Shown: positions 1 through 64,000 of the stretch, one piece after another
Position numbering within the stretch: position 1 is the stretch's first letter
Layout: each line of letters begins with the position of its first letter
Origin: Apophysomyces variabilis
Taxonomy: Eukaryota > Mucoromycota > Mucoromycetes > Mucorales > Mucoraceae
Direction: 5' to 3'
Length of the DNA stretch: 64,000 nt
Assembly: GCA_002749535.1 (NCBI GenBank)
Contig: MZZL01000376.1
Coordinates: 558,001-622,000 of the forward strand
Made by a program: the position numbers and the translations under genes
The notes under the pieces: generated by a model
Databases searched by the model: none
The model's input: the letters and a program-made list of their open reading frames with translations, nothing else
Told to the model about the DNA's origin: nothing

Positions 1-3000
1 AGCTCTTTCACAATGAAGGAGAAGTATGACGGTCCAAGGTAGGCATTGATTTTAAGCAACGTATCGCGAGTAACATCTCGGACATCCTGAGCTCGACTGC
101 GAATGATCTGACACAGACTGATAAGCAGACCGGGTAAATTGAGGCGCATCGACTTCTCGGGGAGTGATCGAAGCAGCTTGGCGATACCAAGAGCAATAGG
201 AACACGGGAAAGGACAGATTGTCTCGTCTTGTTATTGTTAAGGTACTTGTTGAGCTCTGGTAATAATTTCGAAATCAAGATATCGTGGATCTTTTCAGGT
301 TGACTCTTTGCTGGACCTTTCTCCAACTCTTCTTCTTCCTCCTCTTCCTCATTTTCTTCTTCTTTAGCCTCCTGTTTATTTTCCTGCTCTGCTTTTGCCT
401 TGACTTCAGCTGCAATCTGATGCGAAGACACAAATTCGATCTGTGCTTTCTGTCGACCCATGATTTTCAAGGCAGTCTCCTCGGTAACTTCGACATCTCT
501 AAGATCGAAATGGAACGCATCCAAAATACCAATTACGACACGCACGAACGTCTTTTCCATTTCCTCCTTCTTGGCAATAAGGCCAAGGTAATTTCTAAGC
601 AAGCGGTAATAGTGGGACCAGGGAAGAAGGCGAGCTAACTCGGTAAGTGTTACGATACATTGATGGATGAGATTATGGTCGGCCACTCGATCATTTTCAT
701 AGAAAAAGGATGTCACGATAGGGAGCAAGATGCTGTTGACGGAAGATGCCTTGAAGTTTTCAGTTGGTGCCATACTGGCTAGACGACTGAGAGCACGTAC
801 ACGTCGGTGAAGCTGCATGTGGTAGATATTGGCGAAAAAGTTCACTTCTTCATCCCCAGAGCCGAGTAATGGCACCAAGTCTTCAAAGATTGGTAATTCA
901 GGGAACATTTTGATAGCTGCGTCCAGCAAATTCACAAATTCGATTCTGATAAGTTCAACATGCAATGTCAAACCACGCTTGATAGCAGGATAAATCAAAT
1001 GGTTAACATGCTCCATCAATCGCCGCTTTTCTTCTTCATTATCCTGATTTTTTGTGAATGTCAAGAACCGTGTAACACAGTGCGTGGAACTTCCGCGAAT
1101 AGCCATCTCTTCAGGATCTTGCATGGTGTATATGCACTGGTGTAGCAAAGGAAGCCATTGATGGTGATCAAGCTTGTCGTATAAATCATCAGATATTTTG
1201 TTAAGAGCATCAAGCATGCTATCATAATCCATCTCCTGCACTCGTTTCGGGGAGTACGAATTAAGTCCATCCAAAAGTTCGCTGACCAACACAATGTGAG
1301 GATTGATATCTGCCAATGCCTTCATGATATCCACCAGGGATCGTCTACCATTACGTGATCGTATCATTGAAAACATAAGGGATGCGGTGCTATAGTATTT
1401 CTGGTATATATGTGATCCAGCCTCAAGCCCTGGGACAATGCGGATAAAACGCGCCCATGTAGACAGGATATGCTCTTTCGTTGTTTCCGGAATAATTCTC
1501 ACTGGCTTATTCAGACTGGGCAATAATAGATCAACGATGACAGCTGCTTGTTCGCCATTCGATGTGTAAGGTGCAACACGGTCGACGATGGCAATTTGGC
1601 GAATCGAGTATCTACCGCTGCCAAATTTCACATCGTCCTTTGACTGTGTCAATCGGTACTTCAGGTGACTCAACAACAAATCGACATGTGGAACAATGAG
1701 CTTTTGCTTGAGACTAACAGTATCATCCACTTCCATTTCATCAGAACAGTGGTTCAAACTGTTTTCCACAAGATCTAAGATATTGGACAGGACGTGTTCG
1801 TTCAAACTCTTTGCAGACAAAATGGCATAAACTTGCGGCAGGACGCGAGCATCGTAATCGACGAGAAAAGGAATATATTCAACTCTTTCTGACCATACGA
1901 CAAAGAGTTGGAGCAAGATAGACATGTTTTGAGAAGATTCCAAAGGAAATACTTCCAGTTTTGGAGAGATAAACGTTTCAAACATCGCAGGCAAGTAGGG
2001 GGTGAAATCGTATTTGCCGCTCAATTTGAAGAAATCCACTATACGCTTCAAGGCCAAAGCTTTGACTTCTTTCGACCGTTTGCTGTGTTGTTTGCCTTTC
2101 GTTTCTTCTACCTCCTCAGCGTCCTCAGCAGTGTCAATATCCATAGAAACGGTCTCTCTACGGTATGCTGAATAAATGATGTACATCACCACCTTAAGCA
2201 AGGGTGCCAAGAACGGCATAATGTGTGATCCCATCTGTTTGATAATATCTTCCATCAGCATCAACAGACCGACCTGCTTTCTCCAAGCAATATCTTGCAA
2301 GATGGTGCTTCCTTCTTCCACAAAGGAAAAGCTGGTTACCACGCCTTCTTCGTCTTTAGTTTCACCAGGCAAGTCAACAATAGCGCTGAAAGACTCAAGG
2401 GCCAAGCCAAAGAAGAATCGGATTTCTGGAGGATGACAACACGCAACGGCGCTCAAGATAGCATATCGGCGGATTGTTTTACTACTTTTACTGGCTGCTA
2501 TACTCTTGCGCTGAACTAGACGACCGAACAGAATACGCATCACGATTGGCATAAGTCCGTCCCGATGTGCTGGATCAATCATGTTCTGCTCTTCGTTTTG
2601 AATGAACGTTGACAGTTCGTCCCTGAATCTGGTTTCGTTCATCAAGTTGCGCAGGTTATCAGCATACGGTTTGATTTTTGGGTCTTTCCACGTAAGAATA
2701 CATTCAAGAGCGGCAGATTGAAGTTTGCTATCACCCTTGGCGATCAGACGCAAAAACACGCCATGCAGTTGTTCACTCTTGTACAAGACACGAGGATTCT
2801 CAAATGCAGCAAATAATTCCAGCCAATTGGCCATCTTTGTCTTCGTAATTCTGCTGTTTATGTGCAAGATGCCAAGTTTTTCTCCTGAGTTTTCATGACT
2901 TTCATCTTCGATATCATCCGTAGCAACAGATTCAAATTCGTGTTCCAAAAAGCGAAAAAAAATAGGTATCAAATGACGGGAACGTTGTTCGGCGATAGAG

Positions 3001-6000
3001 GCATTCTCCTTAAGCGAGGTCAGGATCAAGTTGTGATAATTCCAAAAGTCCACGCGGATTTCTTCTTGAGCGCATAGCTATTCAACAACGTCAACACATG
3101 CAAGCTTTTTTTTTGTTCGTTGGCAGTTGACTAACCTTAACAAATAGCATAGCGTAGCTTGCCGCTTTCTCTTCACCGATAATTGACCACGCTTTATCTT
3201 CGATCTGAGTGTATTTGTTGTAGGTAGGACATTCAAAAGAAATATCACGGGTTTTGGTTGCATGGCCGCTGTCGATAGTTAGTGGGCTAGTGGACTTAAT
3301 AACCACATCAGCAGGAAATCCGTCTCGTACGAGCAACTTTTCTTCATCAAACTTGGCTAATTCAGAAAAACACAGATTCCAGTAAAGTTCTCGGTCAGAC
3401 TTAGCAGAAGTAGCCAAGATCTTCTTCGCCTCCTCCCACATTGGTCGTAAATTCACTGTCAGGAGACCAAGAGACAGTAACGGCGCAAAGTCTTTGAATA
3501 AATCTGGAATTCTCTCCGAGCTTACAGCAAGCTGGATCTTTTGAGCACATAAAAGCTTGTCGCGGAAATCCTTCATTGTTGGTACAATCTCCTCCATATC
3601 AACCGCAAGCTCGACAATGCCGCACGGTTCGTCGTCCGGATGTTGTGTATCCTTCTTCATCAGTGGCTGGTCGTATAGAGCGAGAATCTTCATAGTGTAT
3701 AAGCGGCAGTTACGATGATAAGAACTTAGGTTATTCTTCAATAGAGGATACATAATTTCCAGTTTTTCAAGCGAGAACATGCCATCCTCGTTCATGCTAG
3801 AATCCTAGGAGTTAAACCTACATCGCATATCATTACTATAGTTACCTGGATCGGAAAAGATCCATCAACTTAAAAACGCCACGAAGAATGATTTCGTTAT
3901 GTCCATGCAAGGCAAGTACTTTGCTGAGGAAACGTTCTTGCAAGCTTCTAAGTTTTGCTAGAGCATCGCCTCCTTGTGTTGCGGCCATGCGAGCCAAAGA
4001 CTCAATGGAAAGACCAAGAAGTGCTTCCAAAACGAAGTTTTTTCGTCCGATCACGAACTTTTCATAAACGACGTCGTTCCCTTCTGCTTCCTTAGCCAAA
4101 AAGGAAAGCAGAGAATCGTACAGAGAGACAATCGTTTTGAATGCGTCATCGAAAGGAATTTGAATGGATGGGACTAAGTTCAAAGCGGCAGAGATAACAG
4201 CAATGCTAGAAACATTCGAGCATTCGACCTACAAAAATATAAATACAAGTATCCTAATCCGTACTATGGCATATTACCTCCGTTATGCTGGTCTCGTTCA
4301 AACGGTTTCGTTCTTTAGCCCAGTCATATTTTGCTGAAAGTATATCGAGGATACCATCCGGCACAGATTTGGAATTCTTCACCGCTGGGAATCGTAAAAG
4401 GCCTTCCGCAGTTACAGATGAAGATAGCATACCAGGATTAATCGTGAGAGCATTGGAAGCAACCAGTTCAGATAGGAAAAGAACAGTTTCCTGTGGATAG
4501 GCTGAGAATTTCTCGGATGCAAATCTGTGGACATTAGTGACCATCCATGCATAAGGCTGATTACGTACTTTATAACGTAAGGAAGCGTAACTTGTGTAAA
4601 ATTGGCCCATTCAAGCTTGGCCAATCCAAGGAAGAATCCGTAAACAAGGACAGCATCATCATATAAAATCACTGACTGTAACATTGAACGTCCTCCGCCT
4701 ACAACGACTTCCAAAGTACCAAAGCATAGCACACCTGTTATAGTTCTCAGGGTTTGCACATAAAGGGCTTGTGAAAATAATCCTTGTTTCGATGTAAACA
4801 GCAAACTAGTGATTTTCTGCAGCCTTTCAATAATTGGCTTTGGATCTACCAAGTATTTGTCATTTTTTTTCCTTCTTTTATGCTCTCTTCTCACCTTGTA
4901 TACGGGATGATTTTCGAACAGTGACACACAAAGCCAGGAGGGAAACCAGAATCAACAGTCTTTCGGCATCCAAGGATTGACCTCCCAATATCGTGTCTGT
5001 TTCCCGCAGCAGGAGAGTGATGACTGGTGTAAAATGTTCGCGATAGGTGTGGTGAAGTACAAGAAGAGTGGTATTTGAAAGCAGCTGATACGTTGCATTT
5101 GCAGCTAATCAAGTCTTTAATCTCGGCTATTTTCCAATGCCTCGCTACTTACCGAGATCCTCTGAGAGCTCTTCGTATGACTGATGCAAAAGTACCTTGT
5201 ATATTGCTTCGCCCCTTGAATGCATACGGTGATCCACTTGCTAAGAAAAACGAACAATTTTCAGGGATTATGCTAAGAAGTATATCTGTACCCGTACCTT
5301 TATGCACTCGAAGAACAACATCGCCAGACCTTCTTCATACTCTTTTGTTGGGTTCGATCGTAGGGATGCCAATATATGCCGAACGATATCCTCCAAGTCT
5401 TTGCCTCTGGCTTTCCGTAACAGGAATGCAAACGCTTCTGCGGTAAAATGACGAATATATGGCTTGCTTTTATGGTCTTCACCTAGCAGTTTCGACAGTT
5501 TCCTAGAAAGCACACATTAGGTAAGAAATAATTTACGGTGACGTACGAAAACACAGAGCTTAGATCCGGCATCAGCTGTCTTGAAAGGAATTTGAAAAGG
5601 TATGCGATGGAATTAAATACATTCTATAGACCAGTAAGCCCCATTGTGCCATGATTGATTTTTGCTACTAACCTCTAAAAGCTGAACGTCGCGGTGATAT
5701 ACCAGAGGGAGGATGCAATCAAATATACGTGCAAAATATGGATAGAATTCGCCTTCGAGATCTTTAGCTAGTTTTGTGACAAGGCTATCAAACTGAGAGT
5801 GAGATAGATGATCCAAAATTATCTGCAGACTTACTCTAATAAACCATCCAAAGCCATGCTTTCAGGGACTTTGAAATGTTTTTCCAAGATTTCTACAATT
5901 TTTTCCTTATGATATACAATAGAAGGGAGTGATTTGGCATAAGGTGTGATTTCTCGTGCGAATGTCGAAAAGTGTCTTGTCAAGTTAAGCTCCTTCCATG

Positions 6001-6230
6001 ATTCCAGGGCTTCATTAAAGAATGAGCCATGAGAATCAGGATCCTCTTCCACAAGGCGCGATCGACGAACAATATCTACTTTTAAAGAGTCCACTCGGCT
6101 GTTGAACGATTGGAACTACGAAAGATCGGTTGTCGGTAAAAAAAAAAAAAATGGCGATCGATCCACAAACCTTAAATCGGTTGGTGCCTTGCCCTGTGTT
6201 GAGCTGTGCAGAAGCGGTGTTGTCTTTCAT
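1..6230 (-). CDS. UTP20: UTP20, U3 snoRNP / 90S pre-ribosome HEAT-repeat scaffold (3' end outside window)
   Basis: UTP20 is a nucleolar component of the small-subunit processome needed for 18S rRNA processing. Twelve exons are visible: 6171-6230, 5835-6115, 5673-5784, 5547-5623, 5298-5502, 5153-5240, 4895-5104, then about 4568-4851, 4254-4568, 3848-4228, 3136-3800, and an uninterrupted 1-3077. The N-terminus reads through the first intron (6116-6170) as NRFK joined to FQSFNSRVDSLKVD, followed by an SFFNEALESWKELNLTRHF stretch, which is the conserved UTP20 start. Later the LVTKLAKDLEGEFYPYF and AYLFKFLSRQL blocks match the DRIM/UTP20 family, and the rest is helical HEAT-like sequence. An acidic tract of Glu runs lies near 340-380. 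About 1,890 residues are visible against roughly 2,500-2,800 in relatives, so the C-terminal quarter is missing. The start at 6230 was chosen because it leaves the usual short N-terminus. Family assignment is firm; the middle exon borders are approximate. Confidence 0.93.
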
Positions 6231-8596
6231 GGTGTGATGAGTATTATGCGATATGGTATAGACAAATGCAAAGATAAAAAGGGAAGGACCAAGAAAGACG
6301 CTCTCACAGAGGCAAAGGGCCTTTCTTAACTTTTTCAACCCACTTGCGAATCTGCTTGAAAAGGAAAACCAAGTGTTCTCGGACTGCTTTTTCAAGCCAC
6401 CAGCGATTTCTGGTTTGTAACTCCGGCCATTGTTTGCATGACACAAGCGCCTTTATCCTGATCTTCTTTCGATAAAGCCATATAATACTCTTGATAACCT
6501 ATCTGAAGTATTTAAAATCACCTAAGTTAAAGCGAAGAAGGGATATTATGCTTGTTATGCTTGTTCAATACAAGACATAACTAGTAAGAGTATTGCAGCC
6601 ATGAATGTCGTAATGATATCAGGGACTGTTCTTGCAGCAATTCTTGACCTACTGTAATTGAAATTTTTGTGTATAAAAAATAAGGTTTGTGCTTGAAATT
6701 GTATAAATACGCGTCATTAGTAGATATGCTATGTAGAAAGTATATTTTACTTATATCAAGTTGATTTTCCAATGGACAGAGAATTCATTTGAGCAGCATA
6801 AAAAGTACATTTATGGTTAGTAAATGGAAACGATATGAGTATACGTCTTTTCTACTTATCCGCAAGGGGTATCCCTAGGCATTCATGGGGATGGCAAGAT
6901 AGGAAAACGGCATTTGATGATAGGCTGGCTTCATGTTTACAGCCCGCGGAAGAATTGAAGCGATGCAATAGCTGGAAGCACTACAGAATGAAGAACACTA
7001 TATATAAAAGGATGCCATTTCTTTTCTACTTACCGAGTGAATTGCTAGAAGGTTACTTACGAAACTAAGGTGGTTCGGAAAGAGGTCATGCAGGCTAAAA
7101 GATACACATGAAGGACATCACTCATACGCTATGTGTAGTGAATCCGAGTGTGTATGGGTTGTGTTTTTGGGGAACAAAGCCAAAGAGTAAAAAAGGGTGT
7201 ATATGCCACAAAAATAGGATAACAACGTTATCTCTATAGATTCTGCTAGCCTCCTTGGTAGAGCGAAATTGTGCCACAAGCAAGCCCTAATCCTCACAGC
7301 TTTTGCATTATCTCGATATCACTCAGAGATTCCAAACGTTAAAGCTAGAATGAATAATATTCATGCCGTTAAAGGACATATGAGAGTCAGGTGCACTGGT
7401 ATAGTTTGCCTTAATGTTATGCAATAATCATTATCACTTCGCAATTGTTTGATACTGAGTTACTTGCTCCCATTGTCATCCCCAACTTTTTTTTTGGCTT
7501 CTCCTTGTGGACTCCATCCTTCATATGCCCAATTCTACCTTTCCCTTTGGATATTCCTTGAATATACCGAAGAAGTCGTATATCTCCATGCTGATCCAAG
7601 GCGGCAATGATGCGTTCTACTATTGTAAGCAAAAATTTTTGGATAAATCTGTGATACTCTCTGTTTCATGCCGCCATTTTATTGGAACGCTGTTGTTATC
7701 AAATTGCCTGAGGTATAGTATTCGTGGAATAGCGCAGAAGGTATTCGCATCCTTCCTACGAGTTATACTTCTGGTTGATTTATTGTGTTTCTCCCTCTCC
7801 GCAATTTTAACCCTGCAACACGATCAGGCCGCACTCATCTTGCGGCCGCACACCTCCTAGCCATTTAGACCTTATCGCATACATTAAATCTTTATATAGG
7901 ACGGAGATCTTATTTGGGAGTATCAATTTGCCTGACTACAGGGCATATTATGATATGCAAGCCTACTTGCACTCGAGAGGACAGAATAGGTGGTTCATAC
8001 CAAGGAAAATTTTCGAATGACAAGAACTTATCGTTACGGCGTGTATAATAATTTTGCGTTCGTAATATTAACGACCATGCGACTAAACTGTCAAGTATGG
8101 CTGCCGTTAACTTAGCAACGTTCCCGAACTATCAAAGATATCTTTTAAATAGATGGTCCACTCATTGATCTGCCGAATTGATATGGAGCGGATGTCTATG
8201 TTTGTTTGCGAGTAGGCATGCTCGGAATGAGTAGGTTCAAATGAAGAAGAGCAGTTACGAGCCAAAGGGTTGCTGAGTTCATGTTTGCTGTCACAACGTG
8301 TTCATTAAAATTGGTGTTCCCAATACCAGACCCCGCCCCGACCAACTTTCTTTTTTTCCTTTCACACTCCTTCTATCCCCTTTTTGCCCTCAAACAGTCG
8401 AACCTCCCCTTTTGGGTCCTTTACTACGTCTTTCTTCTTATTATTCTTTACGACAAATAAACTATCCACTATTCACTTGGAAATCTACTGGGCTCCTTTC
8501 TTTTAGTTTGCTATTTCAGGTGAAAAACTAACTCACTGTCGACCGACCTTCTCATCATTTCTACAGAACATTATCCATTCGCGATAACCCACATTC
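6231..8596. other. Intergenic region between divergent UTP20 and the Caf120-like gene
   Basis: This 2.4 kb stretch separates two divergently transcribed genes and should hold both promoters. CT-rich DNA at about 8340-8500 lies just before the PH-protein start and looks like a fungal core promoter/5' leader. A short minus-strand frame at 7417-7632 and an overlapping plus frame at 7507-7860 have no family I recognise and no splice partners. I see no convincing gene, tRNA or transposon ends. Confidence 0.5.
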
Positions 8597-11405
8597 ATGT
8601 CAGCTACACCTTTAGAAGACACGCGTATGCATGCCTTGCAGGCTGGCATGGAAAATCTCGGTCTTCAACAAGCTTATGACGATTCCGATGACGAACGACC
8701 ACTTTCAATGCAAGGGCCAGCTCCAGTCCGTTCAACTACGAGACCTGAGAAATTCTTAAAACCACCATTACAACCACCACAAGGCCCTATACCAGCTGAT
8801 ATGCAGACAACACAACAGCTCTATGACGCCTATACGAACAAAGTCTATATGGAAGGATTTATCCGCATGAAAAACGAATTGACGGTCGATGGACAGCCTT
8901 GCGATGATCAATGGTCACCATGGTATGCTGAATTATGTGGTCCGTACCTGCTTCTGTGGGATGCTCTGATTGAGAACCCCATCACACCCCAGTACATTAA
9001 TATTGCGGACTCTCGCGCACAGTTGGAAGGCAACTTGTGGTCCCTGAATGCTGTTGGCGCGAATCGGTTTCTGATTGATTCTCAGCAAAGCCCGCAATGG
9101 GTGCGCGCCATCCGGTTGTCTTGCTTTGAGGCTTCCAGAATTCATGAAATATACACCCGCAGATTTATTGCATCACGTCATATGGATCTTTTAGCTAAAC
9201 CAATGGTGAAGATGGAGGGATTCCTGCAGGTTAAGCTTGCAGGTACTACAGACTGGCAGCAGTACTGGACTGTAGTATCGGACAGACGTGACGAGAAAAA
9301 ATTATTTGGAAAAAAGTCTGTACCTTTCCGTGGTCAACTCATGTTCTACGAGTCAAAAAAAGCCAAGCAACCTCTGATGACCATGGTCAATGTTGTACAA
9401 GCCTATACAATTTATCCCGACGAACCACATCTTATAGAAACACCAACGATTATTAAGGTGGAAGGAAGCGTAAATAATGGCGAACAACAGACGACAACAA
9501 GTGCCTTACTAACAGCGTCTAGCTCGCAAGAGTTAGTTCAATGGTTAGTTGGGACATTCGATGCATTCAAACTGTATGGCCGACCTTCCAAATTGCTCGA
9601 TGATCCCGCTAACATTTCGGCGCTTAATTTCGGTGAAGGTCCCCGCTTGTTTCTTGATCCGTTCGAAGTTCAGCACGTTAACGTGCAGAACGAAACTCTA
9701 ATCGATAACAAGGCCACATTCGCAGGTATATTATTAAATAAACTGAATCAGCCACCACCACCACCAGGCCACGGGCCAGGAGGAATGGCTTACCCCGCTT
9801 CCGCGCCACAGATGCAACCAACAGGTCAAATGCAGCCTCAATATCAAGCTCCTACAGCACCTATGGGTCCTTCAGGATCAGTTGGCCAGCCACGTGCATC
9901 TGTTATGCCACCAGTAGGCAAAAAGGGAAAGGTTATCTACGCAAGCGATGACAGCGAAAACGATGATGACGAGGAGGATGAAGATGAAGACAGTGATGAT
10001 GACTCCGTTTTCAACCAAAACAAAGCAACGAAATCACCAAAAACGCCTGATCCAACCCGGCCTCTATCGAAATCCACGCATGATGCTACGGAAGAAGATC
10101 GTTCAGCATCAAAGCTTACTTTGCCACTTATCTCAAGTGATAATGAAGACTTTGCACAGAGCATCCTAGGCACGGATCAGGAAAAGAAGGAAGAAGCTGA
10201 AAAGCCCAAGTCCGTACTTTCTGGAACCGAGCATGATCAAGATAAGAAGAGCGAACAGGGAGGATCGATAGCTGAAACACGACGTCCACGGCCAAGAATT
10301 ACTCGTCCTCAAACCAGTGTTAGCGGGTCTGATAGTGAAGAAGAGGAGGAAGAAGAGGAAGAGCACGATGGCAGTGATTCAGAGGATGATAGACCTATCA
10401 ATGATGGACGATATCCACCTTCGATGAATGGATACCCACAACATCATCAGCAAATGGATGGACAAATGGACCCACGCATGATGTATGGAGATGCTTATTA
10501 CGGTGAGATGGACCCAAGAATGCAGGGGTATTACCAAGACTTTATAATGACAGAAGACGGTCCTATGATTCCGCAATTGGGGGACCACTTTGCTACTCAA
10601 AACAGTTTGCTGGATACATTCCGTCCGGATCAGCCGTCCGCTCGAGACCAAGAAGGTTGGGCCCGAGCCACTGGTCAGCCACTCATTCAACTACCTAATA
10701 AGCCATCGGCTCCAAGAGCAGGTCTTGTTGGTATGATTTCACAAATTGAGGATGTAAAGAAGGATAAAGAGGCTAATCGAGGCCGATTGCTGGAGATGGA
10801 GAAGGAACGTCTAATGGAACGGGAACGTGAACGGTATTTGATGGAGCAACGACAACAAATGATACAGAAAGTTGGTATAAGTAGGATCACTTCGATTTAT
10901 GTTACTGAATTGTCCATAGCAACAGCAACAACAACAGCAATCCATGATGGCTTCCGCATCACAGCATAACCTCAGTAGCCTTGGTAGTATGACGGCAGGC
11001 AACAGTAGCAGCATGAGCTTGAATGTTCCACCTCCACAAATGATGGATCCTCGCATGAGTATGATGCCCAATATGGGTATGATGCCTATGATGGATCCTC
11101 GCATGAGTATGATGCCCAACATGGGTATGATGCCGATGATGGATCCTCGTATGTCCATGATGCCCAACATGGGTATGATGCCTATGATGGATCCTCGCAT
11201 GTCCATGATGCCCAACATGGGAATGATGCCGATGATGATGGATCCTCGAATGTCAATGATGCAAAATGCGGGCATGTGGAATGGCGGAGGTCGACTGAGC
11301 CCAAATCCACCAGCGGCAGATGATGAGGATGACGATGTACCCCTCGGCAGCAACAAGATGGACGGGGCGCATTCGCCAACACCAGGAAGGAAAACAAGAC
11401 AATAA
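8597..11405 (+). CDS. PH-domain protein of the Caf120/Skg3 type (CCR4-NOT associated)
   Basis: Two exons, 8597-10870 and 10920-11405, give 919 residues. The donor is an unusual GTTGGT, but it is the only join that keeps phase 0 and leads into a Gln run. An N-terminal PH-type region (about residues 75-200: YMEGFIRMKNEL, then the SPWYAELCGPYLLLWDAL strand) and a second PH-like part (about 205-330, MEGFLQVKL, WQQYWTVVSD) match the fungal Caf120/Skg3 family, which in yeast associates with CCR4-NOT deadenylase. After that come a Pro/Gln-rich linker, two acidic clusters (about 455-470 and 580-595), a predicted coiled coil of Glu/Arg/Met (about 720-758), a Gln run, and a Met-rich tandem repeat. The long low-complexity C-terminus suggests a disordered, condensate-prone tail. 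I am confident in the PH assignment and moderately so in the Caf120 link. Confidence 0.8.
11040..11270 (+). repeat. Coding minisatellite, 48-bp unit, inside the PH-domain gene
   Basis: Four units of 48 bp (starting at 11040, 11088, 11136 and 11184) plus a partial fifth encode a 16-residue repeat with core MMDPRMSMMPNMGMMP. The fourth copy has one extra Met codon. Synonymous differences between units (for example ATGAGT versus ATGTCC) show that the copies are not all recent. Confidence 0.95.
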
Positions 11406-12679
11406 TATAAACCAAATCACGCACTAGAGGATTTATTGCATTATCTTTTTGACAAAGTTGCGTTTAGCAGGCTTATATTCGATAAATGTCAAAATGCACC
11501 TTTAGCTCGACTATGCTTATCTATTTAGATTGATTATTGCGTAGATGTATTTATTCAATGAAAACACAGCAAAAAGTTTTTACGACCGTAGAGAAAAGGA
11601 AAATCAAAATTGGGCACCAAATCAGGAATGGAGCAACTTAGTAACTATAAGTGTGTCGCATTTTTCAGTCCATGACGTAAAGAAGCATCATAGAGTAGAC
11701 TATGGTTTTAGCCAACGCAAACAAACGTGATGCGTTTCAGCTTCAAACATGATACAGAATTTATTTCCACTTAAATGAACCGAGGAAGCGGATGAATGCT
11801 TCCTTATCTATTATTTTGCATTCTCTTACAACATGCTTATCTATATTCATGACGTAGACAAATCCCCATGCCCTCAAGAGCCACATCATTTTAACATCGA
11901 ATACTCTACGTTTGCAACTCGCTGACTGCTGACCTGATGTTTATCTGCGATTCCCGGGTATCTCTGCGGAGCTAAAAATTCCATATCCGAAAGTGTATGA
12001 ATAGCACCAAAGACTGAAGCACTTTTGGGTTTCCTTATACATTACTTCATCCGCGCTCATTCGGATATAGACGTCTTCTTTTAAGACGGGGTCGACTTTG
12101 ACACATTCCTCGCGGTTGTTGTCAATAGTGGTGGTTGCATCGTTAAATTCTCTAGAATGGTTGTCACAGTGATAATTCAGTGGCATAGCAGACTCATTTT
12201 CAGTATGATCCTATAAAATAGCTTTTGCTGGTATGTATCACTTTAACAACAAGATCATACTTTGATACGTTGCTGTCTTTAAAAGCAAAAGGATCGCCCT
12301 GTTGTATGAGTAAAATAAAGGAACTGAAAGCATGACAAAATTAAACTTAATGCCATGATGACCCGTTTTATTTGAAGAAGGATATCGTCGAGTTTCAGAC
12401 TATATGAGAACTTTATGCATTTGAAACTCTCCCAGAAATAACTCTATATGGTGTATTACGACAGGCTGCTTTGTTTTGGGCCTATCTAGCTAATGTACCA
12501 CGTAACAGACAAAGCAAAAGTTTAGAAGCAGTAGCGTCATTGTGGCCCACACGTGGTTCGTACGTCTAAAACATGAGACAAAAAAGAAGTATATATTTTT
12601 CGATGTCAGCTCAATCTCCTTTTTAGATCGCTTTTCCTTTCTTTCTTTTTCCCTTTTCTTCTTCATTTCTGACTTAACT
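11406..12679. other. Intergenic region between the PH-domain gene and TRK-A
   Basis: This 1.3 kb gap holds the 3' flank of the PH gene and the promoter of TRK-A, with a CT-rich run at about 12618-12670 just before the TRK-A start. An 81-codon minus-strand frame at 11941-12186 has no recognisable family and no partner exon. I leave it unannotated. Confidence 0.5.
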
Positions 12680-15090
12680 ATGCTCAGATTGATACCCTTT
12701 TGGAAGTATTTACGGCGGACTTGGACTACGAAAATCCATTTTTTGGAGCTCCACTACATTTATATTGCCGTATTGATTTTGGTGTCATCTGGGCTTTATT
12801 ATTGTCAGCCTGGGACAAACTTTGCATACATTGATGCGCTTTTCATGGCAACCACGAGCGGAACAAATACCGGCATCAATACCATCAATCTCTCAGCGAT
12901 GACCTCCTGGCATGTCTCCTTGATGATGATCACGTCTTTCCTAGGGTCCCCGATCATGGTTGCTTTGATTATTGTCTTGGTGCGACGGTATTACTTTTCG
13001 AAACGCTTTGAGGATGTTTTGCAGTACAATAAGGAACGAAAAGAAAAGGAAGAGCGTAGGTGGCGGAATATTCTGGATCTTGAAGCCGCTGAAAATGCCA
13101 ACGGCCTGTCACGACCGAAACGTCTCCGTCGATGTATCTCGCTTATGTCGAGTCGCTCAATGCCCACTCCAGGGCGAAGACCAGAGACGCAACGGCGTCT
13201 ATCTGTGGATAGTGGCAGCACGGCACGGTCCGACCATATTATCGATCTGATTCACCAGTTTCATGACTACCAAATTGAGCGCGAAAAGAAAGAAAAGGAA
13301 CTGGAGGGAGAAACAATGGATGTGATACACGAATACCCAGAAAGCTCCGTTCCTGGCATTCATCAGTCGCCATTGGGCAATACCACGTCGATACCTGGCG
13401 CAGGAATAGCTTTTGCAGATAGTGTCAAAAACCAACGTGATCTCGCGCGTCAACGTCTGGAACGATCGCGACAACTGGATGACCTCCTGTTTAAAATCAC
13501 CAATGAGAGGACACCAGCGCCTCAGCCAATCGTGGGGATGGATGACGACGAAGAATACGAAAGAATCATGCGCCAGCCGATCAAAAAGAGTCAGCTGACC
13601 AGAGAACAAAAGTATCGTCTAGGAGGTACCGAGTATCGAGCGCTTGATCTGCTGGCTTGCATCGTTCCAGCCTATTACTTCGGCCTTGCGGTCGGCTGTG
13701 GATTCCTTTATCGCGCATATGTTGCTTTGTCCCCTTACTGTCAACAAGTCTTGATCACTTCCAACCCTACAGGGCCAACAAACCCATGGTTATTCTCGTT
13801 CTTTCTTAGTCTTTCCTCTTTGAATAACCTCGGGATCAGTGTTCTAGATGCAAGCATGACGCCGTTTCAAAATGCTCCTTTTCCACTGATCGTTTCCTTC
13901 CTTTTGATTTATGCAGGAAACACGGCCTTTCCGATTTTCCTCCGATTTACTATATGGACGCTCTATAAACTCACCCCCAAATCGAGACAAATGCGCCGTG
14001 AAAGCTTCCGATATCTACTGGATCATCCACGACGGTGTTTCACTACGTTATTTCCTGCGACCCGGACATGGTGGTTACTGATCATCTTGCTCTTGATAAC
14101 ACTAGTCGAGGTCCTTGCTTTTGTTGGACTGGATTACCAGCTTCCAGTGCTTGCCCACCTATCTTGGGGGTCCCGCATTTTGGATGGTATATTTCAATCG
14201 GTGTCCATCCGTAACGGTAAGGAAAATGATATAACATCCTTCCTGTAGACACAAGGTTAACTGAACAATTAGCTGGCTTCACCGTTGTTAGCTTGGCAGA
14301 CCTCAATCCTGGAACTCAGTTGGTCTATATCGTGGCCATGTACATCAGTGTCTACCCAATTGCGATCTTCATACGCCACAGTAATGTCTACCAGGTACAG
14401 TACACAGGAAAATAAACTTGCTCTTATTCGTCTTCCCTAACTGAAGACTTAGGAACGTTCGCTTGGAATTTATCGCACCACTCCTGAAGAGCAAGAACCC
14501 GCCCGCTTCAAATCAGAGGACCTAAAGTATCCTCCCTTTGTGAAGTTACGGCGGCAAACAACGATCAGTAGCATCATGACGACTTCCAAAAGGTTCCTCA
14601 GAGGTCCTGATTTTTTCGTCGTTCAACAGATTCAGCGACAATTGACGAGTGACATGTGTTGGGTTATTGTTGGTGTTTTCCTAATATGTGTTATTGAAGC
14701 AGAAGCAATTATGGCACCAGCACCTATTACTATAGCTAGTGTCATTTACGAATGTGTATCAGCTTTTGCCAACGCTGGTGGATCCCTAGGCTATCCCGGC
14801 ACAACAACTTCGCAATGTGCCCAATATCACACGTTAAGCAAAGTTGTCTTGATTATACTTATGTATAGAGGACGCCACAGAGGTATGTGAACATAAGCGG
14901 ATTCTGATCTCTTCCTATTTACTCACCCCTGTTAGATCTGCCGGCTGCTATTGACCGAGCCGTTCTTTTGCCATCCGAACAATTAGAAGAACAAGAAGAA
15001 AAAGACGAAATGTATCGTCGTCAGAATGCATCCTATATGGACATGCAGGATCCACCAAAACTGTTTTACAGTCGAACTCGTACGATTTAG
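12680..15090 (+). CDS. TRK/HKT-family potassium transporter, copy A
   Basis: Plasma-membrane K+ uptake protein of the fungal Trk superfamily. Four exons: 12680-14216, 14273-14394, 14453-14882 and 14936-15090; phases fit (1, 0, 1), giving about 747 residues. The first pore loop follows FAYIDALFMATTSGTNTGIN and contains the conserved filter Gly. The last pore loop is YECVSAFANAGGSLGYPG. A long cytoplasmic loop (about residues 110-310), rich in Arg, Glu and Ser, separates the first membrane pair from the rest, as in yeast Trk1. The frame is open upstream to 12542, but ATG 12680 is preferred because copy B starts at the equivalent place. A second copy (B) lies about 35 kb away in the opposite orientation. 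Specificity for K+ over Na+ is inferred from the family. Confidence 0.93.
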
Positions 15091-15901
15091 AGTTGAAGTA
15101 CACGGTGAAGTAGTGGAAGCGCAGAAGTTATTGTAGATATATATATCAGATTCTCATGGATAACCAAAGATAATCCATTTAATGAGGGAAAAATATACCT
15201 CGATTTTGTTTAATACGTTTTCTTTTGTATATTATAAACTTATCTTAGTTGGAGTCATAGCAATGAAGTACTATAGAATTGAGCTTGTGGGCGTCAAATG
15301 GGATGGGTTTTTTTTATCTTTTTCGGCCTGTGAAGACGTAGTGTCCAAAGTAAAAGCTTTACAATATCCAAGATAAAGTTAGACCTGGGCGGTAGCGTCA
15401 CATCCAGCGGATCCGACCGACGTCCAAAAGCCTTAGCTGTATCAAAACCATCCAATGAGAGAAGTTGAATCTATCGGTAGCGTGACTAGTCATACTTGTC
15501 TATACACCGTCAGAAACACAACTTTAGCCCACCCACCATACAGAAAACACATCCTATATGCAACTATCACCTTGATTGGTTCTATGTGTCATTTCTTTTC
15601 CGTTACGCCATCGATTCTTCACAGATTTTACCAAGCACACTAATATTTATAATTTGTCACCCTATTTTTCCCTCGATCGATCATCCAGCTGAATTGTATG
15701 CTTACGAAGCATCAGTGTCACCTGCCAAAGTTAAAGACTAGGCATTCATAGCTAGTGTCCATGAATAAGGACGGGCACTCCACTACGACAGTAGACTGAT
15801 TAAACGCTGAATCACCATAAAGGGATCGTGCAGATACACAAGTGATCGTCCATTAGCAAACCATCTCGAGGCAATGCATGCTTAAAACCCGCCCCTATTT
15901 A
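15091..15901. other. Convergent intergenic region, TRK-A / S9 peptidase
   Basis: Both flanking genes end here. The stretch is AT-rich with short frames only (for example 15496-15741 plus) and shows nothing I can support. Confidence 0.5.
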
Positions 15902-18170
15902 TTATTTCTTTTTCCAGTTGTGGATTTCCACGCCTTCTACCCCATGAACTTCGAAACCAAAGATTTGACCATAAAACCATTGTTCAAGTTCCATGGTACG
16001 CTTAATATTCTCAGCCTTGCGGAATCCTATAAATGAAGCAATTAAAGATATAGTCTCAAGATGTTGTAATTAATGCAATTACCGTGTGATTCTCCTGGAT
16101 ACTCAATGTAAGCAACAGGTATGCCTTTCTTTTTCATAGCATCAACCATGACCTTGGACTGAGAAGGAGGAACGACCTTATCTTCAGAACCTTGGAAGAA
16201 GATAATAGGCGCCACGATGTTATCAGCTGAATTGATCGGCGAACTTAGGACAAATGGAGGAAGATGCACGGTAAGATTCCTTCTGAAGACTGCTCTTGGC
16301 ATGAACTTACCGTTCTGCGTAATGTTTCTTGTCGATCAATTGATCAGGATACCTTGATTCAAACTTGTGTGTTTCTTCCGCCAACAATGCGATGTCCGAA
16401 ACACCATACAAGCAGCAGCCTGCCTTAAATACGTTGCGGAATGCAATACAAGCCCTTTAAAACATAAAAAAGCGGTGTTAAATAACTCTTTTTCTTGTGT
16501 TTGCAAAAGAGAACTTACAATGTAGTGAAACCACCCGCGCTTCCTCCCTCAATGGCCAATTTCTCTCCATCGACGAAGCCTTTCTCAGCCAGGTACTTCG
16601 CTGCGTTACAGCAGTCATCCACATCCACCACTCCCCATTCCATCTTTAAGCGATTGCGATACTCGCGGCCGTAACCTGTGCTTCCACCGTAATTAACATC
16701 TGCAACAGCAAATCCACGCGTAGTCCAATATTGAATCGATCGGGAATAGCTGTTGTCACTGTTTGCTGTGGGTCCACCATGGGATAGAAGGCGCAATGGT
16801 GGTTTGCCAGTACTGGTGTAGTTGGGGTTCTTTGGCGCATAGAAATAACAGTAAGCTTCTTTTCCGCCAGTGGTTGGGAAGATGACTTCTTCGCCGACGG
16901 AGATGTACGAAGGATCCAGGATAGGCTCTTTAGTGTGTGCTAGAACATGTGTAGTTGGTGTGGATGGTGATTGAGGATCGATCGTCAATGAGACAACTTC
17001 GGATGGCTTAACTGTAGAACCACCCCTAGCTACAACAATTTCCTTGCCATTGTCAGTGTACGTCCGCACCTGAGCAAAACTGTTTAGAGAGGTTTGCAAA
17101 TCCGTCAAAGTTTTTGATGTGGTGTCCAAAATGGCCACTTTATCCTTGTAGGTACAAACAAGCTTGGATTTATCGGACTTGAAAGGGGTATACCAGGATC
17201 CATTCAGGCCCCAGGCAGGTCCAGCAAACTCGGCCTCCAAAGCATTGGGCAACAATAACTGGACCTCGTTATCGACATATCGGTATAAGTTCCAAAAACC
17301 AGAGCGATCTGATGCGAAGTAAAGAGTTCCATCAATGCCGAACTCGGGTTGCTACCATACCGTACTGTCAAAACTGTGCCTTACGTCTAATTGAACGTAA
17401 ATACTTACCACAACACTTTCGTTCAATTCTTCGCCAGCCACAACGGTTCGCGAGACTACAGTGAGATTGTCGTTAAATTTGACTGCAGCACGTACAAGGC
17501 GGGTATAATCCCAAGGCATGTTGGGATGGATCCAGTCAATGTAAGCCAACGCGGAGCCATCAGGTGAGAGTCGAGGCGCAGCATAAAAGTCTCTTCCTTC
17601 TGCAAGAACCTTAGTTTCTCCGGTACTGAGAGAAATGGCGATAAGGCGATTCTGAACCTCGGATGGCTTGTCATTCTCAAAGTGTTCTTCCTGGACACAG
17701 ACCAAAAAGCGTTTCTGATGGTCAATATCCAAGTCAGCGTAACGCAATAGGCTGCTTTCGACTGTCACAGGTTCGATTTTAAAGTCGTTCTCGAGAAGAT
17801 TGATCTTATAAAGACGGCGGTCATAATCGTTTGAAAACACGAGTAAACCGGACTTGACTTTAAAGCTTCCTCCTCCGTATTCGTGCACACGTGTACGACA
17901 GCTGTATTCCTTTGGTAGTAGGGGTTTAGGATTAGACTCTTGACCGAGCGGTTGCGAGAAAATCTGTCCACGTCCTTGTTCTTCAGGCACTGTTTGACAC
18001 CAGTAAACAATGCCGTTATCGACAGAAATATCAGTTGCAGAAGCACTGGAAGAGAGTGAGTCCGCAGTAATTGGTGATGTCCAGGAACCAAAGGGCTTTT
18101 CTTCAAGTGAAGTCATAGCAAAATTGGGAAGAGGGAAAGAAACAGAAACACCAAATACATTCCGCGTCAT
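15902..18170 (-). CDS. Prolyl-oligopeptidase-family serine peptidase (S9, DPP/acylaminoacyl-peptidase-like)
   Basis: Five exons, 17409-18170, 16519-17351, 16311-16454, 16083-16243 and 15902-16026, give 674 residues, or 656 if translation begins at the internal Met at 18116, where the decayed copy also has its Met. The N-terminal two thirds looks like a beta-propeller of the TolB/S9 type (WD-like strands such as LSPDGSALAYIDW). The C-terminal alpha/beta-hydrolase has an oxyanion region LLSHGGP, nucleophile Ser in GGSAGGFTTL, acid Asp in FFQGSEDKVVPP and catalytic His in GESHGFRK, the expected order for S9. Substrate is likely small peptides or acyl-amino acids in the cytosol; no signal peptide or membrane span is seen. 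A pseudogene copy lies about 2.4 kb upstream. The triad spacing makes the family firm; the exact activity is open. Confidence 0.92.
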
Positions 18171-20616
18171 TGACTGTATATAGCCGATTGAACGTCCGGC
18201 AAGCCGGCGTTACACAAAAAGTCGATGTGACACCAGGGATCCATATGCTTCCGTTTTTTCCTTTCTTGGGACCCACAAGGCGTACATAACAAAGACTGGA
18301 AAGATAATTCTAACCGTGGCGGTTAATAACGTAAAAAACAGATACACTATGGTATAGAACGTTCAAGCTGAACTAAGCACGGATATGACACCATTTTATA
18401 TATGGATCTCATATATATGACTTGTATAGAAAGAGGATGAGGAGCACTTATAAAGACCAAATTTATGCGATGTTTCTTATTGGTATGGAGACAATCACTG
18501 CTACACTCGCCTCATCTCTGGCTTTGTAGGATACCTTTTCTGCGAGTGAACAAAGCATTTTATTGTTCTATGGTTCAAGAGTGATAACCGTTCTAAACAA
18601 TTTTCAAAAGTTGATTCGTTTTCGGATATTCACAGGATTAGAGCGCTTACTGCGGGAAAAAAAAAAAGGTTTGTCAACCTTTATGATATCTACAAGAAAA
18701 CAACAAGAAAAATATCATTGTAATTTTTTTTGAATAAGGTAGTCACAAGGATCCCAAATGTCTGTGAGAGGCAATGCTATGAAGAACAGACAGATGGCTA
18801 TACTTTACGGGTAAGCGTCCAGTCTCAAAGACTAAGCAGACGAGAATTATTGACTAACTTGTGTGTCCCAGACTGCCAAAATTATCCGCTTGTTTGTGCA
18901 TAATTTTTCTGAGAAAGAGAAAGCGCAGCAATGGCCCGATTAATGCATGCTAAAATATATACAATGACACAGCACTAGGTTGGCCACCAAGTCAAAAACC
19001 CGCAAAAAAGAAAGAAGCGGACAAAGTCTATCAGCGAATATGGTTTATTTCAAGGAGCCTACACTACACATTTCTGATTGCAAGCGTTTCCATCTTAACT
19101 CTGTTCTCTATAATGAATACAATTTTCAGGATTAGTTAATGTGAAAGGGATGATGGACGAATGAAACGAACTACGCAGGTGAATGAGAATGACAAAAGAA
19201 CATTCCTTAACCGTAGGAATGAGCTTTAAAATATTGGAATGAGTTTTAGAACACCAGAAAGAATTTGTATCCGTTCGTCTAATATAGGAATATAAGCGGA
19301 TATGGCGGCGAATATTTTACCGATCCCTAATCAACAGCAGAGGAGGATGCATTCATACATACATACCTTGACAGTATAATTGACAATGCTTTCGGTTCTG
19401 ATTCATATTTACATCAAGAGTGGGCAAACGGTTACTTGGAAAGTTCCCGCATCGGGCGATTGGGTTTTAAAATCCGAATGCGTTTGCTATTGTCGACCAT
19501 GGATCATTCGCTACGATCTAACCGTATGCGAAGTAAAGCCTCCCGGAAAGCAGAACAATAATGGCGCTTATTCCAATTATATCAAGTTGGCCCTTCAGAT
19601 GAAAGAAATACTGAATGCTCTGGTAAAAGCCGGTATGAAAGATACTAATCGGTTGGTGCCATGGGTAAAGGTAACTATAGGACAAAACCGCTACAAAATT
19701 GATGATGATGTTTGACTTTGACCATCTGATCAAAAAGTTTTCCCATCAGAACCTACGTGATAGATATTAAGTGTCCTTCAGTATTACCATTTCATTCATA
19801 TGAGTGACGCCTAGTTACCTGACCCTCTTGTGCTCCCTTATGTTGTTCCCATCTTTCTTATATAGCATCCTACAAACCAAGGTAGGCTACTCATCGATGC
19901 TAATCGATAAAAAAGGTAACGAAACAACCTCTGATCAACTGGATTGGCTGGATATTTCTCAACCTACATGCATTCGGCAACGAAAATAAAAAGATCTTCT
20001 CACTGTAAGTAGATGACACATTTGCTATTACCCTTATTGGTTTTTATTTCGTAATCATGCCGTCTAATCGAAGAAGAATTGAGCAAAGAGTCATACACCA
20101 CTCCAACACTCGTGCTGGAGTGCGCGAATTTTAGCCTAGCTTAGTCTATTTTGGCTGTAGATAAACTTACTGCTGATTGGGAAAGCGAATGGCGCATATA
20201 AGGCGTTCTTGTCAATGCTATTTTTTGCTCAATATCGCTAACCGTAACAGGTCGTGATAACGAGCAGTATTTGGGATAGCATCGGCCGTCTTCAGCACAC
20301 CGAATCATAGAGTTGGGTACGATTCTAACCAAATGACTTATATAGCAATGTGCACGGTCATCAAGTACGAGAAGCTAAAACTAGCCCATTAACTTCTGCA
20401 GTCGCTGATAGATAAATTTTTGTGAAACAGAAGATAGCGCATAGACAACCAACGTTCCACTTCAGAAACTTGACGTTTCCTGGAAAACTCTTTTTTAGTT
20501 AATGACACCTTGTCCATCACGAACCACTTCGCATAGTGTAAACCAAGCTATGAATTAAAGCACTCATTCTGGAAACTATCTGTCGCATTTACATCTTGTT
20601 GTCGGAGTACTAGCCT
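18171..20616. other. Repeat-bearing gap between the S9 peptidase and its pseudogene
   Basis: This 2.4 kb stretch contains the promoter side of the S9 gene and one protein-family relic (19341-19715, listed separately). An imperfect 24-bp palindrome sits at 20099-20122. No other gene is supported. Confidence 0.45.
19341..19715 (+). pseudogene. Relic of a dispersed Mucorales protein family
   Basis: Two frames must be joined. Around 19341-19450 one frame reads EEDAFIHTYLDSIIDNAFGS followed by HQEWANGYLESS; the adjacent frame then continues with RPWIIRYDLTVCEVKPPGKQ and KLALQMKEILNALVKAG up to a stop at 19715. From memory, this order (WANG block, then a beta-strand with EVKPPGK, then KL..MK..L..L) is typical of a large uncharacterised family scattered through Mucorales genomes. 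The frameshift and the missing ends mark it as dead. No function can be given, and the family link was not checked against a database. Confidence 0.45.
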
Positions 20617-22160
20617 TCTTTTTTCCAGTTGTGGAATTCCACGCCTTTTATCCCATGAACTTCGAAACCAAAGATTTGACCATAGAACCATTGTTCAAGT
20701 TCCATGGTACACTTAATGTTCTTAGCCTTACGGAATCCTAAAAATGAAAAAATCAAGGATAAAGTCTTGATATGTTGTAATTAATGCAATTACCAAATGC
20801 TTCGCCTGGATATTCAACATAGGTAACAAGTATGCATTTATTTCTCATCACATCAACAATGACCTTCCACTGAGAAGGAGGAACGAGGTTACCTTCAGAA
20901 GCTTAGAAAGAAGATGACAGGTATCAAGATCTTGTCGGCACTATTGGTCGGAGGCTAAACAAAGACATGGCTATATTAACATGCCCGGGACAGGCAGAGA
21001 TCCAAACTTGTCCGAGTTACCGTTATACATAACTTTCCTTTTGAATTAGCTTATCGAAACACCGAGATTCAAACCTATTTATCTCTTCTACTTCTTTCGG
21101 GTTTTGAAAGGCATCTACTAGGATCCGCTATGACCCCAGGTGGGGCAGCGCACTCTGCTTCTAACTCTTGGGCAACAATAACTGGACCTTATTATTGACA
21201 TATCGGTACAGGTTCCAGAAACCAGAGCGATCTGATGCAAAGATGAGAGTCCCGTCAATGCGGAACTCAGGTTGCTATTATATACGATGATGCCATCAGA
21301 TGCCTCCCTGCGTGTACTACATACTAAAACTTTTACCACGACACTTTCGTTCAATTCTTCGCCAGCCACAACGGTCTGGGAGACTACAGTGAGGTTATCG
21401 TTGAACTCGACTGCAGCACATACAACGCGGGTATAGCATCAAGGCATTTTGGGTTAAATCTATTCAATGTAAGCCAACTCGGATCTGTCAGGTAAGAGCC
21501 TAGGCCCAGCGTAAAACTCTTTTCCTTCTGCGAGAACCTTGGTTTCTCCGGCGCTGAGAGACATGGAAACAAGACGGTTTTGAATATCCATAGACTACTC
21601 CTTCAAAAAGTCTTGTTCTTATATACACCAAAAAGCGTTTCTGATTGTCAATATCCAAGTCAGGATAACGCAATAAGCCGTTTCCGATTGTCAATGGCAC
21701 TATTTTAGGCTCGTCTTCAAGAAGATTTATTATGTGGAGACGGCGGTCATGATCGTTGAATAAAGCCAGTAACCCGGACTTGACTTTGAAACTTCCTCCT
21801 TCATAGCCGTAAACACGTGTGCGGCAGTTGTAATTCTTTGGGTAGGAGCGCTTTAGGGTTAGGCTGCTGCCCACCGCCTACGAGAAAAATCTGACCACGT
21901 CCTTGTTCTACAGGCACGCTTTGGTACAAGTACACAATACTACCATCGATACAGATATCTTCTGTAGAGGCAGTGGATAAAAGAGATTTTGCAGTAATTG
22001 GAAATAGCCACGAAACAAACGGTTTTCCTTTGGGCATAGTAATGAAAGAAGAGTTTTGTAGGTCAAGAAAGGCAAAAAAGGAAACATTTGGAGTGTGGTG
22101 CCTGATCACCATTCTTTGTAACACTGGTAAAACTGACATTGAACGCACAGCCCACTTCAA
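20617..22160 (-). pseudogene. Decayed duplicate of the S9 peptidase, lacking the nucleophile exon
   Basis: Several blocks match the intact gene at 15902-18170 in the same order. The start region (about 21850-22040: KPFVSW, VEQGRGQIF, ALLPKE), the propeller (21660-21840: SFKVKSGLL, RYPDLDIDNQKRFLV), the strand with EELNESVVVK (about 21340-21370), the Leu-rich exon-2 start (about 21150-21280), the Asp-containing exon remnant (20790-20930) and the last exon (20620-20750) are all recognisable. Frameshifts occur near 21845 and 21600, stop codons are present, and about 600 bp corresponding to 16519-17160 (LLSHGGP and the GGSAGG nucleophile) are gone. It cannot encode an active hydrolase. Confidence 0.92.
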
Positions 22161-24275
22161 GTTACGGATCCGGTTTTGAGAAGTTTTAGATCAAATGTTA
22201 CCGTAGAGTATATGTTATCGGCAATGCGTCAACTGATGGCTGTCAATAGCAACACAATGGATAACACCCAGGTTCCTATGAGCCACTATCCTTATTACGG
22301 TTCATAATTCGTCTAATCGTTAGCCCTAAGAAAAACATTACTGCACCGGACATCTAGACCTTCCGGACCGTACTGATGGTTAAGGTTATGATCTCGCTTA
22401 GCCTTAACTGTTTGCTATCCCCTACTTCTTTGTAAGAACAAAGTTATTCATAAACAGGGACAATGATCTGAATCGGGTGCATCATTTCGTTGATTTCTCT
22501 ATTTTATTGAAAGATGAAACCATGTGATTTTTAGTGTACCTTACCAGCACTTGAAGCGACTTTATCAATTGCACTCCGATTTCATTAACTATATGTGATA
22601 CTATCGAATTACTGGCTGAACAGTGATTGAATGATGCATACGTGACAGTTACAAATAGAGACAGATCAGCGAAATACTAACAGACAAAGTACGACATGTA
22701 TATGACAATGTTTGGCTATGCCAAAAGTAATTTTCCTCATTATAACAGATTAACAGGTGTGGAATCATGAAACCAGTAAACAAAAAATGTTTTATTTTGG
22801 TTTTGACAACAATAGGTTCCAACATAGGCTATGAGGCATTCGATCATCAAAGATATTTATACTTTCCATGCTTCTAACAGCTGGAACTAAGCGATTGTTC
22901 TTTCATCAGAGGACCAATACTGCAATGTCTTGCAACTCTTTTAAAAATATTATAGGATTAGATAATATGTTATGTACACAGATTGCGTATGCATCATATC
23001 CATAAACCGACAGTGTAGATCTATGAAGAGAAGAAATGCAGCTGATTTTGCCCGAATAGATCTCAGGCAATGATTGGCGAATGATGGTTGCACAGGATGT
23101 TGGAGATCTATGAACTCTATCTCCGCACACACATCTGGACCCCTGAAGTCCAATCACAACTTTTACAGTACGGTGTCAAATTGTGGAAAACAAAAAATAG
23201 AAACGAGGTGGGCAACTTTTCCTTGTGAATAATGAATTGAAATGCTTCAATTAAAAAATTGAAACTGTCTATTTACTGTTTATAAAGTGCTTTTTGTGGT
23301 GCAGAAATTAAGGATGACTGTGAAGTGACGAGTATCCTTCGTGATATAACAAAATGGCGGAGAGGACATGGAGTTAGCAAAAAGAACCACAATGACTACA
23401 AATGTTTGAAGGGCTTTTTCCTCAAATAAGTTCAACATGAGTCGCGCTGATCTCGGATGACGGAAAAAGAAAAACGTCTGTCATCCAGTTTTTTAGTCTT
23501 CTTCTTTTTTTGATTGTGTTACTGATGGCTCTAACGATGTGTAGGCAGTCAATGTTTCCCACGGGCTCATGAAAAGCTCTGATCTTTTCACACCTTTGTT
23601 GAATAAATTAGAAGCACGGTACAGAACATGAAGCTAGGTGATGAAACACGTGAAGAGAAACCAATGCTGATAGGCAATGTGGCAAGTCTCTGGAGCATAA
23701 GCCATCCATATTGGGATAGTCTTTATGCGGTAAGCAGATTTGAAGAAGATGGGGGGTATTCGTTCACGCGAAGACGGATGTCGAGAGTGACATGGGGCTA
23801 CACAAGACGTTATCATCTGGCGGGTGTTGATTGGGCCATTGGCGGCCAGAGAGATGATAAGTCGGCATTGGTTGATCACTGATGGCGTGAAAAAGTAGTG
23901 ATGAAGAAATCCCCGCTCTGATCTCAGTTATGCATAGTTGTCCACTTTTTCTTTGTTTTTTGTTGGAATTATTTACACAGAAGATAGAATATACTGTAAA
24001 CAAGGATATATAATGTTTATCGTACCTTGCTTTGATATTAACAAAAAAGCACCTGAGCTTTGTTAGTTCGTTTTTTAGTTTTGTTTCTTATGTAACGGGG
24101 TTTTTTGTGCAAGCATAGAAGCATTAGACCACGGCAAGGGAATTTGATTGGCCAGGACAGCATCTCATCTTTTTTGGAGAGATCTGATTAGACTGCATTA
24201 TAAAAGCACGGACATACCATCCGCTTTTACATTTTCTTTACTTTTTCACCTTTACTCTTTTTTTTATTCTATATC
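22161..24275. other. Intergenic region upstream of MET6
   Basis: This 2.1 kb stretch is low in coding potential. A minus-strand frame at 22950-23153 vaguely resembles the middle of a Ras-like GTPase (see findings). An 84-codon plus frame at 23628-23882 and its antisense are unrecognised. The MET6 promoter occupies the last few hundred bases. Confidence 0.45.
24199..24205 (+). promoter_or_regulatory. TATA box of MET6
   Basis: TATAAAA lies 77 bp before the MET6 ATG and is followed by a pyrimidine-rich leader running to the start codon. This is the clearest TATA element in the window and fits the strong codon bias of the gene behind it. Confidence 0.65.
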
Positions 24276-26721
24276 ATGGTTACTGCCACTAATCTCGGAT
24301 TTCCCTACGTCGGTGCAAAGCGTGAATTGAAGAAGCTCGTCGAATCTTACTGGTCTGGTAAGATCTCTGGTGACGAACTTCGTGCTGGTTATGTCAAGAT
24401 CCAAGAGAGCCACTGGAAATTGCAGAAGGAACAAGGTCTGGAACACATTCCTTCTGGTGAATTCACTCTCTATGACCGTGTTCTCGACACCGCCCAGCAG
24501 TTCGGTGCTATCCCTAAACGCTACCAACACATCACCAACCCTTTGGACCAGTTTTTCGCCATGGGTCGCGGTCTGCAGAGACCTGCTACCGAAACCTCCG
24601 AGAAGATTGATGTCCCCGCCATGGAAATGAAGAAATGGTTTGACACCAACTACCATTTCATTGTTCCCGAGTTCGAGGCCGATCAGACTTTCCAGTTGCA
24701 GAACCCTCGCGCAGTTGACCAATTCAAGACCGCCAAGGCCATCGGTATCCACACTCGTCCGGTCCTCGTCGGTCCCGTCTCTTTCTTGAAGTTGGGTAAG
24801 CCTACCAAGGATGCCGCTTTCGACACCCTCTCTCTCCTTCCCAAGGTTCTCCCTCTCTACGTCGAATTGCTCAAGCAGCTCGAGGCTGCTGGTGCCGACT
24901 GGGTCCAGATTGATGAACCCATTCTCATCCTCGATCTTGATGCCAACACCAAGCTGGCATTGGAGAAGGCTTACAAAACCCTCAAGTCCCAGACCAACCT
25001 CAAGTTGCTTGTGGCTGCCTACTTTGGTCGTGTGGAGAACAACATTTATGCCGTCAAGGACAATGTCGATGCCATCCATCTCGATTTGGTCCGTGCCCCC
25101 GAAGAACTTGACACCGTCTTGCCCTTGTTGAAGGATAACCAAATTCTCTCCCTTGGTTTGGTCGATGGTCGCAACATCTGGATCAACAATCTCGACAAGT
25201 CCATCACCTTGGCTGAGAAGGCTGTTGCTGCCCTTGGTAAGGACCGTGTGTTCATCGCTCCATCCTGCTCCCTGGCCCATGCTCCTTTCTCTACCTCGTT
25301 CGAAACCAAGATCGCCACCAAGAATCCCGAATTGTACAGCTGGTTGTCTTTCTCCGTTGAAAAGTGTGCTGAAATCGTCACCATCGCCAAGGCTCTGAAC
25401 AACGGTCGCGATTCTGTCAAGGAAGCCCTTGCTGCCAATGCTGCTGCTGTCGAAAGCCGTCGCACTTCTCCCCAGACCACCAACCCCGTTGTCCGTGAAC
25501 GTGTGGCCAATATCCCTACTGAAGCCTGGAAGCGTGCCTCTCCTTTCCCTGCCCGTCGTGATGCTCAGGTCAAGAAGCTCAAGTTGCCTTTGTTCCCCAC
25601 CACCACCATCGGTTCTTTCCCCCAGACCAAGGAGATCCGTGTTGCCCGTCAGAAGTTCAACAAGGGTGAGCTTTCTCAGGAGAAGTATGAGGAATTCATC
25701 AAGGCCGAGACCAAGAAGATCGTCGAGTTCCAGGAAAAGATTGGTTTGGATGTCTTGGTGCACGGTGAAGCTGAGCGTAACGACATGGTGGAACACTTTG
25801 GTCATTTGTTGTTCGGTTATGACTTCACTGAGAATGGCTGGGTTGTCTCTTATGGTTCCCGTTGTGTCAAGCCTCCAGTTGTCTTTGGCGATGTCAGCCG
25901 TCGCCACCCTATGACCATCAAGGAAATCTCTTATGCTCAGTCTTTGACCAGCAAGCCAATGAAGGGTATGTTGACCGGTCCCGTCACTATGTTGAAGTGG
26001 TCCTTTGTCCGTGACGATATTCCCCTCAAGGATCTCTGTGCTCAAGTCGCTTTGGCTCTCCGTGATGAAGTTGTTGATCTTGAAGCCGCTGGTATTCCTT
26101 GCATCCAGGTCGATGAGCCCGCTATCCGTGAAGGTCTTCCTATCCGCCGTGCTGACTGGGATGCTTACTTGGAGTGGTCCGTTGCCAGCTTCCGTCTCTC
26201 CACCTCTGGTGTCCGCGATGACACTCAGATCCACACCCACATGTGCTACTCTGACTTCAACGATATCTTTGATGCAATTGCTGCTCTGGATGGTATGTAT
26301 TCAAGATGTGTAGTTTTATTTTTGATATTGTTTATTGACGTGATTTCCTTTTTTCCTTTGTAGCTGATGTGATCACCATTGAAAACTCCAAGTCCGATGA
26401 AAAGCTTCTCCGTATCTTCGAGACCAAGCAATACACTAACGAAATCGGTCCTGGTCTTTACGATATTCACTCTCCTCGTGTGCCCTCCGTTGAAGAAATG
26501 AAGGCTCGCTTCTCTGACATGCTCAAGTACTTGCCCGAACATCTCCTTTGGGCCAATCCTGACTGTGGTCTCAAGTCCCGAGCTTGGTAAGTTTTGAATG
26601 ACGATTCGCTGTTTCTTCCGGTTGTCTAACCATGACATTTTTTAGGCCCGAGACTGAAGCTGCTTTGATCAACCTGGTCGAGGTTGCCAAGTACTTCCGC
26701 GCTCAAAAGGCTCAAGCCTAA
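24276..26721 (+). CDS. MET6: Cobalamin-independent methionine synthase (MetE/Met6)
   Basis: Transfers a methyl group from 5-methyltetrahydropteroyl-glutamate to homocysteine, the last step of methionine synthesis in the cytosol. Three exons, 24276-26292, 26364-26586 and 26646-26721, encode 771 residues, the usual length. The N-terminal half ([14 protein letters not shown] onward) and C-terminal half ([13 protein letters not shown]) are the two barrel domains. Zinc ligands are visible as His and Cys in [10 protein letters not shown] and Cys in [11 protein letters not shown]; substrate-binding [11 protein letters not shown] and [13 protein letters not shown] are intact. Third codon positions are overwhelmingly C or T, which points to very high expression and also produces a long spurious antisense frame. 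Confidence 0.98.
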
Positions 26722-27185
26722 ACACCTCTCTTTCATCTCTTGTTTTATTTTCATCTCACCTCTTTCAACAAAAAGTGATATCCCTTTATTTTTACACCCA
26801 CTGAAAAAGTTTAGCCATTTGAGTTCAACATCTCTGTAAATATCTGCAAATCATATTAAAAAAGCCAACGATGGAAAAATTTATTATAATTCTGTGTGAA
26901 GTTTGTGCCTTCTGTATACCTAGAGTCTTGTATACAGTGATGCTACTTTAAGTTTGAAGGCTTCTATTCGCTTACTACCTTTAAATTTGGACATGGTTGG
27001 AAATTTATACGAGTGTTTGAATAACGCAAAATTGCCTTATCATCCTTTCATTTCCTGAGATCTCTTGTAGTAAATGAGAGCAAAATTAACGAGATACCAC
27101 ACTACCCTAAAGGAAGTCTGCCTGCATCTTCAAGTTTCAACTTTCTTTTGTATTATTTTCACTTTTTCTTCATCGAACTCCCGAT
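26722..27185. other. 3' flank of MET6
   Basis: AT-rich downstream region of MET6 up to the transposase relic. No gene is seen. Confidence 0.5.
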
Positions 27186-27520
27186 ATGCCACTGATTGGT
27201 ATCACTACCACTACTCTCAAGACCAACAGTAAGTTTTCCGAAAATGAGCGCGCCATGATATACGGCATGAGGGTGGCAGGAATGTCATATGGTGCTATGG
27301 AAAGGTCCAAGGATTGTGACGTTCAGCCATTCAGCACGCTATAAAAATTGTCGAAAAACTAGGCACTGCAATGTTAAAACCAAGAGAGGGAAGACCCAAG
27401 GAAGATAGCCAAGCGAACCATGCTGGTGATGGACTTGAACATCAGGTACGATCCGCAAGTATCTCCGAAGCTTCACCATACGAGATTATCCGATTCACAC
27501 ATGGAGGTCTCGTACCCACA
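27186..27520 (+). mobile_element. Tc1/mariner-type transposase N-terminal relic
   Basis: The first frame (27186-27344) reads FSENERAMIYGMRVAGMSYG, the paired helix-turn-helix start of Tc1-like transposases common in Mucorales. It stops at 27342. The neighbouring frame continues the second helix-turn-helix as AIKIVEKLGTAMLKPREGRP, then a QVRSASISEASPYEIIRF segment. The DDE catalytic part is not recognisable downstream, and I found no terminal inverted repeats. It is a dead 5' fragment lying between MET6 and the giant gene cluster. Confidence 0.7.
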
Positions 27521-28424
27521 TACACGATGGATTTGACTTGCCCGCAATTGTATTGCCTGATACGATTATTCAGCCTCTTCATATTCCATTCAGCTGAGAA
27601 ATTCTCTGTCTTACCAACCATTATGCGGACATTGCATCAGGTTAAGGTGGGGAAAGCCAAGTAAAATATTAGACAAAGACTTATTTTTGTAGGAGATTTG
27701 CGTCGACTACATGTAAGAACGGGCAACATTGTGTCTCGCGGATACGAAGAGGAGAGCCACCACACAGCAGCGTACCTAAGTGTTGGACAAGCGAGTTTTC
27801 ATATTTACTTGCAAGAAAATGATGCAAAACTAACGACTGGGATATTCGACCGATCCGGTTATCTTGTCAGTGCTTGTCAGATGGTAATCCCTTATTAAAT
27901 ATATGCATCATATGCATGTTCCTGATCTGATAACACTGTCGTCATGCAAGAGATTTATTGTTCAACTGCTGCAGAAGACATGGACTTTCCTGGTGTAAAG
28001 CGTTATTATATTTTTGCTTTCTAAGAGTATTACTGAGAAAGGGCGAGTCACTCGAATAAGATATCATTTGTGTCTCTATACTAATTGCCAAACAAGCAGT
28101 AACATCACCCAAAAATTTTCCCGCTGATATGGATATTTTCAACTGACAATATACAATGAGACACCTCCAAAAGCACAAATATGGGGGTTAAACATCAAGG
28201 GAATAATATCAGAGCCAGTCAAAACAGAAAAGTATATTTAAAGTTCTTCATAACATGTTGCAGAAAGGCAACGCAAAAAGGTACGTTTTTCAAGGTACGT
28301 GAAAAATGTCCTTCATTTATCGATGCCAACAGTTGCTCCAACATAAATTCCCTTGTAAGCATAGGTAGAACAAAATCTAACATGCTTCAGCACTTTTCAA
28401 GAAATGACCCTTCGCAGTCAAAAA
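27521..28424. other. Degenerate spacer between Tc1 and Sel1 relics
   Basis: Short frames only. It may contain further eroded transposon or family-A DNA, but I cannot align any of it by eye. Confidence 0.35.
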
Positions 28425-28600
28425 ACCTTCATCAGAAAGCTCATAGCATCTTTGTGCAAATGTCAGTATTAAAAGCATATGCCAAATCTACGATTGCGCC
28501 ATATCCTTTGAATGGATGGGGTATGCAAGAGCGAAGGCCGCTTCTTGTATTTGAAATGTTACTTAATCTTTCACTGTCGCTAGTCGTTATGAAGAAAAGT
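28425..28600 (+). pseudogene. Fragment of a third giant-family gene (Sel1 end)
   Basis: Within the 28181-28687 frame, the stretch LHQKAHSIFV, AYAKSTIAPYPLNGWGMQ and FEMLLNLSLSL aligns with the C-terminal Sel1 repeat of members A (35636-35790) and B (49070-49220), where it reads PYAKFMVAMYHLYGWGI and MLL.LVESGL. Divergence is heavy, and the downstream consensus IAKCYEEG is absent. It lies about 650 bp upstream of member A in the same orientation, as expected for the 3' end of a lost tandem copy. Confidence 0.6.
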
Positions 28601-29248
28601 CATGGCTTACTGAGAACTTTCGACAAGCACCGAAGTCTTTTTCATCAATCGAATGTCAGAATGAGATCAAGCCGACGCTTGTGCTAGCATGTTTAAGTTA
28701 TCTTGGGGTTCATTAATGCAAGAGAAAGCGCATCCTCTAAAACAAATTTTGGGAATTGGTCGAATAGGTCCAGTTCAACAGCATAAGCTTTGATGCATTA
28801 TTTTATCTCTTGTTTTGAGATTATCGTTTTGCAATCTGCTTTATAAAATCCAATATTAGCTCCTGAATTGCTACAAATTTTCCCAGTATGGTACTGTGTG
28901 ACAGAAAGCAAGAACTTCCCAGTTTGTTGACCCGCAAGCAAAGCTCTCCTCCTCATGAAGTTCAGGTCAATTTATTGTTTGAAGACAGAATGCACACGAC
29001 AAGGCCTGGAAAATGCAAGGCTATTTACGGAAAGAAAGATAGACTTATTCGGAACTTTTGATAACTCGAGTGAAGCAACTGTACGTGGGCTGTGCATGAA
29101 AGAAGTATCTATGATCATGTGGGATTGCGGGACGATTGCCATGTTGGCTTCTTTGTAGAACAATGGTACGTTTTAAGGTTTCTATCACCGCCGTTGTGTT
29201 TAAATAGAGTCCATCAGAAAAGACAAGCCAGTTCCGATCCTTTTCAGC
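28601..29248. other. Upstream flank of giant gene A
   Basis: About 650 bp that should hold the promoter of member A. Small frames in it (28955-29158 plus and its antisense) have no family I recognise. Confidence 0.4.
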
Positions 29249-32200
29249 ATGGACAAGTTCAAGACAGTTACCAAAGAGGCAAAGGATACAGCGCATAACA
29301 TAGACAAAAATCAAGGGGCTAGACACTATATGCCGCTGAACTCAGCACGCAGACGTTCATCATCCTCACCAAACATATATAAACTCCCTTTAGATTGGAA
29401 TAAAGGGGTTTTGCATGGTGGAGAAGCATCTGATGAATCTCCGTTTGAGTTGTTTGACAACAGACAATTTCAAAAACTGATCGATGTCTCGAGGCGCTCA
29501 GAAATAGTAGGGATTACCAGAGACACATCCTTCAAATCCGTTTTCAGCCCGACCGTCTCTGTCGCACCAGGATTTGCGAAAGCAGCAGAGAACACAACTA
29601 ACAAAGCGAAACGCGATCAAAAGTCCATACAACACAACAAACACGAAAGGATGCTGCTTGTTTCATATTGGGAAGTGAGTAACAGATGATGAAAAAGAAA
29701 CAGAACGATAAGTTAAGCGCTCATAGATGAGATTTAAACGCAGGAATATAAAGCCAACTGCTACATTCACAAAAGCTGTCCGTGAAGCACTCGACAGCTC
29801 CGGAAAAGACAGGTCAAAACAATACGAAGCGCTGCAATTGGTTTTCCAAAGATATGGCTTCTATTACCCATCTACGATCATTTTCGGTATGCAACGCTAC
29901 CATTTTGCGCCGCATTAACATATCTCGACCAAGGGGGCAAACTTAGTTTGAACGGTAAAGACAGATCAGAGCTATGGGAAGGAAACGAGGGGACAACCAA
30001 GAAAGGAAGCACCAAATGGGGTGAATACATATCCAAGGAAAAACAAAGATTCATTATTGAAGCCTTGGAACAGGACCTGCAACATGTTGTAGCGGTTGGT
30101 ATGATATTTGTCCAATTCATTAAAGACCTACCCTAAATAATGATTCGTTAGGTGGCGATGAGGCAAAATTGCAATCTGGTCTGAAGGAATGGATATCAAC
30201 ACTGGAAACCGGCCTAGTCGTTGTGCTCCGCGCTAGTTTTAGACCAACGTACCATTTATTGGATAAAAGCCTGATACACCGAGTCTTGGACGTATATGAG
30301 ATGTCAAAACGGAGTGATTGGGGCCATTGTATTCATGGGGTTCATGCTGACCTGAACTCAGGTGAAAAGCAAGCTATCGAGATAGCCAACAGCGCCGGTA
30401 TATGCTTTTACCCCAAGGAGAACTTAAAAGTGGCAAATGAAAGTTTTAATTGGAAGGAAAACGTGGCAGCCTGGACTGATTTAAAGTTCTTTCGCGAGCA
30501 CTCCATCGATCAACAGTTACTCGACACCGACTGGGTAAATTACACTCATTTACCAGGAACTCAAGGTTACAGTTTTTTTGCGTGCAATGCTCTTCGGCAC
30601 TCTTTAGTAACAGAAACAAAGGAAATCCAAGAAGTATACATACCTAGAAGACATGTTGGTTATCATTTTGAGGGTTTGCAAGCGTCCATGCTTCTAACCT
30701 AAATGCTGAATGACAGATATCCCTTCTGCCCGATGCCGTCAAACCTACCAAAGAATTTGAAAATGCCATTACTCGTGCATTACTGCCTGATGGCGACGAT
30801 GCACGATTTGCAAAGTTGCAAGACGTTTTTCGAACATACGGTTATTACTGGCCCCATCTGATCATCACCGGTAATAGTTTCGAACTGGATGTTTTCAATG
30901 TCTGATATGGTTAAAGGCGGGAAAATTAGTTATACAGCAGATAGCATCCTGTATGGCTCTCCAAGCAAAATTATTGAAAAAGTGGTAAAGAACGACCTGC
31001 TACGGGATATCTTTGGTAAGAGAAAAATGGATGACAATGGCTAGATTTTCAATTCTACGTACTACAGGTGGTAAACCAAGTCTTCTGCTCGTTCGTAGCC
31101 CTGATATTGATGGATGGCTTGCGAGTACGACAGATGACCAAGTCCCTATTATTATAGCAGATGTTAAACCATTGTATGAGCTGCTCCCACCCCAGATAAG
31201 TTCGGAAATTCGACGACTATACACCGTAGCCTACAGTCAGCGAAAAGCCTTAATCCCATCTAGCATTGTCAAACATGCTGACACAGAAAATGCTTTGATT
31301 GCTCTATCAAATACTCAGGTGAAGGCTTGTGTGACGAAGGGCATTTATTATGATGGATCATTGGCAGCAGAAGACGCGGTCGAAATCGTTAAAGATAGCG
31401 ACATTAACACGTTGATGGTGTCTTTGAAATATCAAGAAAAACCACAAATAGAATGGAAGACTCGGAAAACAGGGCTCTCAGCTAGCATTCATGCGCACGC
31501 TTTCCTTCCAGATCACTTTCTGAACGAAGTGGAACCACTGGGCGGCTTCAGGCAGATCGCAATAGAAGAATACATAGAAACAAGCGGCTTAAGGGGACAG
31601 CAAACAATTCGAGAAGAAACCTATCTCGCGATGTATGTGGCATATAAAGAGGTTAGTAAACTTTACATAAAAACTTTTTATGTTTGCGTTATTACTGTGT
31701 TTGTGGATCCAGATTTTCTTGAAATGGAGGACAAAGAAAAAAGAATGCGCAGATAGGGCACGATACTTCAACAAGGGGTATCGCTAGTTGATTAGCAGAT
31801 TTAAACTATAGCAAAGCAAAAATTACAATGGTTTTTCTCGATAACACCGGGAATTACTACAGGCTTAACTAACGCCGCGAAATAGCTGGTTTTGCGCTCT
31901 GGTCATATCAAAGCAACCGATAACTTGACCGCGACGGTTGCAAAGGCACTAGATATGAAAGATGAACTAGAAAGATATCACGAATTGAGGAAAGTGTTTC
32001 GCCGCTTTGGCTATTATTATCCGACTTCTATCCTGCTTGGTAAGAGAATATGGAGTTTGCAGGCTTTGTTCATAGATGCTTTCTTAGGTGGACGAATTAC
32101 ACTTGATCATGTACCACCAAAGTTCTCAAGCATAACATCTGAAACTGATGCGATTGAGGAAATAAGCAGATTACTTAGCTCTCGTCGCGAGAGATTTGCC

Positions 32201-35200
32201 GCAATAGGTCAGAAATAACGAAGATCATATTGATGGTTTCACCCTTGTATTAACGACTAAGTGTATTTATAGGAGGCGATACTATTGTCGGCAGTTACCA
32301 GAATTGGATTGATTCGATTGAAGATGATCAAGCACGTATTCAGTTTAAATCAATGAGGCCAATGTATGAAATACTGGAAGCGGATCAACGCGGACAAGTA
32401 CAGCGATTGTTTGATAAATATGCCTACCGTTACGATGAAATTCCCAAGCTACCAAAAGCGCTACATCTGGATGGGGTAGAGGCAGAGGACGAAGCATTTG
32501 AGTTTGCGCAAAATACGATCCTCTCCAGAATGATCATGCTTCGAGACCTATCCAGGCATCCGGGCATAGACCATACCAAGCGACACGAAATAAGCTCGAA
32601 AGAATTAGAGAAACTGTCCCTGTTAGATCTTGACTCGGAGCTTCCTAAAGATATTTATTTCAACATGGGGGCGCAAGGAGCATATAAGGAACGAGATACT
32701 AGCTTTGATCGACAGGATGTCAACGTCATAAGATTCTACGAATTGGTTTATGTGGTTTACAAAGAAGTAATATGTCGATGGGCAAACGCAGAAAAGAAAA
32801 CTCAAATTTTCCCCTTAAATACAGCTATGTCTTCCAGATGATTTTGTACAGCCTACTGTGAGATTCAAGGAAGCTATATGCAGAGCGTTGCGGGTGGGAA
32901 GTATGGACAATGATACTTACAACGCGCTACAAGACGTTTTTCAGCGATTTGGTTATTTTTATCCGACCAGGATACAATTCGGTATGATCATCCCTTTGGA
33001 TATATTCTTCATTTCTTATGCTATGGTCCAGGAGGTAGACTTATTCTTCAAAGGCCAGCCAATAATCAGGAAGATCAGCAAACAGCATCTATTTGTAACA
33101 TTAAGAAGCGTTACGAAGATTATTTGACACTATGTCAAGTGGGAGAGATTGACGGAGATTTGCAGGCGGATGAAACCAGCCAAATGCCTGCAAGGTTCGA
33201 TGATAGCGTATCGCTCACTGAATATCGACATGCATCGTCCTGGCAGGTCACCACTACAATAATTGAGAATTCCATTGCTCGGAGCGAAAATATGAAAGCC
33301 CTTGGTAAACAAATCTCCATCAAAAGAGGAAACGTTCTGAAATAATGTCTTCTGCTCAAAAGGTGGAGATTCTGTCTGCTTGCTATGGAATGATCTTAAA
33401 AGTTGGATAAGCTCCGTGGAATTAAATCAACAACTCATCAGATGCAGTGGTATACGTCCGCTCTATGATCTACTGGACACCGATGAGCGTGAGAAAATAC
33501 AACAGATATACAAGAATTTAGCCTTATCGGACGATCGAATTCGCTATAACCACCCGCTGAAGTTGACAAGCTTTGACAATTTAGTTAACGAAGGACAGGA
33601 CATGGCTGGGGACGATGAAGATGTATCTGTACGTAACAAAACAATCGTTGCCTTTTCGCATGGCTAACCTTCTGCCCACAGAAGGAATCATTATATGAAA
33701 GCTTGAGAAACGCCTCATTCCATAATATGACAAGCGCAATCGAATTCATTCACAGTGCTTGCGCGGAGAGTGGGTTTCTCATCACAGAAGAACATACGGC
33801 AGACGATGTAAAATATCTTTAACAGTAATCAGCATTATATGATTCGTACTAACTTGTACAATAGATTGTTACCGTCCGTTGCTCATATAGTCATCAGCAG
33901 AACAATGCATCGTCCTCGTCAAGGAATGAACAAAGCTCTAACGATTTCTGTCCTTGGAAGGTCCTTTTGCTGAGAAATGACGATGCAATATGGAAGTTTG
34001 AGAAGATAGGCGTTACAGATCAATATAAACATAATCATGAACTAAACAAAGATGTCGAGGGCTATTATCAGCCAGCAAGTCGAGAGAGCCAGACGATTTC
34101 TTTTGAGGATAATGACAGGTCAACTCTATCCGCTACGAAGGCACCAAATGAACGGCAATCTATTATTCTCAGCATTGAATCTCTGAAGCAGCAAAATACC
34201 AGATCCCTCGCAGTTGCGCAATACATTCGCTACAATGATATGCTCCATTTAAGACTTATCAACTCGAAAACGGCAGCCAGATTAAGCATACTGAATGACA
34301 CAACTTTGAAGAATCTGATCAATATTGCCAAGTTGAAACATGTAGAGAGGCTACTAAGAAAATTGCTGGAAACGTATGTTTCTGCAAGTCAATGTTTAAA
34401 AACGCTTGGATACCGCAAAGAACTGATAGACAGCGTCAAAAATTCAGACTTGGACTGCATATGGTTAGCAGACAGCCTTAGGACTATAATTTGCTAACTG
34501 AAGGTATAGGAAATTGGTGCCTTATCCACTCAATAACAGCTATGATGAGAATGACCCAGGAAGGACAGAGAGGGATAAGGAAGAAAGAAAAGGTACTGTT
34601 TACTTTTGGTACTTAAGATACATAATAATTGATTGTACACATGGCTATCGTTCCATTTATTCGTAATAGGAAGAGTCATAGGCTCCTTTGATTATATCAG
34701 GAATAATGATGTCGTACTTTTCGAGAGTCAGGCAGTTTTTGATGGCTCCAAGAAACTTTATTTAAGTGCCACGGCTGATGGACCCAGTTGCACAATATCT
34801 GAAAGTCCTGGCGAAATCCAATGTAGGCAAGCTGGATGGCAAGTTATTCGGAATATACACAACGCGATCAATCCGCAACGAACGTGGGTCAAACTGTCAG
34901 CGGAATTACAGATAGAACTTTTTTCCGCAAGTTTCGGGAAGGGAGACGATGATAGAGACATTTTTTACCAAACCATGGACCCATATATCCGCTTGCTTCA
35001 AAGGGACGAGGATGAAGATGACGACGACCGCTATAACGAAAAAGAAATGGAACAAGCAAAACAGAATAATGAAAAAGAGGAAGGAAAACGCGCGATTCTG
35101 CGAAAGCAAGGCCTTGATAATGAGCATCAGATCCTCTACATGGATGCTATGACACAAAGCAGAATAAAAAGTCTCCGACTGCAAGGTCAGAAAGGAAAAC

Positions 35201-35910
35201 GTGACGCTTACTATACACTTGCGAAGCTGCTGTGGAACATGGAACAGTACCAAGAGTCCCTGGCTATGTACGAAGAAGCTGCCAAGTTATCAATGCCGGA
35301 AGCATACTGTGAACTGGGAAGCATCTATCACAGTGGCTTTTCTAGCGATCATTATGTTATCGAACCCAATCTGGACGCAGCGTTTTTCTACTATTCTATT
35401 GGTGGTATGCTCGGTAGCTATCTAGCTGCAATGAAGGCTGCCGAGTGTTTTAAAAATGGACGCAATGGAAGCCTCCGAATAGATTACGATAAAGCGCGGC
35501 AATGGTATGTACTTGCCAATACTCGTTTTCCTGGTTATTCAGTCAATGGACCTTTCAATCCATCGCCTGCCCTATTGGAAACTGCCCGAATCGACCACGC
35601 TTGGGCAAAAGCGACAAGCAATTTCATGGAAGCTGAAGAGCATCATCGCAACGCTTTCGGTGCATTTCAGACACTGGCTGAAGCAAAACCATACGCCAAA
35701 TTTATGGTCGCCATGTATCATTTATACGGATGGGGTATTCAAAAACCCGATCCAAATCTTGGCTTCAGCATGCTACTTGATCTTGTCGAATCAGGTCTTA
35801 AAAAAGTTCCACTTGCAATAGCCAAATGCTACGAAGAAGGAGTCGGTGTAGAACGCAATCCTGTCAAGGCCGCAGCATATCGAGAACTTGCTAACCCGAT
35901 GCCAAAATAG
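29249..35910 (+). CDS. Giant multi-module MACPF-like / Sel1-repeat protein, member A (intact)
   Basis: Seventeen exons with fully consistent phases: 29249-29674, 29727-29886, 29934-30098, 30152-30654, 30717-30870, 30917-31015, 31068-31651, 31886-32039, 32088-32207, 32273-32766, 32825-32981, 33032-33304, 33363-33628, 33682-33807, 33865-34463, 34510-34592 and 34670-35910; 1,867 residues. Four tandem modules (about residues 46-308, 311-590, 597-850 and 855-1150) each show a Tyr/Phe-Gly-x-Tyr-Tyr-Pro-x4-LeuGly-Gly signature, then a second Gly-Gly, a WI/WL segment and RPLYDLLD-like block. This order parallels MACPF domains (signature YGTH.x.GG, then GG..W..S.., P..LL) and resembles a large Glomeromycotina family often fused to Sel1 repeats (from memory). 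A beta-rich linker (1190-1450), an acidic tract (about 1570-1600) and Sel1 repeats (about 1637-1867, LYGWGIQKPDPNLGFSML and IAKCYEEGVGVE) follow. No signal peptide is seen, so action may be intracellular. Whether it forms pores is unknown; no target can be inferred. Confidence 0.82.
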
Positions 35911-37595
35911 TAGAAAGAAGCATATCTCTGTATATTGCAGCGATCTTCCCTGGACAGCCTCGACGCTCTTACCATGTTCGGGTTGGGTACCAAAGCGGTT
36001 CAAGACGATTTCTTCATCAGCGCTTTTTCTTGACTAAAATCATCTACCCGGTTATTCTTATGCCCGTTTAACATGATATAAAAGCCGTATGTTCTATTTG
36101 ACCGCAACGCACTGTTTTTTTTGTGGACCTTGCGAGCATCTAGGTAGATTTCGCATCCTTGAGAGGACCAACTTACGCTAAAAGTAAGTATGAGAAAGCG
36201 TAATTGATCGTGCGAGAGCACGTGAATGATGCATGAGAGACTCGGTTGGTGAGGGTCACTTTGCCATCCTTAGACTATATTTGGACTCCCCTGATAGCTT
36301 GTCCATTAGGCATAATATTAAAGTTTGATGCAGCACAGCCTCACCTAGACCATTGATTCTGCCGTCGCATTACAGGAACGTGGACCGATCAATATTTAGT
36401 GTTTCCTTTTACAGAAACATGCAGCAATTAACTTTGTCATCGAGTCCAAGCCAGGACTGCAGTATTGTGGGAAGCAAGCCATATTGCACTTCAACAGATG
36501 GCTCTGTGTCTTGTCAGCCGTGCACGTCCTCCCCCTCATAAATTTAGTTCGTAAAAGAGATGTGGAGGCTCAATTGGTAAATATGACAGGGCAACAACTT
36601 AACTTTGTTACGAGACTAAAAATGTCCACCGTCAGCAGTAACTTTTTGAGTGTGGATTGTCTTGTCCCTTTTCGGTACGATACCTTGAATGGATTATGAT
36701 TTGCTCAGGGCATTCGACATAGGCAGCAAAATTGCTATGTTAATAATTCGAGTGCACCTTTGCCTCTTGTCATCCAGTCTGTCATCCTTCTGACGAGGAA
36801 GTGAAGAGGATGGGAGTCGTAAGTCTAAAGCATAGGGAGAAGCCATGTTAAATTTTAATTTTTCTTTTTCTACCATTGTTGAGTACATGAGGGATAAGGC
36901 TTATGCGTTCATAGTCCTAATTTGAATTCCTTACTGCCAAGAAGATGATCATGGGTGAGGCTGGCTTACCAATCTTTTTATTTTATCCATTTGTGTTACC
37001 AAGATGATCGACCATGTTGACGACCCGTTACGCCAGTCTTTTATGCAATACACCAATAGATAAACGGTAAATAAATCGGTTACGTTTCCTATCAGAAGAC
37101 CGTGCGCTTCTTTATGTTAGTCATATGTAGGTTAAGTTAAGTAATACCCTGCTGTTAGTCTGCCCATGCGGAGCTTTTGTAAAATGACAGGTTGTTGGGG
37201 AATAAATGTTAATTCCGATCGCCGAAGCGAGCAGTGGCAATTTGAAACAGCAATGACCGACACAGTTACTACGAGTTGTTATCCATGTTCTTGTAATCAG
37301 AGATAAAATAAGGGCGGAAAGAAAGGCTGTTTAAGGGGAAGGGTTCATCGAATGAAGTCGGCTTCACATCAACACTACACATAATTCTCCAGTCCAAATC
37401 GAATTAGGCCCCCAAGAATAAGGGAAACGGATCCATCGCTTTTATTTTACCCGGTTTCTAAAAGAATTGTAACTCTCGCTCTCTCTCTGTTCTCTCTCCT
37501 GAATACCCCATTTCTTCCCATTTCATCTTCGTTATCTTCTCTCGATCATCCTCATCCTCATCCTCATAATCCAAACATTGGCTACTATTGTCGAA
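35911..37595. other. Intergenic region downstream of giant gene A
   Basis: This 1.7 kb stretch has no frame I recognise. Its last 130 bases (about 37470-37570) are CT-rich, the likely promoter/leader of the acyltransferase gene. Confidence 0.5.
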
Positions 37596-38756
37596 ATGCA
37601 TTACATTCTCTACATTGTTCTCTCTGTCCTACCAAGCTTCTTATTTACCCTCACAGCATTACCCGTCCGACAACGAAGTAAATTGCAGGAACTCTTATTA
37701 ACCACTTGCTTTGTCATCAATTTGTCCATACCATTATTTTATGCTGGTCAATACTCTTATGCTTGTAATATGGGAACTGGTGTGTGGTGTTGGGCATTTG
37801 GTATGAAAATGGGCGTATGGTTGACCATGTCCATGGAGGAACGACGCAAACGCCGATTCTGCTGGACATTATTCTACTGGCGATCACGACCACAGCCGTT
37901 CAAGTCAACCAAAGAATGGCAATCCATTCCAGTCAAACCATACCTTGTGGCTTACTTGAAACGACAGCTGATTTTTGATTTCCTCTACCGATTGTTCCAA
38001 TGGATCGATACCCATCAAAGCGTCCATGTGTTTGAAAAGGGATTGGCCAATGTGCTAGGCGCCATGTATGAACCAAGAATACATCATGATGCGGCGATCA
38101 CTACTGGAGCAGTGCTTATGAGTTTCCTCTTGTGTACGGCCTTTTCCATCTATCTTCAACTTCAGTTGCAGCTGACGTACGACACCATTATCCTTATGTG
38201 TGCGATCGTATACCAAGTTCTACCACGGTTAGGCAGCCACGGCTGGATCCGGTCTGTCAAAGATTACATCGAGGATGTGTTGACGATGCCACCGTTGTTC
38301 CATTCGCCCTGGCATGCAACGAGTTTACGTGATTTCTGGTCCAACCGGTGGCACAAAGTCTACAACGACTGCTTTTATCGTCTGGGATACCGACCTATGC
38401 GCAAGTTCTGCAGGAACCGATGGGTGCCAGCATTATCTGTGTTTATCCTATCTGGGATCATGCATGAATATTTTCTGTACTGCACTTCGGGGAACTGGAG
38501 AGCAAGTGGGTTTCAATTTCTGTTTTTTGTCCTCCAGACAGTTGGCGTTGTTGTAGGGGATGCCATACCTAGTCGTACTCTCGGCGCAGTATGGGCCATT
38601 ACATTTATGGTCCTGACATCACATTTGTTTGTTGTACCCTATCTTGTCACAGGCTATACCTACATGAGCCAATTCAGACTAGTAGCTTCTGTTTGGTACA
38701 TCATAGAAAAGGGCCATGGCATGCTAAAGAACGCCGCTTATCAATTAGGAGCCTAA
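37596..38756 (+). CDS. Wax-synthase-like membrane-bound O-acyltransferase
   Basis: A single exon of 386 residues with about eight hydrophobic segments. The diagnostic block PPLFHSPWHATSLRDFWSNR followed by WHKVYNDCFYRLGY, and a later IMHEYFLYC with the active-site His, are the two hallmarks of the wax synthase / MBOAT_2 group. Such enzymes move an acyl chain from acyl-CoA to an alcohol or sterol in the ER membrane; the acceptor cannot be deduced here. The frame is open upstream to 37578 with a TTG, but ATG 37596 is the first Met. A CT-rich leader precedes it. It has no introns, unlike most neighbours. Confidence 0.88.
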   Translation: MHYILYIVLSVLPSFLFTLTALPVRQRSKLQELLLTTCFVINLSIPLFYAGQYSYACNMGTGVWCWAFGMKMGVWLTMSMEERRKRRFCWTLFYWRSRPQPFKSTKEWQSIPVKPYLVAYLKRQLIFDFLYRLFQWIDTHQSVHVFEKGLANVLGAMYEPRIHHDAAITTGAVLMSFLLCTAFSIYLQLQLQLTYDTIILMCAIVYQVLPRLGSHGWIRSVKDYIEDVLTMPPLFHSPWHATSLRDFWSNRWHKVYNDCFYRLGYRPMRKFCRNRWVPALSVFILSGIMHEYFLYCTSGNWRASGFQFLFFVLQTVGVVVGDAIPSRTLGAVWAITFMVLTSHLFVVPYLVTGYTYMSQFRLVASVWYIIEKGHGMLKNAAYQLGA

Positions 38757-39065
38757 AAAATTTTGATAGCATGGTTTCTTTTCCTTCTTAATGGGTTCGG
38801 ACCGAGAAAATAAGCTGGTGGAGTGCGAAAAAAAAAAGACACCATTAGAATAAAAATAGAGAACGAGAAATTCGTACAGCCAAAAAATAATAATAATAAC
38901 GTCTTACTTTATTCTCTCTTTTGTTTCTTCTTCTTTTGCTATAAAGAAAACAGAAAAACCTTTTCTGAGCCACACACATATACAGACGCACTTTTCATTC
39001 TTCTCTCACGCTCTTTCATCCTTCCTCTCTTTCTCTCTCGTTTTCTTTGTCATCATTGTATAGCC
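38757..39065. other. Promoter region of the LEA-2 gene
   Basis: About 300 bp with an A-rich 3' flank of the acyltransferase, then a strongly CT-rich run at about 38990-39055 ending at the next start codon. Confidence 0.45.
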
Positions 39066-40117
39066 ATGAATGCAGATAACACAAGAACAACAGTTCCGCC
39101 ACCGCCACCGCCACCTCATCATGAAGATCCCTATCGATCAATACCTCCATCAGATACACTAGCATCCGAGGATTCATATTCAGGTTAACTATCATCCTCA
39201 TTATCATCATCTTGGCAATGGTTTCACAAACGCTCATGTTCCTTGCCCCTTATGGTAGATGTCGAAGGCAAACTGAAAAAGAAGAAACCGCGACGGATGG
39301 CCAATCGCAACGGCTGTCTGCGTTGTCTGTGCTGTGCTTGTTGTCTACCTGCATGGGCTACCGGGATTCTGTGGTTCGTGATTGTCGCCATTGTAATCAT
39401 TATCATCGTCCTCGGCGCGATCTTCTCCAAATTCGTCATGCCAACGATGAACATGATCGGGGTCACCTCGAGTCCATATAATATTTCCCAAATATCCTTT
39501 ACTGGCAACAGCCTGAACATTAATTTCGGATTGCTTATTAATGTACAAAATCCGAACATGCTTCAAATTGATCTATCGAATATTAGAGCTACGGTAAGGG
39601 ACTTACCAATGCAGGGGGTTCGGGCAAAAGGAAAAATGAAAGCTTACTGTTTTTGGGGATGCGTCCGCGATGGAAAATGATACAGGCGTATTTACCCAGC
39701 CAAGATGGATCACCTCGTGTTGCTGTCGGTTCGGGTTATCTAGCTTACCAGGCGCTTCCAAAATACAGTAATCAAAATTTCACGTTTCCCTTTGCCATTC
39801 AATACACGCCCGATAATGACCGCGATCAAGTCGTACTGAGCACAATCGCCGATAAATGCGGTCTAACGGGTGAACCCAAGCAAGACCTGACTATTCAATA
39901 TACCATCACAGTCGACGCCACCGTTTTATTTATTACCGTTCATCCTCAAATCGATTCCACCCAGACATTTACATGTCCTCTCGATGTAGGTTTCCTGTCA
40001 GATTTTTTTGTTTTTAAACGTTAACTGATCTCTTTTTTTTTTGGTCTTATTGTTTAGGGAAATGTATCATTACCGGGTCTTTCAGCTGACACCTTCAAAA
40101 CCTTTGGTTCCGTCTAG
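39066..40117 (+). CDS. LEA-2-domain single-pass membrane protein
   Basis: Four exons, 39066-39183, 39259-39593, 39686-39985 and 40058-40117, phases consistent, 270 residues. Pro-rich N-terminus (runs of Pro at residues 10-17), a basic stretch KLKKKKPRR, a Cys cluster CLRCLCCACC just before one transmembrane helix (about 74-95, ILWFVIVAIVIIIIV), then a beta-sandwich with NISQISFTGNSLNINFGLLI and LPKYSNQNFTFPFAIQYTP, the LEA type 2 / NDR1-like arrangement. The Cys cluster may be palmitoylated. In yeast the related protein is vacuolar; here the site is unknown. The last exon is only 20 codons and ends with GSV. Confidence 0.82.
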
Positions 40118-40335
40118 AAAACATCGATCTATCTTTTCTTTTTCATCTCACTGTAACAATCTTGCATTACATGACAGCCAATCATTCTGTACAGTTGCCA
40201 AAAATGAGTCACTTTTTACCCAATCGAAGCACCGAAATGAAAAAAAAAATTGTCCCATTGTAACCCATATCTGTGTGTGTTAAAGCACTTCTTACCTTTG
40301 TTCTTCTTTATCTTTTCTCTTGTTATTGCCCACAA

Positions 40336-42023
40336 ATGAAGTACCGATCGACCCGTGGACAGGCCAAAGACTACTCATTTGAGGACGCAGTGATGGCAGG
40401 ACTATCACCTGATGGTGGTCTGTTCATTCCTCATTCCGTTCCTTCCTTGCCACCCAACTGGCGCAAGGAATGGGCTAACTACTCCTTTCAGGACCTCTCT
40501 GTCGCTATTCTCTCGCTCTTCATTGACCCCACCGAGATCCCTACCGAAGACTTGCGAAAACTGGTCGAAAAATCCTATAGCACCTTCCGACACGATCTGG
40601 TCACTCCCTTGGCTAAGGTCAAGGACGGTTTCTATGTCATGGAACTCTTCCATGGACCTACTTTTGCTTTCAAGGATGTAGCACTTCAATTTGTGGGCAA
40701 TTTATTCGAATACTTCTTGGAGCGCCGGAATCGGGCCGAAACCACTGGTAAGGTGCACCGATTGACTGTTGTCGGAGCCACCTCCGGCGACACGGGAAGG
40801 TATGCAAAGCGTAAAGAAATAAAAGAACGCTTTTTCACAGTTGAATCTTTTTATTTCCATTTTAGTGCTGCCATTTATGGTTTGCGCAACAAGAAGAATG
40901 TCTCCGTCTTTATTCTTCATCCACGTGGACGTGTCAGTCCTATTCAGGAAGCCCAGATGACAACCGTCCTGGATAAGAACGTTCATAACCTCGCCGTCGA
41001 AGGCACCTTTGATGACTGTCAGGATATCGTCAAGAATCTGTTCAGCAACACCACGTTCAACAACCGCCACCATCTTGGTGCCGTCAATTCCATCAATTGG
41101 GCACGTATCCTGGCCCAAACCGTCTATTACTTCCAAGCCTACTTTACTCTCCTGCGATCACTCAACATTGACCCTGCCTCTGATGCTGCTTCAGCCATCG
41201 AGCTCAATTTCTCTGTTCCCACTGGCAACTTTGGTGATATCCTCGCCGGTTTCTTTGCTCACAAAATGGGCTTGCCTACGCATAAGTTAATTGTGGCTAC
41301 CAATGAAAACGATATCCTGTACCGCTTCTTCGAGACCCATGCATATGAAAAACAACAGTCGGCTGATGGTGCTGTGAAGGCCACCCTCTCCCCTGCAATG
41401 GATATCCTTGTGTCCTCTAACTTTGAACGTCTTTTGTGGTATCTTGCTCGCGATGAACTTCAGGGTGATGAGGATCGTGCTGGTCAAATCGTGGCCGGTT
41501 GGATGGACGAATTGAAGACAAAGGGCAGTTTCCGTGTCAGTAACGAGGTTATTTTGAATGCACGCAAGATTTTCGACGCCGCCATGGTTTCGGACGAACA
41601 GGTAAACTAATGATATGGCAACGGGATGAGGTTGCTCAACCACCCTGTTAGACACTCGAGACTATCCGCGCTTTCTATCAACCATCGACTGCCGGTCAGG
41701 TCCCTTATGTCCTTGATCCCCATACCTCTGTTGGTGTGACTGCTGCTGAACGTATCCAGGAACGCGATCAACTGCAAGTCTACCCTACTGGAAAGACGGT
41801 TATGATCTCTCTCGCTACAGCCCATCCGGCCAAGTTTTCCGAAGCCGTCGAAACAGCACTTCACTCCGTTGAAGGGTTCAATTTTCAAAAGGACGTTCTC
41901 CCTGCAGAATTTATCGGTCTTCTTGAGAAGGAACGATCGGTTGTTCCTGTCGAACGGGCTGACCCACAATTGGTGATGGATGTGATTGAAAAAGAGCTGC
42001 GCGCGGAGGGCATTTTGTTTTAG
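40336..42023 (+). CDS. THR4: Threonine synthase
   Basis: Converts O-phosphohomoserine to threonine using pyridoxal phosphate. Three exons, 40336-40799, 40866-41601 and 41652-42023, give 523 residues, the normal fungal length. The start MKYRSTRGQ is the conserved N-terminus. The PLP lysine lies in HGPTFAFKDVALQ, the phosphate-binding loop in VGATSGDTG-SAAIYGL (split by the first intron), and NFSVPTGNFGDILAGF and the serine-rich MDILVSSNFERLLWY are intact. Codon use is rich in C at third positions, like MET6, so expression is probably high. The first ATG of a longer open frame (40273) would add a hydrophobic leader and was rejected because it does not match relatives. Confidence 0.97.
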
Positions 42024-42680
42024 AAACAAAAACACATCCAATTTGAACAAAAACTCACATGCTGGTATCTAGAACGTAGTTAGGATTGTAAGTTAAGGTT
42101 GGTCGTATCTTGTACAAATGCACTGTGCCGCCAAGGCTTTCAGCGTTTAGAAAACACAAAGAATAAAAGTTTATCTTTTACGAGAATGCCCGAAAGGCAG
42201 ATCGAGGTTTTGTACGGATGAGTCGGATGGTGCAGTATATGGTATTCCACCGTTAAATTTATTCCTTGGCTTTATATATACGGCCTTTACCATAGCCAAC
42301 AGGGAATTTATCAAGTGCCACATATCTCCAAAGTATGTTTGTCTCAATATGCTGTCTGTTGTGCGTCAGGATATGCAAGTCACCGGAATCGTTTCCGGTA
42401 CATGTAGGTGTACATTAGCACAAGATAGAGGTGTTCACTTCAAAACCTGGATTCTCTAGCGTTCAATTAATGTAGTGATATCTGGCTGAAAATCTTGTTT
42501 TTCAGATAACCCGAAGACCGTCTACTGCATGTTAGCCAGAGGGTAGCTGGTGAAAACTCGTTGTTCTTACTATCAAATCATTTACAAAGAGTTTAGTCTT
42601 TAAGCTTTTGTGTTACTGTAGATGGCGTTTAAAAGAAGTTAAACAACATAGCTTAGCCTTTAACTCTTTCCAGTTTCATA
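42024..42680. other. Intergenic region upstream of giant gene B
   Basis: About 650 bp between THR4 and member B. I see no gene; it should hold the promoter of B. Confidence 0.5.
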
Positions 42681-45600
42681 ATGGATAAGTATAACACAAC
42701 AATGGAGGATGTGACAGACGAAGCGAATGCCCCGTCTGTTACTCCTGATATCCAGGAGAATCAGGATATTGACACTGGTATATCATCAGAGCCAGACCAA
42801 GACTTTCCGCAGCGTACACTTGACATGAGCATGCTCCCTTCCGGGTGGGATAGTGGCATTTTCTATAACGGAGGGCAGGCTGATGTATCTTCATTCGAAC
42901 TTGCGAATGATCAGGACCTTCCTCATTTGATTGCCGTTTTTCGAGATCCAAAAATACTAGGTGCCACTACAGACATGTCATTGAAAGGCACTTTCCGTTT
43001 AGCGGTTGCTGTCGCACCAGGATTCGCTGCGGCCGCGGAAGAAGTATACGATGAGATGAATGAGGATGCCGAATCCATGTCTGACACCAAGTACAGAGCG
43101 CTGGTACTTGTATCAAGTGGAGAGGTAAGCAGCGAGCTTCAGAAGTGGATACAATGCGTTCATATATAACTAAATCCGAAATAGATGAAACTGGGACGAA
43201 AGGATATCAAATTAGCTCCTGCTTTTACCAAAGCTGTCCAGGAAGCACTACGTGAACCTGGAGAAGATAAATCAAACCAATATGAGGCGTTGCGCGGCGT
43301 TTTTCGAAAGTATGGGTTTTACTATCCCACAAAGATCGCTTTTGGTACGCAAAACTTGCTGTAGCTTTATTTCTCACACGACTAATATACTAAACTATAG
43401 GCGGGAAGCTTTATGTTTGAAGGTGATACGTACTCATGGTTGAGTGACGCCGGCAAAGAGGACAGAGAAAAGTGTGATAGGCGATTCCCGTTCTCCGATA
43501 TCGATATTGATAAAAGGATTTCGGAGAAAGAGCAAGACAGAATCACGCAGCTAGCGGAACAGAACTTGCAACATATAGTAGCAGATGGTAAGAAGGTTAG
43601 ATATATTTTCTATCCACTTAATATTAGACTATAATCAGGTGGCGACGAGTCAAAGATATCATGTGGAGTGAAGGAATGGATTTCAACCATTGCAAAGAAT
43701 CCAAAGATCGCACTCCGTGGAAAGTTTAGACCACTATATGATCTTTTAGATAACTCCACGAGACGCAAGGTTCTCAATATCTGCGAGAGTTCAAAACAAA
43801 AGTCTTGGGTAGACTCCTTGAATGGTGTTCACGTTAATATGGAAGCAGTTAAGGAACCGGCCATCAAAATAGCTACTGGTGCAGATATATATTATTATCC
43901 TACGGGCAATTTGCCAATTGTGAACAAAAAAAATTTTCGATCGTTTTGGGAATTGGGCGGCCTACTTAACGTTTCGCAACCGATCACAATTCCGATGCAA
44001 AGTAGATCAACAATTAACTAAAGCAGACTGGGCAGACGAGGTGCTATTGCCAGGATTACAAGGATATTGTTTCTTTGCCTGTAAAGCGCTTGGAAACATC
44101 ATGACGGAAGAAAGATGGAATCGTAAAGAAGAGCTTATAATCCGACGTCATGTAAGATTTTTCAAATATTGTGATAACGAGCACTTATCTAGATGAGTTA
44201 TCATAGATATTTCTTTTGCCTGGTGCTATCAAAGCCACTGCAGAATTTGAAAAAGCTATATTTAATGCGCTACAAAGATGCACTGAGGAAGAGAAGTTTA
44301 TGGAACTGGAAAAAGTATTTCACATGTACGGATATTACTATCCGCAATGGGTCACACTTGGTAAAGTAACGATAATCAAATGTTACGCACTTAACGCGGT
44401 ATAAAGGCGGCAAGATTACCTACCAAAGCTTTGTGTACAGTTATAATCCCTTAATGCATCGCATACAAAGTATTTTGCGCGAGGGATCAAGCTGGCAAGC
44501 ATCTGGTACGACAGAATTGTTTACAGGATGCAAGTACCTCATAGAAAAGAGCACTTTTCGATGTAGGGGGCGATATAAGTCTTCTTTTCAATGACATTCC
44601 TGATATCACTGGATGGCTAGAAAGTACGACGCATAACCAAATTCTTGTGTCAGTGGAAGATGTCCGACCGATGTATGATCTTTTCAATGAGGAAATAAGT
44701 GCGCAAATTCGACAGCTATACACAAAAGCATATTATCAGTACAGATCACGCATTTCGTCTTCTCTTGATGGCAAGCTCAACGAGGAAACAGCGCTGGTCT
44801 CTCTAACAAGAGGAGAGATAAAAATTGGTTACTGGAAAGGAATTCACTTTGACGGATCCCTCGCACCAGAAGATGCAATTGAACTGAAGAACGATATTGA
44901 TATCACTAAACTGCTCGTACCAGTGAATGTTACGGGACGCCCCGAAATCGAATACCAGGATCGCGTCACAGAGTTCTCGATTAATAAGAGTACGCATGCC
45001 TTTCTTCCGGACGGCTTCTTAAGTAGAATGCAACTGAACGGATTTAATACAGCCGCAATAGAGTATCACATAGAAACAGGTAAAGTGAGAGAGGAACAGA
45101 AGGTAAATACGAGGTATCTCGCGATGTACGTAATTTACAAAAAGGTGAGTTACGCCTGCTGATAATATACGACTTCTGCTCCATCAAATCATAGCTATGT
45201 TTGAGCATACAATGCTGTAGTGGGTATCAAAGGCAGTGGAGAAGATCCAAATAAGCACAAAGTTATATGTTGCTGCAACTTTCTCCAATCAGATGGCTCG
45301 ATAGCACCTTCCCTTTATCTTTTGGATTCTTAAGATTCGATATCTAACAGGCTCTATTATAGCTGGACTTGGATACGAAGTATATTAAAGCAACAGAAGC
45401 CTTGCAAAATGCAGTTGCAGAAGCACTAGCTCAGGATACCGACATGAAGAAGTACTATCAGTTAAAGAAAATATTTCATCGCTTTGGATATTACTATCCG
45501 ACTTGCATTTTGCTTGGTAGATGGATGTGATAATGGGTTCCGGTGGACTCATAGATTTCTTGTCTAGGTGGCCGACTTATCGTCGATGCAACATCATCCA

Positions 45601-48600
45601 ATTTGCCTGACGTTCTGTCCACAGAAGATACAGCTAAGGCTATCGAAACGATCCTCGATTCTCAGCAATATGCAAAAGAGATTATTGGTTTGAAACAAAG
45701 GAAGAATAGTGAATAGGCTTGTAGTTGACACTCGTGGATTCTATAGGAGGTACCACTGTCCTATGCGGTCGTCAAAACTGGGTCGAGTCCGTCTGTAGTA
45801 ACCAAACACGCATTCAATTTGCATCAATGAAGCCACTGTACGACATTCTACAAACGGAACAGCGAATGCAAATACAGCGCTTGTTCGATGAAAATACACT
45901 CCATGACAAGGAAAGCCCAAGAATACCACCAGGCATGCACTTTGACGGAATAGAGGCGGAATATCAAGCTATTCAACCTGTCAAAGACGACATAAGCTCC
46001 AGGATGATTATGCTTCGAGATTTCTTTGACCAGCCTTATGTAGAGCACACAAAACAATACGGGCGAGATCTACAAGAAGTCCACAGCAAGGCGACAATAG
46101 ATGTTGATGCGGAGTTGGAATTCGCCAGAAACATGTATTTTAATTTGGGTGCACAAGCTGCATGGAAAGAGCGAAAAGCTACCTCTAATCATCGCCCTGG
46201 CAATACTGAACGGGCCTATGACGTGGTTTATGTGATATACAAAGAAGTATATAATCTGACGCTATGACCAAGACAAACAGGGAACTGATTTGATCATATG
46301 TAGCTATTTCTGCCAGATTACCTAATACAGCCAACCTCTCAATTTAAGGAAGCCATCAGTAAAGCCTTGGAAGTGGGGAATCTTGATCATGATACCTACT
46401 ACGCCTTGCAAAATGTTTTTCAACGGTTTGGTTATTATTACTCAACAAGAATACAAATTGGTATGACGTTTCTGACTTCAAAAAGGGCAGCATTTTCAAA
46501 TTATATTTAGGAGGTAGAATAATTCTTCCATGCCCGTCAAACGACCAAGACGAAATACAAGCAAACCAGGCATTCGGTATTAAAGAGCGTTTGGAAAATT
46601 ATATACGGATGTGTGAAACAGGAGAACTCAACGAGATGTCGCACGAGGAAAAAAATAAGCAACGGAATATACCATCCAAAGACGATGAATTGGGGACAGT
46701 TATTGAACAATACAATCAAGAGTTAGCCTGCCGTTATGCAAACGGTGAACTTGCAAAGTCCATTGCCAAAACGAAGGCATTAAGCGCTGTTGGTAAGCTA
46801 AATGTGCATTGGCATGGATCTATACATAGTAACGCGAGCTAAGGTGGCGATGGTGTTTTTCTACTGTGGAATGATCTCAATACGTGGATACAGTCTGTGC
46901 AATCCAGTCAACTCATAATTAGGCGCAAAGATCTACGGCCTCTTTATCATGTGTTGGACAAGTGGCAACGCCAAAAAGTGCGGCAAACATACAAAAACAT
47001 CGTCCTTGCAGATGACCGTATCCGTTATGATTGTCCATTGCTATTGACAGCCTACGAACAACCGGACAGCGAAGAAATTGAGATGGTTATGCCAGATCGT
47101 CATGGACTTGTAAATGTGCACTTCAGAATTAGATTTGGCTCCACTAATCTAACTTAATAGGAAAAAGCATTGTATCGGCAGTTGTTGCAGCGAAAGTTCG
47201 ACGATGTTAATGAAGCAATCGAATTTTGTCGCAGTACTTGCAAGAATGCGGGATTCTCTATTTCAAAAGAATATGTCGACGATGATGTAAGAAATCATTG
47301 CGGCATGTATTGCCAGCATACTGAGTTTTACCGTAGAATTTTTATATACATTGCTCACAATGTGAGCAACAGTCATTGACTGAAGGTGACTCTGACCGAA
47401 TCGCGACAGGATGGACTATTGTGTTATCATGCGAAGCCTGCCCTGGAGAATGGTGCTTTGAATCGCCCTGGAGCAAGAAGGATATCATGCATAGCCACAC
47501 ATTAAGAGATAAAAAGGGAGAAAATAGGGTTACCCCACCAGGTATGCAAGAACAATTTAAATCTCGGAAAACGAACTTAAGCTAGTATCTTCTATGCAGC
47601 TATCCAATACTCAATGATTCTCGAAATCAAGCATACGGCGTTAATAACGAATGGAGAATGCAAAACTGCGCAACACGTTCACTATGATGATCTTATCTAT
47701 CTAAGATTGATCCATTCAGAAAACACAGCATTGATGTCCCTATTAAATGATGAACTGTTGTTGAAGGTCATGAAGGTTGGCGATTTGGAAAAGCTGGCGG
47801 ATACTATAAATGATCTAAAAGATACATACATCTCCGCAAGCGACTGCCTGGAAGGACTCGCAGACAAAGAAAATGAGGAAATCACTGTTCGAGATTCAGA
47901 TTCAGACTATTTATGGTTCGATATTGTAAAGATTTTCATATTGTTAACTAAAGATGTAGGAAGATAGTACGGTGCCCGTCAGATAACGAGAAACTAGAGA
48001 ACAGAACGGTTGGGGCAGATTTTCACTCGAGGAAAACAGAAGGTTTGCATTTAAATTGAAGAAACGGGAAAAGATCGCTATTCACAGTACCGAGTTCACA
48101 GCTTGCTATTTGAGCTATCAAGACTGCGTCAGAAGCAATGATATTATTCTTTTTGAAAGCCAAGCAGCTTTGGAAGGCTCCAAAAGGCTTTACCTAGGGC
48201 TTAATGGGAATAGACTCAGCTGTTTTATATCGGAAAGTCCAACTAGCGATGCATGGAAACAAGCAAGATGGCATGTTATCCGAAATATATACGATGGAGT
48301 GATCAGGCGACGTGACTGGTTTCGGGTATCGTCAGAATTGGATATAGAGCTTAATGTTTCGGACGTTGAACATAAGAAAATTCATGCAACGTACGTCGAT
48401 GATATCCTAGAATTAAGCATTGACATGGTTGGAGTTGGCGAAAATCAGATGGAACACAATAACGACGTCAAGAATATGTAAGATAGACAGGACAAATCAG
48501 GAATAGAGGCATCTTATCCATTGACAGTCAGGGAGATGAAGACACCAGGTCGTGCAACGTAGATCGGAGCACAGAGAGAGAGATTGAGATACTACATGCT

Positions 48601-49347
48601 AGGGCTGACGATGGAGACGGTGAGGCATGTTACGAGCTTGCAGTGCACCTATGGGACACAGGAGAGTATCAAAAAGCGTTGGATATGTATGAAAGGGCTG
48701 CACAGCTGTGGGACGCCAATGCATGTTATGCATTAGGAAACCTTTATCATTCGGGATTCTCTTCTGACCATTTCACCATTCCTCAAAACTCACAACTGGC
48801 ATATATGTATTACTCCGTTGGTAGTACATCCCCGACGGTTTGGGAGTCCATAATCTATCTGAACATGATAAAGGTTGCTCAATATTATGAAAAAGGATGC
48901 AACAAACTCCCGGACATTCATTACGATAAGGCTCGGCAGTGGTACCTGACAGCCAACTACAGCCTTGATCCGGATGACCAGGGTAATAGCGATAGATCAC
49001 CAGCATTATTAGCAATAGGAAAGCTTGAACACTCTTGGGCTATGGCAACAAGCGACCCACTGGAAGCCAACGAGCATAGTCAGAATGCTTTCAATATGTT
49101 TCACCGATGCATGGAAGCGCAACCGTACGCCAAATTTATGGTTGCAATGTACCATCTGTATGGTTGGGGTATCCGGCAGCCAGATCCAGGTCTCGCATTT
49201 AACATGCTGCTTAGCCTTGTTGAATCAGGTCTTAAAGAAGTTCCACTTGCAATAGCCAAATGCTACGAAGAAGGTGCCGGTGTAGAACGTGATCCTGTCA
49301 AGGCCGCAGCATATCGGGAAATGGCTAATCAAGTGCCTAAAGAGTAG
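42681..49347 (+). pseudogene. Giant multi-module MACPF-like / Sel1 protein, member B (two +1 frame breaks)
   Basis: Paralogue of A with the same architecture. Nineteen exons: 42681-43124, 43185-43344, 43401-43587, 43639-44151, 44207-44360, 44407-44505, 44567-45144, 45363-45516, 45568-45687, 45747-46246, 46304-46460, 46511-46792, 46844-47109, 47161-47286, 47337-47541, 47600-47915, 47960-48042, 48102-48477 and 48549-49347. Phases fit throughout except 43401-43587 and 43639-44151, which each carry one base too many: near 43405-43415, and at an A8 run at about 43926-43933 where A has none. These stop translation inside module 1. Modules 2-4, the linker (DYLW split by an intron) and Sel1 repeats are open. 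It is either a young pseudogene or two assembly errors; the second, at a homopolymer, fits an error better. Two introns, after 47541 and after 48477, are absent from A. I list it as a pseudogene, but about 1,840 residues would be expected if both breaks are artefacts. Confidence 0.75.
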
Positions 49348-49695
49348 AGCTACCTTGAGCTATCAATTCATCCAACAAAAGACCAAGTATTTCTTAGCAA
49401 GTAAAGCTTGAGCATAACTTCTGCTCTCCCTTTCGTTTCTAATTATGGGTGGAAATCTGATATATTACAAGATCCGCATGCTATGTACATTTCCTTCCCT
49501 TGATTTGGTTCCACATTCGCTTCTTTCATGGCGTAAACGCAAAGAAAAAAAAGAGAAACATGCAAGGGAAGGACCATGCTCTGATATATGAATGGAATTG
49601 AGAAAGATAACGAGTGCAAAAAAAAGAAGAGGAAATGTGTGCAAAACAAGGGAGAAACAAGAGATATCGAAAGAAGATTAAAAAAGTGGTGTAGT
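49348..49695. other. Convergent gap, giant gene B / TRK-B
   Basis: About 350 bp of A-rich 3' flank shared by two converging genes. No gene is seen. Confidence 0.5.
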
Positions 49696-52266
49696 TTAAA
49701 GGGTACTAGATCGATTATAGAACATAACTGTAGGTCCATTCATATTAGAAACAGAGGTATTGCGTCGACGGAGCATATTGTCTTCTTCTTCGCGTTGCTC
49801 CAATTGTTCGGAAGGCAAAAGCACTGCCCGATCGATAGCAGCCGGTAGACCTATACAGTAAACAAAAATTGAATGGTATGAGAAAAAGAGTCTACATGTC
49901 AAGTCACTGTTCTTTAATTACCTCGATGGCGACCACGGTACATCAGGGCAATCAAAACGAGTTTACTCAAGGTGCGATAGGCTCCAGCTTGGGAAGTAGA
50001 TGTTCCCGGAAAGCCGGTCGATGCGCCGACATTAGCGAAGGCCGAGACACATTCATAGATCACCGTTGACATGGTGATTGCGGAAGGAGACATGATTTCT
50101 TCGGCTTCGATGACACTGATGAGGAAAATGCCGACAATAACCCAACAAATATCACTGGTCAGTTGGCGTTGGATTTGGGTAATCACAAAGAAGTCTGGAC
50201 CACGCAAGACACGTTTGGAAGTTGTCACGACACTGCTGATCGTCGGATGTCGGCGTAACTTAATAAATGGTGCTGGTCCATTCAGTTCCTGCTCGCTGAA
50301 ACGAACAGGCTCCTCATCATCTTGACCACGGAATATACCAAGGGAACGTTCCTGAAAAGAAAAAAATTAGAGTTTAGCTATTTGTTATGCTTAAATGTTA
50401 TGCTTCATTATTTTGCATTTCTGTTGCTTTTTTACCTGATAGACGTTACTGTTACGCATCGAGATGGCCACCGGATAAACGCTGATGTACATAGCCACTA
50501 TATACACCAATTGCGTACCTGGATTAATATCGGCCAAACCAACCACACTAAAGCCAGCTAAACGAAGTCATGATGCATGTGAGTACACATTATTCTTTGT
50601 CACGGGAAAAAAAACACTCGGCATATGGCTTACCGTTTCGAGTAGCAACGGACTGGAAAATACCATCCAAGACGCGAGATGGCCAAGGAAGTTGGTTGAT
50701 AACAGGTAACCAATAATTTAAAGACAGGAAGGCGATGACTTCCACTAATGTGATCATGATCAAGACGATCAAGAGCCACCATGTCTTAGTAGCCGGAAAG
50801 AGAGTGGTGAAACACCGACGAGGATGATCAAGTAAGTAACGAAACGTTTCGCGCCGCATGACTCTCGATTTAGGCGTGAGTTTATACAGGACCCAGATGA
50901 TGAAACGCAGCAAGATCGCAAAGGCCGTGTTCCCGGCCAAAATCAGGATAATAGCTACGATCAGGGGAAACGGTGTGTTCTGGAATGGGGTCATACTGGC
51001 ATCGAGAACGCTCATACCGAGGTTGTTCATCGCCGATACGCTAAGGAACATGGAGAAAAGCCAAGGGTTGGTGGGTTCGGGGTTGGAGGTGGCAAGCACC
51101 TCTTGACAGTACGGAGAGACGGCGACAAAGATCCGATAGATAAAACCGCAACCAAAGATAAAGCCCAAGTAATAACACGCCACAATTCGTGCCAACATGT
51201 CCAACGCACGGTACTCTGCCCCGCCTATGCGGTAACGCTGTTCTCGAGTAAGTTGACTTTTCTCGATCGGTTGACGCATAATGTACTCGTAATCTTGGTC
51301 ATCCTCATCATCGGGCAGGCCGGCTGTCTGATCGTCATCTCCTCCAGTTTCTTTCGCAATTTTTTGCAGCAGTTCATCCAGTCGCCGTGAACGTTCCAGA
51401 CGTTGGCGCGCCATTTCACGTTGACGTTCGATATTATCTGCAAAAGCGATTCCTTGGCCTACTGCCGTATTGCCGTCGGTTGTGCCACTCAGGGATGTGG
51501 CGGTTGTCACACGGCGGAGATCGTTGTCAGCGTTGCTGTCGGCTTTCTCAGCAACATCGCACGGGTGAGCCGACCTAGAAAATTGCCTTTGAAGTTCTAG
51601 CGATTCCTGCTGCTGCGGAGCTGGTAACTTGACGTCGTACTCTTGCTGTTTGCTCTGCAAATCTTTCTGGTATTCTCTGAACTGAGTAATCAGACTGTAG
51701 ATATCGTTGGTGCGGGTTGCATGCGTATCAAAGGATTGGCGACGGCTTCGCATTTTTTGGTCGGTATTGCCTTGCACAGGTGTTGAATGAGTGGACATGA
51801 AGGATAAACGACGGCGGATCGGTGGGCCTATATCACTTCCTGTTCTTTTCTGACCTGTCTCGATATCGATCTTTCTCCGTCGTTTATGTTGTTCTCTGAG
51901 TTGCATTGCCTTATTGTATAATAAGATATCCTCGAAACGTTTTGAGAAGTAATAGCGTCGGACCATGACAACGAAAAAGGAAATGATGATGTGTGAACAG
52001 AAGAACGAATTGAGCATGAGAAGAGTGAGCTGCCAATTGCTCAGATCAGACATATTGATTGTGTTCAGTCCGGTATTGGTGACCCCTGTGGTTGCCATGA
52101 AGAGGACATCAATATAAGCAAAGTTTGTCCCGGGTTCACAGTAATAAAGGGCCGAACTGATAAGGATCATGAAAGCAATGTAGGAATAGTGTAGCTCCAG
52201 GAAGTGAACCTTTGTTTCCCAGAAGTGACATACACGCTCCCACAACGCTTTATGCAAACGCACCAT
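49696..52266 (-). CDS. TRK/HKT-family potassium transporter, copy B
   Basis: Four exons, 50634-52266, 50436-50557, 49922-50351 and 49696-49850, give 779 residues. Exons 2-4 are 122, 430 and 155 bp, exactly as in TRK-A at 12680-15090, and all three introns have the same phase. The first pore loop follows FAYIDVLFMATTGVTNTGLN and the last is YECVSAFANVGASTGFPG; the loop between them is again long and charged. The filter positions differ slightly from A (TGVTNTG versus TSGTNTG), and GASTGF replaces GGSLGY, so the two copies may differ in affinity or selectivity. The conserved C-terminus LPAAIDRAVLLPSEQLE is shared. Start ATG 52266 was chosen because it opens the conserved WETKVHFLELHY region. 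Confidence 0.94.
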
Positions 52267-53388
52267 GGATATGTATAAAAAGAAAAGGGGGAGGATACTA
52301 TGGAGACGAATTCAACAATGAAAATGGAGATGGAAGGTAAGTGAAAAGAATGGAGAGAAGAGAGAGAAAAATAAAAAGAAATGGAAAAACTGAGAGAGGA
52401 CTGGTTTCCCAGCGACAACAACACACACTCCTATATCGGTCTTTCAAACCCAAGAACAAATCGAACACTGGGTTTAGATTACGGGTTGAGGCATTTTCAT
52501 GAATAAGGCAAAGAAAGAACGGGTGGTCAGAAATTGCCATTTTATGAACTTGCATCGGCGCTTGTATCCAGCTAAACCCATTTTCCCTCGCCCCTTTATG
52601 GTCTAGATTAGTCAAACAAAAAGATATGGCCTATACCTTTATACCCGTGAACGGGAAAACGATTATAACATTCTTGAAACTTAACCCTCTTACACCGACA
52701 AAAAAAAAGAGATAAACAACCTTTCGATTCCTCCCCCGATATCATCAACCTACATAAAACACGAGGATAATTCAACTGAGTCGCCCATGTCACTCTCCAG
52801 AAATAGAAACTAAAAAAAGAAAAAAAGTTTTTATCTGTGTTGCTACAGATAACTATGCAGTAAGAAAAATGAATGTCATAGTGATCTAGTTCCTTTCTAA
52901 ATGATAATGGAAGAAATTTTTTTTGCATTTGTTTTTTGTTACTGACTAATAGGTTCATATAAAGAAAGAGATGCTTTCTATTTTCTGTCGGTGCGTTTAC
53001 CGCCCTATGCACCCAATCACCCGGTTCGTGTAACTGATGGGTTGTTTTTTTTTTTCAGCAAAGCATTAGGTTGGAGCTTTTCAGACGGCCCCCTTGCGTA
53101 CGCAGACTCGTTTGTAACCATGGCATGGACGTGTTTTGTACCACACTATATGTCAGCTGTCAGACAAGCAAAAAAAAAACGCCCTTTTCCCCAGCATAAT
53201 GCGTGCACAGAGGTAACATGACATGCTAAACATACACTAATAAGGGGAAAAAAAAAAAGGAAACGAAATACACATATACACATAGGCCCTCGGTCTCTTT
53301 TTCTCTTCTGTTTCAAAGATTTATTAACAGGGTATAAACTTTGTCTTTTTCTTTGTTACTCTAATCCATTTATTTTTCTTTTTCTGTC
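52267..53388. other. Intergenic region between TRK-B and the PPR gene
   Basis: Promoter side of TRK-B on the left, 3' flank of the PPR gene on the right. It has several A/T homopolymers. No supported gene. Confidence 0.5.
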
Positions 53389-55536
53389 CTATTTACACAA
53401 CTCGCCTGCAGCGATGTCGACGCCCTTTTCCATGTCAAATCCACGCGCTTTGATCTCATCGAGAATGGTCTGCGCTTCTTTGACCTTCTTGGCTCGTATG
53501 TAACACACCACCAATGACTCATAGCTCTTGGCTGTAACCAGTCCGTTTCCTTGGAGTAAGTGAAACCATCGTTCACTTGCTGTCACATCCCCTTCCAATG
53601 CACAGGCTTGCAGCACCGCTTGTATTGAATCGGCCAACGATTCGATGTTGTCTGTCTTGATTCTGTCTGCGAGATGCATTTGTGCGCCGTCCAGATCCCC
53701 GAATTGCAGCTGGGCCTGGATAATGATATGATGAGTAGTCGGATTAGGTCGTGCCAGGGGATGCGCCAGTACGCGGTCCACCTGATCCCACATCTCCAAC
53801 ATGGAATAACCCTCCACCATGATGTTGAGAGCTGTTGTTGTAAAGCTTGTTTTGTTTTGCCACATGGTCTCGGCTTTGGCTAATTCGCCATATTTGAAAT
53901 AAGCATCCATTAATATGTCTCTTGCGTGTTCCATTGTCATTTCCGGTACACCCTGTGTCTCCAAAAGAGATGCATACTGCTGTTCAGCATTCGTCACATC
54001 CCCCATACGGCAATATTCTCGTATGAGAAGGACATACCACGCCCCTCGTATGCGGACATTCGGGTCTTCCGACTTCATTTCTCGGATCACCTCCAGCATC
54101 TGCTTCGCTGATTCCAGATCCCCTCGTTTACTACAGGCCCTGATGATCGCATACACCACGTTGGTACTCGGTTGCCACCCATGAGATAAAAGATCATAGA
54201 AAAGTGACATGGCTGAAATCAGATGACATTTGCTTGCAAACATAATGATAGTTTTATGTATTTCCCCCAAGATCGGTCGACCAAACCGATACCCGTGGTT
54301 CCTGAGATCCCAGTAGATCTGTTCTGCGTCAGTCAGGGCATCATGTTTTAAGTAGTAAGATAATAATGATGCAACTGCTGTCTCATCAATAAACGGCCCG
54401 GATTTTCTGGTCTTGATTATGGCCTGCCATAATTGCCGTAGTGTTTCAAACCGTATACTGTCGTCATTTTCCAGCAACACTGCATCGGAAGCATAGGCCT
54501 TCGCAAAATACTCGTACACCTTTTGGTCTGCCTCGACTCCATCCTGAAGCATCAGTCGAAAGATACGGATCGCGGCATCCACATTGACCTGTGCCGTCCT
54601 AGCTGCTGCCGATCGGTACTGACAGAGATGACCGCGAATAAGGGTATGGTAAGTCTCGACGCTTAATCCTCCTTTGGCAAGATATCGAGCACGGAAATAA
54701 TCAAACAATTGCTCGGCGGCATCCATACGGCCGCCGTATGTACAACCCACCAGGGCTTCATTCCACGTTTCAGCATCCAAACAGACACCGGCATTGTGCG
54801 CCGTGAGTAACATGGGCTGTATCGCGCGATGACCCACACTAGCCATCATTTTAAACAGCTTTTTTAGCCTGTTTCCTGTACGTCGGTAGTCTTTTTCCGC
54901 TTCCAGGACCATCAGTTGATCAAACCATAGCCGCATCGTCCGTAATGCCCTAGGACTGCCATCGTCATGCAAGGCAAGACCCATGAGAAGTTGCAAATAT
55001 GTCGTACGTGTTGGTTTGACGCCATGCAGCCTCATTTCGTAAAGCAACTTTTTTGCCGCGCGTTGACGACGTATATCACCAAAGTTCTTCGCGTGAGCTT
55101 TAATAAGGCTATTGTACATCTTGATACTGGGTATCTCTCCTGACTGATAAAGATCGCTCAGCACTCGATAGGCCTCGTCAACACGATTGTTTTTTGCATG
55201 TTCCAGTACAGTTTTCTCCAGTAAGGCAATGTGAGGGCAATGGGAATGAGGTTGCGAATGGGGCGTGCCCGGTGGAGTAGTAGTGGTAGTAGCAGTAATA
55301 GTAGTAGTAGTTGGAGGGAAACGACGTACGGTGGTAGGCGATCTATTCACTGTTGTTGTTATTTTCTTTGGTGGCCGGTGATGAAGATGCAATGCGGCCG
55401 GATTCGCGTCATGACAAGCCAATGTTGAGGCATGGCGACACGGTTTGACGGCGATGGCAAGCAGGTTGATGTTGAGCCACGAGATTCTTCGTTTCCATAG
55501 GGAGCGGCACAAAGTATTGCCTCCGGTAATAGACAT
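53389..55536 (-). CDS. Mitochondrial pentatricopeptide-repeat (PPR) protein
   Basis: Intronless, 715 residues. The N-terminus has a basic, Arg-rich start suited to mitochondrial import, then a Thr/Pro-rich low-complexity stretch (about 50-100). From about residue 100 on, PPR-like helical hairpins of about 35 residues are seen, for example NNRVDEAYRVLSDLYQSGEIP with IKMYNSLIKAHAK, and KPTRTTYLQLLMG, WQPSTNVVYAIIRACSKRG. PPR proteins bind organellar RNA. The RNA target is not deducible, though it may act in mitochondrial RNA maturation or translation. I know no specific homologue. Confidence 0.85.
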   Translation of the reverse strand: MSITGGNTLCRSLWKRRISWLNINLLAIAVKPCRHASTLACHDANPAALHLHHRPPKKITTTVNRSPTTVRRFPPTTTTITATTTTTPPGTPHSQPHSHCPHIALLEKTVLEHAKNNRVDEAYRVLSDLYQSGEIPSIKMYNSLIKAHAKNFGDIRRQRAAKKLLYEMRLHGVKPTRTTYLQLLMGLALHDDGSPRALRTMRLWFDQLMVLEAEKDYRRTGNRLKKLFKMMASVGHRAIQPMLLTAHNAGVCLDAETWNEALVGCTYGGRMDAAEQLFDYFRARYLAKGGLSVETYHTLIRGHLCQYRSAAARTAQVNVDAAIRIFRLMLQDGVEADQKVYEYFAKAYASDAVLLENDDSIRFETLRQLWQAIIKTRKSGPFIDETAVASLLSYYLKHDALTDAEQIYWDLRNHGYRFGRPILGEIHKTIIMFASKCHLISAMSLFYDLLSHGWQPSTNVVYAIIRACSKRGDLESAKQMLEVIREMKSEDPNVRIRGAWYVLLIREYCRMGDVTNAEQQYASLLETQGVPEMTMEHARDILMDAYFKYGELAKAETMWQNKTSFTTTALNIMVEGYSMLEMWDQVDRVLAHPLARPNPTTHHIIIQAQLQFGDLDGAQMHLADRIKTDNIESLADSIQAVLQACALEGDVTASERWFHLLQGNGLVTAKSYESLVVCYIRAKKVKEAQTILDEIKARGFDMEKGVDIAAGELCK

Positions 55537-57763
55537 GAAGGGTTTCCAAAGAAGTATACGACGGTGAATGTGCGCGATCGTCCTGCTTTATCTTTTCAGT
55601 GAAACGCCTCTTTCTCCTCTCCCCTTTCTTTCTTTTTGGGTATTTCCGGCGGGGCACACCACATCAAAATTTTTTTCCAGGAAATTTAGATCGGGTGCAA
55701 GATTCGCAATTTAAACAGGATGACGTCAGTAATAGCAACCCGTATTGTATTGTCGCTATGATCTCAAAGTTCTTAAGTTAACTGTGTTAAATACATGTAA
55801 CAAAGGACGTTCTAAACACAGATGCATCTTGAAATAATTGGCCTAGGTTAGCAGATATCTACTAACGATCCACTTCAAAACGGCCATGGTAGAAGCTGAG
55901 TCTTAACAGGCTTCTGCCTGGGGTAACACAGAGCAGATCTTTCTCCTGGAGATATAGACTTCTTGGAAACTATACTTCTTGATCTATCTTCAAAAAAAAT
56001 TTGTAAAAGACATGGTATTAAATAAACTTAAATTGTTATTTAGCTTGAGAGATTTGGTTCTACCATGGCTGATGAATAAGCTTGCAAGCCTATCATTATA
56101 ATTAAGAGGAGAGCCTTTTTGTATCAGTTCATTGACCGTATCCTATGAGGAATATGGGCAGCAATTTCAATACAAAGATAATTATTACAGTATACCCAAC
56201 AAACAAATATTGCATCTATTGCATTACCTTTTTCTTTTGCACTTTGCTAAGTTACTGAGATCTTATTGGCCAATCATCCAGTTATCTTTAATTAAACGAG
56301 GAACTCTTCACTCCAAAGTTGATTTGCTTCTTGAAGCCCGTGCACGCTTTAATTAGTCTTTTTGTAAATAAGAAAATGTGCACGGGCCGTTGCATCATTG
56401 TATAAGCGCATATTGTATCACCGACCTGTCAGTGACGGAAGATCACTCTTGAAAACCAGTGAGAAAGTTCCCATGGTATTATCCTCAGCATTTAACTGTC
56501 AATCCCGCAATTCGGGTAAGACGTTAATTTCCTTATGCAGGTAACCTAACAGTTAGTACATAGAAGGGACTTTTCCCTATCCTTGTTCCAGTCAGCTTCT
56601 GGAGCAGTACAAGAATAATAAAGTAACGGCCTGTTGTTATCTCGAAACTGATTGGCACCATGCTTTCCTAAAATGAAAAGGAAGATCTGAACCAGATTTA
56701 CAAGCATACTCTCAAATACTTATAAACAAAGGAAGTGTAAACCTGTATGATATTTAAAGAAAAATATATTCTTTTTTGGTCACTGGACGCGCATATAAGC
56801 ACATATACTCGAGCCTTGCTCATCACGCAAGTAAGATATCTCTTTTTATGGCGCTGGTAACGATGGCCTTATGCTGTTCAAATTGACCAGGGCCAAAGCT
56901 GAAATTCCGTATCATCAGTAAACAACTTGTCGTCGCTATAAACTCCGTGATTCTTAAAACGTGCTGATCCGCTTGTAATGTAGCGGAGATTGCTACGTTT
57001 CGGGAAAGTTATGATCTGCAGCCAAGGTATCAATAGAACTTATTGCATTGTTTATACATTATAAGCTGTTGATGCTATATAAGTTGGACTGATGCAAATT
57101 TTTCTGATCTGTGTTTGTAAGTAGATACAATTGCAGTAATGCAGTAACTTGGAGCGCTTTCTGGTTTGAAATACAATGTTTATTCTAGAAGATCCTTAAT
57201 CTGGTTTATGATACACAAAGCAAACCGCTTGTTGCGTCGTTATGAAAGGTGTTATGCAAATCAGGGGACGGTCTTAACTGCTGCATTCGAAAGACTGCCG
57301 CAGGACGAGAGTGGCTGCTGTCTGATGGTGACCGGTTTAAATAAGCTTGATTGTCACATAGTTAAACGAAAAACGTAGGAATAGACCTGTATTCCATCAT
57401 ACTGCTTGATTTGTCTTACGCTTATGGGATTCTAGGACACAAAGACCCATGTTGTCCATGGATTTCATACCTGTGTTGCTGTGAGGAAAAGGGAAAAGGG
57501 TACTGCAATTAACGCAATTTATGACAGACAGCTTGATTTATGCAAAAGCAATAAACTTAGTGGTATAGCGAATCCATAACAAATAGATGCCATGAGTCAT
57601 GGACTGTAATTGAGAATGGAGAAAAGCTGGAGAGTAGTTTAATGTCCGCCAAAACGCAAGGCGACCAAACTTCAGTACGAAAATTAACCTTTTCTCTTCT
57701 CACCTTGACCCTACAGCAAAAAGACACGCACTTTTTTCTGTTATCACTCGAACCATTCTCACC
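55537..57763. other. Long intergenic region between PPR and CDC55 genes
   Basis: This 2.2 kb gap lies between divergently oriented genes. It contains a 10-bp perfect inverted repeat (GCCCGTGCAC at 56336-56345 and its complement at 56378-56387). Short frames at 56132-56356 and 57166-57378 are unrecognised. No other feature is supported. Confidence 0.5.
56336..56387. repeat. 10-bp perfect inverted repeat with 32-nt spacer
   Basis: GCCCGTGCAC at 56336-56345 and GTGCACGGGC at 56378-56387 form a GC-rich stem in an AT-rich gap. It could be a transcription-factor site pair, a transcribed hairpin or a transposon end; the sequence alone does not decide. Confidence 0.6.
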
Positions 57764-59764
57764 ATGACAGATGAACATAACTGGAAATTCGCTCAATGCT
57801 TTGGTGACAAAGGCGATTCAGACGATGTCACTGAAGGTATAAAAGAAAAAAAAACTTCATCCCATGTTTTTTCTTTTTATTTTTTCGGGGATACGGAAAA
57901 CGGCAAGGGGTACATGCAATGAACCCGAAATGCTCTTACCATAGCGCATGAAAAGGGAAGAGAAAATAGAGGGAGAGGTTATTGAATAGTGCATTCGGGG
58001 AAAATGACATCTGGAACACGTTACGTTTTCTGCGTGATTCACACCGTGAATAACGTTCTTTTCTATATCTTTTGATAGCCGACATTATCTCGGCAGTAGA
58101 ATTCGATCAGACTGGTGATTATCTAGCTACTGGTGACAAGGGCGGACGCGTCGTTCTGTTTGAACGCAATGAAAGTGTAAGTTCTTGTATTTAATGACAC
58201 GCCAGAGTCATATCCAAAATTGATCGGATCGATGCTTGATTTAGAAAAAAGGATGCGAGTACAAGTTTCATACCGAATTCCAATCGCATGAAGCAGAATT
58301 CGATTATCTAAAGAGTTTGGAAATCGAAGAAAAGATCAACAAAATCAAATGGTGCAAGCGGCAGAACTCGGCTCATTTTCTTCTTTCCACAAATGGTAAA
58401 AAAAAGATTTATTACCTTTTGCAGATTTCGTCTTTTGTTATGAGTCTGACAGAAAAAGCAATCAACAGACAAAACGATCAAACTATGGAAAGTGTTTGAA
58501 AAATCACTCAAGGTCGTTGCGGAAAACAACTTGGGTGACGGTCCTCAACCAGGAATTAACACGCTTCGAGTGCCCAAACTGGCGCATCATGACACTATCA
58601 TCGCGGCCGTGCCAAGAAAAGTCTATGCAAACGGTAAGATGAAAAAGCTGCGCACAATGTATTTTCAAAGAAAGACTGCTCATATCACCTGTATTTGCGA
58701 TACAGCCCATGCGTATCACATTAACTCGATATCCATCAATTCTGATAGCGAGACATACCTGTCAGCAGACGACTTACGGATCAACTTGTGGAACTTGGAC
58801 ATTTCCGACCAAAGTTTCAGTAAGTCGCCAAAAAAAAAGCAATTGTAGGATGATCTAACGCTCAATGGATCAGACATCGTCGATATCAAGCCGGTGAACA
58901 TGGAAGAATTAACAGAAGTGATCACTGCCGCCGACTTCCACCCCTACCATTGTAACGTGTTTATGTATAGCTCAAGCAAGGGAACGATCAAGCTCAGTGA
59001 CATGAGAGAATCGGCTCTCTGTGACCAACATGCAAAAGGTACATACAATAACGCCAAGTTATCCGATGTTGATTAGCTTTTGAACGTACGCAGTGTTTGA
59101 GGAACCGGAAGATCCTGCCAACCGATCTTTCTTTTCCGAGATCATTTCTTCTGTTTCGGATGTGAAGTTCAGCCATGATGGTCGATATATTCTATCTCGA
59201 GACTATCTAACATTGAAAATCTGGGATATCAATATGGACAACAAGCCTGTGAAGACCATCAATATTCACGATCAACTTAGAACGAAACTATGTGATCTAT
59301 ATGAAAATGACTGCATCTTCGACAAATTCGAGTGTACTTTCAGTGGAGATGACAGGTAAAGCCTTTTGGCCTTGCTAGAGACATGTGACTCATTCGAATT
59401 ATGATAGTTCTGTTCTGACTGGTTCCTACAGCAACACCTTCCATCTTTATGATCGTGAAGGAAAGACGGATATTGCTCTGCAGGCGGATAAGAGTGCATT
59501 CAAAGCTAAACGCTTAGGCTCATCAAAGAACAAGATGACATTGGCAAGGGGCCCTAATAAAGCTGGAGGAGCGGGTGCAGATGGTATGGACTTTAACAAG
59601 AAGATCTTGCATGCATCGTGGCATCCACAGGAAAATACCATTGCAGTGGCTGCTACAAATAACTTGTTCATATTTACGTAAGTTTGTTTTGGCACGAAAA
59701 AATGGATCTCTCTAATACCTTCTTTTTTTTCTCCCTCTTGTTTTAAACCAGCGAGCAACATTAA
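57764..59764 (+). CDS. CDC55: PP2A regulatory B subunit (B55/PR55)
   Basis: WD40 beta-propeller subunit that directs protein phosphatase 2A to its substrates in mitosis and signalling. Nine exons: 57764-57836, 58079-58176, 58245-58395, 58469-58633, 58706-58819, 58874-59038, 59094-59355, 59408-59677 and 59752-59764, all in phase; 436 residues. It opens with [11 protein letters not shown], then [78 protein letters not shown] and [21 protein letters not shown], all signatures of B55. The fifth exon begins at 58706 rather than at an earlier AG because only that join gives the conserved ANAHAYHIN. The last exon is only four codons plus the stop. The many introns contrast with the intronless PPR and acyltransferase genes. 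Confidence 0.97.
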
Positions 59765-61312
59765 AGTTAAACAAGTACTATCTCCCTATCTTTCTTTCGC
59801 ATGAGGATAAGAGCGGAGTGTATGTCAAATGCAAAGAAAGAAAAGACGATCCATTGGATTGTTCTTTTTTTGTTTTACCCCCACTAAACAACGGCATTCC
59901 CTGTTCGAATTTCTTTGATGTCCTTGTTGTCTTTTTGTTGATGCTGTTTTTTATTTTTGTTTTCTATCTTTTTTATCCATGTTTCTTAGTTGTAAGCTGC
60001 CATTTTTTGAAAATAAAAATCATGTCGTTTCTCTCGTCAGATCGTGATTGAAAGCGCTACTTAGAACAGCGTATACCTGCAATAAGACAAATGTTATGAA
60101 AGTAACATAACTGCTGTATGAATATATGGGGAATGTACAATTGGTAAAAGGAGAAGCATATCCAGTCTCCGGATACCTATTGGTTCTTGCCGATAACAGG
60201 AGGCTGTCAAACATGGACGCCCATGCGCACTTTGTGGGTGCAGTAGGACGAAGCTTAGAATAGGACCTGAAAGCATGCCAACGCGAGCTTCTGTAACTTG
60301 CTCTTCAATCTTTCTCTCTGTACCGCAATGCACGTATCATGATATTTACTCTCGCTCCTTAGCATTCTTCGAAGCCCTACTGCTATTGTTCGAAAAACTC
60401 TTTTTCCTTTCAACTATATAGTAAATTTAGTCGCTAATTCTTCGTTTGTATTACATCCATGAATTTTTTTCTTTTTGTTTCTGCTGTTATGGGCTTTTTT
60501 GCTACTGTTTTCATCACTATCAAAAAATCCATACGTCCTAAATTCAGTGCGCATTACCGCTGCTAAGCAAATCTGATGTTTGATTGCAAACATCCAGACA
60601 ATCATTTCGGAAACTTATATTCTGCATCTACTTGCTAAAGGAAAGTTCAATATGGATTAAATAGAATGTGTTACCAACTGAATCCAGACCTTGAAGAGAA
60701 CCAAGAGTATTCCAGTTGTCCTCTTCGGCCCCGTCCAATACATATCCCATGCAACCCGTACATGGTAAAGTCAAAGACGGAGCAGACCGGCAAAAAGCTC
60801 AGAGGTCTTCAACTGGTACTTTTTACTTTCCACTTCTGTAAAACACGATTATAGAGTTTATCGAAAATCTCTAAAAACGTGATGAACCTCGATGTGACCC
60901 ACCGGGAAATACTTTCTAAAGCTTGTCGCAAAATGAATGGTTAGGCGAAAATAGCGCATCGAACGAGCGAGACACCTAGGTAAATAGAAAGTTCAACACG
61001 CTCATTTGACCGAACCCCTTACGCTTCATTCAAGAGCTCTAATCAGAGTCCTCATAGCAATGACTCCAATCCTCTTTTGGTTCAGTATAGCAGCAAGAGA
61101 CCGCGTCTAGCATCATCCTTCAATTCCTTGACGATGCATGCTAAATAAAGCGCCGCACTAATTCAACATAAAAGCTAAAATAACCATGGCAACACATGTA
61201 TTTTCCTTTTTTTTTTTTTGCAGCAAGAGAGAGGGAGAGACAGAGACGGGGAAGGAGATGAAGTGTTCATAGTGAGGAAGGAAAAAAAGATAGGATATTA
61301 AATGTTTTGAAC
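59765..61312. other. Convergent intergenic region, CDC55 / SQOR
   Basis: This 1.5 kb stretch holds the 3' ends of two converging genes. Short frames, including 60666-60854, are unrecognised. No RNA gene is evident. Confidence 0.5.
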
Positions 61313-62959
61313 TTATTGGATGTTGGGACGGAACACACTGAGGGCGTTTCTAACTTTGCCAGGACCAGTCCATGTACCTTCCAAAAGTCCATTCCAGTAC
61401 AAGGCAGGAATAACCTAAAGTATAAAAGAATGGCATTCAGCAACACTGAACCGTGTACCTTCTTTAGAACCCTATTTCTTTGTTTTACCTCTTTGTTCAA
61501 GAACTGGGCCACACTGCTGACTTGTCTTTGATCCACTGGGAAGGTTTCCAGAGGCTGTCCGGTATAACCCGAAAATTCGGCCAATACAAGTTGCTTACGT
61601 CCCAAGATGAGGGGACAGCTGGTATAACCGTCGTACTCGGCCTGTTCCACTTTCTTGCCTTCGAGATCGGCAATCAGATTATGTTTGAGAGCAGCCGATT
61701 CGCCAGTAATGGCTGCTGCTGTTTTGGATGTAGGCAAGGAGGAGCAATCGCCTAAAGCAAAGACGTTCTTGTACTTGTTATGGCGACAGGTCAGTTTGTT
61801 CACGTCAACCCAACCAGCCTGGTCGGCGAGCTTCGATCGACGGATAAACTCGGGTGGACCTTGAGGAGGCGCAACATGCATAAAGTCGTAATTAAACTTC
61901 TTCAATTCCTTGGTAGCGTTGTTTCTGAAGGTTGCCTCGCGGTTATCACCGTCAATAGAAATCAATTCGTGTTGGAAGTTCAATTGAATCTGACGTTCGT
62001 CGGCAATCTTCTGAAGTACCTTGCCGTAATGATCGATACCGAAGATCTTGGCAGCACTGGTGTTGTAAATCACATTGGTCTTATCACGCACACCACTTAA
62101 TCGGAAAGCTTCCTCGGCCAAGAACACCATCTTTGTAGGTGCACCAGGACACTACACAAACAACCCATTCATCACCCAGGAAAAATGTCAGCTCCCTGGA
62201 CTGTCTTTGCTTCCCAATTTCTTTTTTTTGTCCCTTTTTGTTACCTTGAGAGGTGTGTTCGGGAAGGTAAAGATGGCATTACCACCTTTGAATTCTTGGA
62301 GGAATTTGTAAGTCTTTTGTACGCTATCAGGAGAGTAGTTGGATGTCACGCCATTCTTTCCGAGGGTTTCCTTCAAGCCCTTGATTTGGTCCCAATTGAT
62401 CTGAATACCAGCGGCGACAACCAAGTAATCATATCCGATGGCCCGGCCATCGCTTAATTTCACCAGGTTGTTATCCGGGTCAAACTCCGTCACTTTATCC
62501 TGAATCCAGTCGGCATTGGCTGGAATCACCTTGGCCATTGGCTTGACAGACTCGCTGAAATCCTTAAGACCTCCTCCAACATAAGTCCACAAGGGTTGAT
62601 ACTGTTTGATAATACAAGATGGTTATGACCGTGCCAAGGAAAAAAGAGCCAAGGCGTTTCTTTTTGGCAGAGAAGAGCTTACATAGTGAACGTTAGAAGG
62701 ATCAATCACGGCTACCTGGTTCTTGCCGAGCAATTTGGAGATGGTCGAAGATACTATCACAGAATAGGAACGTCAACGTTTCTGGGCATAACTACAAGGT
62801 TTAATATATTCCGTTACCTGATAGACCACCCGGTCCGGCGCCCACCACGACTACTTTGAATTTCTTATCTGCAGTAACAGGTTTTGGTACTTCTGCTGCT
62901 GCTGTTGCAAAGGCGCGTCTCGAGGTGGCGGCGAAAAGTCTAGCACGTGCGGCCAACAT
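61313..62959 (-). CDS. Sulfide:quinone oxidoreductase, mitochondrial
   Basis: Oxidises hydrogen sulfide and passes electrons to ubiquinone in the inner mitochondrial membrane. Five exons, 62818-62959, 62683-62753, 62245-62601, 61489-62151 and 61313-61414, 444 residues with consistent phases. The N-terminus MLAARARLFAATSRRAFATA is a typical import signal. The FAD motif GAGPGGLSVSS spans the first intron, followed by YYQPLWTYVGGGL. Cysteines needed for sulfide transfer are seen in CPGAPTKM and SCPLILGRKQ, and the NVFALGDCSSLPTSKTAAAI block binds FAD. The C-terminus ends WTGPGKVRNALSVFRPN. This corresponds to fission yeast hmt2 and animal SQOR; budding yeast lacks it. Function is well supported. 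Confidence 0.95.
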
Positions 62960-63212
62960 TGTATTCAAAGAAAGAAAGTGCGAAAGAAACTGGAAATGAA
63001 CGGGGAAAAGAGATCTTTATTTTTTGGATTTTTGAAACGCCGAATGAGCACGCAAAACATGCGTAATCCAACGTAATCGCGAAATGGCGGTGTCCGATCT
63101 GCCAATGAAAAAGGCCTTACCGACATGACGGAATGAACAAAACCACTTAAAATCGTTCTCAGCCATAAGTCTCATCTCTATCCGCCTCCTTTCTAATTCT
63201 TTCATCTTTTCT

Positions 63213-64000
63213 CTATTCTACCGCTTTTTTGGCAATCACATAATGATTATCCCTATCATATCCAGATGCTTCGATACTAACACCAGGGACTTGGTGAAAC
63301 AATCCATCTAATTCACCTTGCTGGAAAAGATGGTAATAGCTAACATGCAATATAAAAAAAATTGAGCACTTTTCCAACGACGATCAATGTGGCCTGACTT
63401 ACCGATTGTATACCGTTGGAGCTTGTTTCTCCTCTTCATTTCCCGTTTTCTTCGTTAACGTCCATGGCACAAACACGTCTTGCTTCCCAGGTTCAAAATT
63501 CCTTTTACTGAACTTTGTCTGTTCCAATGCCCAAACAAATACTAATAACCTTCCTCCCGGTCGAACTATTCGTAATAATTCCTAAATGACGTAAAGAATC
63601 CCTTGTTGGCTTGATCAAACATAAACATTTGTCCCTTTTTTTCCCTTTTTACCTTTAATGCACTAAGGCGTCTTTCGGGTGTGGAGAAGTGATGAATGAC
63701 AGCAATGGAAATAGCAAAATCCTGCACTTGCATTAGGCTTGTTCAGCCACTGAAAATCCATACTGTCAACTTACAAAGGCAGCGGCTCGATAGGGTAGAT
63801 CTAATCCATCGCATACCATTCCTTCAAACCCTCTTTGGTTTACAATCTTGATCAAATTGGTACTCCTTTGAATGGCATAGTTCAATCGAAGATATGTAAC
63901 CATGAAAAAGTCGACGCGCTATCTTTGGCTTTCTCCTTTTTATTTCTTTTACCTGTCAGATCCAAGCATCATAACATGAGGATTGACGCCGATGTATTTG
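63213..64000 (-). CDS. TRM9: tRNA wobble uridine carboxymethyl methyltransferase (5' end outside window)
   Basis: Trm9 methylates the carboxyl group of carboxymethyluridine at tRNA position 34 (with Trm112), completing mcm5U and mcm5s2U, which tune decoding. Visible exons read, in order, KYIGVNPHVMMLGSDR at the window edge, then NLIKIVNQRGFEGMVCDGLD, FAISIAVIHHFSTPERRLSA, LKELLRIVRPGGRLLVFVWA and QDVFVPWT, ending in NHYVIAKK with a stop at 63213. These match the Trm9 / ALKBH8-C class I methyltransferase fold. The GxG SAM loop and start lie outside. It sits about 250 bp upstream of SQOR and on the same strand. Confidence 0.93.

What the first reader, a model, noticed from the sequence alone, without database searches (positions are those of the whole stretch)
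29249..35910. Giant protein with four tandem MACPF-like modules and C-terminal Sel1 repeats
Each module has an aromatic-Gly-x-Tyr-Tyr-Pro-x4-Leu-Gly-Gly signature, then a second Gly-Gly with a following Trp-Ile segment and a RPLYDLLD-like block. The order of these elements parallels MACPF pore-forming domains, and the half-domain in exon 1 (GIxYxG.., then LLVSYWE) recurs at each module start. I know of single-domain Glomeromycotina relatives, but four covalently linked copies plus Sel1 repeats would be a pre-assembled partial ring, perhaps an immunity or self/non-self effector. That use is inference.
Basis: partly seen in the sequence, partly recalled or inferred. Interest (0 to 1): 0.88.

Follow-up and report, generated by a model that had tools for sequence, protein, structure and literature searches.

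The report
Fungal protein with four perforin modules
A mould, most likely of the genus Apophysomyces, carries a family of giant proteins in which three or four copies of the perforin-type fold sit in one chain; this gene is a four-copy member, which is unusual because proteins of this type usually carry one copy and assemble from many separate molecules.

The parts
29249..35910 (+). Whole gene A: 17 exons (29249-29674, 29727-29886, 29934-30098, 30152-30654, 30717-30870, 30917-31015, 31068-31651, 31886-32039, 32088-32207, 32273-32766, 32825-32981, 33032-33304, 33363-33628, 33682-33807, 33865-34463, 34510-34592, 34670-35910), 1867 aa
   Evidence: 84.5% identity to P0001 (A. ossiformis) over 1731 alignment columns, residues 143-1867
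29384..30315 (+). MACPF module 1 (residues 46-305), spliced; its joint to module 2 was found at 3 of 20 multi-module loci; groups with a single-module gene on contig C108; TMH2 interval 53 aa
30316..31240 (+). MACPF module 2 (residues 306-560), class II; TMH2 interval 31 aa
31313..32430 (+). MACPF module 3 (residues 585-841), class III; TMH2 interval 38 aa
32440..33529 (+). MACPF module 4 (residues 845-1152), class IV; TMH2 interval 89 aa, polar
   Evidence: the same class in a modelled relative matches pleurotolysin B
33688..34044 (+). FAR1-like (C-C-H-H) zinc-binding domain, residues 1188-1287 (Cys 1233, Cys 1256, His 1283, His 1285)
   Evidence: gene A's own segment has no FAR1 match in Pfam
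34210..34854 (+). Beta-rich-looking stretch with two YxRxxD / LYL elements (residues 1343-1516); no Pfam match; resemblance to MIR/trefoil tails is recalled, not tested
35182..35910 (+). C-terminal Sel1/TPR-like repeats (residues 1626-1867)
   Evidence: Sel1 PF08238, E 1.4e-9, two stretches
42681..49347 (+). Gene B: second copy with the module 1-2 joint, the later module joints and a Sel1-type tail; its frame appears interrupted in two places in the region of modules 1 and 2 (degraded copy or assembly error; judged by eye). Described only

Best explanation
Shown: gene A is an intact-looking gene, most likely of Apophysomyces, for a 1867-residue protein with four MACPF modules, a FAR1-like zinc domain, a beta-rich-looking stretch and Sel1 repeats. 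It belongs to a family of at least 20 loci; all database relatives found are from this genus. The tree suggests an old three-module core to which module 1 was later fused from a single-module MACPF gene. Inferred: the protein stays inside the cell (no signal peptide seen, zinc-type domain, Sel1 adaptor repeats; one relative begins with a myristoylation-like MGQQQS). Its modules keep the MACPF sheet and the GGXnW hinge, but modules 2 and 3 seem to have lost a full second membrane hairpin. It therefore works as a covalently linked MACPF arc that recognises, scaffolds, caps or blocks assemblies of the single-module MACPF paralogues in the same genome (or incoming MACPF proteins), with the Sel1 tail recruiting partners, rather than as a pore former on its own. 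The identity part is near certain (about 0.97); the confidence below is for the mechanism.
For: Module homology and phases. Orthologue identity 86-90% in the modules. Family size: the exon joining classes II and III hits 20 loci, the one joining III and IV the same 20; the module 1-2 joint was found at 3. In the tree modules group by position (class II 100/100, III 100/100, IV 99/97), and module 1 groups with the C108 gene (100/98), whose protein also begins MDKF. TMH2 interval: class II 31 in 10 of 13 rows (others 33, 40, 48), class III 38-48 in 15 rows, class IV 70-97 in 6 rows (4 more dropped, see full report), module 1 53 in 2 rows; against 64 in pleurotolysin B and 60 in three single-module genes cut by eye. 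In the P0014 model the loops on either side of the sheet differ: 60 and 22 residues (II), 74 and 34 (III), 49 and 82 (IV), counted by me. A review says pore formers have TMHs of equal size and that astrotactin, with one 30 residues shorter, would not match it in a barrel (PMC5483515, passages). No strongly hydrophobic N-terminus in 7 of 7 proteins examined (highest 11-residue hydropathy 1.44; gene A -0.13).
Against: The GGXnW tryptophan, which the same review reports as kept in pore-forming and absent in developmental MACPFs, is present in all four modules. The first loop of classes II and III is mostly under pLDDT 50, so the loop comparison is rough, and pleurotolysin B was not measured the same way. 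My amphipathicity score is mixed: none or low in modules 1-3 (none, 0.53, 0.32), but module 4 (0.80) and P0005 class IV (0.76) lie near pleurotolysin B (0.86) and above one single-module gene (0.71), so hairpin loss in module 4 is not shown. Co-assembly with single-module paralogues has no direct evidence. Nothing is known about expression or location.
Confidence: 0.42

Rival explanations
1. Pre-assembled pore arc: the four linked modules are a ready-made part of a ring, so that few copies close a pore, used in immunity, allorecognition or attack.
For: MACPF identity and GGXnW hinge kept in all modules; the same idea is printed for Theileria/Babesia perforin-like proteins with more than one MACPF domain (PMC7522308, section 5); module 4 has a long TMH2 interval (89 residues) with an amphipathic 10-mer.
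Against: TMH2 intervals of 31 and 38 residues in modules 2 and 3; no signal peptide by hydropathy; unmatched loops in the model.
Confidence: 0.25
2. MACPF fold reused with no link to membranes or to other MACPF proteins: a general intracellular (perhaps nuclear or nucleic-acid-linked) adaptor, with the FAR1-like zinc domain as the active part and the modules as spacers.
For: FAR1-like domain comparable by profile to five FAR1 segments elsewhere in the genome (hhalign probability 97, E 5.2e-11); astrotactins and BRINPs are MACPF proteins not observed to form a pore (PMC5483515, passages).
Against: The FAR1-like domain is less conserved than the modules between orthologues (79% against 86-90%); P0002 seems to lack it (by eye); a spacer would not need the conserved hinge.
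Confidence: 0.27
3. Gene-model artefact or pseudogene: the joined modules come from neighbouring single-module genes or a decayed locus.
For: No transcript was available; splicing was chosen by eye; the neighbouring gene B looks interrupted in two places.
Against: One open frame over 17 exons with repeating phases; GenBank predictions in A. ossiformis and isolates BC1015, BC1021 and BC1034 join the same modules; single exons encode the end of one module and the start of the next at 20 loci.
Confidence: 0.03

Closest known systems
Pleurotolysin B (Pleurotus ostreatus MACPF; PDB 4ov8, 4oej, 4v2t)
   Different: One MACPF domain, mostly 13-mers; here four in one chain, short TMH2 interval in two modules, no signal peptide seen, zinc-type domain and Sel1 repeats.
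Fungal MACPF-like family, Pfam PF22693 (MACPF_1)
   Same: Whole protein scores 62.3 bits against a cut-off of 27.5, three stretches. Genes showing one module in the stretch held lie in the same genome.
   Different: Tandem copies in one chain with FAR1-like and Sel1 parts. Single-domain Glomeromycotina relatives are recalled; none was returned by my three protein searches.
Theileria and Babesia perforin-like proteins with more than one MACPF domain
   Same: The one printed case I found of several MACPF domains predicted in one chain; one Babesia protein is marked with three (PMC7522308, passages and section 5).
   Different: Apicomplexa, an unrelated lineage; the highest number in the passages I saw is three, and they name no Sel1 or zinc domain. 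Not compared by sequence here.
Astrotactin-2 / BRINP (MACPF proteins not observed to form a pore)
   Different: They lack the GGXnW tryptophan, which all four modules here keep; vertebrate proteins.
FAR1 DNA-binding domain, Pfam PF03101
   Same: C-C-H-H pattern with CxW and HNH; 2 of 12 tail segments match, best E 7.7e-4; profile comparison with five FAR1 segments of the genome, probability 97.
   Different: Gene A's own segment has no FAR1 match in Pfam; joined to MACPF modules. FAR1's usual link to transposases is recalled.

Membership tests
MACPF superfamily (PF01823/PF22693) | Profile match of the whole protein above curated cut-off | tested here: met
   MACPF_1 62.3 bits (cut-off 27.5), MACPF 59.9 bits (cut-off 21.5). 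Cut out alone, modules 3 and 4 pass the MACPF cut-off; modules 1 and 2 pass neither, though MACPF_1 is their best hit.
MACPF superfamily (PF01823/PF22693) | Signature Y(F)-G-T(S)-H-x7-G-G (wording from PMC5483515) | tested here: inconclusive
   Four copies of [FY]G-[FY]-Y-[YFW]-x6-GG: glycines, aromatic and spacing kept, T/S-H replaced by aromatics. Pleurotolysin B itself reads YGHVF.
MACPF superfamily (PF01823/PF22693) | Four-stranded bent sheet fold | tested here: met
Pore-forming MACPF (perforin/pleurotolysin type) | GG-Xn-W hinge tryptophan | tested here: met
   4 of 4 modules (alignment); criterion from PMC5483515.
Pore-forming MACPF (perforin/pleurotolysin type) | Two membrane hairpins (TMH1, TMH2) of equal size | tested here: not met
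   By length only: TMH2 interval 31 and 38 residues in modules 2 and 3 against 64 in pleurotolysin B; model loops 60/22, 74/34, 49/82 (low confidence in the first loop). Therefore not filed as a pore former.
Pore-forming MACPF (perforin/pleurotolysin type) | Oligomeric ring and membrane lysis | not testable with these tools
   Needs protein.
Secreted effector/toxin | N-terminal signal peptide | tested here: not met
   Highest 11-residue hydropathy in the first 60 residues of gene A is -0.13; 0.18 to 1.44 in six relatives (simple hydropathy, no dedicated predictor). Unconventional secretion not excluded.
Sel1 repeat proteins (PF08238) | Sel1 repeats above cut-off | tested here: met
   38.6 bits, cut-off 30.7, two stretches.
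FAR1 DNA-binding domain (PF03101) | Profile match and zinc ligands | tested here: inconclusive
   2 of 12 segments, best E 7.7e-4; other zinc families also ring weakly (BIR 2 of 12 at 0.014, zf-C3HC 1 at 0.0084). hhalign 97% against 5 of the 10 FAR1 hits of the genome. Second Cys and both His invariant in 12 of 12, first Cys gapped in 2.

The most novel reading that the evidence does not exclude
Apophysomyces evolved covalent MACPF arcs: a genus-specific family of at least 20 loci of intracellular receptors or guards in which three or four MACPF modules act as a built-in template that nucleates (or poisons) rings of single-module MACPF proteins, with Sel1/zinc tails sensing the trigger. This would be a fungal self/non-self or intracellular defence system using the perforin fold inside the cell.
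Probability: 0.2. Interest if true: 0.9.

Novelty: new variant of a known kind. Interest (0 to 1): 0.62.

Why it matters
MACPF proteins are usually single-domain subunits that must find each other (general knowledge). A natural chain of three or four modules, in many paralogues, with modules of full and reduced TMH2 length side by side in one genome, lets one test directly which parts of the fold serve packing and which serve membrane insertion. It also marks a large gene family, unstudied as far as my searches of one open-access library show, in a mould genus with human-pathogenic species. Tandem copies, strong divergence and adaptor repeats are often seen in recognition systems; that comparison is inference.

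Tried and rejected
Rejected: another fold. The 13-module profile gave 18 solved-structure sequences at E up to 10, all MACPF (for GNIP1Aa and Mpf2Ba1 the MACPF label is partly recalled). Single-class and single-module searches added only weak unrelated rows (pyrophosphatase, colicin E9, Gag, Chantal; E 0.17 or worse), the two-module profile a lysozyme at 1.5. Rejected: chance repeats. Rejected: bacterial or viral origin (16 introns; 8 of 10 neighbouring ORFs scanned have Pfam matches, among them UTP20, PPR and a fungal PH domain).

Led nowhere: Pfam on the FAR1-like and beta-rich segments of gene A alone; PDB search with the FAR1-like profile (0 hits). Distant relatives: three protein searches returned 20 different proteins, 19 of them Apophysomyces and one (P0017) an unrelated Sel1 protein. 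Each scored only the 7999-8000 candidates sharing most words, so absence elsewhere is not shown.

Literature (one open-access library, no preprints): no paper with MACPF and Mucorales or MACPF and Sel1. The tandem/two/multiple/four MACPF phrases gave 3 papers, one on several MACPF domains in one chain. MACPF with fungal and Rhizophagus gave 3, none titled on this. One search was too loose to count (1,402 papers at two of five terms; none of the 15 listed holds MACPF). Apophysomyces with perforin gave 10 papers, 5 listed, none titled on this. Fungal-MACPF phrases gave 16, 12 listed, none titled on Mucorales.

A second structure (P0020, class IV plus tail) and a plain Foldseek search were wanted and never accepted.

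Full report
What is there. The reading frame from 29249 to 35910 can be spliced into 17 exons with GT-AG introns and one stop at the end, giving 1867 residues. I drafted it by eye, then moved three junctions: the start of exon 2 by comparison with the neighbouring gene B, and the exon 13/14 and 15/16 joints by comparison with GenBank protein P0001. From residue 143 on, gene A is 84.5% identical to P0001 over 1731 columns. P0001 as deposited has no counterpart of exon 1, of ten residues in the fourth signature, or of sixteen residues in a linker, which look like gene-model differences. The organism is therefore most likely Apophysomyces; no other test of its identity was made.

The four modules. 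A module profile finds four full-length copies. The six pairs score 113-191 against shuffle maxima of 51-67. Exon start phases run 0, 1, 1 four times over from exon 2 to exon 13. The modules arose by duplication of intron-bearing units.

The family. Of 20 proteins returned by three searches, 19 come from A. ossiformis or isolates BC1015, BC1021, BC1034, and one (P0017) is an unrelated Sel1 protein. Four database proteins (P0002, P0009, P0014, P0019) show exactly three complete modules and nothing more; several others are split or cut, perhaps by gene-model errors. In the window's own genome (38.7 Mb, 126 contigs) the exon joining classes II and III is found at 20 loci, and the exon joining III and IV at the same 20. 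The joint of module 1 to module 2 was found at 3 of these: gene A, gene B and C29 near 56.7 kb. Signature-exon hits also lie at 14 places outside the 20 loci: six on C75, two each on C91, C95 and C94 near 1.62 Mb, one each on C108 and C30. I read only 3-4 kb around some of these, so that each carries a single module is not proven (on C91, minus strand, pieces of another module follow). The tool calls such counts lower bounds. Four of the 20 loci, A and B included, lie on contig C59 between 587 and 710 kb, all on the + strand.

Origin of the fourth module. In a 44-row tree (40 modules, four single-module rows; partial modules were dropped except P0001's first) modules group by position, not by gene: class II 100/100, class III 100/100, class IV 99/97; module 1 of gene A and P0001 groups with the C108 gene at 100/98 (the C108 row contains some intron-derived residues, and the C75 row is a long branch). 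The C108 protein starts MDKFNT, gene A MDKFKT, gene B MDKYNT. The simplest account: a three-module gene existed before the family spread, and a C108-like gene was later fused to the front of an ancestor of A and B.

What the rest is. After module 4 comes a segment with the pattern GF...C...CxW...W.F.K...HNH. Twelve such segments align with the second Cys, Trp and both His invariant. Pfam FAR1 matches 2 of 12 (best 7.7e-4; not gene A); BIR, zf-C3HC and other families also ring weakly. A genome search with FAR1 gave 10 hits, two over the cut-off; the tenth (E 0.17) lies inside a MACPF locus on C87 just past its last module. Profile comparison with five of those FAR1 segments, two of them 95% identical, gives probability 97, E 5.2e-11. 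I call it FAR1-like. A beta-rich-looking stretch follows with no Pfam match, then Sel1 repeats.

How it may work. In pore-forming MACPFs two helical clusters turn into hairpins of equal size; in pleurotolysin B a conserved Gly-Gly beside a helix-turn-helix packs on TMH2 (PMC4318580, passages; PMC5483515, passages). I measured the interval between the signature GG and the second GG: 64 in pleurotolysin B, 60 in three of four single-module rows cut by eye, 53 in module 1 (2 rows), 31 in 10 of 13 class II rows (others 33, 40, 48), 38-48 in 15 class III rows, 70-97 in six class IV rows. Four further class IV rows (17, 17, 17, 58) were dropped because an internal GG ended the match early. So modules 2 and 3 look short of a hairpin, and module 4 has a long polar insert, modelled in the relative largely at pLDDT under 50. 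Against this, the hinge tryptophan that the review ties to pore formers is kept in all four modules, and a crude amphipathicity score does not separate class IV from pleurotolysin B. No signal peptide is seen by hydropathy in 7 of 7 N-termini. P0002 starts MGQQQS, which resembles a myristoylation site (recalled motif, not tested). Between orthologues the modules are 86-90% identical (module 1 from residue 143 only), the Sel1 tail 87% and the beta-rich stretch 89%, while three linkers are 69-79%, one linker (1517-1625) 84%, the FAR1-like domain 79% and the module 4 insert 75%. This fits constraint on all four modules, but no codon-level test was possible. I conclude that the protein is most likely an intracellular linked arc used for packing and recognition with other MACPF proteins, not an autonomous pore. 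This is inference at about 0.42.

What is known. The one printed precedent found for several MACPF domains predicted in a chain is Theileria/Babesia, with one Babesia protein marked as having three (PMC7522308, passages and section 5 read), where pore formation with fewer monomers is suggested. MACPF proteins not observed to form a pore, such as astrotactins, are reviewed in PMC5483515 (passages). My searches found nothing on such proteins in Mucorales (listings only, limits given under Tried and rejected).

Noticed in passing
42681-49347 (+): Second four-module MACPF/Sel1 gene (gene B), separated from gene A by ORFs that include an MBOAT-type and a threonine synthase gene; its frame looks interrupted in two places, so a decayed copy or assembly errors.
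   Followed up: partly
12506-14245 (+) and 50593-52311 (-): Two TrkH-type cation transporter ORFs in opposite orientation flank the region holding genes A and B (TrkH E 3.2e-45 and 4.8e-46).
   Followed up: no
G000 C59:587-710 kb and C29:46-62 kb: Clusters of multi-module MACPF genes on the same strand, suggesting local tandem duplication.
   Followed up: partly
L014 (contig C108, 23214-26441, - strand): MACPF gene with one module in the stretch held, a TMH2 interval of about 60 residues and, by eye, a beta-rich tail without Sel1; closest relative of gene A's module 1.
   Followed up: partly
P0002 (A. ossiformis EC973_000946): A three-module relative begins MGQQQS, a myristoylation-like start, and appears by eye to lack the FAR1-like domain.
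   Followed up: no
10920-11402 (+): Tandem repeats of a unit like DPRMSMMPNMGMMPM in an ORF that overlaps the end of a fungal PH-domain ORF.
   Followed up: no
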